The notes under the pieces were generated by a model that ran no database searches, was not told the origin of the DNA, and saw nothing but the letters and a program-made list of their open reading frames with translations. Shown here piece after piece: positions 1 through 64,000 of a stretch of DNA of 64,000 nucleotides; position 1 is the stretch's first letter; each line of letters begins with the position of its first letter. The position numbers were made by a program, and so were the translations under genes. The stretch lies in the NCBI GenBank assembly GCA_947380905.1, contig CANCSS010000005.1, positions 22,955 through 86,954 on the forward strand, in the 5' to 3' direction. Source of the DNA: Chitinophagaceae bacterium (GTDB lineage: Bacteria; Bacteroidota; Bacteroidia; Chitinophagales; Chitinophagaceae).

Positions 1-481
1 CTGGTTCACCAGAGTTGCTAGTTACGTTTACACCAGCAGTACGTCCTTGTAATAATTCCTCTGGAGATGCGATAACCCCTTTGTTAAAGGATTTTTCACC
101 TAAAGAAACAACTGATCCAGTTGCATCTTTTACTTTTTTAGTACCATATCCTACTACCACCACTTCATTCAATTGGTTGCTAGTTTGATTTAATGATACG
201 GAAACGTTACCTGATGCATCTACTTCTCTCGAAGAGTAGCCTACAGATGAGATAACTAGTTTAGTTACAGTAGAAGGGATAGTAATAGCAAATGAACCGT
301 CACCAGTAGTTTTGGTACCTACTGATGCACCTTTTACTACAACCGAAGCTGCAGCGATTGGTGAACCGTCTTTTGCATCTAAAACCTTACCTGTAACTGT
401 CTTGTTCTGTGCCTGGGCATTTACCACAAGCAAGCCAAGCAATAGTCCAACAAAAGTGGACTTAACAATTTTGAAATTCAT
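1..481 (-). CDS. SusC/RagA-family TonB-dependent receptor, N-terminal part (runs off left edge)
   Basis: Reading the minus strand from ATG at 481 gives 160 residues with no stop before the window edge. The ORF track omits it because it is open-ended. Visible parts: a signal peptide ending near NAQAQ, a carboxypeptidase-regulatory-like domain (GKVLDAKDGSPIAAASVVVKG), a TonB-box-like stretch (LNEVVVVGYGTKK) and the first part of the plug domain (LLQGRTAGVNVTSNSGEP). This order is that of a SusC outer-membrane oligosaccharide transporter, which works with a SusD lipoprotein and TonB/ExbBD. A SusD partner should lie to the left, outside the window. The neighbouring LacI regulator and phosphoglucomutase-like gene suggest an alpha-glucan or maltose-type substrate, but that is inference. 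Confidence 0.93.
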   Translation of the reverse strand, partial: MNFKIVKSTFVGLLLGLLVVNAQAQNKTVTGKVLDAKDGSPIAAASVVVKGASVGTKTTGDGSFAITIPSTVTKLVISSVGYSSREVDASGNVSVSLNQTSNQLNEVVVVGYGTKKVKDATGSVVSLGEKSFNKGVIASPEELLQGRTAGVNVTSNSGEP

Positions 482-576
482 AATTGGCAGTTTATTGGTT
501 TATTAAGCGTGTACAATTTACACGAATTTTAGAAATCCTAATTTTTATGTTAATTTATTTTTAACTTTTAATTTTC

Positions 577-600
577 TTTAGCTACCGCTTGTTAGCTAAA
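577..600. repeat. Inverted repeat TTTAGCTA / TAGCTAAA
   Basis: Two perfect 8-bp arms are separated by an 8-base loop (CCGCTTGT), about 100 bp upstream of the susC start. Neither strand has a T-run after the stem, so it does not look like a terminator. It could be an operator or a leader hairpin of the susC transcript. Confidence 0.45.
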
Positions 601-721
601 AAGACTGAATTTAGCCACCTAAAAATCTGTAAATCAACATAGTAATAGATTTTATAATACAAAATAGATCGTAAAATTTACCTCATTTTACCGCTTATTA
701 TATCTAAAATTTAAATAATAA

Positions 722-731
722 CAAACGTTTG
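722..731. promoter_or_regulatory. Palindromic LacI-family operator candidate
   Basis: CAAACGTTTG is a perfect 10-bp palindrome with the central CG typical of LacI/GalR-family operators (PurR-like). It lies 55 bp upstream of the LacI-family gene that starts at 787 and in the shared region with susC. Autoregulation and control of susC by that protein is the simple inference. Confidence 0.55.
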
Positions 732-786
732 CGATAAATTTTGTGGTAAAGTTTGCTTATTTTTAATTTGTAATTCAATTCATTTC

Positions 787-1779
787 ATGACCAATACCAC
801 GCTCAAATTATTAGCGCAACAATTGCAATTAAGTATCTCAACCGTATCCAGGGCATTAAAAGATCATCCGGATATTTCTGCAAAAACAAAAGCAAAAGTA
901 AATGCACTGGCACAAAGTATGGATTACGAACCCAATGCCTATGCCATTCAATTGAGAATGCAGAGCAGTAAAATATTTGGCGTAATTGTACCTGCCATAT
1001 CCAATTTATTTTATGATAGTTTTATTGCAGCAGTGGAGGAGGAAAGTCGAAGAAATGGTTACGCACTCATGATTCTTCAATCCAGCCACAATCCAGAAAA
1101 CGAATTAAACAACTTGAAAATTTTTAGACAGAATAGAGTATCTGGCGTTTTTGCTTGCTTGTCTACGAGTGCTGAGAACTTAGACGTTTATCATAAAATG
1201 AATGAACGTGAAATTCCTGTTGTATTTTTTGACATTGTTCCCAAAGACAACACTTTTACGAAAGTAAGGATGGCAGATGAAAGATGCGGGGTAATTGCTG
1301 CAGAGAATATTATCAAACGCAACGCTAAAAAAGTGTTGGCTATTTTTGGCGACCCGGGCCTTTCTATTAGCCAAAATAGAAAAATATCTTTTCAAAACTT
1401 CATGCACAACTTTTCTCCCAAAACACACGTGAATTATATCAATGCAAATAGTTCCAATGAGGCAGAAGAAATTTTTAAAAAGCATTACAGCAAAGCGGTA
1501 AAATTTGATACCGTTTTTTGCATGACCGATGAAATACTCATTGGAGTTATGAAAGCAATACAAGCCTTGCAAATAAAAGTGCCAGCAGAAGTAGGTGTCA
1601 TTAGTATTAGCAATGGATTTATTCCCAACTTATATCATCCAGTCATTAGCTATGTTGAAACCAGTGGCTTTCAATTGGGAAAACTGGCCTTTGTTCAGAT
1701 GATGGCCAATATGCAAACTGGTAAAACAGTCAATGAATTAACTGTAGACGCTACTTTTATTGAAGGTGGATCCATGTAA
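787..1779 (+). CDS. LacI/GalR-family transcriptional regulator
   Basis: The 330-aa protein has an N-terminal helix-turn-helix (LKLLAQQLQLSISTVSRALK, about residues 6-25) and a hinge, followed by a periplasmic-binding-protein-like effector domain beginning near KIFGVIVPAISN. Length and layout are normal for the family. The ATG at 787 places the helix-turn-helix at the usual distance from the N terminus. It is divergent from a susC gene and 29 bp upstream of a beta-phosphoglucomutase-like gene, so it probably senses a sugar and controls uptake and use of an alpha-glucoside. The ligand cannot be read from sequence. A perfect CAAACGTTTG palindrome upstream is its likely operator. Confidence 0.93.
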   Translation: MTNTTLKLLAQQLQLSISTVSRALKDHPDISAKTKAKVNALAQSMDYEPNAYAIQLRMQSSKIFGVIVPAISNLFYDSFIAAVEEESRRNGYALMILQSSHNPENELNNLKIFRQNRVSGVFACLSTSAENLDVYHKMNEREIPVVFFDIVPKDNTFTKVRMADERCGVIAAENIIKRNAKKVLAIFGDPGLSISQNRKISFQNFMHNFSPKTHVNYINANSSNEAEEIFKKHYSKAVKFDTVFCMTDEILIGVMKAIQALQIKVPAEVGVISISNGFIPNLYHPVISYVETSGFQLGKLAFVQMMANMQTGKTVNELTVDATFIEGGSM

Positions 1780-1808
1780 TCATTATAATACATTAAAAAC
1801 TATTCCCC

Positions 1809-2453
1809 ATGCTAGCACAGGCAAAAGCTTTTATTTTTGATTTAAATGGTACCATGATCAATGACATGCCATATCATGTGGGAGCCTGGCATCAACAAAT
1901 TGTAGCATTGGGAGGTACACTAAGTTTAGAAGAAGTAAAACACCAATGCTATGGTAAAAATGACGAGTTGTTAGAAAGGGTTTTCCCAGGTAGATTCTCC
2001 ATGCAAGAAAAATTATCCATCGGCGCCAACAAAGAAGCCTTGTATCGTGTGGAATTTAAACCTCACTTACAATTAATAGCTGGATTGGACTCATTTCTTA
2101 AAACCGCCTTTGAGAAAAAAATTAAAATGGGAATAGGCTCAGCTGCTATTAATGCCAATATTGATTTTGTTCTTGACAATACAGGGACTAGAAACTACTT
2201 TGATGCCATCGTAAGTGCAGATGATGTTTCAATTAGCAAACCCCATCCAGAAACTTTTTTAAAATGCGCCCAGCAGTTAGGCTTTGCTGCATCAGAATGT
2301 ATTGTTTTTGAAGATACCCCCAAGGGCGTTTTAAGTGCACAAAGTGCCGGAATGAAAACAGTAGTTATTAAAAGTATGCACCAAGAAATTGAATTTGCCG
2401 ACTTTGATAATATCTTATTTTTTATCGAAGACTACACCCACTTGTCCTGTTAA
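1809..2453 (+). CDS. HAD-superfamily hydrolase, beta-phosphoglucomutase-like
   Basis: The 214-aa protein is a subclass I HAD enzyme with all four motifs: motif I FIFDLNGTM (D11), a Ser in GIGSA, the Lys of ISKPHPETF and the acidic FEDTPKG. The helical cap and length match beta-phosphoglucomutase, which converts beta-glucose-1-phosphate to glucose-6-phosphate. One oddity: motif I reads DxN rather than DxD, so the residue that acts as general acid/base in characterised beta-PGMs is Asn13. I recall the same DLNGT variant in other Bacteroidota HAD proteins, so it may mark a phosphatase-like branch. It probably forms an operon with the upstream LacI gene. The family call is secure; the exact reaction is not. 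Confidence 0.85.
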   Translation: MLAQAKAFIFDLNGTMINDMPYHVGAWHQQIVALGGTLSLEEVKHQCYGKNDELLERVFPGRFSMQEKLSIGANKEALYRVEFKPHLQLIAGLDSFLKTAFEKKIKMGIGSAAINANIDFVLDNTGTRNYFDAIVSADDVSISKPHPETFLKCAQQLGFAASECIVFEDTPKGVLSAQSAGMKTVVIKSMHQEIEFADFDNILFFIEDYTHLSC

Positions 2454-2467
2454 AAAAGAATTGAATT

Positions 2468-3847
2468 TTACTTTCCAATACAGAATTTAGAAAAGATAAA
2501 ATCTAATTGATCTTCGTTGGTGATTTGTCCAGTAATGGTACCTAAATAATGCAGTGCGTGATTGATATCAATGGCGAGTAAATCACCGGTCACATTGTCT
2601 ACCAATCCCGTTTCTATATCATTTAAAGCAAACAACAACCTTTTTAAAGAAGCTACATGTCTTGCATTGGTAACAATAGTTCCTTCTTTGTTAAGGCCGT
2701 CTCCTACTACTTTTTGATGCAATGCATTTTCAAGCGCTAAAATATTTTTTTTGTCTTTGGCTGCAATAAAAATAATGTCTTTTAAAGCTGTATCCTTTTC
2801 TAAAGTAACGTCAATTGCAATGTCCATTTTATTGCCCACAAAAATCAGCTTGTGTGCCCCTACCAATTCCTGTTTCCACTGTTTTATTTGTGCAGCACTG
2901 GTGTTACTGGCATCAAATAAGGCTATGACAATATCAGCAGCTTGAATTTTTTCTTTGCTTTTTTCAATTCCCATTTGCTCGATGCTATCACTAGTGGTAT
3001 GTCTGATACCCGCTGTATCAATTAACTTATACATGACGCCTTGTATGTTCAAATATTCTTCGACCGTATCTCTGGTAGTGCCAGGTATTTCACTTACCAA
3101 GGCCCTATTTTCATTGAGCAATGCATTCAATAAAGTAGACTTTCCTGCATTCGGCTTACCCACTATGGCTACTTGCACCCCATGCTTTATTACATTGCCC
3201 AATTGAAAAGAAATTAACAAGTCCTCTGTTTTTCTTTGTAACTCATGCACCAATACCTCCAAAGCTTTTTTATTGGCAAAAGCTACATCTTCTTGTGAAA
3301 AATCTAATTCCAATTCAATTAAGGCAGAAAATTTGATCAACTTCTCGCGCATTACTTGCAAGTCAGAAGAAAAACCTCCTTTTAAATTGTACAAGGCTGT
3401 TTTGCGTGCAGCTTCGGTATTGCTGGCAATTAAATCTGCAACAGCTTCGGCTTGGGTTAAATCTAATTTCCCATTTAAAAAAGCACGTTGTGTAAATTCC
3501 CCCGGCTTGGCCAATCGAGCTCCCTTGGCCTGGAACAATTGTAAAATAGAATCCTGTATGAAAGGAGATCCATGGCAAGAAATTTCAACCACCTCTTCGC
3601 CCGTATAGGATTTAGGTGCTCGATAAATAGTAACCACCACTTCGTCCAACACTTCTTTGCCATTCATTATTTTTCCAACATGTACCGTGTGGGTAGCCTT
3701 GTTGCTTAAATTTTGTTTTGAAAAAACTGCGCTCGTCAAGGCAATGGCAGTAGGACCACTTAAACGGATCACTGCAATAGCGCCCAACCCGGGTGGTGTG
3801 GCCAGGGCAACAATGGTATCATTCCAAGAACTCAAATTTTCGCGCAT
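2468..3847 (-). CDS. mnmE: tRNA modification GTPase MnmE (TrmE)
   Basis: The 459-aa protein is full length. It has the N-terminal folate-binding domain (DTIVALATPPGLGAIAVIRL), a helical domain, and an inserted G domain with P-loop GKPNAGKST, DTAG and NKMD, and it ends in the invariant FCIGK with the catalytic Cys. With MnmG it installs the (carboxymethyl)aminomethyl group on wobble U34 of certain tRNAs, in the cytoplasm. The start at 3847 gives the standard N terminus. A TAnnTTTG box ends only 2 bases before this ATG, suggesting a leaderless transcript. The gene is convergent with the HAD gene (14-bp gap) and separated from tonB by a terminator. Confidence 0.98.
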   Translation of the reverse strand: MRENLSSWNDTIVALATPPGLGAIAVIRLSGPTAIALTSAVFSKQNLSNKATHTVHVGKIMNGKEVLDEVVVTIYRAPKSYTGEEVVEISCHGSPFIQDSILQLFQAKGARLAKPGEFTQRAFLNGKLDLTQAEAVADLIASNTEAARKTALYNLKGGFSSDLQVMREKLIKFSALIELELDFSQEDVAFANKKALEVLVHELQRKTEDLLISFQLGNVIKHGVQVAIVGKPNAGKSTLLNALLNENRALVSEIPGTTRDTVEEYLNIQGVMYKLIDTAGIRHTTSDSIEQMGIEKSKEKIQAADIVIALFDASNTSAAQIKQWKQELVGAHKLIFVGNKMDIAIDVTLEKDTALKDIIFIAAKDKKNILALENALHQKVVGDGLNKEGTIVTNARHVASLKRLLFALNDIETGLVDNVTGDLLAIDINHALHYLGTITGQITNEDQLDFIFSKFCIGK

Positions 3848-3849
3848 GC

Positions 3850-3857
3850 TACAAAGG
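3850..3857 (-). promoter_or_regulatory. Bacteroidota -7 promoter box for mnmE
   Basis: On the minus strand this reads TACCTTTG, an exact TAnnTTTG match. It ends 2 bases before the mnmE ATG, so transcription would begin at or inside the start codon. No convincing -33 TTG is obvious. Confidence 0.4.
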
Positions 3858-3894
3858 TAAACTTTATGGAGTATTTATAAAGGTGCAGAAAAAC

Positions 3895-3924
3895 AAATCC
3901 CCCCCGAATGCTCGGGAGGGATTT
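3895..3924 (-). terminator. Rho-independent terminator after tonB
   Basis: A 13-bp stem with one mismatch (AAATCCCTCCCGA paired with TCGGGGGGGATTT in minus-strand sense) and a 4-base loop is followed on the minus strand by GTTTTT. It lies 29 bp past the tonB stop and upstream of mnmE, so it separates the two transcripts. Confidence 0.85.
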
Positions 3925-3952
3925 AATATTATTAAAGAAATTTGTTCAACTA

Positions 3953-4762
3953 CTAATCTTCAGAAACTACGAATACAATCGCTTGACGGTGACGATAAAT
4001 TACATTACGGCCATTTTGAACTGCGGGCTTCCATTTTGGACCTCTTGTAATTACACGAACTGCTTCATCTTTTGTACCATATCCAGGATCGTTCTCTGCT
4101 TTTACATCACTGATAGAACCATCTCTTGATACGATGAAAGAAACCACTACTGAATATTTTCCAGCAGGAGCCCCATTTTCAACTGGCAAGTCTCTGTTTA
4201 AAGTTCTTTCTAAATAACGAATCCAGCCTTGTTGTCCACCAGGGAACTCAGCAGGTATTTGTACCACTGTGAAGATTTTATCGGTCTCTTCTTCTGCTGG
4301 AGGTGCTACTGCTGTTTCAGTTGGTGCCACTAAGCCATCATCTTTAATACCTTTCTGATCGGTAGCACCAATTTTTACGTCTTCTAGCTTTTCAATTTCT
4401 TTTACTTCATCTTCTTTTTTCACTTCCTCGTCTTTTACAATCTTAGGAGGTGTAAATTTTGCCATTTCCACTTTTGGTGGCTCCACTTTTGGTGGTGGTG
4501 GCGGCGGAGGAGGTGGCTTTTTCTCTTGCGTTACGTCTGTCAAAGAAACATCGGTAACTATGATTTCAGTTTTAGATTTTTTTGCGCTATTAGACCAAAT
4601 TGCAGCACCTGCCAAAAGAACGGTTACGGTGACCATGCCAATCAACGCCTTTTTAAGACGATCATTGTATGTTTTTCTTAGCTCATAAGCACCATATTCC
4701 TTAAATCTTCCCTCAAAAATGAGGTCTAGAATATCGGCGTTTAATATTTTGTTTATGTCCAT
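3953..4762 (-). CDS. tonB: Energy transducer TonB
   Basis: The 269-aa protein has a cytoplasmic N-terminal segment carrying FKEYGAYELRKTYNDRL, which is common in Bacteroidota TonB proteins. A single membrane helix follows (about residues 39-56), then a periplasmic proline-rich spacer starting with nine prolines near residue 83 and a C-terminal TonB domain (FPGGQQGWIRYLERTL ... VSFIVSRDGSISDV). TonB passes the energy of the proton gradient to outer-membrane receptors, so it should power the SusC proteins in this window. It is last in the exbB-exbD-exbD-tonB operon and lies 12 bp after exbD. A strong terminator follows. Confidence 0.95.
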   Translation of the reverse strand: MDINKILNADILDLIFEGRFKEYGAYELRKTYNDRLKKALIGMVTVTVLLAGAAIWSNSAKKSKTEIIVTDVSLTDVTQEKKPPPPPPPPPKVEPPKVEMAKFTPPKIVKDEEVKKEDEVKEIEKLEDVKIGATDQKGIKDDGLVAPTETAVAPPAEEETDKIFTVVQIPAEFPGGQQGWIRYLERTLNRDLPVENGAPAGKYSVVVSFIVSRDGSISDVKAENDPGYGTKDEAVRVITRGPKWKPAVQNGRNVIYRHRQAIVFVVSED

Positions 4763-4774
4763 TGTTTAATGCTT

Positions 4775-5356
4775 TTAATTGCTAGAAGGTTTTGCGGACT
4801 CATCTGATTTTTTTACCAATTGTTCTTCAATGTCAAAAATATCTACAAGTGCATATTTTTTTACCACATTAATTGACATTTCATCTAAAATATCAATCAC
4901 GTTTTTGTAAGTACAAGTGGAACTTGGTTTAATCACGATAACTAAATCCTTTTCAGGATCGGTTGGGTCTTGTGCAATACTTCTTACATACTCCTTCTTT
5001 TTCAAAATAACATCACGAATAGAGTTTTCTCCATTGTATGAAGCAGATAAAAAATTAGAAGCGTCTGTTTTTAATTGTCCTTCATAATAATATATATGAT
5101 TGTCTGCACCCATTATGATGGTTAAAGCACCTGACTCTTTTGCTTTGTTTTGTTCTTCAGGCTTCACTTTATCATCAGGCAAAATCAACTTCATTGCTGT
5201 AGGTTGACTCATCGTGGTAGTGAAGATGAAAAAGGTGATCAAAAGAAAACCCAAATCCACCATCGGTGTCAAATCGACACGCGTGGATAATTTTTTTCCT
5301 TTTTTGACCCCTGGTCCTTTCTTATGGCCACCACCCGAGGTATCTAATTCTGCCAT
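4775..5356 (-). CDS. exbD: Biopolymer transport protein ExbD (first copy)
   Basis: The 193-aa protein has a short basic N terminus, one transmembrane helix with the conserved Asp (DLTPMVDLGFLLITFFIF) and a periplasmic ExbD/TolR domain. ExbD forms the proton channel with ExbB and couples it to TonB. It differs from the adjacent second exbD in its extra Lys/Gly-rich N terminus. The operon spacing is tight: 12 bp to tonB and 28 bp from the upstream exbD. Two dissimilar ExbD proteins per ExbB are usual in this phylum. Confidence 0.94.
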   Translation of the reverse strand: MAELDTSGGGHKKGPGVKKGKKLSTRVDLTPMVDLGFLLITFFIFTTTMSQPTAMKLILPDDKVKPEEQNKAKESGALTIIMGADNHIYYYEGQLKTDASNFLSASYNGENSIRDVILKKKEYVRSIAQDPTDPEKDLVIVIKPSSTCTYKNVIDILDEMSINVVKKYALVDIFDIEEQLVKKSDESAKPSSN

Positions 5357-5384
5357 AGTAAATAGCTTTTAATTAGTTTATAAT

Positions 5385-6032
5385 TTAGTTGTCCTGTTTC
5401 TCTCCACTCATTGATTTCTTATACAACTCTGAACCTACTGGTGCATTTTCAGGATTGGTAATCATTTGAAATCTTTGAATATTATTTTTCTTAAATGCAG
5501 AAAGTACGCTTTTGAAAGCTGGATACTTAGCTAAATTGTCTCCTTTTAAAACAAGGTCCAATTTTGTGCCAGCATAAGCTTCATTCACCACTTGCATCCA
5601 AGTTATTAATTCATTGTTGGTACTATCCTTACATGGAATACCAGGAAGCAAGTTCCCTTTTCTGTTTTCTTCAGTGATGGCTAAAAAAGATTTGAGTCCT
5701 GAGAAAGGAGCTCCGATGAAATTGGCACTTTTAAATGCAGGAACATCAATTCCTAAATTTCTAGTGGCATTCAAAGAATTCGCAATCGCTTCTCTTTTTT
5801 GCTTGTCATCAATGGTAAGAAATACTTTGCCGTCTTTATCTATTGTTATTAGAACAAAATCCTTGCTTGGAGCAATTTTAGAAGATACAGAACTTGGTGT
5901 TGTAACCGCTATTGCTTCTGAAGGTTTGAACTTAGTAGTTAAGATAAAGAATGACAATAAAAGGAAAGCCACATCACACATGGCAGTCATGTCGATGGTG
6001 GTACTCTTACGAGGTAATTTGGCTCTACCCAT
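5385..6032 (-). CDS. exbD: Biopolymer transport protein ExbD (second copy)
   Basis: The 215-aa protein has one membrane helix with the channel Asp (TIDMTAMCDVAFLLLSFFIL) and a periplasmic domain longer than in the classical ExbD. That domain carries an insert with two Cys-free loops and an isolated Cys near GIPCKDSTNN. The C-terminal half (LDLVLKGDNLAKYPAFKSVL) resembles the usual ExbD/TolR fold. It lies between exbB and the first exbD. The two copies are clearly paralogues rather than a recent duplication. Confidence 0.92.
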   Translation of the reverse strand: MGRAKLPRKSTTIDMTAMCDVAFLLLSFFILTTKFKPSEAIAVTTPSSVSSKIAPSKDFVLITIDKDGKVFLTIDDKQKREAIANSLNATRNLGIDVPAFKSANFIGAPFSGLKSFLAITEENRKGNLLPGIPCKDSTNNELITWMQVVNEAYAGTKLDLVLKGDNLAKYPAFKSVLSAFKKNNIQRFQMITNPENAPVGSELYKKSMSGEKQDN

Positions 6033-6094
6033 TTTTGTATTCTTTTAATTATTATATAAGGTTGCCCTTATTAAAATATTTTTTGCTCTAACTA

Positions 6095-6955
6095 CTATTT
6101 GTAGTTAGCTGCGAAACTTTGAGTTAATGTAAATCCAGACTCATCAATACCATAAGTGATACCATCGATTCTTGTAGTGAATACGTTGTACATTATGATT
6201 GCGATAGCTGAAGTACCGATACCCAAAGCAGTATTATACAAGGCCTCAGAGATACCTTGAGATAATTCACGAGCAGCTTCACCACCACCTTCTTCACCTA
6301 ATTTAGAGAAAGAACGAATCATACCTAATACCGTACCAAACAATCCTAATAAGGTTGCTACTGACGCGATAGTTGATAAGAAAACTAAATTCTTTTCTAA
6401 CATTGGTAATTCCAAAGCAGTTGCTTCTTCGATTTCTTTTTGAATATTCAATACTTTTTGGTCTGTATCTAATTCTGTATTGGTAATCATTTCTTTGTAC
6501 TTAGTCAATCCAGATTTCATAACATTTCCAACTGAACCCTTTTGTTTGTCACACTCAGCAATTGCTTTGTCGACTTCTTTATTGGCTAATTGAAATTGTA
6601 CTTTACGAATGAATTCAGCAATGTTTCCGTTACCTGCAGCTTTCTTAATAGTCATTAATCTTTCAATAACAAAAGTTAACACGATTAATAAACTACCAAT
6701 TAAAACTGGAACAACGATACCGCCTTCGTACATTTTTGTGAAAGTACCTTTTGGTCCTTTATGACTAGGCCAAAATCCACCATTAGGATCTGGATTGGTA
6801 AAATTACTTCCGTTTCCTAACACAAAACGCCAGATGACGTAACCTGCTAAAATACATAAGATAGGTGCTAAAGTCGCAACAAGATTTCCGCTCTGTTGAG
6901 GCTGTGCTGCTTTCTTTGAAGCAGAAGCTGTTGCAGTTGATTTAATCTCAGCCAT
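6095..6955 (-). CDS. exbB: MotA/TolQ/ExbB proton channel protein
   Basis: The 286-aa protein has an Ala/Lys-rich N terminus and membrane segments near residues 25-45 and 80-100. A cytoplasmic region follows (IRKVQFQLANKEVDKAIAEC), then the conserved MotA/ExbB helices (LSTIASVATLLGLFGTVLGM and ISEALYNTALGIGTSAIAII). It is the pentameric channel of the TonB motor and the first gene of exbB-exbD-exbD-tonB. The extra N-terminal helix and loop (GNGSNFTNPDPNGGFWPSHK) are longer than in E. coli ExbB, as I recall for Bacteroidota homologues. Confidence 0.95.
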   Translation of the reverse strand: MAEIKSTATASASKKAAQPQQSGNLVATLAPILCILAGYVIWRFVLGNGSNFTNPDPNGGFWPSHKGPKGTFTKMYEGGIVVPVLIGSLLIVLTFVIERLMTIKKAAGNGNIAEFIRKVQFQLANKEVDKAIAECDKQKGSVGNVMKSGLTKYKEMITNTELDTDQKVLNIQKEIEEATALELPMLEKNLVFLSTIASVATLLGLFGTVLGMIRSFSKLGEEGGGEAARELSQGISEALYNTALGIGTSAIAIIMYNVFTTRIDGITYGIDESGFTLTQSFAANYK

Positions 6956-7071
6956 GATTCAATTGATTTTTGGTTTTAAATAAAAATTTTTTAAGAAATT
7001 GTCCTCTTCGCAATTGGTAAGATTTTTTTAAAATCTTTACGCACTAGTTTCTAAGGGGTTACAAAATAAGT

Positions 7072-7107
7072 AATTTATTGGTTGAAACAAATTTCAGCCA
7101 ATAAATT
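7072..7107 (-). terminator. Hairpin after the ORF remnant, likely terminator
   Basis: AATTTATTGGTTG and CAGCCAATAAATT form a 13-bp stem with one G-U pair and a 10-base loop. It begins at the stop codon of the 7107-7313 reading frame and is followed by U-rich but interrupted sequence on the minus strand. It probably ends the transcript coming from the permease gene. Confidence 0.6.
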
Positions 7108-7313
7108 TATTTTAAATTAATATTAAAACTAACCGGTGTTCTTGCACTGAAAAAAGGGGGGCTGCCTATATTAAAAAAATCAATCATCTTTCCTTGAAAA
7201 AAGGGCGACAGGCAAAAGCCGATTTTGGCTTCATTATCAAGATAATAGGCCCATAATAGGCCAAAAGAGGTGGTAAAAAGGGGTATTGACCAGCGGTTTC
7301 TGGGCAATCGGCT
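7107..7313 (-). pseudogene. Possible outer-membrane protein C-terminal remnant
   Basis: This reading frame continues in the same frame directly after the TAA of the ABC permease, stays open for about 68 codons and ends at a terminator hairpin. The only start codon available is TTG at 7307. The peptide (RWSIPLFTTSFGLLWAYYL ... PPFFSARTPVSFNINLK) is rich in aromatic residues in an alternating beta-strand pattern, like the last strands of a beta-barrel. Nothing resembling the rest of such a protein is present. I read it as the 3' remnant of a deleted gene. A short real gene or chance ORF is possible. Confidence 0.35.
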
Positions 7314-8600
7314 TTATTCGTATCTAAGGGCGTCTATGGGATTCAAAGCGGAAGCTTTCATGGCTGGGTAGATTCCGGCGGCCAAACCCACCACAGAACA
7401 AATCACAATTCCAATAAATACCCATAGCCAGGGCACGACAAATCCAGTATGCAATACCAAACTAAATATATTGCCCACTAGAACCCCTAAAATAATACCA
7501 AATACTGCCCCCAAAATGCTAATTAAAACGCTCTCAAACAAAAACTGACGGCGCACATCTTTCCTTTTCCCGCCGATGGCTTTAATCAATCCCACTTCCC
7601 TAGTTCTTTCACTCACTGCTACCAACATGATATTCATTAATCCAATGGCAGCGCCAATTAATGTAATCATACCAATAGCACCAGCAGCACCACTAATACC
7701 AGCCAGTAAACCAATAAATATATCTGCAAATTTATCGCTCTTATCTACTACAAAATTATCTGTTTCAGCAGGAATCAACCTTCTTGCTTTTCTCATTTGT
7801 TCCGTGGCCTCGTCAATGGCTGGATTAAGTTCAGTTACATTATTGACCATCACTCCTAATTGATAGGAAGGATTGCTATTGGTATATTGACGGACATTTT
7901 TTAAAGAAGAAAAAACAATATCATCCTGACGCATCATGGCACTGGATCCTTTTGATTTTAATAAACCAATGACCCGGTAAGGTTTGCCTTGCAATAAAAT
8001 AATTTTATCAATGCATCTTTCTGGTTTATTTAAAAATAGTTTTGCTGCTACGCTTGATCCAATAACACAAACATTGCGTCCACTTTGAATATCTACATTA
8101 TTTAAGTTGCGTCCCAATTCCAATTGATAGCCATTGACTGCAAAATAATTTTCATCTCCACCCCATAAGGTAATTTGCGGATTGGTTTTTTTATCTTTGT
8201 AATGAAGCTCATTGTTGCCTCCTGCTCGCCTATATACACTTACTTGCGCCCTATTAAAACCATAATGATCTTTAAAATAAGTCGACTCCTCCATTCTGAT
8301 TGGCTTGTCTAAATTTGATTTTTTTTCTTTGACCCCTCTCTTAGATTTCTGAAATTCTTGACCATTGCCATCTCCCCCCATTCTTATTCTTGCATTCATT
8401 TCTTTGTAACGAATGGAAAAGGCATTGGCCCCCATAAAAGAAAAGTTTTCTTTTAAACTTTGATTCATCGCAGAAATAGCTGTAATAATACCAATCAATG
8501 CCATGATACCAAATGCGATAATGGCAACAGTAATACCTGTTCTTAATTTATTGCCCTTAACGGTGCGCCATGCCAACACAAAAGAATCCTGAATGGTCAT
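7314..8600 (-). CDS. MacB-like ABC transporter permease (FtsX domain)
   Basis: The 428-aa protein has an N-terminal membrane helix (TGITVAIIAFGIMALIGIIT), a large periplasmic MacB-PCD-type domain and three C-terminal helices forming the FtsX domain. The FtsX signature VSERTREVGLIKAIGGKRKD lies between them. The overall plan is that of MacB/LolC-type permeases, which work with an ATPase in macrolide or lipoprotein export or other mechanotransmission. No ATPase or periplasmic adaptor gene is next to it, so its partner must be elsewhere. The substrate cannot be told. A TAnnTTTG promoter box lies 20 bp upstream of the ATG. Confidence 0.9.
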   Translation of the reverse strand: MTIQDSFVLAWRTVKGNKLRTGITVAIIAFGIMALIGIITAISAMNQSLKENFSFMGANAFSIRYKEMNARIRMGGDGNGQEFQKSKRGVKEKKSNLDKPIRMEESTYFKDHYGFNRAQVSVYRRAGGNNELHYKDKKTNPQITLWGGDENYFAVNGYQLELGRNLNNVDIQSGRNVCVIGSSVAAKLFLNKPERCIDKIILLQGKPYRVIGLLKSKGSSAMMRQDDIVFSSLKNVRQYTNSNPSYQLGVMVNNVTELNPAIDEATEQMRKARRLIPAETDNFVVDKSDKFADIFIGLLAGISGAAGAIGMITLIGAAIGLMNIMLVAVSERTREVGLIKAIGGKRKDVRRQFLFESVLISILGAVFGIILGVLVGNIFSLVLHTGFVVPWLWVFIGIVICSVVGLAAGIYPAMKASALNPIDALRYE

Positions 8601-8620
8601 TGTACTAGGTTTATAAAAAG

Positions 8621-8649
8621 CAAAGGTAAGATAGATTCAACAATGCCAA
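8621..8649 (-). promoter_or_regulatory. Bacteroidota-type promoter for the ABC permease
   Basis: On the minus strand a TTG (8647-8649) is followed after 18 bp by TACCTTTG (8621-8628), an exact TAnnTTTG -7 box. It lies 20 bp before the permease ATG. This is the best -33/-7 pair I see in the window. Confidence 0.5.
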
Positions 8650-8678
8650 GTCTTTGCCCCTTGGTATATGAAGAACGG

Positions 8679-10064
8679 CTAAAAGTAGAGATAATTGAGC
8701 AGTAAATTAGGGAAAACTCCAAGGACGAGCAGCAAGATTGCCAAAGCCAATAGTTTATAAGCGTAATTTTTTGGCAGCGCTCCTAATGCCGATTCCCCAG
8801 TTGCAAAATACATGGCTTGTACTATTTTAAAATAATAATAAATACTAATGGCTGCAAATACAACCGCCACCATCACCAACCAAAGGCCGGCACCTGCTTT
8901 TACTAATGCACTGAGCATGTAATACTTCGCAAAAAAGCCCCCGGTTAAAGGGATACCTGCTAAAGAAAATAGAAATACAGTAGTTACAAATGCAAGTAAA
9001 GGATGCGCCTTACTCAATCCATTAAAAGATTCAAAACTATTTTCTTTCATTTTTATGAGTACTGCAAAAATGCCAATAGTGGCAATGGAGTATACCACCG
9101 CATACAATAAAATTGCCTCGTTCGTTATATCTGTTTTGCCATACAAAGCAAACAACATAAATCCTGCTTGCGCAATGCTTGAATACGCCAACATACGTTT
9201 TACACTTCTTTGAAATACGGCAATGATATTTCCCACCAATAAAGTAGCAAGAATTACAAAAGTTAATAGGATGGTCCAAGAATAAGCCAAAGCTTTGTAT
9301 TGACTGCCAAACACATTAATGAATGCTACAAATGCAGCTGCTTTTGCAATGGTAGCCATAAAAGAAGTAAATACCGTTGGTGCCCCGTCATATACATCGG
9401 GTGTCCAAAAATGAAAAGGCGCTGCTGATACTTTAAAATTCATAGCGGCAAATAACAATATTAAACCAGCCGAAAGCATTACCTGTTCTTGAGCCATTCC
9501 AGTCACTTTATTTACAACAGGATCTGCCATCAGAAAAGTTCCAGTGGCCCCATAAATAAAAGTGATACCTAATAATAAAATGCCGGTGGAAAAAGAACCC
9601 ATTAAAAAATATTTTAAAGCAGCTTCATTGCTAAACATATTTTTTTTATCGGCACCTGTCAAAATATATAAAGGAATAGATAGAATTTCTATGCCTATAA
9701 ACAACATTAATAAATTATCAAAAGAGGTCAATACACTGACGCCGCATAAAATGAAAAAGAACAAACTATAAAAATCAGCAGGCGTGTTGCTTAATTTTGA
9801 AATTTCTTCCCCATTGATCCATACATAAATGAAAGTAAGGGCAAATAGCAAGGTGTTGGTATACAATCCAAATTGATTGAACTTTAACATGCCCTTGGTA
9901 TCGTAGTTAATGACGAGCCAGCCATTCAATTGTGCTACATTTGCAACGATTAAAATAAGCAACCCTATTAAGGCTATATTTTTTTGCACTTGATTACTTT
10001 TTATGCCCCAAGAACAAAACATCATAATCACGCCCAATAAAGTAGAAACTATAATTGCATTCAT
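8679..10064 (-). CDS. nuoN: NADH-quinone oxidoreductase subunit N
   Basis: The 461-aa multi-helix protein is of the antiporter-like family (Proton_antipo_M), with segments such as FLMGSFSTGILLLGITFIYG and APFHFWTPDVYDGAPTVFTS. It forms one of the proton-pumping modules of the complex I membrane arm. It is the last gene of the nuo operon, 15 bp after nuoM. No clear terminator follows it in the 78 bp before the permease gene. Confidence 0.97.
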   Translation of the reverse strand: MNAIIVSTLLGVIMMFCSWGIKSNQVQKNIALIGLLILIVANVAQLNGWLVINYDTKGMLKFNQFGLYTNTLLFALTFIYVWINGEEISKLSNTPADFYSLFFFILCGVSVLTSFDNLLMLFIGIEILSIPLYILTGADKKNMFSNEAALKYFLMGSFSTGILLLGITFIYGATGTFLMADPVVNKVTGMAQEQVMLSAGLILLFAAMNFKVSAAPFHFWTPDVYDGAPTVFTSFMATIAKAAAFVAFINVFGSQYKALAYSWTILLTFVILATLLVGNIIAVFQRSVKRMLAYSSIAQAGFMLFALYGKTDITNEAILLYAVVYSIATIGIFAVLIKMKENSFESFNGLSKAHPLLAFVTTVFLFSLAGIPLTGGFFAKYYMLSALVKAGAGLWLVMVAVVFAAISIYYYFKIVQAMYFATGESALGALPKNYAYKLLALAILLLVLGVFPNLLLNYLYF

Positions 10065-10079
10065 TGCTAATTCATTTAA

Positions 10080-11501
10080 TTATTTGACAAACAATTGTTG
10101 TAAAGTATCGGCCGTTAAAGTAAATAAGGGTTGAGGGTATACCCCAGTTGCAAAAACAAGGATCAACAATACAATCAAAACTGCTTGTGCTCCTTTATAG
10201 GGAGCTTGCATGGTATTTATTTTTTCGCTTACTTCTCCATACGCCACTTTTTGAACCATGTTTAAAGTATAAATAGCCGCCAATACCACACTCACGCCTG
10301 CGAATGCAGCCATCCAAGGATTTAATAAAAACAATCCATTGAACATTAAAAATTCACCCACAAAAGCGTTGGTTAAAGGCATGGCTATATTCGCTAAGGC
10401 AAAGCCTACTAATAAAATAGCTAGTGTAGGTTGCTTTTTGGCCAATCCACCCATTTGCTGCAGAGATCTAGTTCCCGTTTGTTGTTCAATGATGTCTGCC
10501 ACTATCCATAAACCCAATACATTCAAGCCATGTGAAAACAATTGTATCAATGCCCCTTGTATGGCAATTTGGGTATGCGTAAAGATAGCTGCATTCATTA
10601 AGCCTATATGCGCAATAGATGAATACGCAATAAATCTTTTCATATCATCTTGACGAATGGCTATAAAAGAGGCATATAAAATACCAATGACAGATAAGAC
10701 TACCATAAAATGAGTGTGTACCATAAATGCTACAGGAAACAGCGGCAACAACCATCTAAGAATACCATACAAACCCATTTTAACCATCACCGCGCTCATG
10801 ACCATCGTGACAGCTGTGGGTGATTGTTCGTAGGTATCAGGCTGCCAAGTATGAAAAGGAAAGAGGGGCATTTTGATGGCAAAAGCAATAAAAAATAATA
10901 CAAAACCAGTTGCTTGTTGACCATTGGTTAAGTTCGCATGCAAAAAAGACTGCATCGAAAAGCTATGGTCTGCCGTATGTGCATTTAAAAATAAAATGCC
11001 AACGAGCATCAATAAAGATCCTAAGAAAGTGTAGATGAAAAATTTAAAAGTAATAGCAATTCTTTTTTCTCCACCCCATATAGAACATAAAAAATAAACA
11101 GGTATCAAAGCCAATTCCCAGAAGAAATAAAATAGCAAGGCATCTCCTGCCATGAAAACCCCCATCAGGCCAGCCTGGGTAAATAACATTAGTGACAAGA
11201 AAATATTACTTTGTTTAAAGTTGTTTTTTGCTGTTGCAATAAATATAGCTGGGAAACTAATGGCCGTTAACAGTATTAAAATTTTTGACAACCCATCGGC
11301 ATGTAAAGTAAACCTACTGTTTAAATTGGGTAACCAGGACTTATCGAAATCAACCATATTAGTACAAAGCATTTGACATGCCAACACCAAAGTGATTCCA
11401 CTAAAAATAATAGCAGTCCATTGCGCGTTCTTCTTGTCCTTTATCAACAAAAGAAGCAAGGCAGCCAAAATGGGAACAAACAAAAAAGAAACTAAGATCA
11501 T
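10080..11501 (-). CDS. nuoM: NADH-quinone oxidoreductase subunit M
   Basis: The 473-aa polytopic membrane protein has the Mrp-antiporter-like core, including LFYFFWELALIPVYFL and MPLFPFHTWQPDTYEQSPTA. The Glu in the FFWE segment and the central Lys-bearing helices are the expected proton-path residues. It is a complex I antiporter module, 10 bp after nuoL and 15 bp before nuoN. Confidence 0.97.
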   Translation of the reverse strand: MILVSFLFVPILAALLLLLIKDKKNAQWTAIIFSGITLVLACQMLCTNMVDFDKSWLPNLNSRFTLHADGLSKILILLTAISFPAIFIATAKNNFKQSNIFLSLMLFTQAGLMGVFMAGDALLFYFFWELALIPVYFLCSIWGGEKRIAITFKFFIYTFLGSLLMLVGILFLNAHTADHSFSMQSFLHANLTNGQQATGFVLFFIAFAIKMPLFPFHTWQPDTYEQSPTAVTMVMSAVMVKMGLYGILRWLLPLFPVAFMVHTHFMVVLSVIGILYASFIAIRQDDMKRFIAYSSIAHIGLMNAAIFTHTQIAIQGALIQLFSHGLNVLGLWIVADIIEQQTGTRSLQQMGGLAKKQPTLAILLVGFALANIAMPLTNAFVGEFLMFNGLFLLNPWMAAFAGVSVVLAAIYTLNMVQKVAYGEVSEKINTMQAPYKGAQAVLIVLLILVFATGVYPQPLFTLTADTLQQLFVK

Positions 11502-11511
11502 GGTTGCATTA

Positions 11512-13437
11512 TTAATTTTGAGTCAATTTATTAAAAAATATAAAAATAGGCACATCATTGAACCACAATAAAAACAATACAATAATGCCTGTTACCATAA
11601 ATAAAATATAATACCCCACTTGTCCGTTTTGAGTGAGTCTTACTTTTCTAGCACTGTATTGAATTAATTTACCTGCGCCATTGACCGCTCCATCTATGAC
11701 ATGTTTCTCTATGGTGTTTTTTAAAAACCCAGCAAAACGATTTAATGGATATACAATCGCCTCATTGTACAATTCATCAATACGCCATTTATGGTAGAAA
11801 AAATTCCCAACCACCGTATTGGGTGCTTCGTCTGTTTTCTTTTTGTAAATAGCTATCGCCCAAAGTAAAGCCACCAATGCAATACCTACAGACACTGCGA
11901 TTAAAGTCCACTCTAATGAATGAGACAAACCTAATTCAATGGGCTCGCCCACAATAGGAATGAGTTGATGGGACAACCAATGGTGCCCACCCATGATTTC
12001 TGGAATTCCAATAGCACCTGCCAGCGCACTTGCTATGGCCAATAAAATCAAAGGCAAAGTCATGGCTAGTGGCGATTCGTGTAAATGATTTTCTTGATCG
12101 GCGGTACCTCTAAATTTTCCCAGGAAAGTAGTGGTATACAATCGGAACATATAAAAAGCAGTCATGGCAGCACCAATCACACCAAGTACCCAATAAATTG
12201 GACTCTTCGCAAAAGCAGCAGCCAGAATTTCGTCTTTAGAAAAGAAACCACTAAATGGAGGTACCCCTGCAATGGCAATACAACCAATTAAAAAAGTAAT
12301 ATGCGTGATGGGTAATTTTGATTTCAATCCACCCATTTTACGAATGTCTTGTTCATGGTGCATGGCATGTATCACCGACCCCGCCCCTAAGAATAACAAA
12401 GCTTTGAAAAAAGCATGGGTGATTACATGAAAAACGGCACCTGAATAAGCACCCACTCCCAAACCTAAAAACATATAACCCAACTGACTTACGGTAGAAT
12501 AAGCCAATACCTTTTTAATATCATTTTGTTTGATGGCAATGGTAGCGGCTAATAAAGCAGTGCTAATTCCAATAATGGCAATGACATGTTGGGTAAGTTC
12601 ACTATGACTAAATAAAAGATTGCTTCGGGTAATCATATAAATACCTGCAGTGACCATGGTAGCTGCATGTATCAAAGCGGATACTGGAGTAGGGCCTGCC
12701 ATGGCATCAGGCAACCAAGTAAACAAAGGTATTTGTGCACTTTTTCCCATCGCACCTACAAATAATAGTAAGGTAATGCCAGTGATATCGGCACTAGATA
12801 ATTTTGCCAAACTATCCGCAGTTAACACTTCACTATAATTAACGGAACCTAATTTTACGATGATCCAAAAAATGGCCAATAAAAATCCTAAATCACCAAT
12901 GCGATTCATGATGAAGGCTTTTTTTGCAGCATAATTATAATTGCCATTGGTAAACCAGTACCCTATTAATAAGTAAGAGCACAATCCTACACCCTCCCAT
13001 CCAATAAACATAACTACATAATTATCTCCTAAGACCAATACCAACATAGAAAATATAAACAAATTCAAATATGAAAAATAGCGTGCGTAATGGGGTGCTG
13101 CTTCTTCTTTCATATAAGCCGAAGAATACAAATGAATCAATGAACCCACTCCGGTAATTACCAATAAAAAAAGCGCAGACAAAGCGTCTACTTTAAAATC
13201 AAAAGGTATTTTTATGGAAGCTGCATTGATAAAATCGAAATAATGAACGGTCACTGCACCATGGTCTTGCACATACATAAATGCAAAAATGCTGGCAATA
13301 AAGGATGCCACTATATATCCAGTGGCTTTGTAAGCAATTACTTTCTTACTCCAATAGTTACGACCCAGTCCATTGAATAAAAAACCAGCAAGTGGCCATA
13401 GAAGAATGAATGCAATTAATATTTTCATGATACCCAT
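11512..13437 (-). CDS. nuoL: NADH-quinone oxidoreductase subunit L
   Basis: The 641-aa protein has the Proton_antipo_N region, the core (FIGWEGVGLCSYLLIGYWF, IPLFTWLPDAMAGPTPVSAL) and a C-terminal extension that would form the long lateral helix along the membrane arm. It is the distal proton-pumping subunit of complex I. The start at 13437 (MGIMKILIAF) could equally be the internal ATG three codons later. It follows nuoK by 4 bp. Confidence 0.97.
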   Translation of the reverse strand: MGIMKILIAFILLWPLAGFLFNGLGRNYWSKKVIAYKATGYIVASFIASIFAFMYVQDHGAVTVHYFDFINAASIKIPFDFKVDALSALFLLVITGVGSLIHLYSSAYMKEEAAPHYARYFSYLNLFIFSMLVLVLGDNYVVMFIGWEGVGLCSYLLIGYWFTNGNYNYAAKKAFIMNRIGDLGFLLAIFWIIVKLGSVNYSEVLTADSLAKLSSADITGITLLLFVGAMGKSAQIPLFTWLPDAMAGPTPVSALIHAATMVTAGIYMITRSNLLFSHSELTQHVIAIIGISTALLAATIAIKQNDIKKVLAYSTVSQLGYMFLGLGVGAYSGAVFHVITHAFFKALLFLGAGSVIHAMHHEQDIRKMGGLKSKLPITHITFLIGCIAIAGVPPFSGFFSKDEILAAAFAKSPIYWVLGVIGAAMTAFYMFRLYTTTFLGKFRGTADQENHLHESPLAMTLPLILLAIASALAGAIGIPEIMGGHHWLSHQLIPIVGEPIELGLSHSLEWTLIAVSVGIALVALLWAIAIYKKKTDEAPNTVVGNFFYHKWRIDELYNEAIVYPLNRFAGFLKNTIEKHVIDGAVNGAGKLIQYSARKVRLTQNGQVGYYILFMVTGIIVLFLLWFNDVPIFIFFNKLTQN

Positions 13438-13441
13438 GGAG

Positions 13442-13777
13442 TTAATTCTTTAATCTGTTTAAAAAATTGACGTCTATCGAATGTGTATTTCGATACATCA
13501 TTACAATAATTGCCAACCCAATACTTACTTCGGCTGCAGCAACCACCATAATAAAAAATACAAAAATTTGCGCATCTATACCCGCCATACTCACCGCGCC
13601 GTTTTGCATAGACATACCATTGTACATTTTAGAAAAAGCAACCAGCAATAAATTCACCGCATTCAACATTAGTTCAATACACATAAATACTATAATGGCA
13701 TTGCGACGTGTCAACACCCCTACCACCCCAATACTAAAAAGGGTAAGACAGAAAAAGATATAATACTGTATAGACAT
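13442..13777 (-). CDS. nuoK: NADH-quinone oxidoreductase subunit K
   Basis: The track ORF starts at 13804, but the ATG at 13777 (MSIQYYIFFCLTLFSIG) gives 111 aa, the usual NuoK length. It also avoids overlapping nuoJ. Three membrane helices carry the conserved Glu residues (MCIELMLNAVNLLL). It is the ND4L-type subunit linking the quinone module to the antiporter subunits. Confidence 0.95.
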   Translation of the reverse strand: MSIQYYIFFCLTLFSIGVVGVLTRRNAIIVFMCIELMLNAVNLLLVAFSKMYNGMSMQNGAVSMAGIDAQIFVFFIMVVAAAEVSIGLAIIVMMYRNTHSIDVNFLNRLKN

Positions 13778-13790
13778 AAGATCGAATTTT

Positions 13791-14291
13791 TTATTTTTTC
13801 CCAATGAGCACCGCTCCCACCATGGCGCTTAAAAACAATACGCTACTTATTTCAAACGGAACTACATAATCAGTAAACAAGGCTTTTCCTAATGGATTTA
13901 TCAAGCCAATGGACCCTTCCTTCAACAACACCGTTTTCCCTACCAATGGAATAGATTGTTTCACCAAAGAAATCAACAAGGTTAAAAAACTTCCTCCCGC
14001 AATCACTCCAATAAACTTTACAAACAATTGCTTTTGGGGTTCACTGTCTTTTTTTACATTCATGAGCATAATCACAAATAAAAATAATACCATGATGGCC
14101 CCGGCATACACAATGATATTTACAATGGCTAAAAATTGGGCATTCAATAATATATAATGTCCCGATATAGCAAAAAACACAAGTATGAGCCATAAGACAC
14201 TGTGTATGGGATTTTTACTAACCAGCACCATAATGGCACATACCAGTGCAAAAACAGATAAGGCGTAAAATATAATTTCTAATAGATTCAT
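13791..14291 (-). CDS. nuoJ: NADH-quinone oxidoreductase subunit J
   Basis: The 166-aa protein has five predicted membrane helices, including the conserved IIVYAGAIMVLFLFVIML segment with the pi-bulge helix of ND6/NuoJ. It belongs to the complex I membrane arm. It lies between nuoI (5 bp upstream) and nuoK. Confidence 0.96.
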   Translation of the reverse strand: MNLLEIIFYALSVFALVCAIMVLVSKNPIHSVLWLILVFFAISGHYILLNAQFLAIVNIIVYAGAIMVLFLFVIMLMNVKKDSEPQKQLFVKFIGVIAGGSFLTLLISLVKQSIPLVGKTVLLKEGSIGLINPLGKALFTDYVVPFEISSVLFLSAMVGAVLIGKK

Positions 14292-14296
14292 ATTGA

Positions 14297-14833
14297 TTAA
14301 GCTTCTACTCCTTTTGCCTTAGCCAACGCATTGGCGTCGGTTAAAGTATTGGGAATTAATAAATCGTTCTTGTCATAAATAAATCCTTTGCGCGTATAAT
14401 TGGCTGGCGCAAAAGTTTCACTTAAATAAATGGCATCTTTTGGACAAGCTTCTTCACACAAACCACAAAAAATACAACGCAACATATTTATTTCATATTT
14501 AGCTGCATACTTTTCTTCTCTGTACAAATGTTCTTCTCCTTCCATTCTTTCAGCTGCTTCCATGGTGATGGCTTCTGCAGGGCAAGCCACTGCACATAAA
14601 CCACAGGCCGTGCAATTTTCGCGACCTTCCTCATCTCTATTTAACACATGCAAGCCTCTGAATACCGGACTAAATTCCCTTTTTTGTTCAGGGTATCTTA
14701 CCGTTGGTTGCTTTTTAAACATGTGACTAAAAGTGATCATCATGCCTTTAATAATATTAATCAAATACAAACGCTCCCAAAAAGTCATGGGGCTGCGGTT
14801 TACTGCGATTGATTTATTGGTTAATGCTTGCAT
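14297..14833 (-). CDS. nuoI: NADH-quinone oxidoreductase subunit I
   Basis: The 178-aa protein has two ferredoxin-type motifs, CTACGLCAVACP and CIFCGLCEEACP. They hold the two [4Fe-4S] clusters (N6a, N6b) that carry electrons to NuoB. The amphipathic N-terminal helix and length are normal. It is a peripheral-arm subunit of complex I, 25 bp after nuoH. Confidence 0.97.
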   Translation of the reverse strand: MQALTNKSIAVNRSPMTFWERLYLINIIKGMMITFSHMFKKQPTVRYPEQKREFSPVFRGLHVLNRDEEGRENCTACGLCAVACPAEAITMEAAERMEGEEHLYREEKYAAKYEINMLRCIFCGLCEEACPKDAIYLSETFAPANYTRKGFIYDKNDLLIPNTLTDANALAKAKGVEA

Positions 14834-14858
14834 GTTATATTCCTAAGATTTTTTATAA

Positions 14859-15902
14859 TTATAATTTAGATAAGATTAAAGCTCCCGTTAACAACATATT
14901 TAACAAGGCCAATGGTATCATTTTTTTCCACCCCAAATTCATTAATTGATCGTATCTAAATCTTGGGATTGTCCAACGAATCCACATAAATAAAAATACA
15001 AACAACACTATTTTAATAAGTAAAGTGCCTAATCCAATCATGGCTGCGATATTTGGCGCTACCGTAGTTTCATCAAAGAATGGTAAATCATACCCACCAA
15101 AATACATCGAAGCCATAATGGCGCTACTCATAATCATATTGACATATTCAGCAAATAAAAAGAACCCTAATTTCATAGAAGAGTATTCTTGATGGTAGCC
15201 AAAGTTCAATTCATTTTCGGCTTCGGGTAAATCAAAAGGGGTACGATTGCATTCTGCCATGGCACAAATAAAGAAAATAACAAATCCCAAAGGCTGATAC
15301 ACCACATTCCACCAATGTCCTGCTGTCTGATCGGCCACAATAGTTTTTAAACTTAAAGTGCCTGTGGTCATTAATAATGCAATCAGAGCTAAACCCATTG
15401 CAATTTCATAACTAATGGCTTGAGAGGCGGCACGGAGTGCCGACATCAAAGAAAATTTATTATTAGAAGCCCATCCGCCAATCATAATTCCATATACCCC
15501 CATGCTTACCACTGCAAAAACATATAAAATTCCAATGTTTACATCGGCTATTTGCAAAGCTATGGTACGTCCAAATAAATGCACATCCGTGCTCCAAGGA
15601 ATGACTGCACAAGTCATTAAGCTAGCCGTCATCGCCAATCCCGGTCCTAGAATAAACAACCATTTGCTGGATGCATTTGGAATGATTTCTTCCTTCATGA
15701 TTAATTTTAAACCATCTGCTAAGGGTTGCAATAAACCAAAGGGCCCTGCTCTATTCGGACCAGGTCGGTCTTGTAAAATCGCAGCCACTTTTCTTTCGCC
15801 AAAAGTGGTATATAATGTAATCAATAAAGTAGTGAGCACAATGATCACAATCAAAATTAATTTTTCAATAACAAAGGCCCAATCAAATGCGAGTAGTGTC
15901 AT
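14859..15902 (-). CDS. nuoH: NADH-quinone oxidoreductase subunit H
   Basis: The 347-aa protein has eight membrane helices and the signature loops GERKVAAILQDRPGPNRAGP and NRTPFDLPEAENELNFGYHQ. The latter is the acidic loop lining the quinone entrance. This subunit couples the quinone site to the proton-pumping arm. It overlaps nothing and follows nuoG by 10 bp. Confidence 0.98.
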   Translation of the reverse strand: MTLLAFDWAFVIEKLILIVIIVLTTLLITLYTTFGERKVAAILQDRPGPNRAGPFGLLQPLADGLKLIMKEEIIPNASSKWLFILGPGLAMTASLMTCAVIPWSTDVHLFGRTIALQIADVNIGILYVFAVVSMGVYGIMIGGWASNNKFSLMSALRAASQAISYEIAMGLALIALLMTTGTLSLKTIVADQTAGHWWNVVYQPLGFVIFFICAMAECNRTPFDLPEAENELNFGYHQEYSSMKLGFFLFAEYVNMIMSSAIMASMYFGGYDLPFFDETTVAPNIAAMIGLGTLLIKIVLFVFLFMWIRWTIPRFRYDQLMNLGWKKMIPLALLNMLLTGALILSKL

Positions 15903-15912
15903 GCTTTATAAA

Positions 15913-17037
15913 TTACGCTTTGTTTGAATTATTGTTAAAAGTAGTTCCATGAGAAGGACCTTCGATTGCACTTAAATGAACCGAAGGCAAGTTAACTTCA
16001 CTTTCGTTGTGAATGTCCATTAACAAATGAGGTGCTCTGCCATGATTCACTGCTTTGAAAGTTTCTGTAGGAAGCGTAGTTCCAATATTTCCTGCATAGT
16101 GCCCTTGAGCAATTACAGAATGTCTGCTAATTTCACGTGGCCCTTCTATCACCCAATCATGGGTATGCTTTTTATCAAAACGACAAGTGTTGCAAATCCA
16201 ACCTGGTTTTCCTTCGGGTGTATCTTCAATCTCGCCCCACTCATCTTTTCTAGCGGTGACTCTAAATACTTCGTCTCCTCTGTTCCATAAAGTAACGCGG
16301 CCCGAACAAGTAGGACAATCACGATGTGCATCCATGGGTTTTAAAAACCATACTCTATTTTTAAAACGGAATGTTTTATCTGTTAAAGCGCCCACAGGAC
16401 ATACATCAATTACGTTACCTATGAATTCATTGTCCAAACTTTTTTCAATATGCGTTGCAATTTCTGCATGATCTCCTCTATCTAAAATACCATGAGTTCT
16501 TTTATTCGTTAATTGATCGGCAACAAAGATACAACGATAACACAATATGCATCTTGTCATGTGCAATTGAATGTGCTTTCCTATATCATGTTTTTTAAAA
16601 GTACGTCTTTGAAATTCATAGCGTGTGCTAGACTTGCCATGCTCAAAACTTAAGTCTTGTAAATGACATTCGCCAGCTTGATCACATATAGGACAATCCA
16701 ATGGATGATTTAACAATAAAAATTCAACAATACCTGCTCTAGCATCAATTACTTTTTCACTGGTAATATTTTTTACTTCCATGCCATCCATCACGGTCGT
16801 ACGACATGACGCTACTAATTTAGGCATGGGGCGAGGATCTTTTTCAGAACCCTTTGATACTTCTACCAAACAGGTGCGACATTTTCCACCACTTCCTTCC
16901 AGCTTACTATAATAACACATAGCAGGTGGCGCTACTGCACCTCCAATTTGACGTGCCGCTTGCAATATCGTAGTGCCCGCTGGTACTTCAATGGTAATGT
17001 TGTCTACTGTTACTTTAAATAATGTTTGTTCACTCAT
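15913..17037 (-). CDS. nuoG: NADH-quinone oxidoreductase subunit G, short form without molybdopterin domain
   Basis: With ATG at 17037 (MSEQTLFKVTVDN) the protein has 374 aa; the track start at 17049 is a TTG. In order it has a [2Fe-2S] domain (MCYY ... GGKCRTC ... ASCRTTV), the His-Cys3 site (HPLDCPICDQAGECH) and a 4Fe-4S site (RCILCYRC ... DVCPVGAL). An additional pair, CPTC and CNTC, may hold a further cluster. The molybdopterin-oxidoreductase-like domain of E. coli NuoG (about 900 aa) is absent. The reading frame ends cleanly before nuoH, so this is a natural short form, which I recall as normal for Bacteroidota. Confidence 0.95.
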   Translation of the reverse strand: MSEQTLFKVTVDNITIEVPAGTTILQAARQIGGAVAPPAMCYYSKLEGSGGKCRTCLVEVSKGSEKDPRPMPKLVASCRTTVMDGMEVKNITSEKVIDARAGIVEFLLLNHPLDCPICDQAGECHLQDLSFEHGKSSTRYEFQRRTFKKHDIGKHIQLHMTRCILCYRCIFVADQLTNKRTHGILDRGDHAEIATHIEKSLDNEFIGNVIDVCPVGALTDKTFRFKNRVWFLKPMDAHRDCPTCSGRVTLWNRGDEVFRVTARKDEWGEIEDTPEGKPGWICNTCRFDKKHTHDWVIEGPREISRHSVIAQGHYAGNIGTTLPTETFKAVNHGRAPHLLMDIHNESEVNLPSVHLSAIEGPSHGTTFNNNSNKA

Positions 17038-17051
17038 AGTTTTGCGCAATG

Positions 17052-18404
17052 TTATGCAGGCACATGGATAGGGTCTGCATAGTGTTGTAAACCAAAATTA
17101 CTTGTTTGTGATAATGCTCTATTTTGAATATGCCATTCAAATTCATCACGGAAATGTCTAATCGCAGCCGCTACCGGCCAAGCTGCCGCATCTCCTAATG
17201 GACAAATGGTATTGCCTTCAATTTTTCTTTGAATGTCCCATAACAAATCAATATCACTTATTTCTCCTTTTCCTAATTCTATTTTTTGAATTATTTTTTC
17301 CATCCACCCTGTTCCCTCTCTACATGGCGAACATTGTCCACAGCTTTCGTGTCTGTAAAAACGCGCCAAGGTTAAAGTATGTTTTACAATACATTGGTCT
17401 TCGTCTAAAACTATAAAACCACCCGAACCCATCATAGAACCGGTTGCAAAACCACCATCACTTAAACTTTCATAGTTCATGTATCGTGTTTCTCCTTTAG
17501 CCGTTTTTAATAATAAATTCGCAGGCAAGATAGGGACCGATGATCCTCCTGGGATACAAGCTTTTAACTTTTTACCATTGGCGATGCCACCGCAATATTC
17601 ATCACTGTAAATAAAATCTTCCACAGAAATGGTCATGTCAATTTCATACACGCCAGGCTTATTGATATTTCCGCAAGCAGAAATTAATTTTGTACCAGTA
17701 GAACGACCTACTCCAATTTTCGCATATGCTTCACCCCCCATCTTGATAATAGGCACTATAGCCGCTAAAGTTTCTACATTGTTTACTACTGTAGGACGCA
17801 TCCATACTCCTTGAATCGCAGGGAAGGGTGGTTTGATACGAGGATTGCCTCTTTTACCTTCTAAGGATTCTATCAACGCAGTTTCTTCACCACAGATATA
17901 GGCACCTGCACCCCGATGAACATGAATCATACAATCAAAACCAGTGCCTAAAATATTTTTTCCTAAAAAACCATTCTTAGTGGCTTCTATTATTGCCTCT
18001 TCCAATATGGAAGCCACCCATGCATATTCACCTCTAATATAGATATAGGTATCATTGGATCCTAAAGCATAAGAAGAAATAAGTAAACCTTCTATTAATA
18101 AGTGGGGTAAGAATTCCATTAAATAACGATCCTTAAAAGTACCTGGCTCACTTTCGTCTGCATTGCATACCAAATGACGTGGCACGCCTTCGGGCTTAGC
18201 AATAAAACTCCATTTCATGCCAGCAGGAAAACCAGCGCCGCCTCTTCCTCTTAATCCACTTTTCTTTACTTCTTCTACAATAGCCTCCATGGTCATTTCC
18301 TTCAACGCTTTTTCAGCTGTCACATATCCCCCCTCACGACGATACACATCGTAAGTACGAATACCTGGCACATTTGCTTTTTCTAATAATAATTTTACAC
18401 CCAT
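17052..18404 (-). CDS. nuoF: NADH-quinone oxidoreductase subunit F
   Basis: The 450-aa flavoprotein has the NADH/FMN-binding region (GLRGRGGAGFPAGMKWSFIA, CNADESEPGTFKDR), a SLBB domain and a C-terminal [4Fe-4S] site (CGQCSPCREG plus a later Cys in NTICPLGD). It is the NADH-oxidising subunit of complex I. It sits between nuoE and nuoG with short gaps (19 and 14 bp). Confidence 0.98.
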   Translation of the reverse strand: MGVKLLLEKANVPGIRTYDVYRREGGYVTAEKALKEMTMEAIVEEVKKSGLRGRGGAGFPAGMKWSFIAKPEGVPRHLVCNADESEPGTFKDRYLMEFLPHLLIEGLLISSYALGSNDTYIYIRGEYAWVASILEEAIIEATKNGFLGKNILGTGFDCMIHVHRGAGAYICGEETALIESLEGKRGNPRIKPPFPAIQGVWMRPTVVNNVETLAAIVPIIKMGGEAYAKIGVGRSTGTKLISACGNINKPGVYEIDMTISVEDFIYSDEYCGGIANGKKLKACIPGGSSVPILPANLLLKTAKGETRYMNYESLSDGGFATGSMMGSGGFIVLDEDQCIVKHTLTLARFYRHESCGQCSPCREGTGWMEKIIQKIELGKGEISDIDLLWDIQRKIEGNTICPLGDAAAWPVAAAIRHFRDEFEWHIQNRALSQTSNFGLQHYADPIHVPA

Positions 18405-18423
18405 TGTTGCTACTTTATCTTTT

Positions 18424-18927
18424 CTAATTTTGCGCTATTATTTGTTGTCTGTATTCTTCAATAATTGCATCCACTTTTTCTTTGGTTAAGTGTTCTCTGT
18501 ATACTTTGCCTACTTGCATCATCGGCGCATAGCCGCAAGCTCCCAAACACTCCACCAACTTCAAAGTAAATAAACCATCCTTGGTCGTCTCCCCTGGCAG
18601 TATGCCCAATTGCTTTTGAATATAGGCAATGATGTTGTCCGAACCACTGATCATGCAAGGGCCCGTTTGACATACTTCAAAAACAAACTTGCCTACGGGT
18701 TTTAAATTGTACATGCTATAAAAAGTGGCTACTTCATATACTTCAATGGGTTCAATACTTAATAAGCTTGCTACATAATCCATCGCTTCCGTTGGCAACC
18801 AGCCTCCAAAACTATCCTGCGCTAAATGCAACACCGGTAGCAATGCACTTTTTTGTTTCCCTTCTGGATAACGAGCTACCAAGCGTTTCAACTCGGTCAT
18901 TTGTTCGTTATTAAATTGAAGACTCAT
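18424..18927 (-). CDS. nuoE: NADH-quinone oxidoreductase subunit E
   Basis: ATG at 18927 (MSLQFNNEQM) gives 167 aa; the track begins two codons earlier at a TTG. The thioredoxin-like fold carries the [2Fe-2S] ligands VCQTGPC and CLGACGYAPMMQV. It pairs with NuoF in the NADH dehydrogenase module of complex I. Confidence 0.97.
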   Translation of the reverse strand: MSLQFNNEQMTELKRLVARYPEGKQKSALLPVLHLAQDSFGGWLPTEAMDYVASLLSIEPIEVYEVATFYSMYNLKPVGKFVFEVCQTGPCMISGSDNIIAYIQKQLGILPGETTKDGLFTLKLVECLGACGYAPMMQVGKVYREHLTKEKVDAIIEEYRQQIIAQN

Positions 18928-18975
18928 ATACAAATTTCATTTTCTCAATTATTATAATACGCGCAATTCAAAAAG

Positions 18976-20202
18976 CTACGCATCCAACTCCCCTGCTATT
19001 AAATTCAAACTACTCATCGTCACCACTGCATCGCTCAACATGCCTCCCTTGATCAATTCCTCAAACGCTTGGTAGTAAATAAAACAAGGTCTTCTAAAAT
19101 GCAATCGAAAAGGGGTACGTCCACCATCGCTGATTAAATAAAAACCCAATTCTCCATTGCCACCTTCTACTGCACTATAAATTTGTCCCTTTGGTAAATC
19201 TATTTCCCCCATGATTATTTTAAAATGCCAGATAAGGGCTTCCATCTTGGTGTACACATCTTCCTTCTTCGGTAAATAATATTCAGGCACATCGGCATGG
19301 TAAACTTCAGCTTCTGCACCTTTAAAGTTTTGTATTTTTTGATACGCTTGTTTGATGATAGAAATGCTCTCATACATTTCTGCATTGCGTACTAAAAAAC
19401 GATCATAATTATCTCCGGTGGTTCCCACAGGAACTTTAAAATCAAAATCTTGATAACTGCTATAAGGTTGTTGCACTCTCACATCATAGTCAACCCCCGT
19501 AGCGCGTAAGTTGGGTCCGGTAAATCCGTAGTTCAATGCACGGGCTGCACTAATACCACCCGTACCTTGCGTTCGCTCCATAAAAATTCTATTGCGTGCA
19601 AATAAATTTTCAAACTCACGCAACACTTTAGGATACTCGTTTAGGAATTTCTCGAGTTTCGTAAACGCTGTATTTGTAAAATTCCTTTCAAAGCCACCAA
19701 TGCGGCCAATATTAGTAGTAAGACGGGACCCACATACTTCTTCATATATTTCATAGATTAATTCACGGTATTGCATCACGTATAAGAAACCAGTATACGC
19801 TCCTGTATCCACCCCTACAATGGAATTGCAAATTAAATGATCTGATATGCGCGCCAATTCCATAATGATAACACGTAAATAATCAACACGCTTAGGCAAT
19901 TCAAGTTGTAAAAAACGTTCGCAAGTAATATGCCAACCCATATTGTTGATGGGGCTACTACAATAGTTCAATCGATCGGTGATGGGTGTAATTTGATACA
20001 ATGGGCGACGTTCTGCCAATTTTTCAAAGGCACGATGAATGTATCCCACAGTTTGTTCTGTCGATACCACACGCTCTCCGTCCACTTCCATAATATTTTG
20101 AAACACCCCATGCGTGGCAGGATGGGTGGGTCCAATATTTAAAGTGGTCGTTGTTTTTTCAATAGACCCTTTAGGCAATGTGATATGACTTTGATGTTCC
20201 AT
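18976..20202 (-). CDS. nuoD: NADH-quinone oxidoreductase subunit D
   Basis: The 408-aa protein is the 49-kDa-type subunit: LNIGPTHPATHGVFQNIMEV at the N terminus, YCSSPINNMGWHITCERFLQ, and an arginine-containing C terminus close to RTPFRLHFRRPCF. It forms the quinone-binding cavity with NuoB. It is separate from nuoC, unlike the fused nuoCD of E. coli. Gaps are 39 bp to nuoC and 48 bp to nuoE. Confidence 0.98.
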   Translation of the reverse strand: MEHQSHITLPKGSIEKTTTTLNIGPTHPATHGVFQNIMEVDGERVVSTEQTVGYIHRAFEKLAERRPLYQITPITDRLNYCSSPINNMGWHITCERFLQLELPKRVDYLRVIIMELARISDHLICNSIVGVDTGAYTGFLYVMQYRELIYEIYEEVCGSRLTTNIGRIGGFERNFTNTAFTKLEKFLNEYPKVLREFENLFARNRIFMERTQGTGGISAARALNYGFTGPNLRATGVDYDVRVQQPYSSYQDFDFKVPVGTTGDNYDRFLVRNAEMYESISIIKQAYQKIQNFKGAEAEVYHADVPEYYLPKKEDVYTKMEALIWHFKIIMGEIDLPKGQIYSAVEGGNGELGFYLISDGGRTPFRLHFRRPCFIYYQAFEELIKGGMLSDAVVTMSSLNLIAGELDA

Positions 20203-20241
20203 TATTGAATTCGCTATTACGCCTTAATTTTTTATTTTTAT

Positions 20242-20748
20242 TTATCCTCTTCCAAACATTTCATCATCCTTATCTATACGCGTTTGATCCTCTAATGGAT
20301 ATTGTTTCCTTAATGGAAAATAATCCATCTCATCTACATTCAAAATACGTTTTAAATTAGGATGCCCTATAAAATTAACTCCGAAAAAATCATAGGTTTC
20401 TCTTTCCATCCAATTGGCACTTTCAAATAACTTACTAGCTGTGAATACCGCCGTTTCATCTATTGAAGTACTTACAGAATAACGCAACCGAATATTTTCA
20501 GAAAAATTATGCAAATGATACACTACTACTAATTCAGCTCCCTTATGGTCTGGATAATTAACCCCACATAAATCGGTTAAGAAAGTGAATCCCAAAAATG
20601 GTTCTTCATATAAATATTGAAGCACCTTTAAATTAAGCTCTTTGGGAGATTCAAAAGATAAAATACCAGACGCAGTAGAAAAATTCAAAACTTGATCACC
20701 AAATTTTTCTATTAATTTATTTTGTATCGTCTCGTTGTTTAATGCCAT
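20242..20748 (-). CDS. nuoC: NADH-quinone oxidoreductase subunit C
   Basis: The 168-aa protein is the 30-kDa-type subunit with the signature ERETYDFFGVNFIGHPNLKR near the C terminus and a PLRKQYPLED motif. It is a structural peripheral-arm subunit of complex I. It lies 27 bp after nuoB. Confidence 0.96.
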   Translation of the reverse strand: MALNNETIQNKLIEKFGDQVLNFSTASGILSFESPKELNLKVLQYLYEEPFLGFTFLTDLCGVNYPDHKGAELVVVYHLHNFSENIRLRYSVSTSIDETAVFTASKLFESANWMERETYDFFGVNFIGHPNLKRILNVDEMDYFPLRKQYPLEDQTRIDKDDEMFGRG

Positions 20749-20775
20749 GTTGGTTCAAAAAATTTTATTGAATCT

Positions 20776-21363
20776 TTATTCAATGCCGTAGCTGTTAAGT
20801 AAATCTTTGTATTGATCGCTGTTGCGACGGCGGATACTTTCTTGTCCTACTAAATCTTGAATTTTCATAAACCCATCTATGATGGCTTCGGGACGAGGAG
20901 GACATCCAGGCACATATACATCCACAGGTATTACTTGATCAATGCCTTGCAATACACTATAGGTATCAAAAATTCCGCCACTAGAAGCACAAGCACCAAC
21001 AGCGATCACCCAACGTGGCTCTGCCATTTGTAAATACACTTGTCTTAAAACGGGTGCCATTTTTTTAGCAATGGTTCCCATCACCATCAATAAATCACAT
21101 TGACGTGGCGAAAAACCTACGCGCTCCGAACCAAATCTTGATAAGTCATAATGAGAAGCCATGGTAGCCATAAATTCAATACCACAACAAGAGGTAGCAA
21201 AAGGCAATGGCCATAAAGAATTTTTTCTTGCAAGCCCTACTACCGAACTTAATTGTGTAGCAAAAAAACCATCGCCAGGAACACCTTCAGGGGCTTTGCC
21301 CATAGAGATCGCTTCTGAAATTTCAGCTTCTTTTGGATTTAAATTAAATCGAACAGGACGCAT
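20776..21363 (-). CDS. nuoB: NADH-quinone oxidoreductase subunit B
   Basis: The ORF track starts at 21456, inside nuoA. The ATG at 21363 (MRPVRFNLNPKEAEI) gives 195 aa and removes the overlap, so I prefer it. Ligands for cluster N2 are visible: the tandem Cys of ATSCCGIEFMA, GACASSGG and VPGCPPRPEA. This subunit passes electrons to quinone at the NuoD interface. Confidence 0.97.
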   Translation of the reverse strand: MRPVRFNLNPKEAEISEAISMGKAPEGVPGDGFFATQLSSVVGLARKNSLWPLPFATSCCGIEFMATMASHYDLSRFGSERVGFSPRQCDLLMVMGTIAKKMAPVLRQVYLQMAEPRWVIAVGACASSGGIFDTYSVLQGIDQVIPVDVYVPGCPPRPEAIIDGFMKIQDLVGQESIRRRNSDQYKDLLNSYGIE

Positions 21364-21388
21364 ATTTCTAAATACTTTAATTTTTATA

Positions 21389-21790
21389 TTAATCTTCCCA
21401 CTGCAATGCTCCCTTTTTGATGATGTAGATAAAACCCACCAAGAAAAAAGCAACAAATAAAACCACTTCCAAAAAACCTGACCAACCTAAACTTTTAAAA
21501 TTGACTGCATAAGGATAAAAGAAAATAACCTCTACATCAAACAGCACAAACAAGATGGCTACCAAAAAATATTTGATTGCCATGGGAGATCTGGCATCCC
21601 CATGTGTCTCAATACCACTGGCAAAATTTTCTAATTTATCGCTTGTTTTTCGCTTAGGCCCTAAAAAATTGGAGACCAATAACATAAGTGACACAAAGCC
21701 ACCTGCAAATAGCAACTGAAGTGCTATTGGTAAGTAATTATTAGCGCTGTTTGTTTCATTTACTGAAATCAAAAACTGCTGCAAATTCAT
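21389..21790 (-). CDS. nuoA: NADH-quinone oxidoreductase subunit A
   Basis: The 133-aa protein has three membrane helices. It carries the conserved loop FASGIETHGDARSPMAIKYF, which in most homologues reads YECG and here has FASG, followed by FVLFDVEVIFFYPYAV. It is the ND3-type subunit at the quinone-site/membrane-arm junction and the first gene of the 14-gene operon. Promoter elements lie 20-60 bp upstream. The C39-equivalent Cys of the ND3 loop appears to be replaced by Ser. Confidence 0.95.
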   Translation of the reverse strand: MNLQQFLISVNETNSANNYLPIALQLLFAGGFVSLMLLVSNFLGPKRKTSDKLENFASGIETHGDARSPMAIKYFLVAILFVLFDVEVIFFYPYAVNFKSLGWSGFLEVVLFVAFFLVGFIYIIKKGALQWED

Positions 21791-21798
21791 ACGTATTG

Positions 21799-21837
21799 TT
21801 TAGGTGCCGCAAAAATACGCAAAGGAGAGCACCTAAA
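21799..21837. repeat. Inverted repeat around the nuo promoter
   Basis: TTTAGGTGC (21799-21807) and GCACCTAAA (21829-21837) are perfect 9-bp arms separated by 21 bp that contain the nuo -7 box. The spacing (28 bp between arm centres) could suit a dimeric regulator, or the arms could pair in the 5' leader if transcription starts further upstream. Confidence 0.5.
21810..21817 (-). promoter_or_regulatory. -7 box of the nuo operon promoter
   Basis: The minus strand reads TATTTTTG, an exact TAnnTTTG match, ending 20 bp before the nuoA ATG. The upstream TTTA about 20 bp away is a weak -33 candidate and falls inside one arm of the inverted repeat. Confidence 0.5.
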
Positions 21838-21840
21838 GTA

Positions 21841-21868
21841 AAAAACTCCCTATAAATAGGGAGTTTTT
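21841..21868 (-). terminator. Rho-independent terminator after the TPR gene
   Basis: A 12-13-bp stem AAAAACTCCCTA / TAGGGAGTTTTT with a tight AU-rich loop lies 50 bp past the TPR-gene stop. The minus-strand transcript ends in a run of U. It insulates nuoA from the upstream gene. Confidence 0.88.
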
Positions 21869-21918
21869 TTAAATTATTTATGAACAGTTCTACCTGGGTA
21901 AAAATGCCTAACTAAGGT

Positions 21919-23676
21919 CTAGTTTTTCTTGGGTGCGGTACTGTCAGCAGCGGCAGCAGCGGCACCCTTGCCCCCCTTGCCTGCTTGCATTTTTTTGATA
22001 ATTTCTATGTTTTTGACAAACTGGCCCTTTGCCTGTAAAGTAGTAGGGTCATTGGGTACCATTTCAAGTACTTTATCGCACATTAAGACAGCATTGTCGT
22101 AGGCCTTGGTTTCATTGTAATAGCCAATTAAAGTATAATAATTATTAATCAAAGCTTGCTTGTTTTTGACGCTGTCTTTAAGTAAAAATTGATTTTGGAA
22201 ATTGACTGCTTCAAAAAGAATTCCTTGGTTATTGGCGGTATCCACTAAGGCAGCGCCTTTCGTATTAAAATTATACCCTTGTCCCTTTTCAGGGAAAGCC
22301 GCGATGTATTGTTTGGCAACTTCCATGGTCGCAGCACCATTTTTAGCATTTAAAGAGATACTAGCCAATTTGTAGTAATCAAATTCGGCCTTTGAACCCT
22401 TTAAATTAACTAAATTGGTATACCATTTTAAAGCGTCTGCATACATGGTTGCTTTTTCAAACATGTCTGTGCCTAATTTATAATATTTCAATTTATTCAC
22501 CTTAGCAGTATCTGCGGCAATGGCTTTTTCTAATAAAGCAGCCAAAGCTTGTTGATTGCCACTAAAGCGAGACAATATTTTGATGGCCAATTCGTAATCG
22601 GTACTTAATATTTTATCCGTAGGGGTATTATTGATGTAAGGTTCGATATAAGATTTGGCAAGAACTGAATCTCCTTTGTGGTCGTAGTTTTTTGCTAACA
22701 ATACAGCCAAGGTTGGAAATATGGTTAAATTACCAGCCGCTTCCATCTTTTTGGCTTTTTCTAAAGACAAATCAAATTGCCCAGATCTGTATAAATAATC
22801 TGCACTAAAATATTCAAATATGGGATCCTTATCTGCATGTGTTAAAAATAAATCTAAATTGGACTTAGCCATGCTGGTATTGTTGTCCGCATAAAAAGTA
22901 TACAATGAAAAATACACAGGCGCTATGGCTGGATCAGCATCTATTGCTTTTTTATAATACTCCTCTACCGATTCTTTGTTGTTTTGAGTTTGATAAATTT
23001 TACCAATTCTATAATGTGCATAGGCATTTTTAGGATCTCCAGTAATGGCATTTTGAAATGCGGTTACCGCTTCGCCACCAAACTCGCCGCCCATCTTTAA
23101 ATAATTGATTCCTAAATTAACATACAAATTAGGACTTACTACATCGTAAGATGTAACCGTTTCTTTTAATTTGTCTATTGCATAACGATGGTCACCAACT
23201 TTAATAGGAAGCTCTGAGTAAACACGCCCAATGGCATTGATGATATCTTGATTGGGTTTGCCTTTGTACTTTCCTTTGGTATTTAAAGTGGATGTAATGG
23301 CTACTTCTAAATTTTGTTTTACCGCATTGTTGTCTGCTCCTTCTAGAGATTGAATATGCGACATCCCTATTAATAACCAAGGGTCATTTGCTTTTGCCTG
23401 AAGTCCAGCTTGATAAACCTCTTTTGCCTTTTTTATAGCTTCGGCCGTTGGAATACCGTTGTAATTTTGAGCCAATATAGCTTGACCATACCAAAAAATA
23501 GTTTCCCCATCGGCAGGATTTTTATCCATTGCTTCTTTGAAAAAGACAAGTGCCGATTTATTTTTTTCGTAATTCAATAACTTAACCCCTTCTGCTAATG
23601 GAGATACCGGTGTTTGGGCAAGCAGTGCTGCATGAACAAAAACAATCCCGATAAACATGAAGACCAATTTTCTCAT
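21919..23676 (-). CDS. Secreted tetratricopeptide-repeat protein
   Basis: ATG at 23676 (MRKLVFMFIGIVFVHAALLAQ) gives 585 aa with a clean signal peptide; the track start eight codons upstream is less likely. The mature protein is built of TPR-like helical hairpins, for example AYAHYRIGKIYQTQNNKESV and AYDNAVLMCDKVLEMVPNDP. It ends in a Gly/Ala/Lys-rich tail (AGKGGKGAAAAAADSTAPKK). It is probably periplasmic and mediates protein contacts; the partner is not readable. It follows a PstS-like lipoprotein gene by 190 bp and has its own -7 box. As I recall, this protein type often accompanies TonB/ExbBD genes in Chitinophagaceae. Confidence 0.88.
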   Translation of the reverse strand: MRKLVFMFIGIVFVHAALLAQTPVSPLAEGVKLLNYEKNKSALVFFKEAMDKNPADGETIFWYGQAILAQNYNGIPTAEAIKKAKEVYQAGLQAKANDPWLLIGMSHIQSLEGADNNAVKQNLEVAITSTLNTKGKYKGKPNQDIINAIGRVYSELPIKVGDHRYAIDKLKETVTSYDVVSPNLYVNLGINYLKMGGEFGGEAVTAFQNAITGDPKNAYAHYRIGKIYQTQNNKESVEEYYKKAIDADPAIAPVYFSLYTFYADNNTSMAKSNLDLFLTHADKDPIFEYFSADYLYRSGQFDLSLEKAKKMEAAGNLTIFPTLAVLLAKNYDHKGDSVLAKSYIEPYINNTPTDKILSTDYELAIKILSRFSGNQQALAALLEKAIAADTAKVNKLKYYKLGTDMFEKATMYADALKWYTNLVNLKGSKAEFDYYKLASISLNAKNGAATMEVAKQYIAAFPEKGQGYNFNTKGAALVDTANNQGILFEAVNFQNQFLLKDSVKNKQALINNYYTLIGYYNETKAYDNAVLMCDKVLEMVPNDPTTLQAKGQFVKNIEIIKKMQAGKGGKGAAAAAADSTAPKKN

Positions 23677-23697
23677 CACTTGTTTTTTATATTGATA

Positions 23698-23705
23698 CAA
23701 AAATA
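23698..23705 (-). promoter_or_regulatory. -7 promoter box for the TPR gene
   Basis: The minus strand reads TATTTTTG, an exact TAnnTTTG match, ending 21 bp before the preferred ATG at 23676. It overlaps the longer track start at 23700, which argues against that start. No good -33 TTTG is visible. Confidence 0.4.
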
Positions 23706-23866
23706 ATTTAACCCCCCTCTTCTAAGTAGGCAGCTATCGATTGGATGCCACCCTTTTTTTCAAATTAAATAGAACTAATTGAAAGGTCTAAAAATATTAA
23801 TTTTTTCGCTAGAAACCCATTAATTTTTTATTAAATCAACTATATATTGTTAGTTTTTAGTTAAGC

Positions 23867-24769
23867 CTAGTTCATTAAACCATTTCGTTTCTGAAATCCC
23901 ATTTTGGCAGGCACCAAAAAAGCCCTCCTAAAAATAAGCTGTCCTCGTTCTAAACTCATAAAATTGAGCAATCCAGACCCCAAACCAGGTGCATTTTCTT
24001 TTAAAATATAGTAAATGGGCAAGGACAAGGAATACTGACCTAAGCTAATGGTAGCTTGAGATGGAGAAGCAAAAAGCCCTTTCTCGGCACATAAAGTACA
24101 CTCTACTTTGGCCATTTTTAATTTTAATCTGTCCGCCACTTGACGAGGGTCATAATCATCTCCAATCCAATTCATTCCCACAAAACCAATGGCGTTGGGG
24201 TTGTTTTTTAAATAGTCAATCACCTCTTTGCTTCCATTGGCAGCCATTACATTTTTTCCTAATTTATCCGCTTTCACCAAACTGTCTTTTAAAAATCTAA
24301 CGATACCAGTTAAATGACTCCCATCCATGACCACCTGCTGTGGATTTTTGCCCGTGAGTCGGTCTTGTAAATCTTGTAAAGTAAAAATACTGTCCTTGGC
24401 ATTTTGATGAACAACAACAGCAATGGCATTGTAAGCAAGAATTCCAAAAGTAGGTGCATACCCCAATTGATTTTTAAACTGAACTTGTTCCACTTTGTTT
24501 AACCCCCTAGTAACAAAAATCATTCTTGTGCTGTCCTCTGCAAAGTCTTTTAAACACTCAATTTCAGACTTGTACTGAACTTTTATATGTGCTTTGGGAT
24601 AACTAGAAGCAAACACTTTTAATTCCTGATCCATAAAAGATTTAAAGCTCTCTTCGACTGTAATTGCAATAGTTCCTTCCGAAGTAGACTCCAATACTTT
24701 TGCAGGTTCACTCACTTGACAAGCAGCTAGCAATAAGAAACTAAAAAAGAGGATTAAAAGGGGACGCAT
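23867..24769 (-). CDS. PstS-like phosphate/substrate-binding lipoprotein
   Basis: The 300-aa protein has a lipoprotein signal (LLLAACQVSEPAK, Cys17) and a type II periplasmic binding fold of the PstS kind. Typical segments are TIAITVEESFKSFMDQELKV, AIAVVVHQNAKDSIFTLQDL and GFVGMNWIGDD. The phosphate-binding TGSG-type loop of true PstS is not evident (MDGSHLTGIVRFLKD), so the ligand is open. No pstCAB genes are near. It is flanked by a small membrane protein and a TPR protein, a trio usually seen beside exbB/exbD/tonB. A role in TonB-related envelope function is possible but unproven. Confidence 0.82.
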   Translation of the reverse strand: MRPLLILFFSFLLLAACQVSEPAKVLESTSEGTIAITVEESFKSFMDQELKVFASSYPKAHIKVQYKSEIECLKDFAEDSTRMIFVTRGLNKVEQVQFKNQLGYAPTFGILAYNAIAVVVHQNAKDSIFTLQDLQDRLTGKNPQQVVMDGSHLTGIVRFLKDSLVKADKLGKNVMAANGSKEVIDYLKNNPNAIGFVGMNWIGDDYDPRQVADRLKLKMAKVECTLCAEKGLFASPSQATISLGQYSLSLPIYYILKENAPGLGSGLLNFMSLERGQLIFRRAFLVPAKMGFQKRNGLMN

Positions 24770-24802
24770 ACCATTGAATTTAAAGGGAGAAAAATTAGCT
24801 TA

Positions 24803-25036
24803 CTAATAAGTTTGTTGAATGCCACGATACAATCTAAAGCCCCCATATAACAAGCACATTGCACCAAAAATATTTCTGAAATCAGCTCCTGCATTCAGCA
24901 AGGCCTCTAGTTTAAACCATTTAGCCCCCAACATAAGTACGCCACAGCCCAATATCAATAAGGCCATGGTAATGTCATAAATACTTCTAAAAATGCGGTA
25001 AGAGCGCTCCGATTTTTCTCTTGGTCCATTTTCCAT
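24803..25036 (-). CDS. Small two-helix membrane protein of unknown function
   Basis: The 77-aa protein has a charged N terminus (MENGPREKSERSYRIFRSIYD) and two hydrophobic segments (ITMALLILGCGVLMLGA and FRNIFGAMCLLYGGFRLYRG). I do not recognise a named family. It starts a probable operon with the PstS-like lipoprotein (33-bp gap) and is divergent from hisS. Its conserved-looking position suggests a real gene despite its size. Confidence 0.75.
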   Translation of the reverse strand: MENGPREKSERSYRIFRSIYDITMALLILGCGVLMLGAKWFKLEALLNAGADFRNIFGAMCLLYGGFRLYRGIQQTY

Positions 25037-25120
25037 AAAATGCTATTTTAAAGGGGCAATTTAAACAATTAATAGCCGATGAATTTAAAAAATTTATCTT
25101 TACTTATAAATTTTCCAAGC

Positions 25121-26488
25121 ATGAGCAAACCTTCTCTGCCACAAGGCACCAGAGATTTTAATGCAGCCACGGTGCAAAAGCGCCAATATATATTTCAAAC
25201 CATAAAATCAGTTTTTGAATTATATGGGTTTCAAGCACTGGAAACCCCTGCTATGGAAAACCTAGAAACCTTGATGGGCAAGTATGGGGAGGAAGGTGAT
25301 AAATTAATTTTTAAGATTTTAAACAACGGATTAGATCTGCCGCAAAAAAAACAATCAACATTAGATGGAGTTGAAAAATTATTGGCTGGAAAAAGTAGTA
25401 CTGCACTTACCGAACGCGCTTTAAGATATGATTTGACCATTCCCTTTGCAAGGTATGTTGCCATGAACCATGGTTCCTTAACCTTTCCTTTCAAAAGATA
25501 TCAAATACAACCTGTTTGGAGAGCCGATCGTCCTCAAAAAGGCAGGTATAGAGAATTTTATCAATGCGATGCAGATGTTGTTGGTAGTGATAGTTTACTC
25601 AATGAAGTAGATTTAATGTCGGTGTATTTGACCGCTTTTTCCAATTTAAAATTACCCGTAGAAGTAAAAATAAACAATCGAAAAATTTTATTCGGCCTGG
25701 CCCAATTGTGTGGAGGCGAAGAAAAATTAATCGACTTAACCATTGCCATTGATAAGTTGGATAAAATTGGCTGGGAAAAAGTACAAGAAGAATTAAATAG
25801 CAAAGGATTTTCGGACCAGCAACAAAAAATAGTACAACAATATTTAAATATTACTGGAAGCAACGAAGAAAAAATTGAAAAGCTTACAAAATTATTAGGA
25901 GACAACGAGTCGGTGCTCAAAGGAATTGATGAATTAAATTATGTACTCCAATATCACGCATCTTCGGGAATGGGTAAACAATTGGTTGCCGACTTTACTT
26001 TAGCAAGAGGATTGAATTATTATACAGGACTTATATTTGAGGTCAAAGCTTTGGATACCGATATGGGAAGCATTGGTGGTGGTGGGCGTTACAACGATTT
26101 AACCAGCTTGTTTGGCGTACCCAATATCCCAGGTGTTGGTATTAGTTTTGGTGTAGATCGTATTTACGATGTCATGGAAGAAAAAAAATTATTCCCTCCT
26201 TCCATTGAACAAACCACACAGGTATTATTTTTTAATTTAGGCGAGGCAGAAGCTAAAAGCGCGTATGAACAAATGGCCTTGCTTAGAAATAAAAAAATTG
26301 CTTGTGAAATTTACCCAGAGAAGAGTAAGTTCGACAAGCAATTTAAATATGCAGAGAAAAAAGGAATTCCCAATGTGATAATCATTGGAACAGAAGAGTT
26401 AGCAAAAAAAGAATGCAATTTGAAAAATATTATTACCGGTATTCAAACCACCATTCCCTTCTCAGAACTTCCTCATTTTAAGTTCTAA
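25121..26488 (+). CDS. hisS: Histidine--tRNA ligase
   Basis: ATG at 25121 (MSKPSLPQGTRDF) gives 455 aa and the canonical N terminus; the track start 14 codons upstream adds an unrelated leader. The class II motif 2 region (RYDLTIPFARYVAMNHG ... FYQCDADVVGSDS), the histidine-specific LARGLNYYTGLIFEV and GGGGRYNDL are all present. A C-terminal anticodon-binding domain follows. It charges tRNA-His. It is divergent from the small membrane protein gene and convergent with the next gene (1-bp gap). Confidence 0.98.
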   Translation: MSKPSLPQGTRDFNAATVQKRQYIFQTIKSVFELYGFQALETPAMENLETLMGKYGEEGDKLIFKILNNGLDLPQKKQSTLDGVEKLLAGKSSTALTERALRYDLTIPFARYVAMNHGSLTFPFKRYQIQPVWRADRPQKGRYREFYQCDADVVGSDSLLNEVDLMSVYLTAFSNLKLPVEVKINNRKILFGLAQLCGGEEKLIDLTIAIDKLDKIGWEKVQEELNSKGFSDQQQKIVQQYLNITGSNEEKIEKLTKLLGDNESVLKGIDELNYVLQYHASSGMGKQLVADFTLARGLNYYTGLIFEVKALDTDMGSIGGGGRYNDLTSLFGVPNIPGVGISFGVDRIYDVMEEKKLFPPSIEQTTQVLFFNLGEAEAKSAYEQMALLRNKKIACEIYPEKSKFDKQFKYAEKKGIPNVIIIGTEELAKKECNLKNIITGIQTTIPFSELPHFKF

Positions 26489-26489
26489 T

Positions 26490-26876
26490 TTATTCGCATT
26501 TACTAGACCAAAGGTCATGGTAAAAATCTTCCTTTATATAGGCTGTAGTTGCTGACACTTTTTTACCAACCAATTCCATGCCTTGCACTAAAATTGATAC
26601 TGATACCACAACATTATTGGCATCTCTTTTGAAAACAACTGGCGCATCATAAGCGGCTAAATAAAAAGAGTCAGGTCCTTTTTTCTCTAATCCAGTTGCG
26701 CCCATGGCAGAATTTAAAGTAAGCACAGTATCTACTGCTGTAATATTTACTTCGGACACGGGGCTTCCATCAGGAAAAGTATATTTCCCAACATAATCTT
26801 TCAATGAGCTTGTTTGAGCATGAACGGAAAAAAGTACTCCCATCATAATCGAAGTCATCAAGACAAATTTTTTCAT
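26490..26876 (-). CDS. Small secreted protein, DUF3471-like
   Basis: The 128-aa protein has a signal peptide (MKKFVLMTSIMMGVLFSVHAQ) and a single beta-rich domain: YVGKYTFPDGSPVSEVNI, then FKRDANNVVVSVSILVQGM. This resembles the DUF3471 / C-terminal domain attached to many secreted beta-lactamase-like hydrolases of Bacteroidota, here on its own. Function unknown. It ends one base from hisS on the opposite strand and is divergent from rlmN. Confidence 0.75.
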   Translation of the reverse strand: MKKFVLMTSIMMGVLFSVHAQTSSLKDYVGKYTFPDGSPVSEVNITAVDTVLTLNSAMGATGLEKKGPDSFYLAAYDAPVVFKRDANNVVVSVSILVQGMELVGKKVSATTAYIKEDFYHDLWSSKCE

Positions 26877-27046
26877 AGATATCTATTTTTTTATATTTAT
26901 AGCACAGAAAAGTGCGATTCGAAATTAAGTAAAAAGATGTCGAATCAATAAAAAAATAAGGCCAATTCGCAATTAATTATAGGAGCTTATTTGAAGGGAG
27001 AATGATAGGTGAAAAAAAGAATTAAAAGTATCCAAATCCGATCAAG

Positions 27047-27054
27047 TATCTTTG
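27047..27054 (+). promoter_or_regulatory. -7 promoter box abutting rlmN start
   Basis: TATCTTTG matches TAnnTTTG exactly and ends 4 bases before the rlmN ATG at 27059. If used, the transcript would be leaderless or nearly so. Confidence 0.4.
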
Positions 27055-27058
27055 CATC

Positions 27059-28108
27059 ATGGAGAAGAATAGAGAGAATATTAGACAGGTCGAAGTGGCT
27101 GATATTGAACGTTTTATAGGCAAAATAGGAGAAAAGCCATTTCGAGTAAAACAAATCGTTGAATGGTTGTGGCAAAAACATGCCCATAGCTTCGACGAAA
27201 TGACCAACCTAAGTAAGGACTTGCGCAAGCAATTAGAAGATCATTATCAATTGCCTGCTTTAACAATTAACACTACCCAGTTGAGTGATGATGGTACTTT
27301 AAAAACGCGTTTCAAAACTTTTGACGATCATATGATTGAAGGCGTGCTTATTCCTACCGCACTTCGTAAAACAGCTTGTGTATCCTCTCAAATAGGTTGC
27401 AGTTTAAGTTGTAAGTTTTGTGCCACAGGTACCATGACCAGAAAAAGAAATTTAAGCTTTGATGAAATATACGATCAAGTAGTTTACATCTTGCAACAAA
27501 GCGAAGCCACTTACGATAAACATTTAAGCAATATTGTTTTTATGGGTATGGGTGAGCCTCTCATGAATTACCACAATGTGCTTAAAGCCATTGAAAAAAT
27601 TACTTCCCCTGACGGCTTAGGTATGAGTGCCAAGCGCATTACTGTTTCCACCGCTGGTATTGTTAAACAAATTAGACAATTGGGCGACGACAATGTAAAA
27701 TTTAAATTGGCTTTGTCCTTGCATGCAGCCAATGACAAAAAGCGAAATGAACTCATGCCTATCAATGAGAGTAATAATATCAAATCACTGATTGAAGCAT
27801 TGAATTATTTTTATAAAAAAACTGGTAGTGAAGTTACTTTTGAATACATTTTATTTAAAGATTTTAATGATTCAGAAAAAGATGCAGAAGAACTTACCAA
27901 GATCTACCGACAAGTGCCCGCTGATTTAATCAATGTCATTGAATACAATCCAGTAGATGTATTCCCTTTTGACAAACCTGACGAAGATGGCTTTGAGCGT
28001 TTTGTAGAAATTTTACAAAAGAACAGAGTCAACGTTAGAATAAGAAGAAGCAGAGGAAAGGATATTGATGCCGCTTGTGGACAATTAGCAAACAAGGATA
28101 ATATTTAA
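27059..28108 (+). CDS. rlmN: Dual-specificity 23S rRNA A2503 / tRNA A37 methyltransferase RlmN
   Basis: The 349-aa radical-SAM enzyme has the cluster motif CSLSCKFCATG, the N-terminal helical domain (KPFRVKQIVEWLWQK) and the methyl-accepting C-terminal Cys in DIDAACGQLANK. It adds a methyl group to C2 of A2503 in 23S rRNA and of A37 in some tRNAs. The start at 27059 gives the family-typical beginning. It appears to head an operon with the two pseudouridine synthase genes (11-bp gap to the first). Confidence 0.97.
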   Translation: MEKNRENIRQVEVADIERFIGKIGEKPFRVKQIVEWLWQKHAHSFDEMTNLSKDLRKQLEDHYQLPALTINTTQLSDDGTLKTRFKTFDDHMIEGVLIPTALRKTACVSSQIGCSLSCKFCATGTMTRKRNLSFDEIYDQVVYILQQSEATYDKHLSNIVFMGMGEPLMNYHNVLKAIEKITSPDGLGMSAKRITVSTAGIVKQIRQLGDDNVKFKLALSLHAANDKKRNELMPINESNNIKSLIEALNYFYKKTGSEVTFEYILFKDFNDSEKDAEELTKIYRQVPADLINVIEYNPVDVFPFDKPDEDGFERFVEILQKNRVNVRIRRSRGKDIDAACGQLANKDNI

Positions 28109-28119
28109 ACCTGCCGGCA

Positions 28120-29244
28120 ATGAACAACAAAAGATCGGACAACTTTGACAAGTTTTCAAATAAGAAAAAAGGCAGTGCTGTTAAAGAAGAATACAGACAA
28201 GAAAAGAAAAAAGCCAAAGTAGAAATGAGGGCTGCTGGAGAAGCCATGCGTCAAAGAAAAAAAGACAAAGAACGAGGCATTCCTGTAGAACCCTTGGGCA
28301 ATAACAAAAGAAGAATTCCCTCTAACAAAACAGCACCTACTTTCTCCCATAAAAATGCTGCTCCAAAATATGGCGAATTAAAGCCCTCTTTTAATGTAAA
28401 GCCTAGCCCAAGTAATAAAAGAACGCCCGCCTCTATGGACCGTGCCGATGTAAAAAGAACTGCTTCTATTGGAAAAGTAACTGCTTCTACCGAAGCCCCT
28501 TTTGAACAAATGCCCTTGAATAAATACATTGCGCATGCTGGCATATCTGGACGACGCGAAGCAGCAGAATTGGTGAAAGCCGGTCATGTAGCAGTGAATG
28601 GAGACATTGTTTTAGAGCCAGGTTACAAAGTGCAATACAAAGATGTAGTAAGGTTAAAAGGCAAGGTTTTACAATTACAAGTAACACCCGTTTATATTTT
28701 ATTAAACAAGCCTAAAGATTATATCTGTACTGCTTCAGATCCAGAAGGCAGAAAAACAGTATTGGACATTATCAAAAATGCCACTACACAAAGAATGTTT
28801 CCAGTAGGTCGCTTAGATAGAAACACAACTGGGGTTTTAATTTTAACCAACGATGGTGACTTAGCACAAAAATTAACCCACCCTTCCTACGAAATAAAAA
28901 AAATATACGAAGTTACTTTAGACAAGCCTGTCACCAAAGCCGATATGGAATCCATTGCAGCTGGGGTAGACCTTGAAGATGGATTTATTGCAGCAGACGC
29001 AGTGAGTTATTTATCCAACACTTCTAAAAATGTCATTGGTATTGAAATTCATAGTGGAAGAAACAGAATTGTGCGCCGCATATTTGAACACTTAGGATAT
29101 GACGTAAGACATTTGGACAGAGTGATGTTCGCTAATTTAACCAAGAAAAATGTTGATCGCGGTAAATGGCGTTTCTTGGCTGAGAAAGAAGTGCGGTTGT
29201 TAAAATTCATGAATAAATCTTTCACCAGAAAGTCTTCCAATTAA
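28120..29244 (+). CDS. rluB: RsuA/RluB-family pseudouridine synthase with long basic N-terminal extension
   Basis: The 374-aa protein starts with about 120 residues of low-complexity basic sequence (KKKGSAVKEEYRQEKKKAK and so on). An S4 RNA-binding domain follows (LNKYIAHAGISGRREAAELV), then the RsuA/RluB catalytic domain (PVGRLDRNTTGVLILTNDGD, with the catalytic Asp in GRLDRNT). It isomerises a uridine in rRNA; 23S U2605 as in RluB is likeliest, though RluE/F-type specificity cannot be excluded. The extension probably helps bind rRNA. It lies between rlmN and an RluA-family gene. Confidence 0.9.
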   Translation: MNNKRSDNFDKFSNKKKGSAVKEEYRQEKKKAKVEMRAAGEAMRQRKKDKERGIPVEPLGNNKRRIPSNKTAPTFSHKNAAPKYGELKPSFNVKPSPSNKRTPASMDRADVKRTASIGKVTASTEAPFEQMPLNKYIAHAGISGRREAAELVKAGHVAVNGDIVLEPGYKVQYKDVVRLKGKVLQLQVTPVYILLNKPKDYICTASDPEGRKTVLDIIKNATTQRMFPVGRLDRNTTGVLILTNDGDLAQKLTHPSYEIKKIYEVTLDKPVTKADMESIAAGVDLEDGFIAADAVSYLSNTSKNVIGIEIHSGRNRIVRRIFEHLGYDVRHLDRVMFANLTKKNVDRGKWRFLAEKEVRLLKFMNKSFTRKSSN

Positions 29245-29251
29245 TTTGAGC

Positions 29252-29959
29252 ATGTTAAGTATTTTATTTGAAGACGATGACATTATTGTATTAAACAAAC
29301 CTGCTGGTTTATTTAGTATCCCCGATCGATTTGGAAAAGAAGTCTCTCTTAAATCCATGTTGCAAGAAAAGTATGGAGAAATATTTACCGTACATCGACT
29401 AGACCAACATACCAGTGGTTTAATTCTTTTTGCCAAAAATGCAGCAGCTCATCAATTGTTAAGTGAGTTATTTGAAGGAAGGACGATTGAAAAAAAATAC
29501 CTAGGCTTGGTCAAAGGCAGGCCTGCACAAGAAGGCAGTATTGACAATCCCATCATGGAACACCCGGTGAAAAAAGGAACGATGGTGATTAACGCCAAAG
29601 GCAAAGCGGCACTAACCACTTATAGCGTTTTAAAATATTACAAACAATATGCTTGGGTGAATTTTCAAATACATACAGGACGCACCCATCAAATCAGGCT
29701 CCATGCCAAACAAATAGGCCATCCCATTGTAGCAGACGACGTATATGGAGATGGAGAAAGCTTATTGCTTTCTTCTATTAAAAAGAAAAATTTTAAGCTA
29801 AGCAAGACCGAAGAGGAAGAAAGGCCCTTGCTTGCTAGACAAGCATTACACGCCCATACCTTGGTTTTTACCTATAAAGAAAAAGAGCTCCGATTAGAAG
29901 CTCCTTTGCCTAAAGATTTAACTGCTTGTTTAAAGCAGTTGGATAAATGGAATAGTTAA
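29252..29959 (+). CDS. RluA-family pseudouridine synthase
   Basis: ATG at 29252 gives 235 aa; the track uses a TTG two codons earlier. The catalytic motif is HRLDQHTSGLILFAKN (Asp in HRLD), with LNKPAGLFSIPD upstream and IHTGRTHQIRLHAKQIGHPI downstream. No S4 domain is present. The target uridine (rRNA or tRNA) is unknown. It follows the RluB-type gene by 7 bp, so three RNA-modification genes share one probable operon. It is convergent with uxaC. Confidence 0.92.
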   Translation: MLSILFEDDDIIVLNKPAGLFSIPDRFGKEVSLKSMLQEKYGEIFTVHRLDQHTSGLILFAKNAAAHQLLSELFEGRTIEKKYLGLVKGRPAQEGSIDNPIMEHPVKKGTMVINAKGKAALTTYSVLKYYKQYAWVNFQIHTGRTHQIRLHAKQIGHPIVADDVYGDGESLLLSSIKKKNFKLSKTEEEERPLLARQALHAHTLVFTYKEKELRLEAPLPKDLTACLKQLDKWNS

Positions 29960-29964
29960 TTCAA

Positions 29965-31377
29965 TTATTGAGGCATTTTCCATCCAAAATATTCATTGGC
30001 ATTGTTGAAACAGATGTCTTGAATGATCTTTCCAGTCCAAGCAATATCATTGGGCAATTCCCCTTCTTCCATTTCTTTACCAAAAAGATTACAAAGAATT
30101 CTTCTGAAATATTCATGTCTTGGATAAGATAAAAAGCTTCTTGAATCTGTTAGCATGCCTACAAAGCGACTCAATAGCCCCATATTACTTAAAGCATTTA
30201 TCTGCTTTTCCATGCCATCCTTCTGATCCATGAACCACCAACCAGAACCAAATTGTACCTTACCCGCCACAGAACCATCATTAAAATTACCAATCATAGA
30301 AGCTATTAATTCATTGTCGGCAGGATTTAAATTATAAATGATAGTTTTTGCTAACTTATCATCTGTATCTAATTTATTTAAGAACTTAGACAAACTAACT
30401 GCTTGTGAAAAATCACCAATACTGTCCCAGCCGGTATCTGGGCCTATTAAATTCAACATTCTTGAATTGTTGTTTCTAAGTGCCCCTAAATGATATTGCT
30501 GAATCCACCCTTTTTTCCAATCCCATTCTGCAAAATGCAATAACATACAAGACTTAAATTTATGCTGTTCTAATACGCTTATATCTTTACCAGCTTTTAC
30601 TGTATCAAAAATAGCATTGATCTCGGCCCCTGTAAAATCCTCCACATAAATTTGCTCTAAACCATGGTCACTCACATTGCATCCCATGGAAGCAAAAAAG
30701 TCGTGCCTGTTTTGTAAAGCATATAAATAATCATCAAAACTACTAATAGAAACTTTGCTTATTTTTTCTAACTTACTTAAATAAACTACAAAATTTGCTG
30801 CGTTGCTTACTTCCATGGCTTTGTCAGGTCTAAAAGCAGGAAGTACTTTTGTAGAAAAACTACTGTCTTTAATGGCTTGATGATGTTCCAAGGTATCAAT
30901 TGGATCGTCCGTAGTACAAATAACACGCACATTCATTTTAGTGATCATTCGTTGGGTTGTAAATTCAGGGCTTTGCAACTGTGCCGAAGCTTGATCGTAT
31001 ACTTTTTTTGCTGAACCTGGATTTAATACCTCCTTAATTCCAAAATAACGTTGCAGCTCTAAATGCGTCCAATGATACAAAGGATTGCGCATCGTATAAG
31101 GAACCGTTTCGGCCCATTTCATAAATTTTTCTTCGTCTGATTTGTTGCCAGTGCAATAAGATTCTTCTACGCCATTGGTTCTTAAAGCACGCCATTTGTA
31201 ATGGTCTCCGGCCAACCAAGCATCGGTTAAATTATTAAAATTGATGTTATTAGCAATTTGATCAGGTGCCAAATGGCAGTGATAATCAATCAATGGCATT
31301 TTAGCAGCAAAATCATGGTATAATTTTTCTGCCGTTTTACTTTGCAATAAAAAATTTTCATCCAAAAAAGCTTTCAT
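29965..31377 (-). CDS. uxaC: Glucuronate/galacturonate isomerase UxaC
   Basis: The 470-aa enzyme of the amidohydrolase-fold uronate isomerase family has the metal ligands LIDYHCHLAPDQIANN and a C terminus DSRSFLSYPRHEYFRRILCN, all typical of UxaC. It converts D-galacturonate to D-tagaturonate and D-glucuronate to D-fructuronate in the cytoplasm. It is the last gene of the operon GH28 fusion-uxaB-uxaA-uxaC and lies 15 bp after uxaA. Together these give the first three steps from pectin uronic acids, and glucuronate freed by GH115 could enter here too. Confidence 0.97.
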   Translation of the reverse strand: MKAFLDENFLLQSKTAEKLYHDFAAKMPLIDYHCHLAPDQIANNINFNNLTDAWLAGDHYKWRALRTNGVEESYCTGNKSDEEKFMKWAETVPYTMRNPLYHWTHLELQRYFGIKEVLNPGSAKKVYDQASAQLQSPEFTTQRMITKMNVRVICTTDDPIDTLEHHQAIKDSSFSTKVLPAFRPDKAMEVSNAANFVVYLSKLEKISKVSISSFDDYLYALQNRHDFFASMGCNVSDHGLEQIYVEDFTGAEINAIFDTVKAGKDISVLEQHKFKSCMLLHFAEWDWKKGWIQQYHLGALRNNNSRMLNLIGPDTGWDSIGDFSQAVSLSKFLNKLDTDDKLAKTIIYNLNPADNELIASMIGNFNDGSVAGKVQFGSGWWFMDQKDGMEKQINALSNMGLLSRFVGMLTDSRSFLSYPRHEYFRRILCNLFGKEMEEGELPNDIAWTGKIIQDICFNNANEYFGWKMPQ

Positions 31378-31392
31378 AATTTACTTCCTTTT

Positions 31393-33030
31393 TTAAAGAC
31401 TTACGCCACGCTTCCATGGAATAAAATCGTCTTGGTTTAACAATACTGCTTTAGGAGTTACTTCCCCACTTGCAGCTTTAATACAATATGCTAATATTTC
31501 TTCTCCCATTTGTTCAATGGTTTTTTCACCATCAATGATAGGACCCGTATCAATATCAATAATATCGGCCATTCGTTTTGCCAACGCACTGTTACTTGAT
31601 ACTTTAATAGTAGGACAAACTGGATTGCCAGTAGGCGTACCCAGCCCTGTTGTAAATAAAATAAGTGTAGCACCCGATGCTGCTTTACCTGTAGTAGCTT
31701 CTACATCATTGCCTGGCGTACACACTAAATGCAATCCAGCTTTTACTGCAGGCTCGGTATAATCTAATACATCCACAATGGGCGCATTGCCTCCTTTTTT
31801 AGCTGCTCCTGCCGATTTAATCGCATCTGTAATCAATCCATCTTTAATATTTCCAGGAGATGGATTCATATGAAATCCAGAACCCACTTTTAATGCTGCA
31901 TCATTATACGTGGTCATTAATTGAATAAATTTTTTGGCAGCAGCAGGTTCTATGGTGCGATTGATTAATTCTTGTTCTACCCCACATAGTTCTGGAAATT
32001 CAGCCAATAATATTTGACCTCCTAAGGCCACTACTAAATCGGCGCAATAACCAACTGCAGGATTAGCAGATATACCACTAAAACCATCACTGCCCCCACA
32101 TTTAACCCCGATACATAATTTACTTAATGGGGCGGGCGCTCGATTTAACTTATTGGCTTCTATCAAACCTTTGAAAGTAGATTGAATGGCACCAGCCAAT
32201 AATTCAGGTTCACTTTTAGATTGTTGTTGCTCAAAAATTAATAAGGGCTTATTAAAGTTGGGGTTGTGCGCTTTTATTTCTTTTTCAAATTCTGATGATT
32301 GTAAATGTTGACATCCCAAACTTAAAACGGTAATACCAGCCACATTTGGATGGTCTGCATAGGCTGCTAATAATTTACTTAATACAGCTGAATCTTGTCT
32401 AATGCCACCGCATCCACCTTGGTGGTTTAAAAATTTAATGCCGTCTATATTTTCAAAAACTCGGCCTTTTTTAGGCGTTGTCGCTAAATGGATAGGCATT
32501 GAAATATCCTTACCCTCCCTATACGCTGCTAATAATTGCTGCGTATATTGTTTGTACTGATTAGAAACTTCATAGCCCAATTCATTATGCAATGCCTCTT
32601 TAATCACATCCAAATTTCTATTCTCACAAAAAACCGTAGGTATAAATAACCAATAATTAGCTGTACCTACTCTTCCATCTGCACGGTGATACCCATTAAA
32701 TGTTTTATCCTGAAATTTACTTATATCAGGCGCTTGCCAAGTATAATTATAGGGTTGAAAAGCAAATGGTTCTGCCGCATGATTTAAGTTATCGGTTGTC
32801 ATACGCGCCCCCGCTTCCACATCCTTGGTTAATTTACCCACTAATACACCATACATAAAAATAGACGCTCCTTTTTTAAATGCGGTAGGATAAATTTTAT
32901 GTTTTGCAGCGATATCTTCAATGGCGGTAACTTGCTCATTTCCTATTGACACAGTAGCCCCTTTCATTATATTTTGTAGTGCTACCCATACATTGTCTTT
33001 GGGATTAATTTTTAGTACATTTTTCATCAT
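31393..33030 (-). CDS. uxaA: Altronate dehydratase UxaA
   Basis: The 545-aa protein combines an N-terminal SAF domain (to about residue 90, IMKGATVSIGN ... GARMTTDNLNH) and the C-terminal dehydratase domain with HQGGCGGIRQDS and KCGGSDGFSGISANPA. It converts D-altronate to 2-keto-3-deoxygluconate using a metal ion. Its ATG overlaps the uxaB stop by 4 bp (ATGA), indicating translational coupling. A second ATG one codon later is equally possible as start. Confidence 0.97.
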   Translation of the reverse strand: MMKNVLKINPKDNVWVALQNIMKGATVSIGNEQVTAIEDIAAKHKIYPTAFKKGASIFMYGVLVGKLTKDVEAGARMTTDNLNHAAEPFAFQPYNYTWQAPDISKFQDKTFNGYHRADGRVGTANYWLFIPTVFCENRNLDVIKEALHNELGYEVSNQYKQYTQQLLAAYREGKDISMPIHLATTPKKGRVFENIDGIKFLNHQGGCGGIRQDSAVLSKLLAAYADHPNVAGITVLSLGCQHLQSSEFEKEIKAHNPNFNKPLLIFEQQQSKSEPELLAGAIQSTFKGLIEANKLNRAPAPLSKLCIGVKCGGSDGFSGISANPAVGYCADLVVALGGQILLAEFPELCGVEQELINRTIEPAAAKKFIQLMTTYNDAALKVGSGFHMNPSPGNIKDGLITDAIKSAGAAKKGGNAPIVDVLDYTEPAVKAGLHLVCTPGNDVEATTGKAASGATLILFTTGLGTPTGNPVCPTIKVSSNSALAKRMADIIDIDTGPIIDGEKTIEQMGEEILAYCIKAASGEVTPKAVLLNQDDFIPWKRGVSL

Positions 33031-34379
33031 CCTAAAATAGTTTTAATTCCAATATTATTAATTTTTTCTTTCCACTTTTCTACTAGATCTATAAATTCTT
33101 GATGATGGCAGAAATTTTTAGTTTCAATGTCTTTTTGGTGCTCTTGTTTCATATACCAAGCAAATGTTGCAAATCCAAGCGCCATTTTTTCTGCTGGCTT
33201 GCCGGTAAGTAAGATAAATTTTTCCATTAAAAACTGATTGCGCATTTTCATTTTTTCTTCAAAATTAATAGCGATGCTGTTCCACTTATGTTGTATAAAA
33301 GGGTTGGCGAAACGCTCTAAAACGCTGTTAGCAAATTGAATGGCTTCTTTTTCTGTAATAGCATCCCCCAAAACACATGGGACAATTTCTTCCATTGCCA
33401 AGCCTGTTATGAAATTATTAAAGGCCTTGTTTTCCATGGCTTTAACTACCGTATCAAAACCTGCCAGGATGGCTAAAGCACAACTAAAAGTATGGGTACC
33501 ATTTAACAACCTTAATTTTAATTCTCTGTATTTTATAATAGAAGGGGCCACCACCACTCTTTCGTCCACAGTTACAAAAGAAATTTTAGGAATGGTAGTT
33601 GGTTTATTCACTTCAATGGCCCACAAGGCAAAGGGTTCACTGCTAATTAACAATTGATCTTTATACCCTAACTTATCTTCTAATTCTTGCATTTCTTTTT
33701 CTTCCAATTTACCAGGCACAATACGATCCACCAAAGTATTACAAAACTCATTTGCTTGATTGATCCAATGAACAAAATCCTCAGGCAAAGCATGCAGTTT
33801 TGCTAGTTTTAATATTATGTCTAATAAAACATTGGCGTTGTTTGGCACTAATTCAGTAGGAAGTATCACCCAACCTTTGTTCACATCTCCATTGAAATAT
33901 TTCCAGCGCGCATACAGTAATGCCAATAATTTAGCAGGAAATGAATGGGGAGCATCAGGACCCAAAGCGTCATTGGTATCTAATACCAACCCAGCTTCCG
34001 TTGTATTAGAAATAATCACTTCTAAGTTTTCATTTTTTGCTAGCTCCACTAATAGCTTCCAATCTTTCTTTGCTTCTACTACACGACTAATGGAACTATT
34101 GATAAATGAATCATTGACAAGTGATCCCTTATATACCCCTCTTATGCAATGGGTAAATAAATTGTCCTGAGATGTAAAATCAGCAATTCCTCCCTGATAG
34201 GTAGACTTAACAACAACTATTTTCCCATTAAAAATTCCTTTTTCATTGGCATGATGAATAAAAAAATCTGGCAGCCCTCTTAACAAGACCCCTGTTCCAA
34301 ATTGCATTACCCGCTCTGGCAATTCATTGAATTTATTCTGTTTGCTTATCCAATCTTTATTTAATAAAGGCCAACTCAT
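33027..34379 (-). CDS. uxaB: Tagaturonate reductase / altronate oxidoreductase UxaB
   Basis: The 450-aa protein is of the long-chain mannitol dehydrogenase family: N-terminal NAD-binding region (RVMQFGTGVLLRGLPDFFIH), FCNTLVDRIVPGK, and the catalytic KLRLLNGTHTF (Lys, Asn, His). It reduces D-tagaturonate to D-altronate with NADH. A fructuronate reductase (UxuB) role is less likely given the altronate dehydratase next door. It is 33 bp downstream of the pectinase fusion gene. Confidence 0.95.
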   Translation of the reverse strand: MSWPLLNKDWISKQNKFNELPERVMQFGTGVLLRGLPDFFIHHANEKGIFNGKIVVVKSTYQGGIADFTSQDNLFTHCIRGVYKGSLVNDSFINSSISRVVEAKKDWKLLVELAKNENLEVIISNTTEAGLVLDTNDALGPDAPHSFPAKLLALLYARWKYFNGDVNKGWVILPTELVPNNANVLLDIILKLAKLHALPEDFVHWINQANEFCNTLVDRIVPGKLEEKEMQELEDKLGYKDQLLISSEPFALWAIEVNKPTTIPKISFVTVDERVVVAPSIIKYRELKLRLLNGTHTFSCALAILAGFDTVVKAMENKAFNNFITGLAMEEIVPCVLGDAITEKEAIQFANSVLERFANPFIQHKWNSIAINFEEKMKMRNQFLMEKFILLTGKPAEKMALGFATFAWYMKQEHQKDIETKNFCHHQEFIDLVEKWKEKINNIGIKTILG

Positions 34380-34412
34380 TTCTTATTGCTTAGGTTTTGT
34401 ATTTCGATGCAA

Positions 34413-37400
34413 CTATTTAATTAACCAGTTTACCAGTTCTTGTGCCGCTTCAAAATTTTGATATTGTTTAGGTAATTTTCTGCCATCAATATATTCATTG
34501 TACAACCATGGATCGCCTACTACCATCACTTTCCCTTGTCCATAATTGGCTTTAGCTATGACCGGTACGGTACCATTGGTCGCTACTACAGTGGCAGGCG
34601 CTTTAACACTTAAAGCACTTACCTCTTTAAGATGAAATTTTAATTGAGTAGAAAATACCCCATTGTCTTTAACTGCAAATACATTCCCCATTTCAAAAGC
34701 ATTGCCTTTGACCATATTTACCGAATTGTTGGTAGCACTAATACCAAATTTTTGTAATAAAATATTAGTGTGTTCTAAATCTGTATTGGCACTGTCATTG
34801 GTCATAACAAGCAAAGTACCTCCTTGTTTTACCCAGCCAGCAATTAAACTTGCTTCCCTTTCATTCATATAATTAGGATGCAAATTGTCTTTTACATGAT
34901 CCGCATCAATGATGATATATACTTTGCTATTTTTTAAACCAGCTACCGTTGGCGCAGTGATTAATGTATTTAAAATAGCACCCTTATCAATAAATTGTTC
35001 CCCCAAACAAGCAATGCCACTATTACTTAATTCTTCCCAAGCGTAATGCCAACGAAAGTCGTTTCCTTTGGTATCTTTTTTTATTTCATTATTATAAAAA
35101 GCATCGAGTGTAATAATAGGATGCGTTAGTTGATTTAATTTTTCAAAACTACGGGCTTGCACTGCCGCTTGCAAAAGCGCGCCAAATCCTTTGGGATCAT
35201 TGATAACAATAGGCTCACTAAAATAATAATCTAAGCTGCCATCTCTATAGGGAGTACCGCTTAAACCTGAAACAGATACCGTATTATTTAATTCTATATA
35301 GCCATTTTTGTCGGTGACATAGTTGGCTATGATACCTGCATAGGCCTTTTGGGCATTTTGTAAATAACCAGCATCGATATACCCTTTTTTAGCCGCCTTA
35401 AACAATACCCTAGAAAACATAGCTGATGCAGAAGTTTCAAAATAGTTTCGTTTGTCACTTGGAGCATCCAAAATATCATACCACAAACCATTGCTATTTT
35501 GCACTTTTACTATGGCCTTTACATATCTATTTAAAATTTGTAATAAACTATCACGACCAGTTTCATGCAAAGGATAAAAATCCAAAGCGTCTACTAAAGC
35601 CATGCCATACCAACCCATCGCCCTTCCCCAAATATGAGGCGACTTTCCTGTGGTAGGATTGGCCCACTTTTGTTGTTTTTTAGCGTCCCAAGCATGGTAC
35701 ATTAATCCGCTTATTTCATCTCTCGTATAGGTTTCAGCTAAAACAAATTGTCTTGTTATTTCAGCAAAGGCAGAAGTGTCATGAAATACACTAGCATATT
35801 GAGCCATAAAAGCAGCTCCCATATACAAGCCATCTAACCACATCTGATGCGGATAAATATTTTTATGCCACAAGCCCCCCAATTCATTTCGTGGTTGCAA
35901 TAGCCATTGGCGGTACATTTGATCCAATGCCTTTTTATACTTTTCTTTCCCAGTTACTTGGTATAAAGTCAATAGCACTTTTCCATTGTTCAAGTGATCA
36001 ATATTGAATTCTTCGGGCTTATAATCCAAGACTGTGCCATCTTCTTTTACATAATAGTCCATACTATGTTGTATGTATTGAAAATATTGAGGGTCGCCCG
36101 TGGTATACCATAATTCCTCTATCCCCTTTAAAATAACCCCTTGGTCATAACTCCATCTAGCTCTTGTCCCAAGCGCTGGTTTAACAGAAAAAGAATCAGG
36201 CCAAATGCGAATAGAAGTGGCTGCCATTTTTTCTGCCATACTTGTAGCAATGGTTGGAATTAGTTTTTTTAATTGAATGGTATCTATATCAATATGCTGA
36301 GCATGTATAGTCTTTAACATGGGCGTACTAGCTGTTGTAAGGATGGTAGAATTTTTTATAGAAATACTATCCGCTTCTTCCATCTGAATACCCTCTCTAG
36401 ACCTAATAAAACTATTTTTTATGGTAATATTTTTGATAGGCATTTCTGGAATGCCTCTTACAAATAAAGCTTTGCTAGCACCATCGCAAATCACATTTTC
36501 AATATTAAAATTTCTAAAAATAGGCGTCGCTTCTGTGACTGGAAATTTTTGAACTACCACTTTATCTTCTTCACCATTTATTTTTATAGGATCTGTAGCT
36601 GCATAATACATATCAAATAAGATGGCTTCCCCTACAATATCTTTCATGCGAATATTTTTCGCGTAAATATTTTCAACCACGCCTCCTCTTCCTCTCACTG
36701 TTTTAAAACGAAGTCCAATATCGGTTCCAATAAAACTACAACCATCTATATAAATATTTTTAGCGCCTCCACTCATTTCACTACCCACAACAAAACCTCC
36801 ATGGGCATGATACACAGTACAATTTTTTACAATGATATTTTGAGTAGGCATGCCTCTTTTCCTGCCATCTTCATCTCTACCACTTTTAATAGTAATACCA
36901 TCATCCCCTGTATCAAATACACAATCTTCTAAGATGGCATTAGAGCAGCTCTCTAAATCAATGGCATCGGTATTGGTGCCCCACCAAGGATTTTTTACCA
37001 CCATCTTTTTTATAACTAAATTTTTACTCATTAAAAAATGAGTTGTCCAAGCAGGTGAATTTTCAAATGTTACTCCTTCTACCAATACCTGATCACATTT
37101 ACTAATGCGCAACATATTGGGCCTTAAGAAATCTTTAATGCCTTCAAAATCTTGTAAACTTTTTCCTGCTGTTAATTTGCCAATATCTTTTTTGGTGGAC
37201 GCCTCTACTGCAGCCTTAGATGGATACCATGTTTTTTTATCTTCTGTTAAAGCGCCTCCATAGTTTTTCAAATGTCTTCTCCACTCGTCTTCTGATAATT
37301 TATCTTTTTTAATAGGTCTCCAAAACAAACCATTACCATCAAAAATACCTTCCCCAGTAATGGCAATATTATTTTGATTTTCTGCAGATATGGGTGATTG

Positions 37401-37769
37401 ACATCTTGCTGCATCTACCCCCTCGAAAGAAGAAATGACCAAAGGGTATTGTGCAAAATCAGAGGTAAAAATAACCAAAGCCCCTTTGTTCAAATGCAAA
37501 TTGACATTGGAAAGTAAAACGAGAGGGCCTGTTAACCATTGACCCTTAGGTATGACCACAACTCCCCCTCCCTTTTGGTGCATTTTTTGGATGGCATTAT
37601 TGATGGCAATTGTGTTTACAAAATTTCCATTCGCCTGAGCCCCCATAGTAACAATAGAAAGGGTATCTTTTTTGAAACCCGTATTTTTAATAATGAAATT
37701 AGGAATAGTTTGGGCAATTGTATAAAAAGCCATTCCGATACCAAACAGGGTGAAAATCAATCGTTTCAT
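34413..37769 (-). CDS. Secreted GH28-GH105-(DUF4350/GATase-like) pectinase fusion
   Basis: This 1118-aa protein has a signal peptide (MKRLIFTLFGIGMAFYTIAQ) and three regions. The first, about residues 30-480, is a GH28 polygalacturonase with all catalytic motifs: NTDAIDLES, DTGDDGITIKSG, AHGGFVVGSE and GLRFKT. The second, about 510-870, is a GH105 unsaturated rhamnogalacturonyl hydrolase-like barrel (RWSYDQGVILKGIEELWY, MWLDGLYMGAAFMAQ, WGRAMGWYGMALVDAL). The third, about 925-1118, is a beta-alpha domain (VYIIIDADHVKDNLHPNYMN, VKQGGTLLVMTNDSANTD) resembling DUF4350/glutamine-amidotransferase-like folds. It would cut homogalacturonan or rhamnogalacturonan and trim the ends. It heads the uxa operon. 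A LacI-type site lies 70 bp upstream. Confidence 0.92.
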   Translation of the reverse strand: MKRLIFTLFGIGMAFYTIAQTIPNFIIKNTGFKKDTLSIVTMGAQANGNFVNTIAINNAIQKMHQKGGGVVVIPKGQWLTGPLVLLSNVNLHLNKGALVIFTSDFAQYPLVISSFEGVDAARCQSPISAENQNNIAITGEGIFDGNGLFWRPIKKDKLSEDEWRRHLKNYGGALTEDKKTWYPSKAAVEASTKKDIGKLTAGKSLQDFEGIKDFLRPNMLRISKCDQVLVEGVTFENSPAWTTHFLMSKNLVIKKMVVKNPWWGTNTDAIDLESCSNAILEDCVFDTGDDGITIKSGRDEDGRKRGMPTQNIIVKNCTVYHAHGGFVVGSEMSGGAKNIYIDGCSFIGTDIGLRFKTVRGRGGVVENIYAKNIRMKDIVGEAILFDMYYAATDPIKINGEEDKVVVQKFPVTEATPIFRNFNIENVICDGASKALFVRGIPEMPIKNITIKNSFIRSREGIQMEEADSISIKNSTILTTASTPMLKTIHAQHIDIDTIQLKKLIPTIATSMAEKMAATSIRIWPDSFSVKPALGTRARWSYDQGVILKGIEELWYTTGDPQYFQYIQHSMDYYVKEDGTVLDYKPEEFNIDHLNNGKVLLTLYQVTGKEKYKKALDQMYRQWLLQPRNELGGLWHKNIYPHQMWLDGLYMGAAFMAQYASVFHDTSAFAEITRQFVLAETYTRDEISGLMYHAWDAKKQQKWANPTTGKSPHIWGRAMGWYGMALVDALDFYPLHETGRDSLLQILNRYVKAIVKVQNSNGLWYDILDAPSDKRNYFETSASAMFSRVLFKAAKKGYIDAGYLQNAQKAYAGIIANYVTDKNGYIELNNTVSVSGLSGTPYRDGSLDYYFSEPIVINDPKGFGALLQAAVQARSFEKLNQLTHPIITLDAFYNNEIKKDTKGNDFRWHYAWEELSNSGIACLGEQFIDKGAILNTLITAPTVAGLKNSKVYIIIDADHVKDNLHPNYMNEREASLIAGWVKQGGTLLVMTNDSANTDLEHTNILLQKFGISATNNSVNMVKGNAFEMGNVFAVKDNGVFSTQLKFHLKEVSALSVKAPATVVATNGTVPVIAKANYGQGKVMVVGDPWLYNEYIDGRKLPKQYQNFEAAQELVNWLIK

Positions 37770-37838
37770 AGCGTATTAAATATAGTTAAAAAGCAGTTTT
37801 ATGCAATTGTTTTAGAACTAAAATGAAGCCTTATTTTA

Positions 37839-37851
37839 CGCAAACGATTTC
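37839..37851 (+). promoter_or_regulatory. LacI-type operator, pectin operon / lacI divergent region
   Basis: CGCAAACGATTTC fits the LacI-family pattern GnAAnCGnTTnC (GCAAACGATTTC). It lies 70 bp upstream of the GH28-GH105 fusion and 51 bp upstream of the preferred lacI start at 37902. It shares the core AACGAT with five other sites in the window. Confidence 0.65.
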
Positions 37852-37901
37852 GTATGTCTATGAAAAATATGTTAACTTCACATGACTCTAATTTTAAATA
37901 T

Positions 37902-38933
37902 ATGCGCTTTGAATCGATTACCATAAAAGACATTGCAAAGGCCTTAGGGCTTTCTACATCTACAGTAAGCCGTTCTCTTAGTGATAGTTATGAAATAAGT
38001 CTAGAAACCAAGCAAAAAGTTATTAATTATGCTAAAGAGAATAACTACCGACCCAACCCGATTGCCCTAAGTTTAAAGGATAAAAGAAGTCGTTCAATCG
38101 GCATTGTAGTGAGCGAAATTGCCAATAGCTTTCTTTCTCAATCTATTAATGGTATAGAATCCATAGCCAACGAAAAAGGATACAGTGTGATTATTGCCCA
38201 AAGTAAAGAAGATTTTGAAAGAGAAATTTCCTCTATGGAATTTTTAGCCTCCAAAAGTGTAGATGGTATATTAATTTCAGTTTCTAGCAGAACTTCTAAT
38301 TTTGATCACATCAAAAAATTATATGATAGAGGTATGCCCATAGTAAGTTTTGACTGTGTGGTAGATTTTGAAGGAATACATAAAGTAATTCAAGACAATT
38401 ATAAGGCCGCTTATGATGGAACAGTACATTTAATCAATAAAGGATTTAAAAAAATTGCTTGTATTGCTAGTTCCTCGTTTTTATCCATCACCACAGAAAG
38501 GGTAAAGGGATATATTGACGCCTTAAAAAAATACGAACCCCTCTTAAAAATAAGTGATATAGCATATATTGATCATGGTGGATTAAAAGCGGAAGAAATT
38601 TTTGACGCTATGGATAAACTTATGAATCAAAAAGAAAAACCTGATGCGATTTTAACTTGCTCAGATCGCATTACAACAAATGTAATGCGTTATTGTAAAC
38701 AAAATAAAATTGGTATCCCTAATCAATTAGGTTTAATCGGATTTAGCAATTTAGATTTAACAGACATCTTAACTCCATCTTTGTCTATCATTCGTCAACC
38801 AGCTTATGAAATGGGCAGAAAAGCAGCCGAATTACTTATAAAAATGATAGAGAGTAAAAGAGCAATAACTGAATTTGAAACGATGGTCATTCCCTGTCTA
38901 TTATTAGAAAGGGAATCTTGTACTAAGTACTAA
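37902..38933 (+). CDS. LacI/GalR-family regulator of the pectin/xylan locus (predicted)
   Basis: I prefer the ATG at 37902 (MRFESITIKDIAKALGLSTS, 343 aa). It places the helix-turn-helix at the usual N-terminal distance and leaves the operator-like site upstream. The track start at 37854 adds 16 unrelated residues. The protein has the HTH (IKDIAKALGLSTSTVSRSLS), a hinge and a sugar-binding-protein-like domain (RSIGIVVSEIANSFLSQSIN). It lies divergent from the uxa operon and convergent with the pectinesterase operon. It is the best candidate to bind the six AACGATTGC-type sites and to respond to a uronate intermediate; the effector is not known. Confidence 0.93.
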   Translation: MRFESITIKDIAKALGLSTSTVSRSLSDSYEISLETKQKVINYAKENNYRPNPIALSLKDKRSRSIGIVVSEIANSFLSQSINGIESIANEKGYSVIIAQSKEDFEREISSMEFLASKSVDGILISVSSRTSNFDHIKKLYDRGMPIVSFDCVVDFEGIHKVIQDNYKAAYDGTVHLINKGFKKIACIASSSFLSITTERVKGYIDALKKYEPLLKISDIAYIDHGGLKAEEIFDAMDKLMNQKEKPDAILTCSDRITTNVMRYCKQNKIGIPNQLGLIGFSNLDLTDILTPSLSIIRQPAYEMGRKAAELLIKMIESKRAITEFETMVIPCLLLERESCTKY

Positions 38934-38994
38934 AGTATAAAATAGTCCCTTACAATTAGGGCCTCACATCACCTGATAAAAATTTCAACCTTTT

Positions 38995-39987
38995 TTATAA
39001 TATTGGTTTCCAATAGCCAAATATTTTTTCAATGGTATATTCATTGACTTCTTTATCTGTTAGTTGATAAGACCAAGTAACTCTTTGCTGCCCTGCTGCT
39101 CCCAAACCCTTGGATTGATATTCGGCATAATAAGCGGTTTTTTCATTGGCTACATTATCCCAATTTTGCCAACCTACAGGCAAAATATGTTTTCCTAAAG
39201 CACATCTAACAAAAACAGTTTTAGCATAGGCTCTCCATGGCCTTCCTAAATATTCCATAGTACAATCATCACTTGAAATTAAATCGCAGTCTAAAAAAAC
39301 ATACCCATATAATTGATGAGGCATGGTTGATGCCGCGGTAACATAAGAATTTGATAAAGATTTAATAGTGCAATTTTTAAAAACGGCTGTGGCATTTCCA
39401 AAAATAAAATCAGTGGTGCCTTCTATATAACAATGATCATACAATTGCATACTTTCATCATTAGTGGCAAATAAAGTGTCTTGATTACCAATAAGATTGC
39501 AATTTTTTAAAATAAATCTACTTCCATTTACGTGCATTGCCACGGCCTGCCCCACTCTACCTGCCTCATTTTTTATAGTTAGATTTTCTATTGTAATATC
39601 ATTACCAAAAACAAACCAAGTAGCAGAAGTGAAAGTAGTATGTTTATTTTTATTAGTCATTGTATCGGTAGAAAAAAACTTACCTGCAAAATCATTATAA
39701 GAAATAATGGTTTGTTCTTTGCTTTCCCCTTTTATACTTAGGTTACTTACCCAGGCAGGAATGGTTACTTTTTCGTGGTACAAACCATTTTTGATAAATA
39801 TAGTTACATGTACAGGGGAATAAGCTCTTACTGCATCAATGGCTTCTTGAATTGTAAAATAATCTCCGGTGCCATCCTTAGCGACCACTAGATTCGGTTT
39901 ATAAGAAGCCCTTACATTGGCTTGTTGAGCCTGCGCAAATGGATGGAGACCAAAAAACAGAGCGGCTATAATTATTATCCTTTTCAT
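38995..39987 (-). CDS. Pectin methylesterase (CE8)
   Basis: The 330-aa protein has a signal peptide (FFGLHPFAQAQ) and the parallel beta-helix pectinesterase domain. Catalytic motifs are GNQDTLFA (Gln, Asp), EGTTDFIFGNATAVFKNC (second Asp) and LGRPWRAY (Arg). It removes methyl esters from homogalacturonan, giving access to polygalacturonase. It is the last gene of a four-gene minus-strand operon, 5 bp after the CE12-GH105 gene. Confidence 0.95.
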   Translation of the reverse strand: MKRIIIIAALFFGLHPFAQAQQANVRASYKPNLVVAKDGTGDYFTIQEAIDAVRAYSPVHVTIFIKNGLYHEKVTIPAWVSNLSIKGESKEQTIISYNDFAGKFFSTDTMTNKNKHTTFTSATWFVFGNDITIENLTIKNEAGRVGQAVAMHVNGSRFILKNCNLIGNQDTLFATNDESMQLYDHCYIEGTTDFIFGNATAVFKNCTIKSLSNSYVTAASTMPHQLYGYVFLDCDLISSDDCTMEYLGRPWRAYAKTVFVRCALGKHILPVGWQNWDNVANEKTAYYAEYQSKGLGAAGQQRVTWSYQLTDKEVNEYTIEKIFGYWKPIL

Positions 39988-39992
39988 ATTAA

Positions 39993-41837
39993 TTAATTTA
40001 GTTTATAAATTTCAGCACCTGCCATTAAATAACATCCTAATCCGTAATCTTCAAAATCGGGAAAATGATTATAATTGATGGGTTGCCCATCTTTTGGTTC
40101 TTTCCCAGTACTTTGCACATATCCCAAAGCACCATTTTTATGCATAGCAAAATTAGTCAACCCATTCCAAGCTTTTACAATGGCAGGCTTGTAAATATTC
40201 TTTGCTAAAATACCATGGTTGATACCCCAGGCAAAACCATAAGCGAACAAAGCAGTACCAGAACTTTCCTTCCCTTCAAAATGAATTGGATCTAGTAAAC
40301 TTACATTCCAAAAACCATCAAATCTTTGCAAAGGTAAAATAGCTTCAGCCATTGCTTTGAAATCTGCCAAATATTCTTGATAATGGGCATCGGTGGTAGG
40401 CAAATAATTTAAAGCTCGAGCCAAGGCTGCAAAAACCCATCCATTCCCTCTACTCCAATAACAATTTTTCCCATTCGGTTCTTTATAAGGAGGTGCAAAA
40501 TCTTTATCACGATACCATAAGTGATCAACATTATTATACAATCCACTTCCGCCATGTTGGTGTTTTGTAAAATCATACAAGTCATACATTTTTTTAAAAT
40601 ATAGGGTATCATGGTACATCACTCCCAACCTAGCAAAAACTGGCATGGCCATTTGCAAAGCATCCACCCAGGACCAATCATCTTTTTTATCTGATTGAAC
40701 CATTAGATCAATAGCTGTTTTAATAGCTATTATCCTTTGTTCTTGTTTGTCAATCTGGTATAAATCTAAATAAGTTTGTCCTGCGCAATGATTGTCTGCA
40801 TGCCTTGTATTAGCACCTCCCACCAATCCCCATTGATGCTTCTCGCCCCACTGAACAGCATAATCATAATATTTTTGTTGAGGTTTGATATTGTATAGTG
40901 ACATCAACCCTTCATAATATACTGCTCTGGTCCAAATATTGCTTTGGCGTTCTTTGTTTGTTATAATTGATTTGCCTGCATCTGGCCATTTGTCCATAAA
41001 ATATTTATTGGCAAGTTGCATCGACTTTAGGATCTTCTTTTGAGTCGGCCATTGCTGAGAAGGTACTGGAATTAAGTACTTTTTTATACCCCCTAAATTG
41101 AACTCTCTAAATTGTTCTTGAATAATTTTTGCGTTCAATGCTGCACCCGTATAATTGGTATGGGTGTGGTCAAGGGGGAAATAAGTAGTTACCCCCTTCA
41201 TTCCAATTAGTTCATAGGCACTTGATACAAGTTCATTTAAAGGAATAAATAAGGCATGCTCTTGTTTTGCAACTTCACTGGCCCATAAAGCATAAGAATC
41301 ATTGTGTCTAATTACTTTGCCCTGCTTCCAATCATTTCTTGGAATTAAAGAACATACAATAGGAATAGCACCTTTAGCTTGCGCCTCTTTGATATACTTA
41401 CGCATATAATATCCATAAGTATAAACAAGCTCTTGTTTTTTTGTAATTGGATTGTATATTTCTTTAGTACTGGAATCAATGCCATCAATGGTGCCTCTTG
41501 CTCTTGCGGTATCGTCAAGTGGTCCAGCATCATTATGCCCAAATTGCATGAGCACATAATCCCCTTTTTTTAAAGTGGAAAGTACTTTATCCCATCTTCC
41601 TTCTGTAATAAAAGTTCTACTACTTCTTCCTCCAATGGCTAAGTTTTGTACTTCTATTTTGGTGGTATCAAAGTAAATACCCAATAAACTGCCCCAGCCC
41701 CACAGATTATTTTTACCAGTGCCATCTCCATTTTTTACGGTAGAATCACCAATGATGTATACAACAGGTTTTTCTGTTTCAAGAAAAACAAAAGCAGAGC
41801 ATATCGTTATCAGAAGTAATAAAGCAATTTTTTTCAT
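39993..41837 (-). CDS. Secreted CE12-GH105 fusion (rhamnogalacturonan acetylesterase plus unsaturated rhamnogalacturonyl hydrolase)
   Basis: The 614-aa protein has a signal peptide and an N-terminal SGNH esterase domain. That domain (about 25-245) carries IIGDSTVKNG (Ser), AIGGRSSRTF (Gly), QFGHNDAGP (Asn) and DHTHTN (Asp, His), typical of CE12. A linker leads to a GH105 barrel (about 265-614; IWTRAVYYEGLMSLYN, WSWVDALQMAMPVFARLG, YWSRGNGWVFAALARAL, ESSGTALFAYGFAWG). Together they would deacetylate rhamnogalacturonan I and remove 4,5-unsaturated galacturonosyl ends. It is operonic with the pectinesterase and the GH106 gene (38-bp gap). Confidence 0.93.
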   Translation of the reverse strand: MKKIALLLLITICSAFVFLETEKPVVYIIGDSTVKNGDGTGKNNLWGWGSLLGIYFDTTKIEVQNLAIGGRSSRTFITEGRWDKVLSTLKKGDYVLMQFGHNDAGPLDDTARARGTIDGIDSSTKEIYNPITKKQELVYTYGYYMRKYIKEAQAKGAIPIVCSLIPRNDWKQGKVIRHNDSYALWASEVAKQEHALFIPLNELVSSAYELIGMKGVTTYFPLDHTHTNYTGAALNAKIIQEQFREFNLGGIKKYLIPVPSQQWPTQKKILKSMQLANKYFMDKWPDAGKSIITNKERQSNIWTRAVYYEGLMSLYNIKPQQKYYDYAVQWGEKHQWGLVGGANTRHADNHCAGQTYLDLYQIDKQEQRIIAIKTAIDLMVQSDKKDDWSWVDALQMAMPVFARLGVMYHDTLYFKKMYDLYDFTKHQHGGSGLYNNVDHLWYRDKDFAPPYKEPNGKNCYWSRGNGWVFAALARALNYLPTTDAHYQEYLADFKAMAEAILPLQRFDGFWNVSLLDPIHFEGKESSGTALFAYGFAWGINHGILAKNIYKPAIVKAWNGLTNFAMHKNGALGYVQSTGKEPKDGQPINYNHFPDFEDYGLGCYLMAGAEIYKLN

Positions 41838-41875
41838 TGTATAATAAGATTATTAGTTGCTAATTTTAAAAATAA

Positions 41876-44635
41876 TCAACGAATTGAATATAGTGCCACT
41901 TCCCCCTCTAATCCAGCTGCTTGAACTTTCCAAGAAGAGGCGTCAAAGGGTTTATAATTAATATTAACGAAATTAATATCTGTAAACTTTCTCCATTCCA
42001 TTTTGTGTTGATCCATGTATCTTATTCGATTGGCCATTAGATTGGCTACTTCGATTGTAATTGTATTTTTTCCTTGTTTTAAAAAACGGCCAATAGATAG
42101 TTCAAAAGGGAATGACCAGCTAATGCCTGCCTCTTTCCCATTTACAAAAACCTTAGCAGACTCGTTTACTTTACCAAGTTTTAAAATAAAATCTTGACTA
42201 TTTTTTTTATCAACGACTACACTTGTTTCATATATACCTATACCCGAAAAAGAATACAAGAGCGTATCATTGTTCAAGTCTGTCCAATTTTTTAAATTAG
42301 GTAAAATTTGCTTTTGAGGCAAAACCGGGCCACCCTCTTTAAAACTTAAATTCCAGCTGCTATTCATATTTATTTTTTGTGCAAGATCTCCATAAATCCA
42401 TTTGGGAACAGATTGTTTATGGGTCAGCTTGGCTTGAACAATCAAGGAAGCCCCCGAAGCCAATTTTACTCTAAAGGAACTGCCTTGAGATGTACTTGCC
42501 GATTTCACTTTACCCCATTGACCATTCATTGGGTTTAATAAAACAATTTGCTGAGACGAGGTATGTAAAACAATTTGCGTGTCAATTAATTGATCAGTGG
42601 CATTCACAATGAAATAATTTTTATTGCCCGCTACCTTTCTTTTGATGTACTTTAAACCTAATTGTGTAATATTTTCTTCTTTATGGATGCCTAGGTACTC
42701 CATGGCATTTTGAACTTGCGAAGCCAACAAACATTTTCCTTTGCCATACTTGGCCACCATAAGTCCTTGCTTTACTTCTGTAAATGGTAACAATTCAAGT
42801 TGTTTTTTTAATGCAATTCTTCTTTGATCCAAATTAAATAAACCAGGCACATCTGTTGGTAGTGCTTCAAAAATTACCGTTGCCCCTTTGTATACATTTT
42901 GCAAAATAGAAGCCAAAGTTTCCAATGGGATAAATTCGCTTTTGGAGACCAATAATACAGGATAGGAGGCCCCTTTAGTAGCAATGCTCCATTGCCCATT
43001 TTTGTTGTTCGCATTTTGCAACATTTTGTCTGAAACAAAATCAAATGCATATCCTTGCTTTTTTAACAGTTGCATATTTTTATAAAAACTAGAAGGGTGT
43101 AACCACTCATCTACATCATGTACTTTTAGTTGCTTTTCAAGCCCAACCGGTTTGCTCCATATATCATAAATAGGCCAATAAGCCAACACTTCATTATCAG
43201 GTTTGCCTTCTTGTAAAATGGATTGTGTTCTGGCAATATAATTATTCAGCCCTTTGAGATGAGACCATAAACTATTGGCTGGTATAAATTCTACAGACGC
43301 GTAAAACAACCATCCTGGCCAAACAGCTTCTTGGGGAGAATAGGTAGTGCCATGATATACAACATGATTAACGCCTGATAAAAAAGCTTGATCTATTTCA
43401 GGCTTACATTGCGACCAGGAGGTTTTAAAATGTTCTGTTAACCAAGTAAAGGATTCGCAAGAAACAAGTGGCTTTCCCATCACATGACTTGCAGAAGAGG
43501 CAAATTGCAACATCATAGGATCCGGATCCACATTTCTGATATCAGCAGAATCTCTTCTTAGACCTGGATAAGGAAAGTAGCTAGAACCAAAGGTTTCAAT
43601 TTCGGGTATATCAACTGCCGCATACAAATCCAATAAATTACCTGGGGAACCATGCGCTTCGTTCAAGGATAAAGTTTTTTTACGCTGTGCAAATTGATGG
43701 TATGGATTGGCAAAATTTTGAAGTATCAAATCAGAGAGCGTTTCTCTATAATCAGACTTTACTCTTCTAACAATCTCTGTATTTTCAGAAGAATTTAAAT
43801 AATTTAAAAAGGGCTTAAAATCATATCCTCTTTTAGTTGCGAAATCATTCAAAAAAGTGGGTGTCCAATTGGCATTTTCCACTTCATAACTATCATTGTA
43901 AAATGCTTTTATTCCATGTGCGTCATTTTTAAAAAGGGTATCCCATTGTTGAAGATAAGCAGGCAAAGCATTGAGTGAGAAATGATCAAGCGTATAACCT
44001 TCTGCCCCTGGCGCTGCCCTTTTTACTTTTTGTAAAGTTTTTGAAACAAAAGCAGCCATTAACTTCCAGCTTCCTTTAGGCGCAGTCCAGGTTAATTGGC
44101 CGTCTGCATTCACAAAAGAAGTAATGTCTTTAACTTCTGTGTTATCACCGTATGCCATTATAAATGACAATTTCGCAATGGATTTATCTTTGCTACGAGG
44201 CTGAATTTTTTCTGTAAGCGATTGACCCTCCTTGACAAAAAACGATTCCATGGTTAATTTAGTCGCAGCGTTCTCTAAACTTACTTGAGGTCCTCCGATA
44301 GGCCAACCACTCCCCATAGCAAGGTATACTCCCATATCCAATTGAATGGATTGTTTAACCGTATAATCCAACATTTGCATCCAAGATTTGGATAAATAAG
44401 GAATGAATTTTTTTTCATAGCCCTTGGCACCATAGATAGGAACTATTTCCACGCCACCAAAACCCACTTTCTGTAAATCACACAACTGATTTTTAATGTT
44501 GATGGAATCCACTGCATCGCCCATCCACCACCACCTTGTCCATGGTTTGGCATCTTGAGAAATCATAGGCCATTGCGCATTTACACATTGAGAAAAATAT
44601 AAAAATACAATGATAAAAAAATATTTTTTTCTCAT
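41876..44635 (-). CDS. GH106 alpha-L-rhamnosidase
   Basis: The 919-aa secreted protein (signal peptide MRKKYFFIIVFLYFSQCVNA) starts with the GH106 hallmark (KPWTRWWWMGDAVDSINI, VGFGGVEIVPIYGAKGYEKK). It continues with MGVYLAMGSGWPIGGPQVSL and the catalytic-region segments LNEAHGSPGNLLDLYAAVDI and EIETFGSSYF. The C terminus (KLGKVNESAKVFVNGKEAGI) is a galactose-binding-like beta-sandwich. It removes L-rhamnose from rhamnogalacturonan. It lies second in the operon, 13 bp after the GH105 gene. No rhamnose catabolic genes are in the window. Confidence 0.93.
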   Translation of the reverse strand: MRKKYFFIIVFLYFSQCVNAQWPMISQDAKPWTRWWWMGDAVDSINIKNQLCDLQKVGFGGVEIVPIYGAKGYEKKFIPYLSKSWMQMLDYTVKQSIQLDMGVYLAMGSGWPIGGPQVSLENAATKLTMESFFVKEGQSLTEKIQPRSKDKSIAKLSFIMAYGDNTEVKDITSFVNADGQLTWTAPKGSWKLMAAFVSKTLQKVKRAAPGAEGYTLDHFSLNALPAYLQQWDTLFKNDAHGIKAFYNDSYEVENANWTPTFLNDFATKRGYDFKPFLNYLNSSENTEIVRRVKSDYRETLSDLILQNFANPYHQFAQRKKTLSLNEAHGSPGNLLDLYAAVDIPEIETFGSSYFPYPGLRRDSADIRNVDPDPMMLQFASSASHVMGKPLVSCESFTWLTEHFKTSWSQCKPEIDQAFLSGVNHVVYHGTTYSPQEAVWPGWLFYASVEFIPANSLWSHLKGLNNYIARTQSILQEGKPDNEVLAYWPIYDIWSKPVGLEKQLKVHDVDEWLHPSSFYKNMQLLKKQGYAFDFVSDKMLQNANNKNGQWSIATKGASYPVLLVSKSEFIPLETLASILQNVYKGATVIFEALPTDVPGLFNLDQRRIALKKQLELLPFTEVKQGLMVAKYGKGKCLLASQVQNAMEYLGIHKEENITQLGLKYIKRKVAGNKNYFIVNATDQLIDTQIVLHTSSQQIVLLNPMNGQWGKVKSASTSQGSSFRVKLASGASLIVQAKLTHKQSVPKWIYGDLAQKINMNSSWNLSFKEGGPVLPQKQILPNLKNWTDLNNDTLLYSFSGIGIYETSVVVDKKNSQDFILKLGKVNESAKVFVNGKEAGISWSFPFELSIGRFLKQGKNTITIEVANLMANRIRYMDQHKMEWRKFTDINFVNINYKPFDASSWKVQAAGLEGEVALYSIR

Positions 44636-44648
44636 GGCTTTAATCTGA

Positions 44649-45992
44649 CTAATTATTTAAAGCGTGTATCGCACTATCATTTACTTCAAACTTATGGCTA
44701 TTGATTAAGTTAATCATTTCCGCCCCTGCTAATAATACTGGCCCATATCCATGCGCTGCATAAACACTGGTAGGTCGATAATAATAAAAAGCAGGATCAA
44801 AAGCCAAGCCTGTTCCAACACAAGTTCCCTCCACTTGACCTTCCTTATTTATTTTACTAGCTACTGCATTCCAAGCCAAGATAACCATAGGACCATAGGC
44901 TTTTGCCTCTATCCAATGATTGTTGATGGCTCTAGCAATGGCATAACAATAAATCGCTGTGGCAGAAGTTTCTAAATAGCTGTCATTTTTGTCTAATAAT
45001 TGATGCCAAAAACCCGAGGCAGTTTGTTGAACAGATAATCCTTTTATATGCAGCAGCAATTGTTGTAAAATTGTTTCTCTTCCTGGATAATTTTTTGGCA
45101 ACACATCTAATAATTCAACCATGGTTAAGATGGCCCAGCCATTGGCCCTGGCCCAATAAAACTCGGGGTGTACTTTCATAGATGCCACCCAACCGTGCAT
45201 GTATAAATTTTTATCTTTGTTAAACATTTTTTCCGAAAATTGTAAAACTTGTTTAACTGCATCATCATAGTAACTATTATTGCCTGTAAGCTTTCCAGCT
45301 TGAGCCAATGCAGGCACACTCATAAATAAATCATCCAACCAAAGTGTATTAGCTTGAGGTCTTGATCTGGCCAATGTACCGTCCTCAAGTCTTTGTTGTT
45401 TTTTACTTATATATTTTAAAAAATTATCCGCCAAGGGTTGTAAATTTTTGTCTTGGTTGAATTGAATTGTTTTTAAAATGGAAGCGCAAATGGAACCCGC
45501 ATCATCTAATGCCTTGGGATCAATAACAGAACGCAAAGGGTTGTTTTTTTGATAGTTTTTGTCATAAAGCATTTTAAAGCCTTGATAACTTGCTCCAATA
45601 AGTCCAAGCCTATCGGAAGTATAATTCGAAAACTTATTATCATTCGTTGCTTTGCCTACCGCCAACATGCCTGCATAAGTAACTCCCCATTCATAACTTG
45701 TTAACCTAAAATCTCCGGGTTTAAATATGGTATTGCTGTCCAAACTATTTACATCCACCATTGCTCCTGTTTGTTTATGAATTAACTGGGCAGGGGTTGC
45801 AGTGTTTAAATAATTGTAGATAATAGTTAATTTCTCTTTTACATTTTCCACGGTGGGTATTTCATAGGCCACTGGATAATTTGGCTTTAGGGCATGTAAA
45901 GGAGTATTGGCATCGGTTGATTTTTGCGCTTGGATGCTAAAAGGGGTGCAAAAAATTAGCACCCATAAAAAATTGAAACTACTCTTTTTCAT
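44649..45992 (-). CDS. GH105 unsaturated rhamnogalacturonyl hydrolase
   Basis: ATG at 45992 (MKKSSFNFLWVLIFCTPFSIQAQ) gives 447 aa with a clear signal peptide; the track start 27 codons upstream has no such leader. The catalytic (alpha/alpha)6 barrel has TLWLDDLFMSVPALAQAGKL, WARANGWAILTMVELLDVLP and DSYLETSATAIYCYAIARAI. It removes 4,5-unsaturated galacturonate from rhamnogalacturonan oligosaccharides made by lyases. It is the first gene of the four-gene operon. A LacI-type site lies 22 bp upstream of the start. Confidence 0.92.
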   Translation of the reverse strand: MKKSSFNFLWVLIFCTPFSIQAQKSTDANTPLHALKPNYPVAYEIPTVENVKEKLTIIYNYLNTATPAQLIHKQTGAMVDVNSLDSNTIFKPGDFRLTSYEWGVTYAGMLAVGKATNDNKFSNYTSDRLGLIGASYQGFKMLYDKNYQKNNPLRSVIDPKALDDAGSICASILKTIQFNQDKNLQPLADNFLKYISKKQQRLEDGTLARSRPQANTLWLDDLFMSVPALAQAGKLTGNNSYYDDAVKQVLQFSEKMFNKDKNLYMHGWVASMKVHPEFYWARANGWAILTMVELLDVLPKNYPGRETILQQLLLHIKGLSVQQTASGFWHQLLDKNDSYLETSATAIYCYAIARAINNHWIEAKAYGPMVILAWNAVASKINKEGQVEGTCVGTGLAFDPAFYYYRPTSVYAAHGYGPVLLAGAEMINLINSHKFEVNDSAIHALNN

Positions 45993-46013
45993 TATAAAAA
46001 TATTTATAAAAAT

Positions 46014-46026
46014 GCAATCGTTAGTG
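46014..46026 (-). promoter_or_regulatory. LacI-type operator upstream of the GH105-GH106 operon
   Basis: The minus strand reads CACTAACGATTGC, sharing AACGATTGCAT with the site upstream of susC. It lies 22 bp before the GH105 start codon, where a repressor would block transcription. Confidence 0.6.
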
Positions 46027-46160
46027 GACCTCCTATAAAAATAACGAAACTTTTTAGATATTAAATATGGCAATTTTAATTAGGAACAATAATTGTAAAA
46101 TATTTGAAATTATTGTTCCTACAATCAAAAAATCAATTAGAAAAAGCTTTAAATTGAGCC

Positions 46161-46173
46161 TGATATCGATTGC
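46161..46173 (+). promoter_or_regulatory. LacI-type operator upstream of the GMC dehydrogenase
   Basis: TGATATCGATTGC matches the shared core at all but one position (ATCGATTGC instead of AACGATTGC) and contains the palindrome ATCGAT. It lies 28 bp before the GMC gene start. This is the weakest of the six sites. Confidence 0.4.
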
Positions 46174-46200
46174 GTAAATTGTTTAAAACTAATAAAAATT

Positions 46201-47925
46201 ATGACCCCCTATAATAGCAGCTTAAATGCATCCCATACCTATGACGCCATTGTAATTGGTTCTGGCATTACTGGAGGCTGGGCTGCCAAAGAGCTGTGTG
46301 AAAGAGGCTTAAAAACCTTGGTACTAGAAAAAGGCCGAATGGTGAAACATATCGAAGATTATACAACAGCCAACAAAGATGCCTGGGATGAACCCTTTAG
46401 AGGACAAATTTCTCACGAAGCAATACAAGAACAAAATGTGCAAGCAAGAAGCGGCTATATCAATGCCTTTTCAAAGCAATTTTTTGCCAATGATTTGGAC
46501 AATCCCTACCAAGAAGTGCAGAGATTTGATTGGTTCAGAGGCAATCAAGTGGGTGGCCGATCTATTACCTGGGGAAGACATACTTACAGATGGTCTGATT
46601 TAGATTTTGAAGCCAATGCCAAAGAAGGAATAGCTATTGACTGGCCCATTCGATATAAAGACATCGCTCCTTGGTATAGTTATGTAGAAAAGTTCATTGG
46701 CGTTGCAGGAGAAAAAAGAAATTTACCTCATTTGCCTGATGGCGATTTCTTGAAGCCATTTGATATGAACTGTATCGAAAAACATTTTGCAGAAAGTGTT
46801 GAAAATGGTTTTAAGTCAAGACCTGTTATCATGGGTCGAGTAGCTCATTTAACGGAAACCAAACCATGGCATACTGCCCTTGGAAGAGGTACTTGTCAAA
46901 ACAGAAATAGATGTGGAAGAGGTTGCCCATTTGGCGCCTATTTTAGTAGCAATGCAGCTACTTTGCCTGCTGCCAATAACACAGGGCTTCTTACCATCAG
47001 GCCTTTTTCAATTGTGCATTCTATTATTTTAGACAAGCATAGCAACAAAGCCACTGGTGTTAGAATACTAGACGCAGAAACAAAAACAATGACCGAGGTT
47101 TTTGCCAAAATTGTTTTTGTATGTGCATCCACGCTAGCCACCACACAAATTTTATTACATTCTTCTTCAGATAGATTTCCCCAAGGCTTAGGCAATGCAT
47201 CTGGTGTACTTGGACATAACCTAATGGATCATCATCACAATGTAGGTGCTATGGCTAGTTATGATGGATTAAAAGATGCTTATTACAAAGGACGAAAGCC
47301 TGTAAGTCTTTTTATTCCCAAATATGTAAATCTGAATGAGCAAACAAAACAAGCTCAATTCAAAAGAGGTTTTAACTATCAAGCAGGAGATGCCATTAGA
47401 GCTAGTTGGAATAGAGGCGTCAACGAACTAGGTGTAGGGGCTCATTTCAAAGACAATCTCCTGGTCCCTGGCGAGTGGAGTATGAGTATGATGGCTTTTG
47501 GTGAAGTGTTGCCTTACCACGAAAATAAAGTAACACTGCATCCAACGCTCACTGACAAATGGGGCATTCCTCAATTGGTCATAGATGCTGGCTTTAAAGA
47601 AAACGAGTGGAATATGCGTAAAAAAATGAAAGACGACGCTGCCGAGATGTTTGAAAAAGCAGGATTTAAAAATATAAAAGCTTTCGACAATCCCACCGCC
47701 CTTGGCAATTCTATTCATGAAATGGGCACCGCTCGAATGGGTAAAGATCCCAAAACATCTGTTTTAAATGAACACAACCAAATACATGGCATACCCAATG
47801 TTTTTGTAACAGATGGCGCTTGTATGGTTTCTTCCAATTCTGTAAATCCAAGTTTAACTTATATGGCGCTTACCGTTAGAGCTGTTGATTTTGCAGTGAA
47901 TGAATTAAAAAAGAATAATTTATAA
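46201..47925 (+). CDS. GMC-family FAD sugar dehydrogenase with C-x5-C-x3-C motif
   Basis: The 574-aa flavoprotein has an N-terminal FAD-binding fold (AIVIGSGITGGWAAKELCER) and a GMC region (GGRSITWGRHTYRWSDLDFE). The C-terminal active-site region carries IHEMGTARMG (His) and SSNSVNPSLT (Asn). Cysteines 232, 238 and 242 (TCQNRNRCGRGCP) form the C-x5-C-x3-C spacing that holds a [3Fe-4S] cluster in bacterial FAD glucose dehydrogenase and glucoside 3-dehydrogenase. No signal peptide is present, so export may depend on the small subunit encoded 3 bp downstream. The likely role is oxidation of a sugar or glycoside; substrate and electron acceptor are unknown. No cytochrome subunit is nearby. Confidence 0.88.
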   Translation: MTPYNSSLNASHTYDAIVIGSGITGGWAAKELCERGLKTLVLEKGRMVKHIEDYTTANKDAWDEPFRGQISHEAIQEQNVQARSGYINAFSKQFFANDLDNPYQEVQRFDWFRGNQVGGRSITWGRHTYRWSDLDFEANAKEGIAIDWPIRYKDIAPWYSYVEKFIGVAGEKRNLPHLPDGDFLKPFDMNCIEKHFAESVENGFKSRPVIMGRVAHLTETKPWHTALGRGTCQNRNRCGRGCPFGAYFSSNAATLPAANNTGLLTIRPFSIVHSIILDKHSNKATGVRILDAETKTMTEVFAKIVFVCASTLATTQILLHSSSDRFPQGLGNASGVLGHNLMDHHHNVGAMASYDGLKDAYYKGRKPVSLFIPKYVNLNEQTKQAQFKRGFNYQAGDAIRASWNRGVNELGVGAHFKDNLLVPGEWSMSMMAFGEVLPYHENKVTLHPTLTDKWGIPQLVIDAGFKENEWNMRKKMKDDAAEMFEKAGFKNIKAFDNPTALGNSIHEMGTARMGKDPKTSVLNEHNQIHGIPNVFVTDGACMVSSNSVNPSLTYMALTVRAVDFAVNELKKNNL

Positions 47926-47928
47926 ACC

Positions 47929-48525
47929 ATGAACAGAAGAGCCTACATACAACAAACTACAAAATACTTGGGCTATACCCTAGTCGCTGGTTCGGTTTTA
48001 AATTTATGGACTTCCTGCGAGCATAGTTCTTCAAATTGGAAGCCTGTTTTTTTTACGCCATCAGAAGCCAACACCTTATCGGCCATCACGGATACCATTT
48101 GTCCTAAAACAGCCACTCCTGGTGCCAATGAAGTTGGAGTACCTCAATTTATAGATCTATTAATTCAAACCTTATTAAAAAAAGAAGACCAATTGTTTTT
48201 TAAAAAAGGAATTGAAGAAATAGACCTAGTAGCTAAAAAACAATTTAATAAAGCATTTAGTGACCTTGATATAAATCAAAAAGAAAGTATTTTACTTACA
48301 TTAGACAAAGCCTCTGCACCCACAGCAATGACCATGTGGGGCAAACCTATGGAAGCCCACCCTGCTTCCTTAAGCTTTTATAGAAAAATAAAAAACTTAA
48401 CGCTGATGGCTTATTTTACGAGCGAGAAAATTGGAAAGTATATTTTAGCTTACGACCCACTGCCAGGAAGTTTTAAAGCTTGTATCCCATATCACAATGA
48501 AAAAAACTGGACAGAAGTAAGTTAA
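47929..48525 (+). CDS. Gluconate 2-dehydrogenase subunit 3 family protein
   Basis: The 198-aa protein begins with a twin-arginine-like and lipobox-like leader (MNRRAYIQQTTKYLGYTLVA ... LWTSCEH). It contains the family signature FFTPSEANTLSAITDTICPK. Proteins of this family are the small chaperone-like or export subunit of GMC dehydrogenases. The gene starts 3 bp after the GMC stop, so the two are surely co-expressed. A strong bidirectional terminator follows. Confidence 0.9.
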   Translation: MNRRAYIQQTTKYLGYTLVAGSVLNLWTSCEHSSSNWKPVFFTPSEANTLSAITDTICPKTATPGANEVGVPQFIDLLIQTLLKKEDQLFFKKGIEEIDLVAKKQFNKAFSDLDINQKESILLTLDKASAPTAMTMWGKPMEAHPASLSFYRKIKNLTLMAYFTSEKIGKYILAYDPLPGSFKACIPYHNEKNWTEVS

Positions 48526-48540
48526 GCACTTTGGTACAAA

Positions 48541-48572
48541 AAAAATACGCAACATAAATGTTGCGTATTTTT
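48541..48572. terminator. Bidirectional rho-independent terminator
   Basis: A perfect 15-bp inverted repeat AAAAATACGCAACAT / ATGTTGCGTATTTTT with a 2-base spacer lies between the convergent dehydrogenase-subunit and susD genes. A-runs and T-runs flank it on both sides, so it can end transcripts in both directions. Confidence 0.9.
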
Positions 48573-48597
48573 TTATCTGAAAGTTTCTAGAAATAAT

Positions 48598-50577
48598 CTA
48601 GTAGCCTGGATTTTGCATCGCTTGCTTTTGGGCAGAAGATAAATTTATACCACTAGCTTGAATACCATCTAAGAATGATTGAGGTATTGGACGTAAAACA
48701 TGAAAATCTTTAATGTTAGCAGCACCTTCTAAGTTAAAAGCTTTTACTCTAGATACCAATGTTTTGGTTCTTGATAAATCTTCCCAACGTAGGAATTCAC
48801 CAGCCAATTCTCGAGAGCGCTCGTTAAGCACCAGTGCTAACATTCTATCATAAGCACTTGATAAACCTAAAGTGGTAATAATATATTCATCTTGAGCAGG
48901 CAAAGCCGTCGGACTTGCAATGGCTAAGCTTGCTGCTGCTGCAGTTGTTGTTGCAATATTATTAGATTCATAATAAGAATTCTTTGGGTAAAAAGAGTTG
49001 CCAACACCTGGCGATTGTAAACCAGCTGATAACAAGGTATTACCACCATCCCAATAATTATCTCTTTCTTCACCACTTACATATTGAGCACGTTTTCTTA
49101 CTGCATTAATGTAGGGTAAGGCATCTGCATATAAACCCAATCTAATTTTTGCTTCTGCAGCAATTAAATAAGTTTCTGCAGATCTTGCTAAAGTAAAGTC
49201 TCTATGTCCTACTACATCATTCAATGAGTTCCTTGAACCATCTAAATGTTTACTTAGTGATGGGAAACCTTGACCTGCAGTAGATACATCTGTGTAAAGA
49301 GCTCCGTCGGTAGTTCTACCATTTGGATAAGCTACATAAGTGGTAGGAATATCCCTTCCTGTATTACGGGTATCTACGACTCTTGTTCCAAGCGCCTTGG
49401 TAATTTTAGTCAAGGGGAATCTTGTATCCCCAGGTTGGTTAATTACAAACATGATACCTAGGTCACCTTTCACATTCGGGCTAACAGGCGAGGCGCCATT
49501 GATAGCACTTTTAGTTTTCCAAGATTTCCAAAAACGAGAATCATTTACCATGTCATAAATACGATAATCATAGTAGGTTGTAGCCAATCTACTGAATGGT
49601 CTGTCTCCAGTTAAGTCACGAGCACATTGATCTTGTACATCATATCTTGAAACAAAATACAAATGTTGTGTATTACCATTTCCTTGTAATGTGTTTACGT
49701 CGTTTGTAAATTGTGCCGAAAGAATTAACTCAGGTAAATTTTCGTTGGCAGAGTTTTGAGCAGTGAATTTCCACAAATCTCCAAAATTACTAGCCAACGG
49801 GTGTCTAGCTATAACTTGATCACAAAGAGGTCCAATGGCAGCTAAATCAGCAGCTTTGGTGTCTGTATTCCATGAACTATTAATTTCACTTGCTCTGCTT
49901 AATAAAACTTTCGCTAAATAGTGGTTGGCAGCATCTTGTGTAATATGTGATGGTCCGCCAGCTATTGGTAACAATGGTGTAGCAGCCTTTAAATCTGATA
50001 CTATTTGTGCGAATACATCTTTAGCGGAAGCACGAGTAAATTCAGTTTTAACAGTATTGATAGGAGTCAATTGTAATGGCACGCCACCATACTGGCTTAC
50101 TAATCTAAAGTAATTGTAGGCACGCAAAAAATAACCCTCCCCTAATGCTGTATTTTTAATTGCTGTAGAAGTGGAAGTACTCTTAGTTGCATTTGCAATT
50201 AACAAGTTGGCATCACCAATACCAGTGTATAAAGCATCCCATTGATAATTGGATAAAGCAGTATTACCATTTGGGGCAATTACTGTTGGACCAAAGGTCG
50301 CATCATAGTTATTCCAAGGTGAGTTAGAAGGGTCACCACCAATATGAAACTCATCCGTTCCATACTGGGTAGCAGCATAATTCCACTCTCCATTGAAAGG
50401 AACGTCAAAGACCTGATACTGTGCCCCAACAGACAATTGTTGAATACCAGCATCTGTTAAGAAGAAGTCGGTGGTTCTTGCTGTTGTAAGTGTTTCATTT
50501 AAAAAATCCTTATTGCATGACGAAGTAAAAAATACTACCGCAACAATGATAAGTTTATTCAAAAAATTATTTTTCAT
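48598..50577 (-). CDS. SusD/RagB-family outer-membrane lipoprotein
   Basis: The 659-aa protein has a lipoprotein signal with Cys in FFTSSCNKDFLNE and the SusD helical core with TPR-like repeats (YFLRAYNYFRLVSQYGGVPL). It ends in the family C terminus (LNERSRELAGEFLRWEDLSR ... VLRPIPQSFLDGI). It captures glycans at the cell surface and closes over its SusC partner. It lies 20 bp downstream of susC. At 659 aa it is longer than many SusD proteins, mainly through a Ser/Ala-rich segment before the C-terminal region. Confidence 0.95.
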   Translation of the reverse strand: MKNNFLNKLIIVAVVFFTSSCNKDFLNETLTTARTTDFFLTDAGIQQLSVGAQYQVFDVPFNGEWNYAATQYGTDEFHIGGDPSNSPWNNYDATFGPTVIAPNGNTALSNYQWDALYTGIGDANLLIANATKSTSTSTAIKNTALGEGYFLRAYNYFRLVSQYGGVPLQLTPINTVKTEFTRASAKDVFAQIVSDLKAATPLLPIAGGPSHITQDAANHYLAKVLLSRASEINSSWNTDTKAADLAAIGPLCDQVIARHPLASNFGDLWKFTAQNSANENLPELILSAQFTNDVNTLQGNGNTQHLYFVSRYDVQDQCARDLTGDRPFSRLATTYYDYRIYDMVNDSRFWKSWKTKSAINGASPVSPNVKGDLGIMFVINQPGDTRFPLTKITKALGTRVVDTRNTGRDIPTTYVAYPNGRTTDGALYTDVSTAGQGFPSLSKHLDGSRNSLNDVVGHRDFTLARSAETYLIAAEAKIRLGLYADALPYINAVRKRAQYVSGEERDNYWDGGNTLLSAGLQSPGVGNSFYPKNSYYESNNIATTTAAAASLAIASPTALPAQDEYIITTLGLSSAYDRMLALVLNERSRELAGEFLRWEDLSRTKTLVSRVKAFNLEGAANIKDFHVLRPIPQSFLDGIQASGINLSSAQKQAMQNPGY

Positions 50578-50597
50578 ATAATATTAATTATTATTTA

Positions 50598-53500
50598 TTA
50601 AAATGTTGCATTAATTCCAAGTGTAAATCCTCTGTTCCAAGTGGGTCCTTGTACGTCCATATCAAGAAAGTTGATTTTTGAAAATAACGTACCAGGATTT
50701 GAAACTTGTAAATAGGCTTTTAAACTTGAAATGCCTGTTGATTTACTCATGGTTTTTGAATCAAAACTATAACCAAGAGAAATGTTTCTTACTTTAATAA
50801 AAGATCCATCCTGATAGCCTAAAGCTGTGTAATAGGCATCCCCTGTTGCACCACCAGCATTAAATATTGGTTTTTGATAGTACGCATTTGGATTAAGTGG
50901 TGTATAGTAATCAATAGCTCTTTGCATTGTTCTTGCAGCTTGAGCTTCACCACCAGTATTGTACATATAGTTTAACCTACTGTAAACAAAAATTGAAAAA
51001 TCCCAATTTTTGTAAGAAACGGAATTGGTCATACCCAATACCCAACGTGGTCTTGTCCATCCAATAATGGTACGATCGTTGTTGGGATCAATTTTATAAT
51101 CACCATTCAAATCTGCTACTCTTACACTACCTACAGTAAAAGAGTTGGATGTATACTTATTCATTTCAGCTACATCAGCTTCTTTCCATAAACCAATTGC
51201 CTTGTAACCATAAATAACACCAATCCCTTGTCCTATAAACCAGTTGTTGTTGATATCATCTTGAGTACCATTTGACAAAGAAACAATATTTTCTTTTTGC
51301 CATCCTGCATTAAATGTCGTTGACCATTGTAAGTCTTTTTGTTTAATGTTAACAGTAGTGATACTTATGTCAACCCCTTTGTTTGCTGTTTTTCCAATAT
51401 TAGCAAAAGTGGTAGTAAATCCAGTTACAGTAGGAATTGACCTTTGCATTAATAAATCGTTTGTTTCTGAAGTATATGCATCAATTGATCCAGTAACTCT
51501 TCTTTTAAATAAACCAAAGTCCACACCTACGTTATATTGTGTTGTTCTTTCCCAACCTAAGTTCAAGTTGGCTAATACTGCATTTGGAATTGAACCCGCA
51601 GCATTTGAGCCACCATATGGATAGAACAAGGAGCTTATTGAACCTTGAGTGGAGTAAGGATTGATAGCAGAGTTACCTGTAACACCAGCTCCAACTCTTA
51701 ATTTCAAGTCATCCACCCAATTCACTTTAAAGAATTTTTCTCTGTTGATTCTCCAAGCGATTGCCGCAGATGGGAAGGTAGAAAATTTATGGCCATCTGC
51801 CAATTGAGAGGCACCATCTTGACGAGCAGAAGCAGTTAATATATATCTGTCTTTATAGCTATAGTTAAATCTAGCCATATAAGACATTAATTGTTGCTCA
51901 ACTAAATCAGATGCAGTACTTAATTGACCAGTTACTGTACCACTCGTTAAAGCATTCCAAAGTTGTGATTGAACTGGAACACCATTCCCAATTGTATTAC
52001 TTGTTTCTCTGTTATAAGCAGTTTGGCTCATCAATAAGGTTACCCCTAATGTATGATCACCAATAGTTTTATCATAATAAACTAAGTTGTCCAATGTGTA
52101 GGAGAAGTTGGTATTCTTATAGAGTGCCGCATAGTTAGTGCTACCTCCGTTTTGAACTGAATTAGCATCTACATATACCCCATCACGATAGAAAGAAATA
52201 TCTGGTCCAAAGTTCATTCGGTACTTTAAACCTTGTAATAAAGGAATTAAATTGCCAACATTAATTTGAGTATACAAGCTACCAAAAGCACGTAAAGTAA
52301 CTCTTTGATCCCTGCTATACTTCCACTCATCCACAACACTCTTAATTGCGTTATCTCCACCAGGGAATAAAACCCTGTTGCCAGCTGAATCATAAGGTAA
52401 TGCATAAGGATAAACACCTCTTGCAGACTCATATAATCCACTAGCAGGAGAACCAATAGTTGCAACTCCAGCACCATTTTGGCCATACTCTTGAACACTA
52501 TAAGTAAGACTAAGGTTATTTCCAAAAGTCAACCATTTAGTGGCAGAGATATCTAAGCTTGCTTTGGCAGAATATCTTTTATAAGATTGGCCTTTAATGG
52601 TACCTGAATTATCAAGAAAACCAAAAGAGGCATATCCCTTTATTTTGTCTGTACCACCACTCACGCTTAAAACGTGGTCAGTAGTGATATTTTGTTGTGT
52701 CACAAAACTTGTCCAATCAGTATTACCCACTTTAGAACCATCCCAGCTTCCAGAAGCCCAACCTTTTGCTATATTGCTCCAAGCAGTAGGATCTGCTGTA
52801 GCAGCAAAAAGTGTTCTATCGTTGGCAAGTGTAGGCTGATCTCCCCTTGGATTCGTGCTTACACCTGTTGTTTTGTTTAAACCAGTGTAATAATAAGCCC
52901 ATCTTTTATAAGTTATGTAATCCGATGAATTAAACATTTGCATATTGTCTACTAAGTTGTCAAGTTTCACTGATGAACTTAAGCTTAATGTTACTTTACC
53001 AGATTTACCTTGTTTCGTGGTGATGATGATTACTCCATTTGCACCACGTGAACCATAAATCGCTGTAGCAGACGCATCCTTCAATACATCAATTGATTCA
53101 ATGTCATTAGGATTTAAATAATCAATACCGCCCGTAATTAATGGTATACCATCAACAACATAAAGTGGCGAGTTAGAGGCAGTTAAAGAACGTACCCCAC
53201 GAATATTGATAGACCCTACTTGTCCAGGACGCTCATTGGTTGAGATATCAACTCCGGCAACCTTCCCCTGCATCGCTTCTACTGCGTTTTGCACTGGGCG
53301 AGATTTAATGTCGTTTTGGTTGATACCAGCAACGGATCCTGTTACATCTTTTCTTTTTACAGTATTGTACCCAACCACTACTACTTCATCCAAGGCTTTG
53401 GATTCTGGGTTAAGTGATACATTTAAAGAAGCGCTAGCTTCGTTAAAAACTAGAGACTTGTCTTCATAACCAGTAAAAGAAAAACGCAGTTCTCCTTTTC

Positions 53501-53723
53501 CGGAAACTGTCAATTTAAATTTACCTGTTGCATCAGTTAGCGTTTTTTCTTTGCTGCTCGCTGAAACTACAACACCCTCAAGACCTACTCCATTTTCATT
53601 GGTAACAGTTCCTTGTATGGAATGAGAACTGCCCTTTTGTGCAAACGCGTTTTGCTGTGTGAATCCAAGCATGATTACACTTAAAAAAAACAAACGCATA
53701 AAAAGCAAACACTTTTTTTTCAT
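50598..53723 (-). CDS. SusC/RagA-family TonB-dependent outer-membrane transporter
   Basis: The 1041-aa protein has a signal peptide (to about NAFAQKG), an N-terminal carboxypeptidase-regulatory-like domain, a TonB-box-like LDEVVVVGYNTVKRKD, the plug (VDGIPLITGG, ATAIYGSRGANGVIIITTK) and a long beta-barrel. It ends in NRGFTLGINATF with a terminal Phe. It imports oligosaccharides with SusD using TonB energy. The divergent GH115/GH43/GH10 genes point to glucuronoxylan fragments as cargo. LacI-type sites lie about 45 and 180 bp upstream of the start. Confidence 0.96.
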   Translation of the reverse strand: MKKKCLLFMRLFFLSVIMLGFTQQNAFAQKGSSHSIQGTVTNENGVGLEGVVVSASSKEKTLTDATGKFKLTVSGKGELRFSFTGYEDKSLVFNEASASLNVSLNPESKALDEVVVVGYNTVKRKDVTGSVAGINQNDIKSRPVQNAVEAMQGKVAGVDISTNERPGQVGSINIRGVRSLTASNSPLYVVDGIPLITGGIDYLNPNDIESIDVLKDASATAIYGSRGANGVIIITTKQGKSGKVTLSLSSSVKLDNLVDNMQMFNSSDYITYKRWAYYYTGLNKTTGVSTNPRGDQPTLANDRTLFAATADPTAWSNIAKGWASGSWDGSKVGNTDWTSFVTQQNITTDHVLSVSGGTDKIKGYASFGFLDNSGTIKGQSYKRYSAKASLDISATKWLTFGNNLSLTYSVQEYGQNGAGVATIGSPASGLYESARGVYPYALPYDSAGNRVLFPGGDNAIKSVVDEWKYSRDQRVTLRAFGSLYTQINVGNLIPLLQGLKYRMNFGPDISFYRDGVYVDANSVQNGGSTNYAALYKNTNFSYTLDNLVYYDKTIGDHTLGVTLLMSQTAYNRETSNTIGNGVPVQSQLWNALTSGTVTGQLSTASDLVEQQLMSYMARFNYSYKDRYILTASARQDGASQLADGHKFSTFPSAAIAWRINREKFFKVNWVDDLKLRVGAGVTGNSAINPYSTQGSISSLFYPYGGSNAAGSIPNAVLANLNLGWERTTQYNVGVDFGLFKRRVTGSIDAYTSETNDLLMQRSIPTVTGFTTTFANIGKTANKGVDISITTVNIKQKDLQWSTTFNAGWQKENIVSLSNGTQDDINNNWFIGQGIGVIYGYKAIGLWKEADVAEMNKYTSNSFTVGSVRVADLNGDYKIDPNNDRTIIGWTRPRWVLGMTNSVSYKNWDFSIFVYSRLNYMYNTGGEAQAARTMQRAIDYYTPLNPNAYYQKPIFNAGGATGDAYYTALGYQDGSFIKVRNISLGYSFDSKTMSKSTGISSLKAYLQVSNPGTLFSKINFLDMDVQGPTWNRGFTLGINATF

Positions 53724-53755
53724 TTGGTAATGGTTTTTAAAATATCAATAATAAA

Positions 53756-53768
53756 GCTTTCGTTAGTA
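53756..53768 (-). promoter_or_regulatory. LacI-type operator near susC start
   Basis: The minus strand reads TACTAACGAAAGC, matching the shared core AACGAnnGC. It lies about 33-45 bp upstream of the susC ATG. Confidence 0.5.
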
Positions 53769-53784
53769 TTAAAGACTGCAATTG

Positions 53785-53816
53785 GGCTAAATAGTAAAAA
53801 TTCTTAGGCTACATAG
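53785..53816. repeat. Direct repeats GGCTAnATAG in the susC upstream region
   Basis: GGCTAAATAG (53785-53794) and GGCTACATAG (53807-53816) differ at one base and are 22 bp apart, about two helical turns. The second also lies between two CTTAGGC copies (53803 and 53817). The arrangement suits a second, direct-repeat-binding regulator, such as an AraC-type or hybrid two-component protein, but none is encoded next to it. Confidence 0.4.
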
Positions 53817-53893
53817 CTTAGGCAAATCGTCTAATAACGGATGAATATACAATGTAACCCACTTATTTTTTAGGAAAGTATTAACATTTTTTA

Positions 53894-53906
53894 CGGAAAC
53901 GATTGC
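53894..53906 (+). promoter_or_regulatory. LacI-type operator in the xylan divergent region
   Basis: CGGAAACGATTGC, followed by AT, shares AACGATTGCAT with the operator at 46014. It lies about 170 bp upstream of susC and 200 bp upstream of the GH115 gene. Confidence 0.6.
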
Positions 53907-54068
53907 ATGAAAAATAATAAAAGCCTTATTTTCTTACTTCTACCGATTAAAAGCAATTACTTGATTTGAGCTTGCTAATTGGTTGCAGGTTGGTACAATC
54001 CCCAAACATGCACTTTATTACTATTGCTCGCTTCTACTATCAAATGAATTGTGCTAAATAATTGAATT

Positions 54069-54081
54069 TGCAAACGATAGC
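54069..54081 (+). promoter_or_regulatory. LacI-type operator upstream of the GH115 gene
   Basis: TGCAAACGATAGC lies 28-40 bp before the GH115 start. It sits between a TTTG (54067) and a TAATTTTA near-match to the -7 box (54085), the position expected for repression. Confidence 0.6.
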
Positions 54082-54108
54082 ATGTAATTTTAGTAAAATG
54101 ATTTTAAA

Positions 54109-56661
54109 ATGAAAAAAATAAATTTAATACTATTTACACTTTTTTTTATCCAAGCAACTGGCCAAGAAATAATTTTATTTAAAAAAGATACAAAATCATT
54201 TCAACTCATTGGCGATCAAAAAAATCTTGAATTGGTCATTGATTCAAATGACGATTGGCTCATTCAAAAAACTGCTTCTTTTTTAAGTAATGATTTTGAG
54301 AAAGTAACCCAACATAAAATTGCCATTCATGCTAATTTAAAAAGCACGCTTAACAATGTCATAATCATTGGCACCATCAATAATTCAGCCATTATAAAAA
54401 AATTAATTGAGGACCATAAAATGAATGTGGATGATATTAAATCTCAATGGGAAGCCTATAAAATTGTAGTAGTTAATAACCCTTGTACAGGCTTGGATAA
54501 AGCAGTTGTAATTGTGGGTAGTGATAAAAGAGGTGCTGCATTTGGAGCGTTAGAAATTTCAAAACAAATTGGCGTCTCTCCTTGGTATTGGTGGGCCGAT
54601 GTACCCATTGTGCAAAGAGATAAAATTTTTATTCCATATAATTTGAATGTAAAAAGTCAACCTAAAGTAAAGTACCGAGGATTTTTTATCAATGACGAAG
54701 CTCCTGCTTTAAGTAATTGGAGCAAAGAAAAATTTGGGGGATTTAATCACTTTTTTTATGAAAATGTTTTTGAATTGCTCTTAAGATTAAAATCCAACTA
54801 TTTGTGGCCAGCCATGTGGGGCAATGCCTTTTCCGATGATGACCCTTTAAACGCTGAAATTGCAGATAAATATGGCATTGTAATAAGCAACTCCCATCAC
54901 GAACCTATGTTAAGAGCACAACAAGAATGGAAAAGATATGGCAAAGGTCCATGGAATTATCAAACCAATGATAGCACTTTAAGGGCCTTTTGGAAAAAAG
55001 GTATTGAAAATATGGGTACGCATGAAAGTGTAATAAGTATGGGTATGCGCGGTGATGGAGATATGCCTATGACGCAAGGGAGTAACATTGCATTATTAGA
55101 AAGAATTATTACAGACCAAAGAAAAATTATACAAGAAGTCACTAAGAAACAGGTTACAACTGTTCCGCAATTTTGGGCGCTGTACAAAGAAGTGCAGGAT
55201 TATTATGACAAAGGAATGAAAGTGCCCGATGATGTTACCCTACTTCTATGTGATGACAATTGGGGCAATATAAGAAAGTTGCCACTATTAAAAGATTCAA
55301 CCAGAAAAGGAGGATATGGTATTTATTACCACTTTGATTATGTTGGGGGACCAAGAAATTATAAATGGTTAAATACGAATCAAATAGCTAGAGTATGGGA
55401 GCAAATGCATTTGGCTTATGAGTACAATGTCAATAAAATATGGGTAGTCAATGTAGGAGATATAAAACCCATGGAACTCCCCATATCCTTTTTTTTAGAA
55501 CACGCTTGGGATCCAACAAAATGGAATGCAAGTAACATAGATGACTACCATAGCAAGTGGGCAAAAGAACAATTTGGTGAAAAATATGCTAAAGAGATTG
55601 GTTACTTATTAAGTAAATATACCCAATACAATGCTAGAAGAAAACCCGAGTTGCTTTCTCCAGAAACATATAGTATATCCAATTACAATGAAGCGAATAG
55701 AGTGGTTCAACAGTACAATGAATTAAAAAAAAGGGCCGAAAAAATAAACGCCAACTTACCAGCCGAATACAAAGATGCTTTTTACCAGCTAGTGCTTTAT
55801 CCGATTCAAGTTTGTGCTAATTTAAATGAATTATACCTTGCCGTTGCTAAAAATAAAGAAGCCTATTTAAATAAAAATGAATACGTCAACTATTTCGCTT
55901 TAAAAGCGGAAGATTTGTATAAGAAAGATTCTTTAAGTACCTTACAATTTCATGAATTTAAAGCTGGTAAATGGAATCACATGATGAGTCAAACCCATAT
56001 TGGATATACCTATTGGCAACAACCAAATAAAAACAGCATGCCATTAGTGCAAAAAATAGAAGGAGCCGCCATCATAAAGCCTAATGAAAATAAAGTAGCA
56101 AATGACCAGCCACAAAATGTAAAAAGGAGTCAAAATGAATGGGTTGAAAACAATAAAACCATTTCAATAGAAGCCAGTCATTACTCCAATAAATTAAATG
56201 ATAAATATGTGCAGTGGCAAGTAATAAAAAATATAGGAAGAGACGGAGATGGGGTAAGCGTATTCCCAGTCATCGCTGATAGAAAAAATATTCAAAAGAA
56301 TTCACCTCATTTAGAATATAATATTAATACTAGTAGCAAGGATAGTGGAAAAATATATTTGTACTTTTCGCCCACTTTAAACTTTCACAAAGCCACTGAT
56401 GGATTGCAATATGCTATCTCGGTAGATGAACAAACACCACAAGTATTTTCTTTAAACAAAGAAGATAATAACTTAAAAACTTGGGAACAGTGGGTAGCAG
56501 ATAATATTATTATTAAAAAGAGTACACACTTCTTTGCCCAACCGGGGAAGCATGTAATAAAGTTTTGGATGATAGACACTGGAATTATTTTACAAAAAAT
56601 TGTTACTGACTTTGGCGGTTTACAAGCAAGTTATTTAGGACCACAAGAATCAAAAAAATAA
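54109..56661 (+). CDS. GH115 xylan alpha-1,2-glucuronidase
   Basis: The 850-aa secreted protein (signal peptide LFTLFFIQATGQ) carries family GH115 features: an N-terminal domain (IVGSDKRGAAFGALEISKQI) and SPWYWWADVPI. The catalytic region follows (KYRGFFINDEAPALSNWSKE, NYLWPAMWGNAFSDDDPLN, ISNSHHEPMLRAQQEW), and then C-terminal helical and beta-sandwich domains. It removes 4-O-methyl-glucuronic acid from glucuronoxylan, including from internal residues. It heads the four-gene plus-strand operon GH115-GH43-GH10-esterase. Confidence 0.94.
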   Translation: MKKINLILFTLFFIQATGQEIILFKKDTKSFQLIGDQKNLELVIDSNDDWLIQKTASFLSNDFEKVTQHKIAIHANLKSTLNNVIIIGTINNSAIIKKLIEDHKMNVDDIKSQWEAYKIVVVNNPCTGLDKAVVIVGSDKRGAAFGALEISKQIGVSPWYWWADVPIVQRDKIFIPYNLNVKSQPKVKYRGFFINDEAPALSNWSKEKFGGFNHFFYENVFELLLRLKSNYLWPAMWGNAFSDDDPLNAEIADKYGIVISNSHHEPMLRAQQEWKRYGKGPWNYQTNDSTLRAFWKKGIENMGTHESVISMGMRGDGDMPMTQGSNIALLERIITDQRKIIQEVTKKQVTTVPQFWALYKEVQDYYDKGMKVPDDVTLLLCDDNWGNIRKLPLLKDSTRKGGYGIYYHFDYVGGPRNYKWLNTNQIARVWEQMHLAYEYNVNKIWVVNVGDIKPMELPISFFLEHAWDPTKWNASNIDDYHSKWAKEQFGEKYAKEIGYLLSKYTQYNARRKPELLSPETYSISNYNEANRVVQQYNELKKRAEKINANLPAEYKDAFYQLVLYPIQVCANLNELYLAVAKNKEAYLNKNEYVNYFALKAEDLYKKDSLSTLQFHEFKAGKWNHMMSQTHIGYTYWQQPNKNSMPLVQKIEGAAIIKPNENKVANDQPQNVKRSQNEWVENNKTISIEASHYSNKLNDKYVQWQVIKNIGRDGDGVSVFPVIADRKNIQKNSPHLEYNINTSSKDSGKIYLYFSPTLNFHKATDGLQYAISVDEQTPQVFSLNKEDNNLKTWEQWVADNIIIKKSTHFFAQPGKHVIKFWMIDTGIILQKIVTDFGGLQASYLGPQESKK

Positions 56662-56666
56662 AAAAA

Positions 56667-57728
56667 ATGAAACTACTAAAAACGATTCTATTATTTGTTA
56701 TTTATCTAATAACAAGTTCTTCACTACATGCTCAAAACGATAAGAGTATTGTTAAAAAAAAATATTTGTCTCCGCCATTGGTAAAACATATTTATACCGC
56801 AGATCCTTCAGCACATCTGTTTAATAATAAAATATACATTTATCCATCTCATGACACCGCCACTGGAACAAAAGAAGATGACGATGGTGGACATTTTAAT
56901 ATGATGGATTACCACATTCTTTCAATGGACTCCATCGGAGGCAAAGTCACTGATCATGGCATAGCTTTAAGTTTAAAAAATATTCCTTGGGCTGGTAAAC
57001 AATTGTGGGCGCCTGATGCAGCCTATGCCAATAATACCTATTACTTATACTTTCCCTTAAAAGACACAGCTGGCGTATTTAAAATTGGCGTAGCCACTAG
57101 CAAAAAACCAGAAGGCCCTTTTAAAGCAGAAAAATTACCCATCAAGGGCAGTTATAGTATTGACCCTACAGTTTTTAAAGACGATGATGGTAGCTACTAT
57201 ATGTATTTTGGTGGTATTTGGGGTGGCCAACTTCAAAGATGGGACAACAATGAATACCATGCCAAGGGGGCACTTAAAAAACCTAATGAAATAGCCATTC
57301 AACCTAGAATTGCAAAAATGACAAAAGATCTAAAATCTTTTGAAAAGGAAGTAAAAGAAATAGTGATTAAAGATAAAGATGGAAAAATATTTACAGAGAA
57401 AGACAATGATAAAAGATTTTTTGAAGCCTCTTGGATGCACAAGTACAATGGGAAATATTATTTCTCCTACTCCACAGGTGATACCCACAATATTTGTTAT
57501 GCTACCGGTAACAATCCATACGGCCCTTTCACTTATCAAGGAGTTATATTACAACCTGTGGAAGGATGGACCAATCATCACTCCATTATTCAAATAAAAA
57601 ATAAATGGTACATTTTTTATCATGATGTTCAATTAAGCGGTCAAACGCATTTAAGAAATGTAAAAGTGACTGAATTAAAATACAATAAGGATGGAACTAT
57701 AGTTACAATAAATGCATTCAAATTATAG
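56667..57728 (+). CDS. GH43 family xylosidase/arabinofuranosidase
   Basis: The 353-aa secreted protein (signal peptide ending LHAQ) has the five-bladed propeller signatures of GH43: YTADPSAHLFNNKIYIYPSH (catalytic base Asp), SIDPTVFKDDDGSYYMYFGG (pKa-tuning Asp) and RFFEASWMHKYNGKYYFSYS (acid Glu). It probably acts on xylan-derived oligosaccharides as beta-xylosidase or alpha-arabinofuranosidase; the subfamily cannot be set by eye. It lies 5 bp after GH115. Confidence 0.92.
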   Translation: MKLLKTILLFVIYLITSSSLHAQNDKSIVKKKYLSPPLVKHIYTADPSAHLFNNKIYIYPSHDTATGTKEDDDGGHFNMMDYHILSMDSIGGKVTDHGIALSLKNIPWAGKQLWAPDAAYANNTYYLYFPLKDTAGVFKIGVATSKKPEGPFKAEKLPIKGSYSIDPTVFKDDDGSYYMYFGGIWGGQLQRWDNNEYHAKGALKKPNEIAIQPRIAKMTKDLKSFEKEVKEIVIKDKDGKIFTEKDNDKRFFEASWMHKYNGKYYFSYSTGDTHNICYATGNNPYGPFTYQGVILQPVEGWTNHHSIIQIKNKWYIFYHDVQLSGQTHLRNVKVTELKYNKDGTIVTINAFKL

Positions 57729-57735
57729 TATAGTC

Positions 57736-58830
57736 ATGAAAAATAGCATTTACTTTTTTAGTATTCTACTTTTATTTTGTCAATGTGGTAGCATTAAAAA
57801 CAGTTCCTTTGAACAGACGAATGAGGGTTTAAAAGAGTTTTATAAAAAATATTTTAACATTGGCGTAGCGGTATCTGTCAGTTCAGTAAAAAATAAAAAT
57901 GCAAATTTAATCTTACATGAATTCAATAGCGTAACTGCCGAAAATGCAATGAAAATGGGCCCTATCCATCCAGCTGAAAATATGTACAATTGGAAGGACG
58001 CCGATACGATTATGGCATTTGTAAAAAATAATAATTTAAAAATTAGAGGACATAATTTGTGTTGGCATCAACAAACGCCCAAATGGATGTTTATTGACAG
58101 CCTAGGTAAAAAAGTATCTAAACAGATTTTATTGGCTAGATTAAAACAACATATTTTTGAAGTGGTAGGTAGATATAAAGGGCAAGTATACGCTTGGGAT
58201 GTAGTCAATGAAGCCATTTCAGATGCGCCCAATGAATATTTAAGAAATTCAGAATGGTATCAAATAGCTGGAAAAGAATATATTGCAAAAGCCTTTGAGT
58301 ATACCCATGAAGCGGATCCTGATGCCTTATTATTTTACAACGACTACAATGAAATCAGTGCAACAAAAAGAGCCAAAATTATAAAACTAATAACCCAATT
58401 AAAAAAAGAAGGTGTTCCTATCAATGGTATAGGGCTTCAAGGTCATTGGGCAATCAATGAACCCAGCTATGCTCAACTTGATAGTACCTTAAGTGATTTT
58501 AGTAAACTTGGATTGATGATTCAAATTACCGAATTAGATATTTCTGTATATCCTAAAGAACATGCAGCTAGAGAAAGACAAAATATAGATACCGCAACCA
58601 CCTTTTCATTAGAAAAAGAAACTAAACAAGCAGCTGTTTACAAATATTGTTTTGAATTATTTCGAAAGTATAAGAAATATATTAACAGTGTTACATTTTG
58701 GAATATCTCGGACGAACACAGTTGGCTTGATAATTTTCCAGTAAAAAATAGAAAAGACTACCCTTTACTATTTGATACCAACAATAACAGAAAAGCCGCC
58801 TATTGGGAAGTGGCCAAATGGGAAAAATAA
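57736..58830 (+). CDS. GH10 endo-beta-1,4-xylanase lipoprotein
   Basis: ATG at 57736 (MKNSIYFFSILLLFCQCGSI) gives 364 aa with a lipoprotein signal; the track start overlaps the GH43 gene and lacks this leader. The barrel has TAENAMKMGPIHP, RGHNLCWHQQTPKWMF, the acid/base Glu in AWDVVNEAISD and the nucleophile Glu in QITELDISVYPK. It cuts the xylan backbone, and the lipid anchor suggests the outer membrane surface. It is third in the xylan operon. Confidence 0.95.
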   Translation: MKNSIYFFSILLLFCQCGSIKNSSFEQTNEGLKEFYKKYFNIGVAVSVSSVKNKNANLILHEFNSVTAENAMKMGPIHPAENMYNWKDADTIMAFVKNNNLKIRGHNLCWHQQTPKWMFIDSLGKKVSKQILLARLKQHIFEVVGRYKGQVYAWDVVNEAISDAPNEYLRNSEWYQIAGKEYIAKAFEYTHEADPDALLFYNDYNEISATKRAKIIKLITQLKKEGVPINGIGLQGHWAINEPSYAQLDSTLSDFSKLGLMIQITELDISVYPKEHAARERQNIDTATTFSLEKETKQAAVYKYCFELFRKYKKYINSVTFWNISDEHSWLDNFPVKNRKDYPLLFDTNNNRKAAYWEVAKWEK

Positions 58831-58847
58831 AACTTAAAAACACAAAA

Positions 58848-60782
58848 ATGAAACATTGCTTTAATTTCAAATGTTTACTGATGCTTGTTTTCGTGGCATT
58901 TCAATTGAATTCAAATGCACAAATCAAATTGCCTAATCTTATTTCAAATGGAATGGTATTACAGCGCAATCAACCCGTAAAAATTTGGGGATGGAGTTCC
59001 CCTAAAGAAAAAATTGAAGTAAGTTTTGTAAATAAAAAATACAAAACTACCGCTGACGAAAAGGGAAACTGGAATTTGGAGCTAGCGGCCCACAAAGAAG
59101 GCGGACCCTATGAAATGACTTTAAAAGGAAAAAATCAAATCCTAATAAGCGACATTTTATATGGAGATGTTTGGTTTTGCTCAGGACAATCCAACATGGT
59201 ACATCAAGTAGAGTTGCATAAAGTTAGATACGCCGATGAAGTGGATAAAGCAAATTTTCCTGAAATTCGACACCTAACTATTCCTACTTTAACCGATTTA
59301 AATGGAGAAAAAAATGACTTACCTGTTGTAAACTGGAAAACCTGCAACCCAAGCAATGTATTGCAATTTTCTGCAGTGGCTTATTTTTTTGCAAAACAAC
59401 TCTATGAAAAATACCATATTCCCATTGGTTTAATTAATTCAAGCGTAGGCGGGACACCCATAGAAGCTTGGATTAGCGAAAATGGATTAAAAGAATTTCC
59501 AAAACTTCAAAGCACAATTCAAAAAAATAGAGATACCAATTATTTGAATAGTTTTAAAACTTCTATGAATGCTCCAAAAAAAATGGTGCAAGGTGACCAA
59601 GGATTAATTAACATGTGGTATGATATAAGCTATATCCCTAAAGGCTGGCGCAACATCAATATTCCAGGTTTTTGGGAGGATCAAGGAATTAAAAATTTAG
59701 ATGGCAATGTTTGGTATAGAAAAGAAATTGAAGTTCCTACCTCTATGACCAACGAAGAGGGAATGATTTTTTTAGGAAGAATTGTAGATGCAGATGCGGT
59801 TTATATTAATGGTAAGTTCATTGGAGGAAAAACGTATCAATACCCACAAAGAAGATATGTTTTAGAAAAGGGAATACTACACCCTGGCAAAAATAGCATA
59901 GTCATAAGAGTAACCAATACTTTTGGAAAAGGTGGTTTTGTTCCTGATAAACCTTATTGTATCAAAATAAATAATCAAACCCTTGACCTGAAAGGAGAAT
60001 GGCAATACAAAGTGGGTGAAGTGTTTGAAAGTCAAAAACAAAATACGTCGCCTAGTTTTTCTGCGCAAGATCAACCCAATGCTTTATTTAATGCTATGGT
60101 AGCACCCTTAACCAATTTCGCCATAAAAGGTTTTATTTGGTATCAAGGCGAAAGCAATGTGAGCAGATCCAATGAATATGAACAATTACAAATAGCCCAG
60201 ATAAATGATTGGAGAAAAAAATGGAACCAAGAAAACACTCCTTTTTTGTACGTACAATTACCAGGTTTTCAAGACATGAACTACTTGCCTAGTGAAAGTC
60301 AAATGGCAGAATTAAGAAATGCACAGCTCAAAGCTTTAAGTGTAAAAGCTACCGGAATGGCGATAGCGATTGATTTAGGAGAATGGAATGACATTCATCC
60401 CGATCGCAAAAAAGAAGTGGGCGATCGTTTGGCTTTATTAGCCAATAAAATCGCCTACCATGAAAACGACATGGTAAGCAATGGCCCCATTTGGGATTCC
60501 TATCTTACTGATGCCAATAAAATCACCGTCTCTTTTTCGAATTTAGGTACTGGGTTAATCAGTAATGATGGAGAAGATTTGAGGTATTTTGCTATTGCTG
60601 GAGAAGACAAAAAATTTGTTTGGGCAAAAGCAATCATTGAGAACAACAAAGTGATCATTTGGAATGATGCTATTAACCATCCTAAATATGTGAGATACGC
60701 TTGGGCAGACAATCCAGATGACGCAAATTTATACAACAAAGAGTTGTTGCCTGCTTCTCCATTTGAAATTATAATAAAATAA
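58848..60782 (+). CDS. CE20-like acetylesterase (sialate O-acetylesterase family, SGNH) with inserted beta-sandwich
   Basis: ATG at 58848 (MKHCFNFKCLLMLVFVAFQL) gives 644 aa with a signal peptide; the track start lies inside the GH10 gene. The esterase domain is split: WFCSGQSNMVHQV (Ser) comes early, and IWYQGESNVSRS and DLGEWNDIHPDRK (Asp, His) come after a beta-galactosidase-like jelly-roll insert (NVWYRKEIEVPTSMTNEEG ... HPGKNSIVIRVTNTFGKGGF). Related enzymes deacetylate xylan or xyloglucan oligosaccharides. It is last in the xylan operon, 17 bp after GH10. Confidence 0.9.
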   Translation: MKHCFNFKCLLMLVFVAFQLNSNAQIKLPNLISNGMVLQRNQPVKIWGWSSPKEKIEVSFVNKKYKTTADEKGNWNLELAAHKEGGPYEMTLKGKNQILISDILYGDVWFCSGQSNMVHQVELHKVRYADEVDKANFPEIRHLTIPTLTDLNGEKNDLPVVNWKTCNPSNVLQFSAVAYFFAKQLYEKYHIPIGLINSSVGGTPIEAWISENGLKEFPKLQSTIQKNRDTNYLNSFKTSMNAPKKMVQGDQGLINMWYDISYIPKGWRNINIPGFWEDQGIKNLDGNVWYRKEIEVPTSMTNEEGMIFLGRIVDADAVYINGKFIGGKTYQYPQRRYVLEKGILHPGKNSIVIRVTNTFGKGGFVPDKPYCIKINNQTLDLKGEWQYKVGEVFESQKQNTSPSFSAQDQPNALFNAMVAPLTNFAIKGFIWYQGESNVSRSNEYEQLQIAQINDWRKKWNQENTPFLYVQLPGFQDMNYLPSESQMAELRNAQLKALSVKATGMAIAIDLGEWNDIHPDRKKEVGDRLALLANKIAYHENDMVSNGPIWDSYLTDANKITVSFSNLGTGLISNDGEDLRYFAIAGEDKKFVWAKAIIENNKVIIWNDAINHPKYVRYAWADNPDDANLYNKELLPASPFEIIIK

Positions 60783-60792
60783 AAATCTACTT

Positions 60793-62073
60793 TTATTTAG
60801 ACTTATACACTACCCCATCTTTCATCACAAAATTGACTTGACCCATCAATTCAATATTTTTGGTGAGATCGCCAGGTACTGCAACTATGTCTGCTAATTT
60901 ATTTTTTTCAATACTTCCAAGTAGGGCTTGCGTGCCCATTAAATCTGCAGCATTCCAAGTAGCAGCTTGAATGGTTTCTAGAATGGGCATACCCCCTTCT
61001 ACCATGTATCTAAATTCAATCCAATTTTTTCCATGCGCATACACACCTGCATCTGTTCCAAAAGCAATTTTAACACCCGCTTTATAAGCTTTTGCAAAAG
61101 TAGCTTGAATTCTAGGCCCAATTTCCAAAGCTTTTTTAGTAACCATGGGAGGATAGTAACCTGGAATTTTTGCAGAATCAGCAGCAGAACGTCCTGCAAT
61201 AATCGTGGGTACTAAATAAGTACCATATTGTTTCATCAATGGAAAAACAGATTCATCCATTAAAGTACCATGTTCAATAGAACTTACGCCACCTCTAATC
61301 GCACGTTTCATGGCTTCCACTCCATGGCAATGTGCTGCCACTTTAAAGCCATAATCTTTCGCAGCTGAAACAATCGCACGAACTTCTTCTTCCGTAAATT
61401 GCGGATTTTCTCCATTGGCTGACATACTTAATACACCACCACTAGCAGTAATTTTAATTACATCACTTCCTTCTTTATATCTTTGTCTCACTGCTTTGTA
61501 AGCATCTTCTGGACCATTGATGACCCCTTCTTTTGGTCCTGGATCACCCATCAAATCTTTTCTATAATTATTCGTTGGATCTGCATGTCCACCAGTGGTT
61601 GCAATAGATTTACCAGCAGTATAAATTCTTGGACCAACAACATATCCTTTTTGAATGGCTTTTCTTAAAGCAATGTTGACGCCCGAGCCACCTAAATCAC
61701 GCACCGAAGTAAAACCAGCCATCAAATCTCTTTCTACCAAGCGCAATGCCCCATAAGCTACATCCACATCGTTTTGTGTAAAGCCATCCAAATATCTGTT
61801 GGGGCTGGTTTCATTTTCAACGTGTACATGCATATCCATTAAACCAGGCATTACGGTACTATTTTTTAAATCAACAGTTTTGTCGTTGGAACCTGCTTTT
61901 GTATAGCCATCCAATACCTCCACAATTTTATTTCCTTCCACTACAATGGTTTTTTCTTTTAACACTTTCAAGTGTTCCACATCAATTAATTGGCCACAAT
62001 ACAAATAGGTTTTTTGAGCCTGAGCAGCAAAGAAGCAGCTCGCCAAAACAAGAGAAATAATAAATGAACGCAT
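60793..62073 (-). CDS. Secreted metal-dependent amidohydrolase
   Basis: ATG at 62073 (MRSFIISLVLASCFFAAQAQ) gives 426 aa with a signal peptide; the longer track start falls in the upstream terminator. The amidohydrolase fold carries the metal ligands MPGLMDMHVHVENE, KVAAHCHG, SSIEHGT and AFGTDAGV. It resembles imidazolonepropionase/Xaa-Pro dipeptidase-type hydrolases (prolidase-like). The substrate, perhaps a peptide or cyclic amide, is not readable. It is convergent with the xylan operon (10-bp gap) and unlikely to be part of it. Confidence 0.88.
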   Translation of the reverse strand: MRSFIISLVLASCFFAAQAQKTYLYCGQLIDVEHLKVLKEKTIVVEGNKIVEVLDGYTKAGSNDKTVDLKNSTVMPGLMDMHVHVENETSPNRYLDGFTQNDVDVAYGALRLVERDLMAGFTSVRDLGGSGVNIALRKAIQKGYVVGPRIYTAGKSIATTGGHADPTNNYRKDLMGDPGPKEGVINGPEDAYKAVRQRYKEGSDVIKITASGGVLSMSANGENPQFTEEEVRAIVSAAKDYGFKVAAHCHGVEAMKRAIRGGVSSIEHGTLMDESVFPLMKQYGTYLVPTIIAGRSAADSAKIPGYYPPMVTKKALEIGPRIQATFAKAYKAGVKIAFGTDAGVYAHGKNWIEFRYMVEGGMPILETIQAATWNAADLMGTQALLGSIEKNKLADIVAVPGDLTKNIELMGQVNFVMKDGVVYKSK

Positions 62074-62103
62074 CGTATAATTATTTAGAAAATAAATATA
62101 CAA

Positions 62104-62135
62104 AAAAACCTCCGCCTTATACAGGGGAGGTTTTA
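62104..62135 (-). terminator. Rho-independent terminator after the peroxiredoxin gene
   Basis: AAAACCTCC and GGAGGTTTT form a 9-bp stem, extended by CC/GG with a bulge, followed on the minus strand by a T-run. It lies 30 bp after the peroxiredoxin stop and upstream of the amidohydrolase. Confidence 0.85.
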
Positions 62136-62165
62136 ATTTATTGGGCGATAACTCGAATTGGATAC

Positions 62166-62801
62166 TTACTTATTAGGCTGTGGGGTATAACGTAAATAAG
62201 GTTTAACAATATTTAACCCCTTAGGAAATTTCACCAAAGCGTCCTCAGTTTTGATAGCTGGTACTACAATGACGTCTTCGCCCTCTTTCCAATTGGCTGG
62301 TGTTGCCACGCTATAATTGGCAGTCAATTGTAAAGAATCAATTACCCTTAATACCTCCACAAAATTTCTTCCTGTAGAAGCGGGATAAGTAAGGGTTAAT
62401 TTAATTTTCTTGTCTGGTCCAATAATAAATAAAGAACGAACTGTGAAAGTTTCAGAAGCATTTGGATGAATCATGTCATAGGCATGGGCAATAGACTTGT
62501 CTTCATCTGCAATAATGGGGAACCCCACTGTTACATGTTGTGTTTCATTGATGTCATCGATCCATTTTTTATGACTCTCTACACCATCCACACTCAGCGC
62601 CAATACTTTTACATTGCGTTTGGCAAATTCTTCTTGCAATGCAGCAGTACGACCCAATTCGGTGGTACACACGGGTGTAAAATCTGCAGGATGAGAAAAT
62701 AATATTCCCCAACTTTCTCCTAAATAATCATGAAAACTAAGGTCGCCAATACTTGTTTTGGCTTTGAAATCGGGTGCGATATCGCCTAATCTTAAACTCA
62801 T
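62166..62801 (-). CDS. 1-Cys peroxiredoxin (Prx6-type)
   Basis: ATG at 62801 (MSLRLGDIAPDFKAKTSIGD) gives 211 aa, the normal length; the track start overlaps the -7 box. The active site HPADFTPVCTTELGRTAALQ holds the single peroxidatic Cys. The C-terminal domain (RVIDSLQLTANYSVATPANW) is of the Prx6 type. It reduces hydrogen peroxide or alkyl peroxides in the cytoplasm. Confidence 0.96.
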   Translation of the reverse strand: MSLRLGDIAPDFKAKTSIGDLSFHDYLGESWGILFSHPADFTPVCTTELGRTAALQEEFAKRNVKVLALSVDGVESHKKWIDDINETQHVTVGFPIIADEDKSIAHAYDMIHPNASETFTVRSLFIIGPDKKIKLTLTYPASTGRNFVEVLRVIDSLQLTANYSVATPANWKEGEDVIVVPAIKTEDALVKFPKGLNIVKPYLRYTPQPNK

Positions 62802-62828
62802 ATAATTGTGTTTTTTAGAATAAAAAAA

Positions 62829-62836
62829 CAAAGATA
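62829..62836 (-). promoter_or_regulatory. -7 promoter box for the peroxiredoxin gene
   Basis: The minus strand reads TATCTTTG, an exact TAnnTTTG match, ending 27 bases before the preferred ATG. No clear -33 element. Confidence 0.4.
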
Positions 62837-62902
62837 TGTTATTTCTACTAAATTAGTAGACTTTAATAAAGATATATTTTTTTATTAAAAATGAACCCAC
62901 TT

Positions 62903-63436
62903 TTATTTGCTAGGTTGTTCGGCGCTATAGAGCTCTAATAGCCCATCGGGAAGTTCCACAGTAACTGTTTTTTTAACATGATCCACCCCTTTTAAACTTT
63001 CTTCATGCAGCGGGATATAGGCTTCTTGGCCTTGATAAAGAATGGTAACCAATAATTGATGAGGTTGTTCTATCACTTCTTGAATCACCCCAATGCTTTT
63101 GCCTTTTTCTTGAACGGTATAGCCCATCAAAGCCAAGGGTGAACTCTTATTCACTAATTTTTGAAAATCTACTTGAGGCAACCAAACCTTTTTTCCAATA
63201 AGTACAGCAGTTGCCTCCCTTGTAGCAATGCCTTCGATTTGCAGATGCGTCAAGGTTTCCGTTTTAGCATTAGCAGACAAAATAAAATAAGGTATAAAAC
63301 TGGAGGTATTTTTTTCAATAAATAAAGTAGTAATTCCTTTAAAAGAAATGGGCTTCCCTAAAGCATGTTCTAATATGACCTGCCCCGTTACCCCATGTGC
63401 AGCGACCATTTTACCAATGTGTACGTAATCGTTCAT
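62903..63436 (-). CDS. rimM: 16S rRNA processing protein RimM
   Basis: The 177-aa protein has the RimM N-terminal beta-barrel (YVHIGKMVAAHGVTGQVILE) and the PRC-barrel C-terminal domain (LMGYTVQEKGKSIGVIQEVI ... VELPDGLLEL). It assists 30S head assembly by binding S19. It follows rpsP by 97 bp with a hairpin between them. trmD, which often comes next, is not downstream. A TAnnTTTG box ends 3 bases before the ATG. Confidence 0.95.
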   Translation of the reverse strand: MNDYVHIGKMVAAHGVTGQVILEHALGKPISFKGITTLFIEKNTSSFIPYFILSANAKTETLTHLQIEGIATREATAVLIGKKVWLPQVDFQKLVNKSSPLALMGYTVQEKGKSIGVIQEVIEQPHQLLVTILYQGQEAYIPLHEESLKGVDHVKKTVTVELPDGLLELYSAEQPSK

Positions 63437-63439
63437 CTA

Positions 63440-63447
63440 CAAATTTA
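63440..63447 (-). promoter_or_regulatory. -7 promoter box abutting rimM start
   Basis: The minus strand reads TAAATTTG, an exact TAnnTTTG match, ending 3 bases before the rimM ATG, as also seen at mnmE and rlmN. Confidence 0.35.
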
Positions 63448-63479
63448 AATCTTTTATCGCAGAGCTGGAGGCTCATTAA

Positions 63480-63514
63480 AAAACCCCAGCTTCCAAAAGG
63501 AAACCAGGGTTTTA
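63480..63514 (-). terminator. Hairpin between rpsP and rimM, likely terminator
   Basis: AAAACCC and GGGTTTT pair, with an inner TTCC/GGAA stem around an AAAA loop and an internal mismatch region. On the minus strand it begins about 20 bp after the rpsP stop and is followed by a T-rich run. It would end or attenuate rpsP transcripts before rimM. Confidence 0.6.
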
Positions 63515-63533
63515 AAGCTATGTTAATTAAAAA

Positions 63534-64000
63534 TTATTCAGCGGGTGTTTCTGTTGCTTCTGCAGCAGGTGCTTCAGGAGCTTCGGCTACTGGCGCAGCT
63601 TCTTCTACTGGTGCTTCTACTACTTCAGCTACTTTTTTAACAACAGGTACATACACTTTTTTAGCAGCTTGTGCTTTTTTGTGCGTGTCATTGGTGCTAG
63701 CCATTTTTGCTTCATGCTCTGCATACCAAGTTTGGAACTTAGCCATTGCTGTTGCATCATCAAACAATCCTAATTTAACTCCACGTAGTAAGTGCTTTAA
63801 ATAAAGTACTCCTTTGTAAGATAAAATGTTGTGCACTGTGTCTGTAGGAACAGCTCCTTTGTTTAACCACTCTAAAGCTTTTTGACGATCTAATTGAATC
63901 GTCGCAGGAACTGTTAAAGGATTGTAAGTACCAATTTTTTGGATGAATTTACCATCTCTTGGTGCGCGTCCGTCGGCTACTACTATAAAGTAGAAAGGCC
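63534..64000 (-). CDS. rpsP: 30S ribosomal protein S16 (3' part, start beyond right edge)
   Basis: The reading frame is open to the window edge; the track ORF at 63836 is an internal Met. Visible S16 signatures are [29 protein letters not shown] and [18 protein letters not shown]. After the S16 fold comes a long C-terminal tail rich in Ala, Glu, Pro and Val ([20 protein letters not shown]), typical in Bacteroidota and absent from E. coli S16. Only about 12-15 N-terminal residues should be missing. Confidence 0.97.

Follow-up and report, generated by a model that had tools for sequence, protein, structure and literature searches.

A probable uronate-responsive LacI regulon joining pectin import, pectin hydrolysis and both uronate branches in a Chitinophagaceae bacterium

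Introduction

Uronate use in Bacteroides is regulated by UxaR, UxuR and KdgR, which belong to one branch of the LacI family (PMC3878776, PMC4052901), and even palindromes with a central CG are the norm for operators of this family (PMC4052901). The monosaccharide regulators of Bacteroides have a limited number of extracellular targets, yet ManR and AraR control SusC/SusD operons (PMC3878776). For xylan, the systems known so far are described as being under LacI-family or hybrid two-component control (PMC12125979).

A preliminary description of the locus reported here proposed that six shared LacI-type operators place pectin, xylan and GMC dehydrogenase genes under one LacI protein, and considered such joint control unusual, as polysaccharide loci of this phylum often use hybrid two-component or ECF/anti-sigma regulators. 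The presence of a LacI regulator is nothing exceptional in itself, as the Bacteroides LacI uronate regulators UxaR, UxuR and KdgR have already been described (PMC3878776, PMC4052901). The protein shares family, phylum and pathways (galacturonate, glucuronate and 2-keto-3-deoxygluconate, KDG) with Bacteroides UxaR (BT0824), UxuR (BT1434) and KdgR (BT0487); the tree constructed here comprised relatives of this genome. These Bacteroides proteins are mainly monosaccharide regulators acting beside polysaccharide sensors, whereas the targets predicted here include SusC, the main pectin enzymes and probably the glucuronoxylan enzymes. ManR and AraR are likewise one-component regulators joining cytoplasmic catabolism to a SusC/SusD operon (PMC3878776), but are of the GntR and NrtR families and respond to mannose and arabinose instead of uronates. 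The xylan system of Xanthomonas campestris, likened by description only, shares LacI-family control of xylan use together with TonB-dependent transporters but is Proteobacterial. The kind of regulator is thus already known; what would set this one apart is that a single protein covers the import and hydrolysis of pectin, the two uronate branches and probably the glucuronoxylan enzymes, a combined target set that appears unusual.

Gene content of the locus

The stretch of 64,000 nucleotides that was analysed computationally (the window, G000:C5:22955-86954) is from a genome of 1.97 Mb in 55 contigs, 82% complete, whose nearest named relatives were Chitinophagaceae or uncultured Bacteroidetes MAGs. 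Pfam and NCBIfam assignments, and synteny with L221, L222, G015 and G034, identified a minus-strand operon (29965..37769) of GH28-GH105, uxaB (tagaturonate reductase), uxaA and uxaC. Beyond the plus-strand lacI gene (37902..38933) lies a second minus-strand operon (38995..46073; Pfam and sequence) for a CE8 pectinesterase, CE12-GH105, a GH106 rhamnosidase and the GH105 that heads it, the start of which is likely the ATG at 45992. It is followed by the genes of a GMC dehydrogenase and a gluconate_2-dh3 subunit (46201..48525, plus strand; Pfam), syntenic in L221 and L222, and by a pectin-type outer-membrane import pair, SusD and SusC (48598..53723, minus strand, with SusC at 50598-53723; Pfam and NCBIfam), for which orthologues of 82-86% identity were found. 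A plus-strand glucuronoxylan operon (54109..60782; Pfam) encodes a GH115 alpha-glucuronidase, GH43, a GH10 xylanase and a SASA-type esterase.

The SusCD orthologues adjoin GH105/CE12 genes in G432 and a GMC gene in G433. In G432 one flank of the pair holds GH106, CE12, uxuA and an alpha-glucuronidase gene of family GH67, and the other flank holds GH105/CE12; pectin and alpha-glucuronidase genes therefore adjoin there too, the alpha-glucuronidase being of another family.

Identity of the LacI protein

The lacI product (343 aa) was read from 37902, the conserved start of its orthologues, the 37854 start of the ORF table being an upstream in-frame ATG. The protein has the traits of its family: a sugar-binding, periplasmic-binding-like domain (PF00532, 112 bits) alongside the HTH (PF00356, 50.4 bits), both above cut-off, and an even CG-centred palindrome 5′ of its own gene. 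Only two LacI HTH proteins were found in the 82% complete assembly, this one (the pectin LacI) and LacI2, at window 787. The earlier statement that the 37902 protein is the only local regulator was right for the 37839-54081 stretch.

Orthologues of lacI were syntenic with uxaBAC in L221, L222, G015 and G034, and in the tree of relatives the pectin LacI and the UxuR-like proteins formed distinct, supported clades. In Mucilaginibacter polytrichastri (L226) an orthologue of 50% identity comes after a uxuB-kdgK-kdgA-exuT cluster, with two sites 5′ of the cluster and one directly after lacI, which ties the LacI protein to uronate metabolism beyond its own bacterial family. As expected of a uronate regulator, operators were found 5′ of uronate catabolic genes (the uxaBAC and uxuB-uxuA-kdgK operons). 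The most likely role of the 37902 protein is regulation of uronate use, as for UxaR, KdgR and UxuR of Bacteroides, a prediction based on the genome's other perfect operator match, which precedes uxuB-uxuA-kdgK-yhcH-kdgA-exuT.

Definition of the operator

All six strings of the preliminary description were found at their positions. Their shared core CNAACGATTGC, searched with up to two mismatches, had 59 matches in the window against 50 expected, about as in shuffled sequence, and was discarded as uninformative; this is the frequency that would be seen if the sites were short AT-rich look-alikes chosen by eye. A scoring matrix was made solely from relatives, using the sites upstream of their pectin-LacI and UxuR-like genes, and chance expectation was computed for about 600 bp, comprising three promoter regions. 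The operator so defined was an 18-bp palindrome, TACGnAAwCGwTnnCGTA, with CG at its centre. The highest-scoring positions in the window were 37837 (25.1), 53892 (17.9), 197 (17.7), 46159 (15.6) and 46011 (10.7). Position 197 falls within a SusC gene, and the sites first noted at 37839, 53894 and 46161 thus ranked first, second and fourth. This independent matrix, together with cross-species conservation, refutes a chance origin for 37839 and 53894, and for the set as a whole such an origin is scarcely credible.

In lacI orthologues of 55-67% identity from seven same-genus genomes the upstream block was TTTACGCAAACGATACCGGTAT, TTTACGCAAACGTTCCCGGTAT or a close variant; in L225 it was TTTACGCAAACGATACCGGTAT. 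The sister loci L221 (78%) and L222 (73%) carried TTTTTACGCAAACGATTTCG, with a core identical to that of the window.

The six sites were not equal, and three good sites, one moderate and one weak were retained. The strongest, TACGCAAACGATTTCGTA (37837..37854, first noted at 37839; score 25.1, chance about 1e-7), lies between lacI and GH28-GH105/uxaBAC and was conserved 5′ of lacI in all 10 same-group relatives examined. The second (53892..53909, noted at 53894; score 17.9, chance 1-3e-4) lies between SusC and GH115, 169 bp 5′ of SusC. The SusC orthologues of G432, G433 and G434 (82-84% identity) had counterparts about 167-270 bp upstream, scoring 17.9 (L274:8738), 20.2 (L279:4407) and 9.9 (L266:10512), respectively.

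Conservation upstream of orthologues, seen for these two sites, was partial for the next two. The candidate operator 25 bp 5′ of the GMC gene (46159..46176, noted at 46161) scored 15.6 (chance 5e-4 to 1.5e-3); when its footprint was sought in L221 and L222, the former kept a half-site scoring 13.0 and the latter had no counterpart. The candidate 5′ of the GH105-led operon (46011..46028, noted at 46014) was moderate (score 10.7, chance 0.01-0.02) and also had no counterpart in L222. On sequence comparison, neither site is well conserved in the sister genomes. A weak candidate (54067..54084, noted at 54069; score 7.4, chance 0.05-0.10) lies 25 bp 5′ of GH115. Footprinting was not suited to this promoter, as a close GH115 orthologue was found in only one of 28 same-genus genomes, G010, where the stretch directly upstream is coding. 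The minus-strand string TACTAACGAAAGC (53756..53768) was ruled out as a member of the palindrome class (score -2.9, with 3-5 such expected by chance). Three direct effects are tentatively proposed: of 54067 or 53892 on GH115/GH10, of 46011 on the GH105-led operon and of 46159 on the GMC dehydrogenase.

A second target outside the window

Genome-wide statements derive from searches with sequence patterns and from those stretches whose surroundings were read; counts for reversed control patterns were left unused, as backward reading turns CG into GC. With at most one mismatch, the 12-mer of the preliminary description, GCAAACGATTGC, had 13 matches in the 1.97-Mb genome, nine of them within genes. 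The four intergenic matches were 37839, 53894, 54069 and a site upstream of uxuBA-kdgK. The longer pattern ACGNAAWCGWTNNCGT had exactly two perfect matches, both intergenic, at window 37838 and at C6:15327; the two operators have 17 bp in common, ACGCAAACGATTTCGTA. With one mismatch it was found at window 53893 and in six more places, of which five were read and proved to be coding, the sixth being C20:10752. Whether the motif is as common elsewhere in the genome thus depends on its definition: the loose core is, the refined operator is not.

The C6:15327 site lies about 400 bp 5′ of uxuB, at the head of an operon encoding a D-mannonate-oxidoreductase-type SDR (uxuB), uxuA, a KDG-kinase-like sugar kinase (kdgK), yhcH/DUF386, a KDPG/KHG aldolase (kdgA) and an MFS transporter (exuT). 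This is the glucuronate branch together with the common lower pathway. Since the site played no part in defining the motif, it independently confirms that the motif marks uronate genes. Its distance from uxuB is greater than usual and counts against the model proposed below. Within the interval, L129:11442-11741 holds a GH3-like C-terminal fibronectin-III remnant (a weak PF14310 match with stops read through), indicating that the long uxuB leader contains a decayed gene end. At the other end of the operon, after the MFS transporter, a 3-keto-disaccharide hydrolase and a GFO/IDH/MocA oxidoreductase were noted (L139:3656-6446, also on C6).

The same operon is present in G016, G006 and G004, with uxuB 87-88%, uxuA 84-85% and kdgK 95-97% identical to those of this genome. 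There a divergently oriented LacI gene of the UxuR-like type stands at its head, with an operator of the same class, and uxaC lies between uxuA and kdgK; in this genome uxaC is absent from the operon. G432 and G434 also retain a UxuR-like gene beside uxuA, whereas no UxuR-like paralogue was found in this 82% complete genome; UxuR could be encoded in the portion that is absent. In sequence identity to G016, G004 and G006 the operon exceeds the housekeeping HisRS (77-78%). This contrast fits acquisition from another lineage, which may have occurred, but does not prove it, and it is weakened as a sign of acquisition because the uxuA and kdgK genes of G016 and G006 are equally distant from one another.

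These findings bear on a narrower interpretation, in which LacI controls only lacI, GH28/uxaBAC and SusCD, and the GH115, GMC and uxuBA sites are look-alikes serving other LacI proteins or none. The weak GH115 site, the lack of conservation of the GMC and GH105 sites and the service of uxuA by UxuR-like paralogues in relatives would all be accounted for, but the 17 bp common to the uxuB and lacI operators, the failure to find UxuR in this genome and the clustering of the Mucilaginibacter orthologue with uxu/kdg genes would not, and we regard so confined a regulon as unlikely.

The sites might instead serve mainly a different regulator that uses palindromes of this type, either LacI2 or a UxuR-like protein encoded in the unassembled part. 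UxuR-like and LacI2 paralogues do use similar operators in relatives, and a site alone therefore cannot name its regulator; the LacI2 genes of relatives also have class palindromes upstream, and in all three LacI types the first position of the recognition helix is followed by an identical residue, with few residues differing. However, the 37839 and uxuB sites matched the pectin-LacI footprint best, and lacI adjoins its operator together with uxaBAC in many genomes, making assignment to another regulator very improbable.

Proposed regulon

Control by the pectin LacI is thus preferred, and a single LacI regulon, as first proposed, was supported by the operator common to lacI and GH28-uxaBAC, the conserved operator at SusC and the link to the glucuronate side. 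In the proposed model, for which we have good though not complete confidence, a uronate-responsive, autoregulated LacI, probably a repressor, governs its own gene along with GH28-GH105/uxaBAC, the SusCD pair for pectin and, at an unlinked place, the uxu operon. When uronate is absent, LacI bound to TACGnAAwCGwTnnCGTA would, we infer, hold down lacI and GH28-GH105/uxaBAC, SusCD and uxuB-uxuA-kdgK-yhcH-kdgA-exuT. It would be released by a shared intermediate, most likely KDG, which is favoured as the effector since the uxaA and uxuA routes first converge at this compound. Galacturonate and glucuronate, the latter via GH115, both drain into KDG, and this would explain pectin and glucuronoxylan genes in one regulon. 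The joint control of pectin, xylan and GMC genes proposed at the outset is therefore recast as a link through uronate catabolism, its best second target being uxuB-uxuA-kdgK outside the window; GH115/GH10 and GMC are tentative direct targets.

Control of the uxu operon would have passed to the pectin LacI from a UxuR-like paralogue such as relatives retain close to uxuA. Of hybrid two-component regulators, the Y_Y_Y periplasmic sensor (PF07495) had no match here or in G432, G433, G434 or G016; it was present in G010 and G034. That neither a UxuR-like paralogue nor a Y_Y_Y sensor was found suggests that a single LacI took over both branches. It is conceivable, though we stop short of calling it probable, that in this streamlined Bacteroidota lineage, where hybrid two-component sensors were not detected, one KDG-sensing LacI has taken the place of the glucuronate regulator as well as of the customary sensors of polysaccharides. 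It would then be the master switch for the import of pectin, for the hydrolysis of pectin and glucuronoxylan and for the two uronate pathways; the uxu operon might be foreign, with an operator since adapted to the regulator already present.

If the proposed regulon is correct, two plant-polysaccharide systems, often sensed separately elsewhere, answer to a single intracellular signal at the meeting point of their degradation pathways, a merging of regulons that can be tested. It would also show how polysaccharide loci are operated in the small genomes of this group when hybrid two-component sensors are lacking, and would provide a precise operator for regulon prediction in uncultured Bacteroidota.

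Related sites in this genome and its relatives

Sites of the class preceded SusC genes in G024, G025 and G034, a divergent SusC/MFS pair in G035 and G033, and, in G010 (L116), a gene reading as uxaA, judged from the N-terminus only. Fructose-1,6-bisphosphatase was preceded by a class site in G433, G034 and G434 (L285:1389, L286:2570 and L287:1388), which would fit gluconeogenic growth on uronates; the protein had no match in this genome, and its co-regulation here was dropped from consideration. A strong class palindrome was also present about 120 bp upstream of the glutamate synthase large subunit (by N-terminus) in two relatives (L270:6177 and L122:1501).

LacI2 had a conserved palindrome of its own upstream, CAAACGTTTGCG (window 712-732). 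In three relatives (L267:9464-9530, L275:9046 and L280:391) the LacI2 start is directly preceded by a further palindrome, which belongs to the pectin-LacI class and is missing in this genome. The sequence ACGCAAACGTTTGAGA was found at L133:10018 (G000:C12:36019), about 205 bp 5′ of another SusC/SusD pair, and could belong to LacI2 rather than to the pectin LacI.
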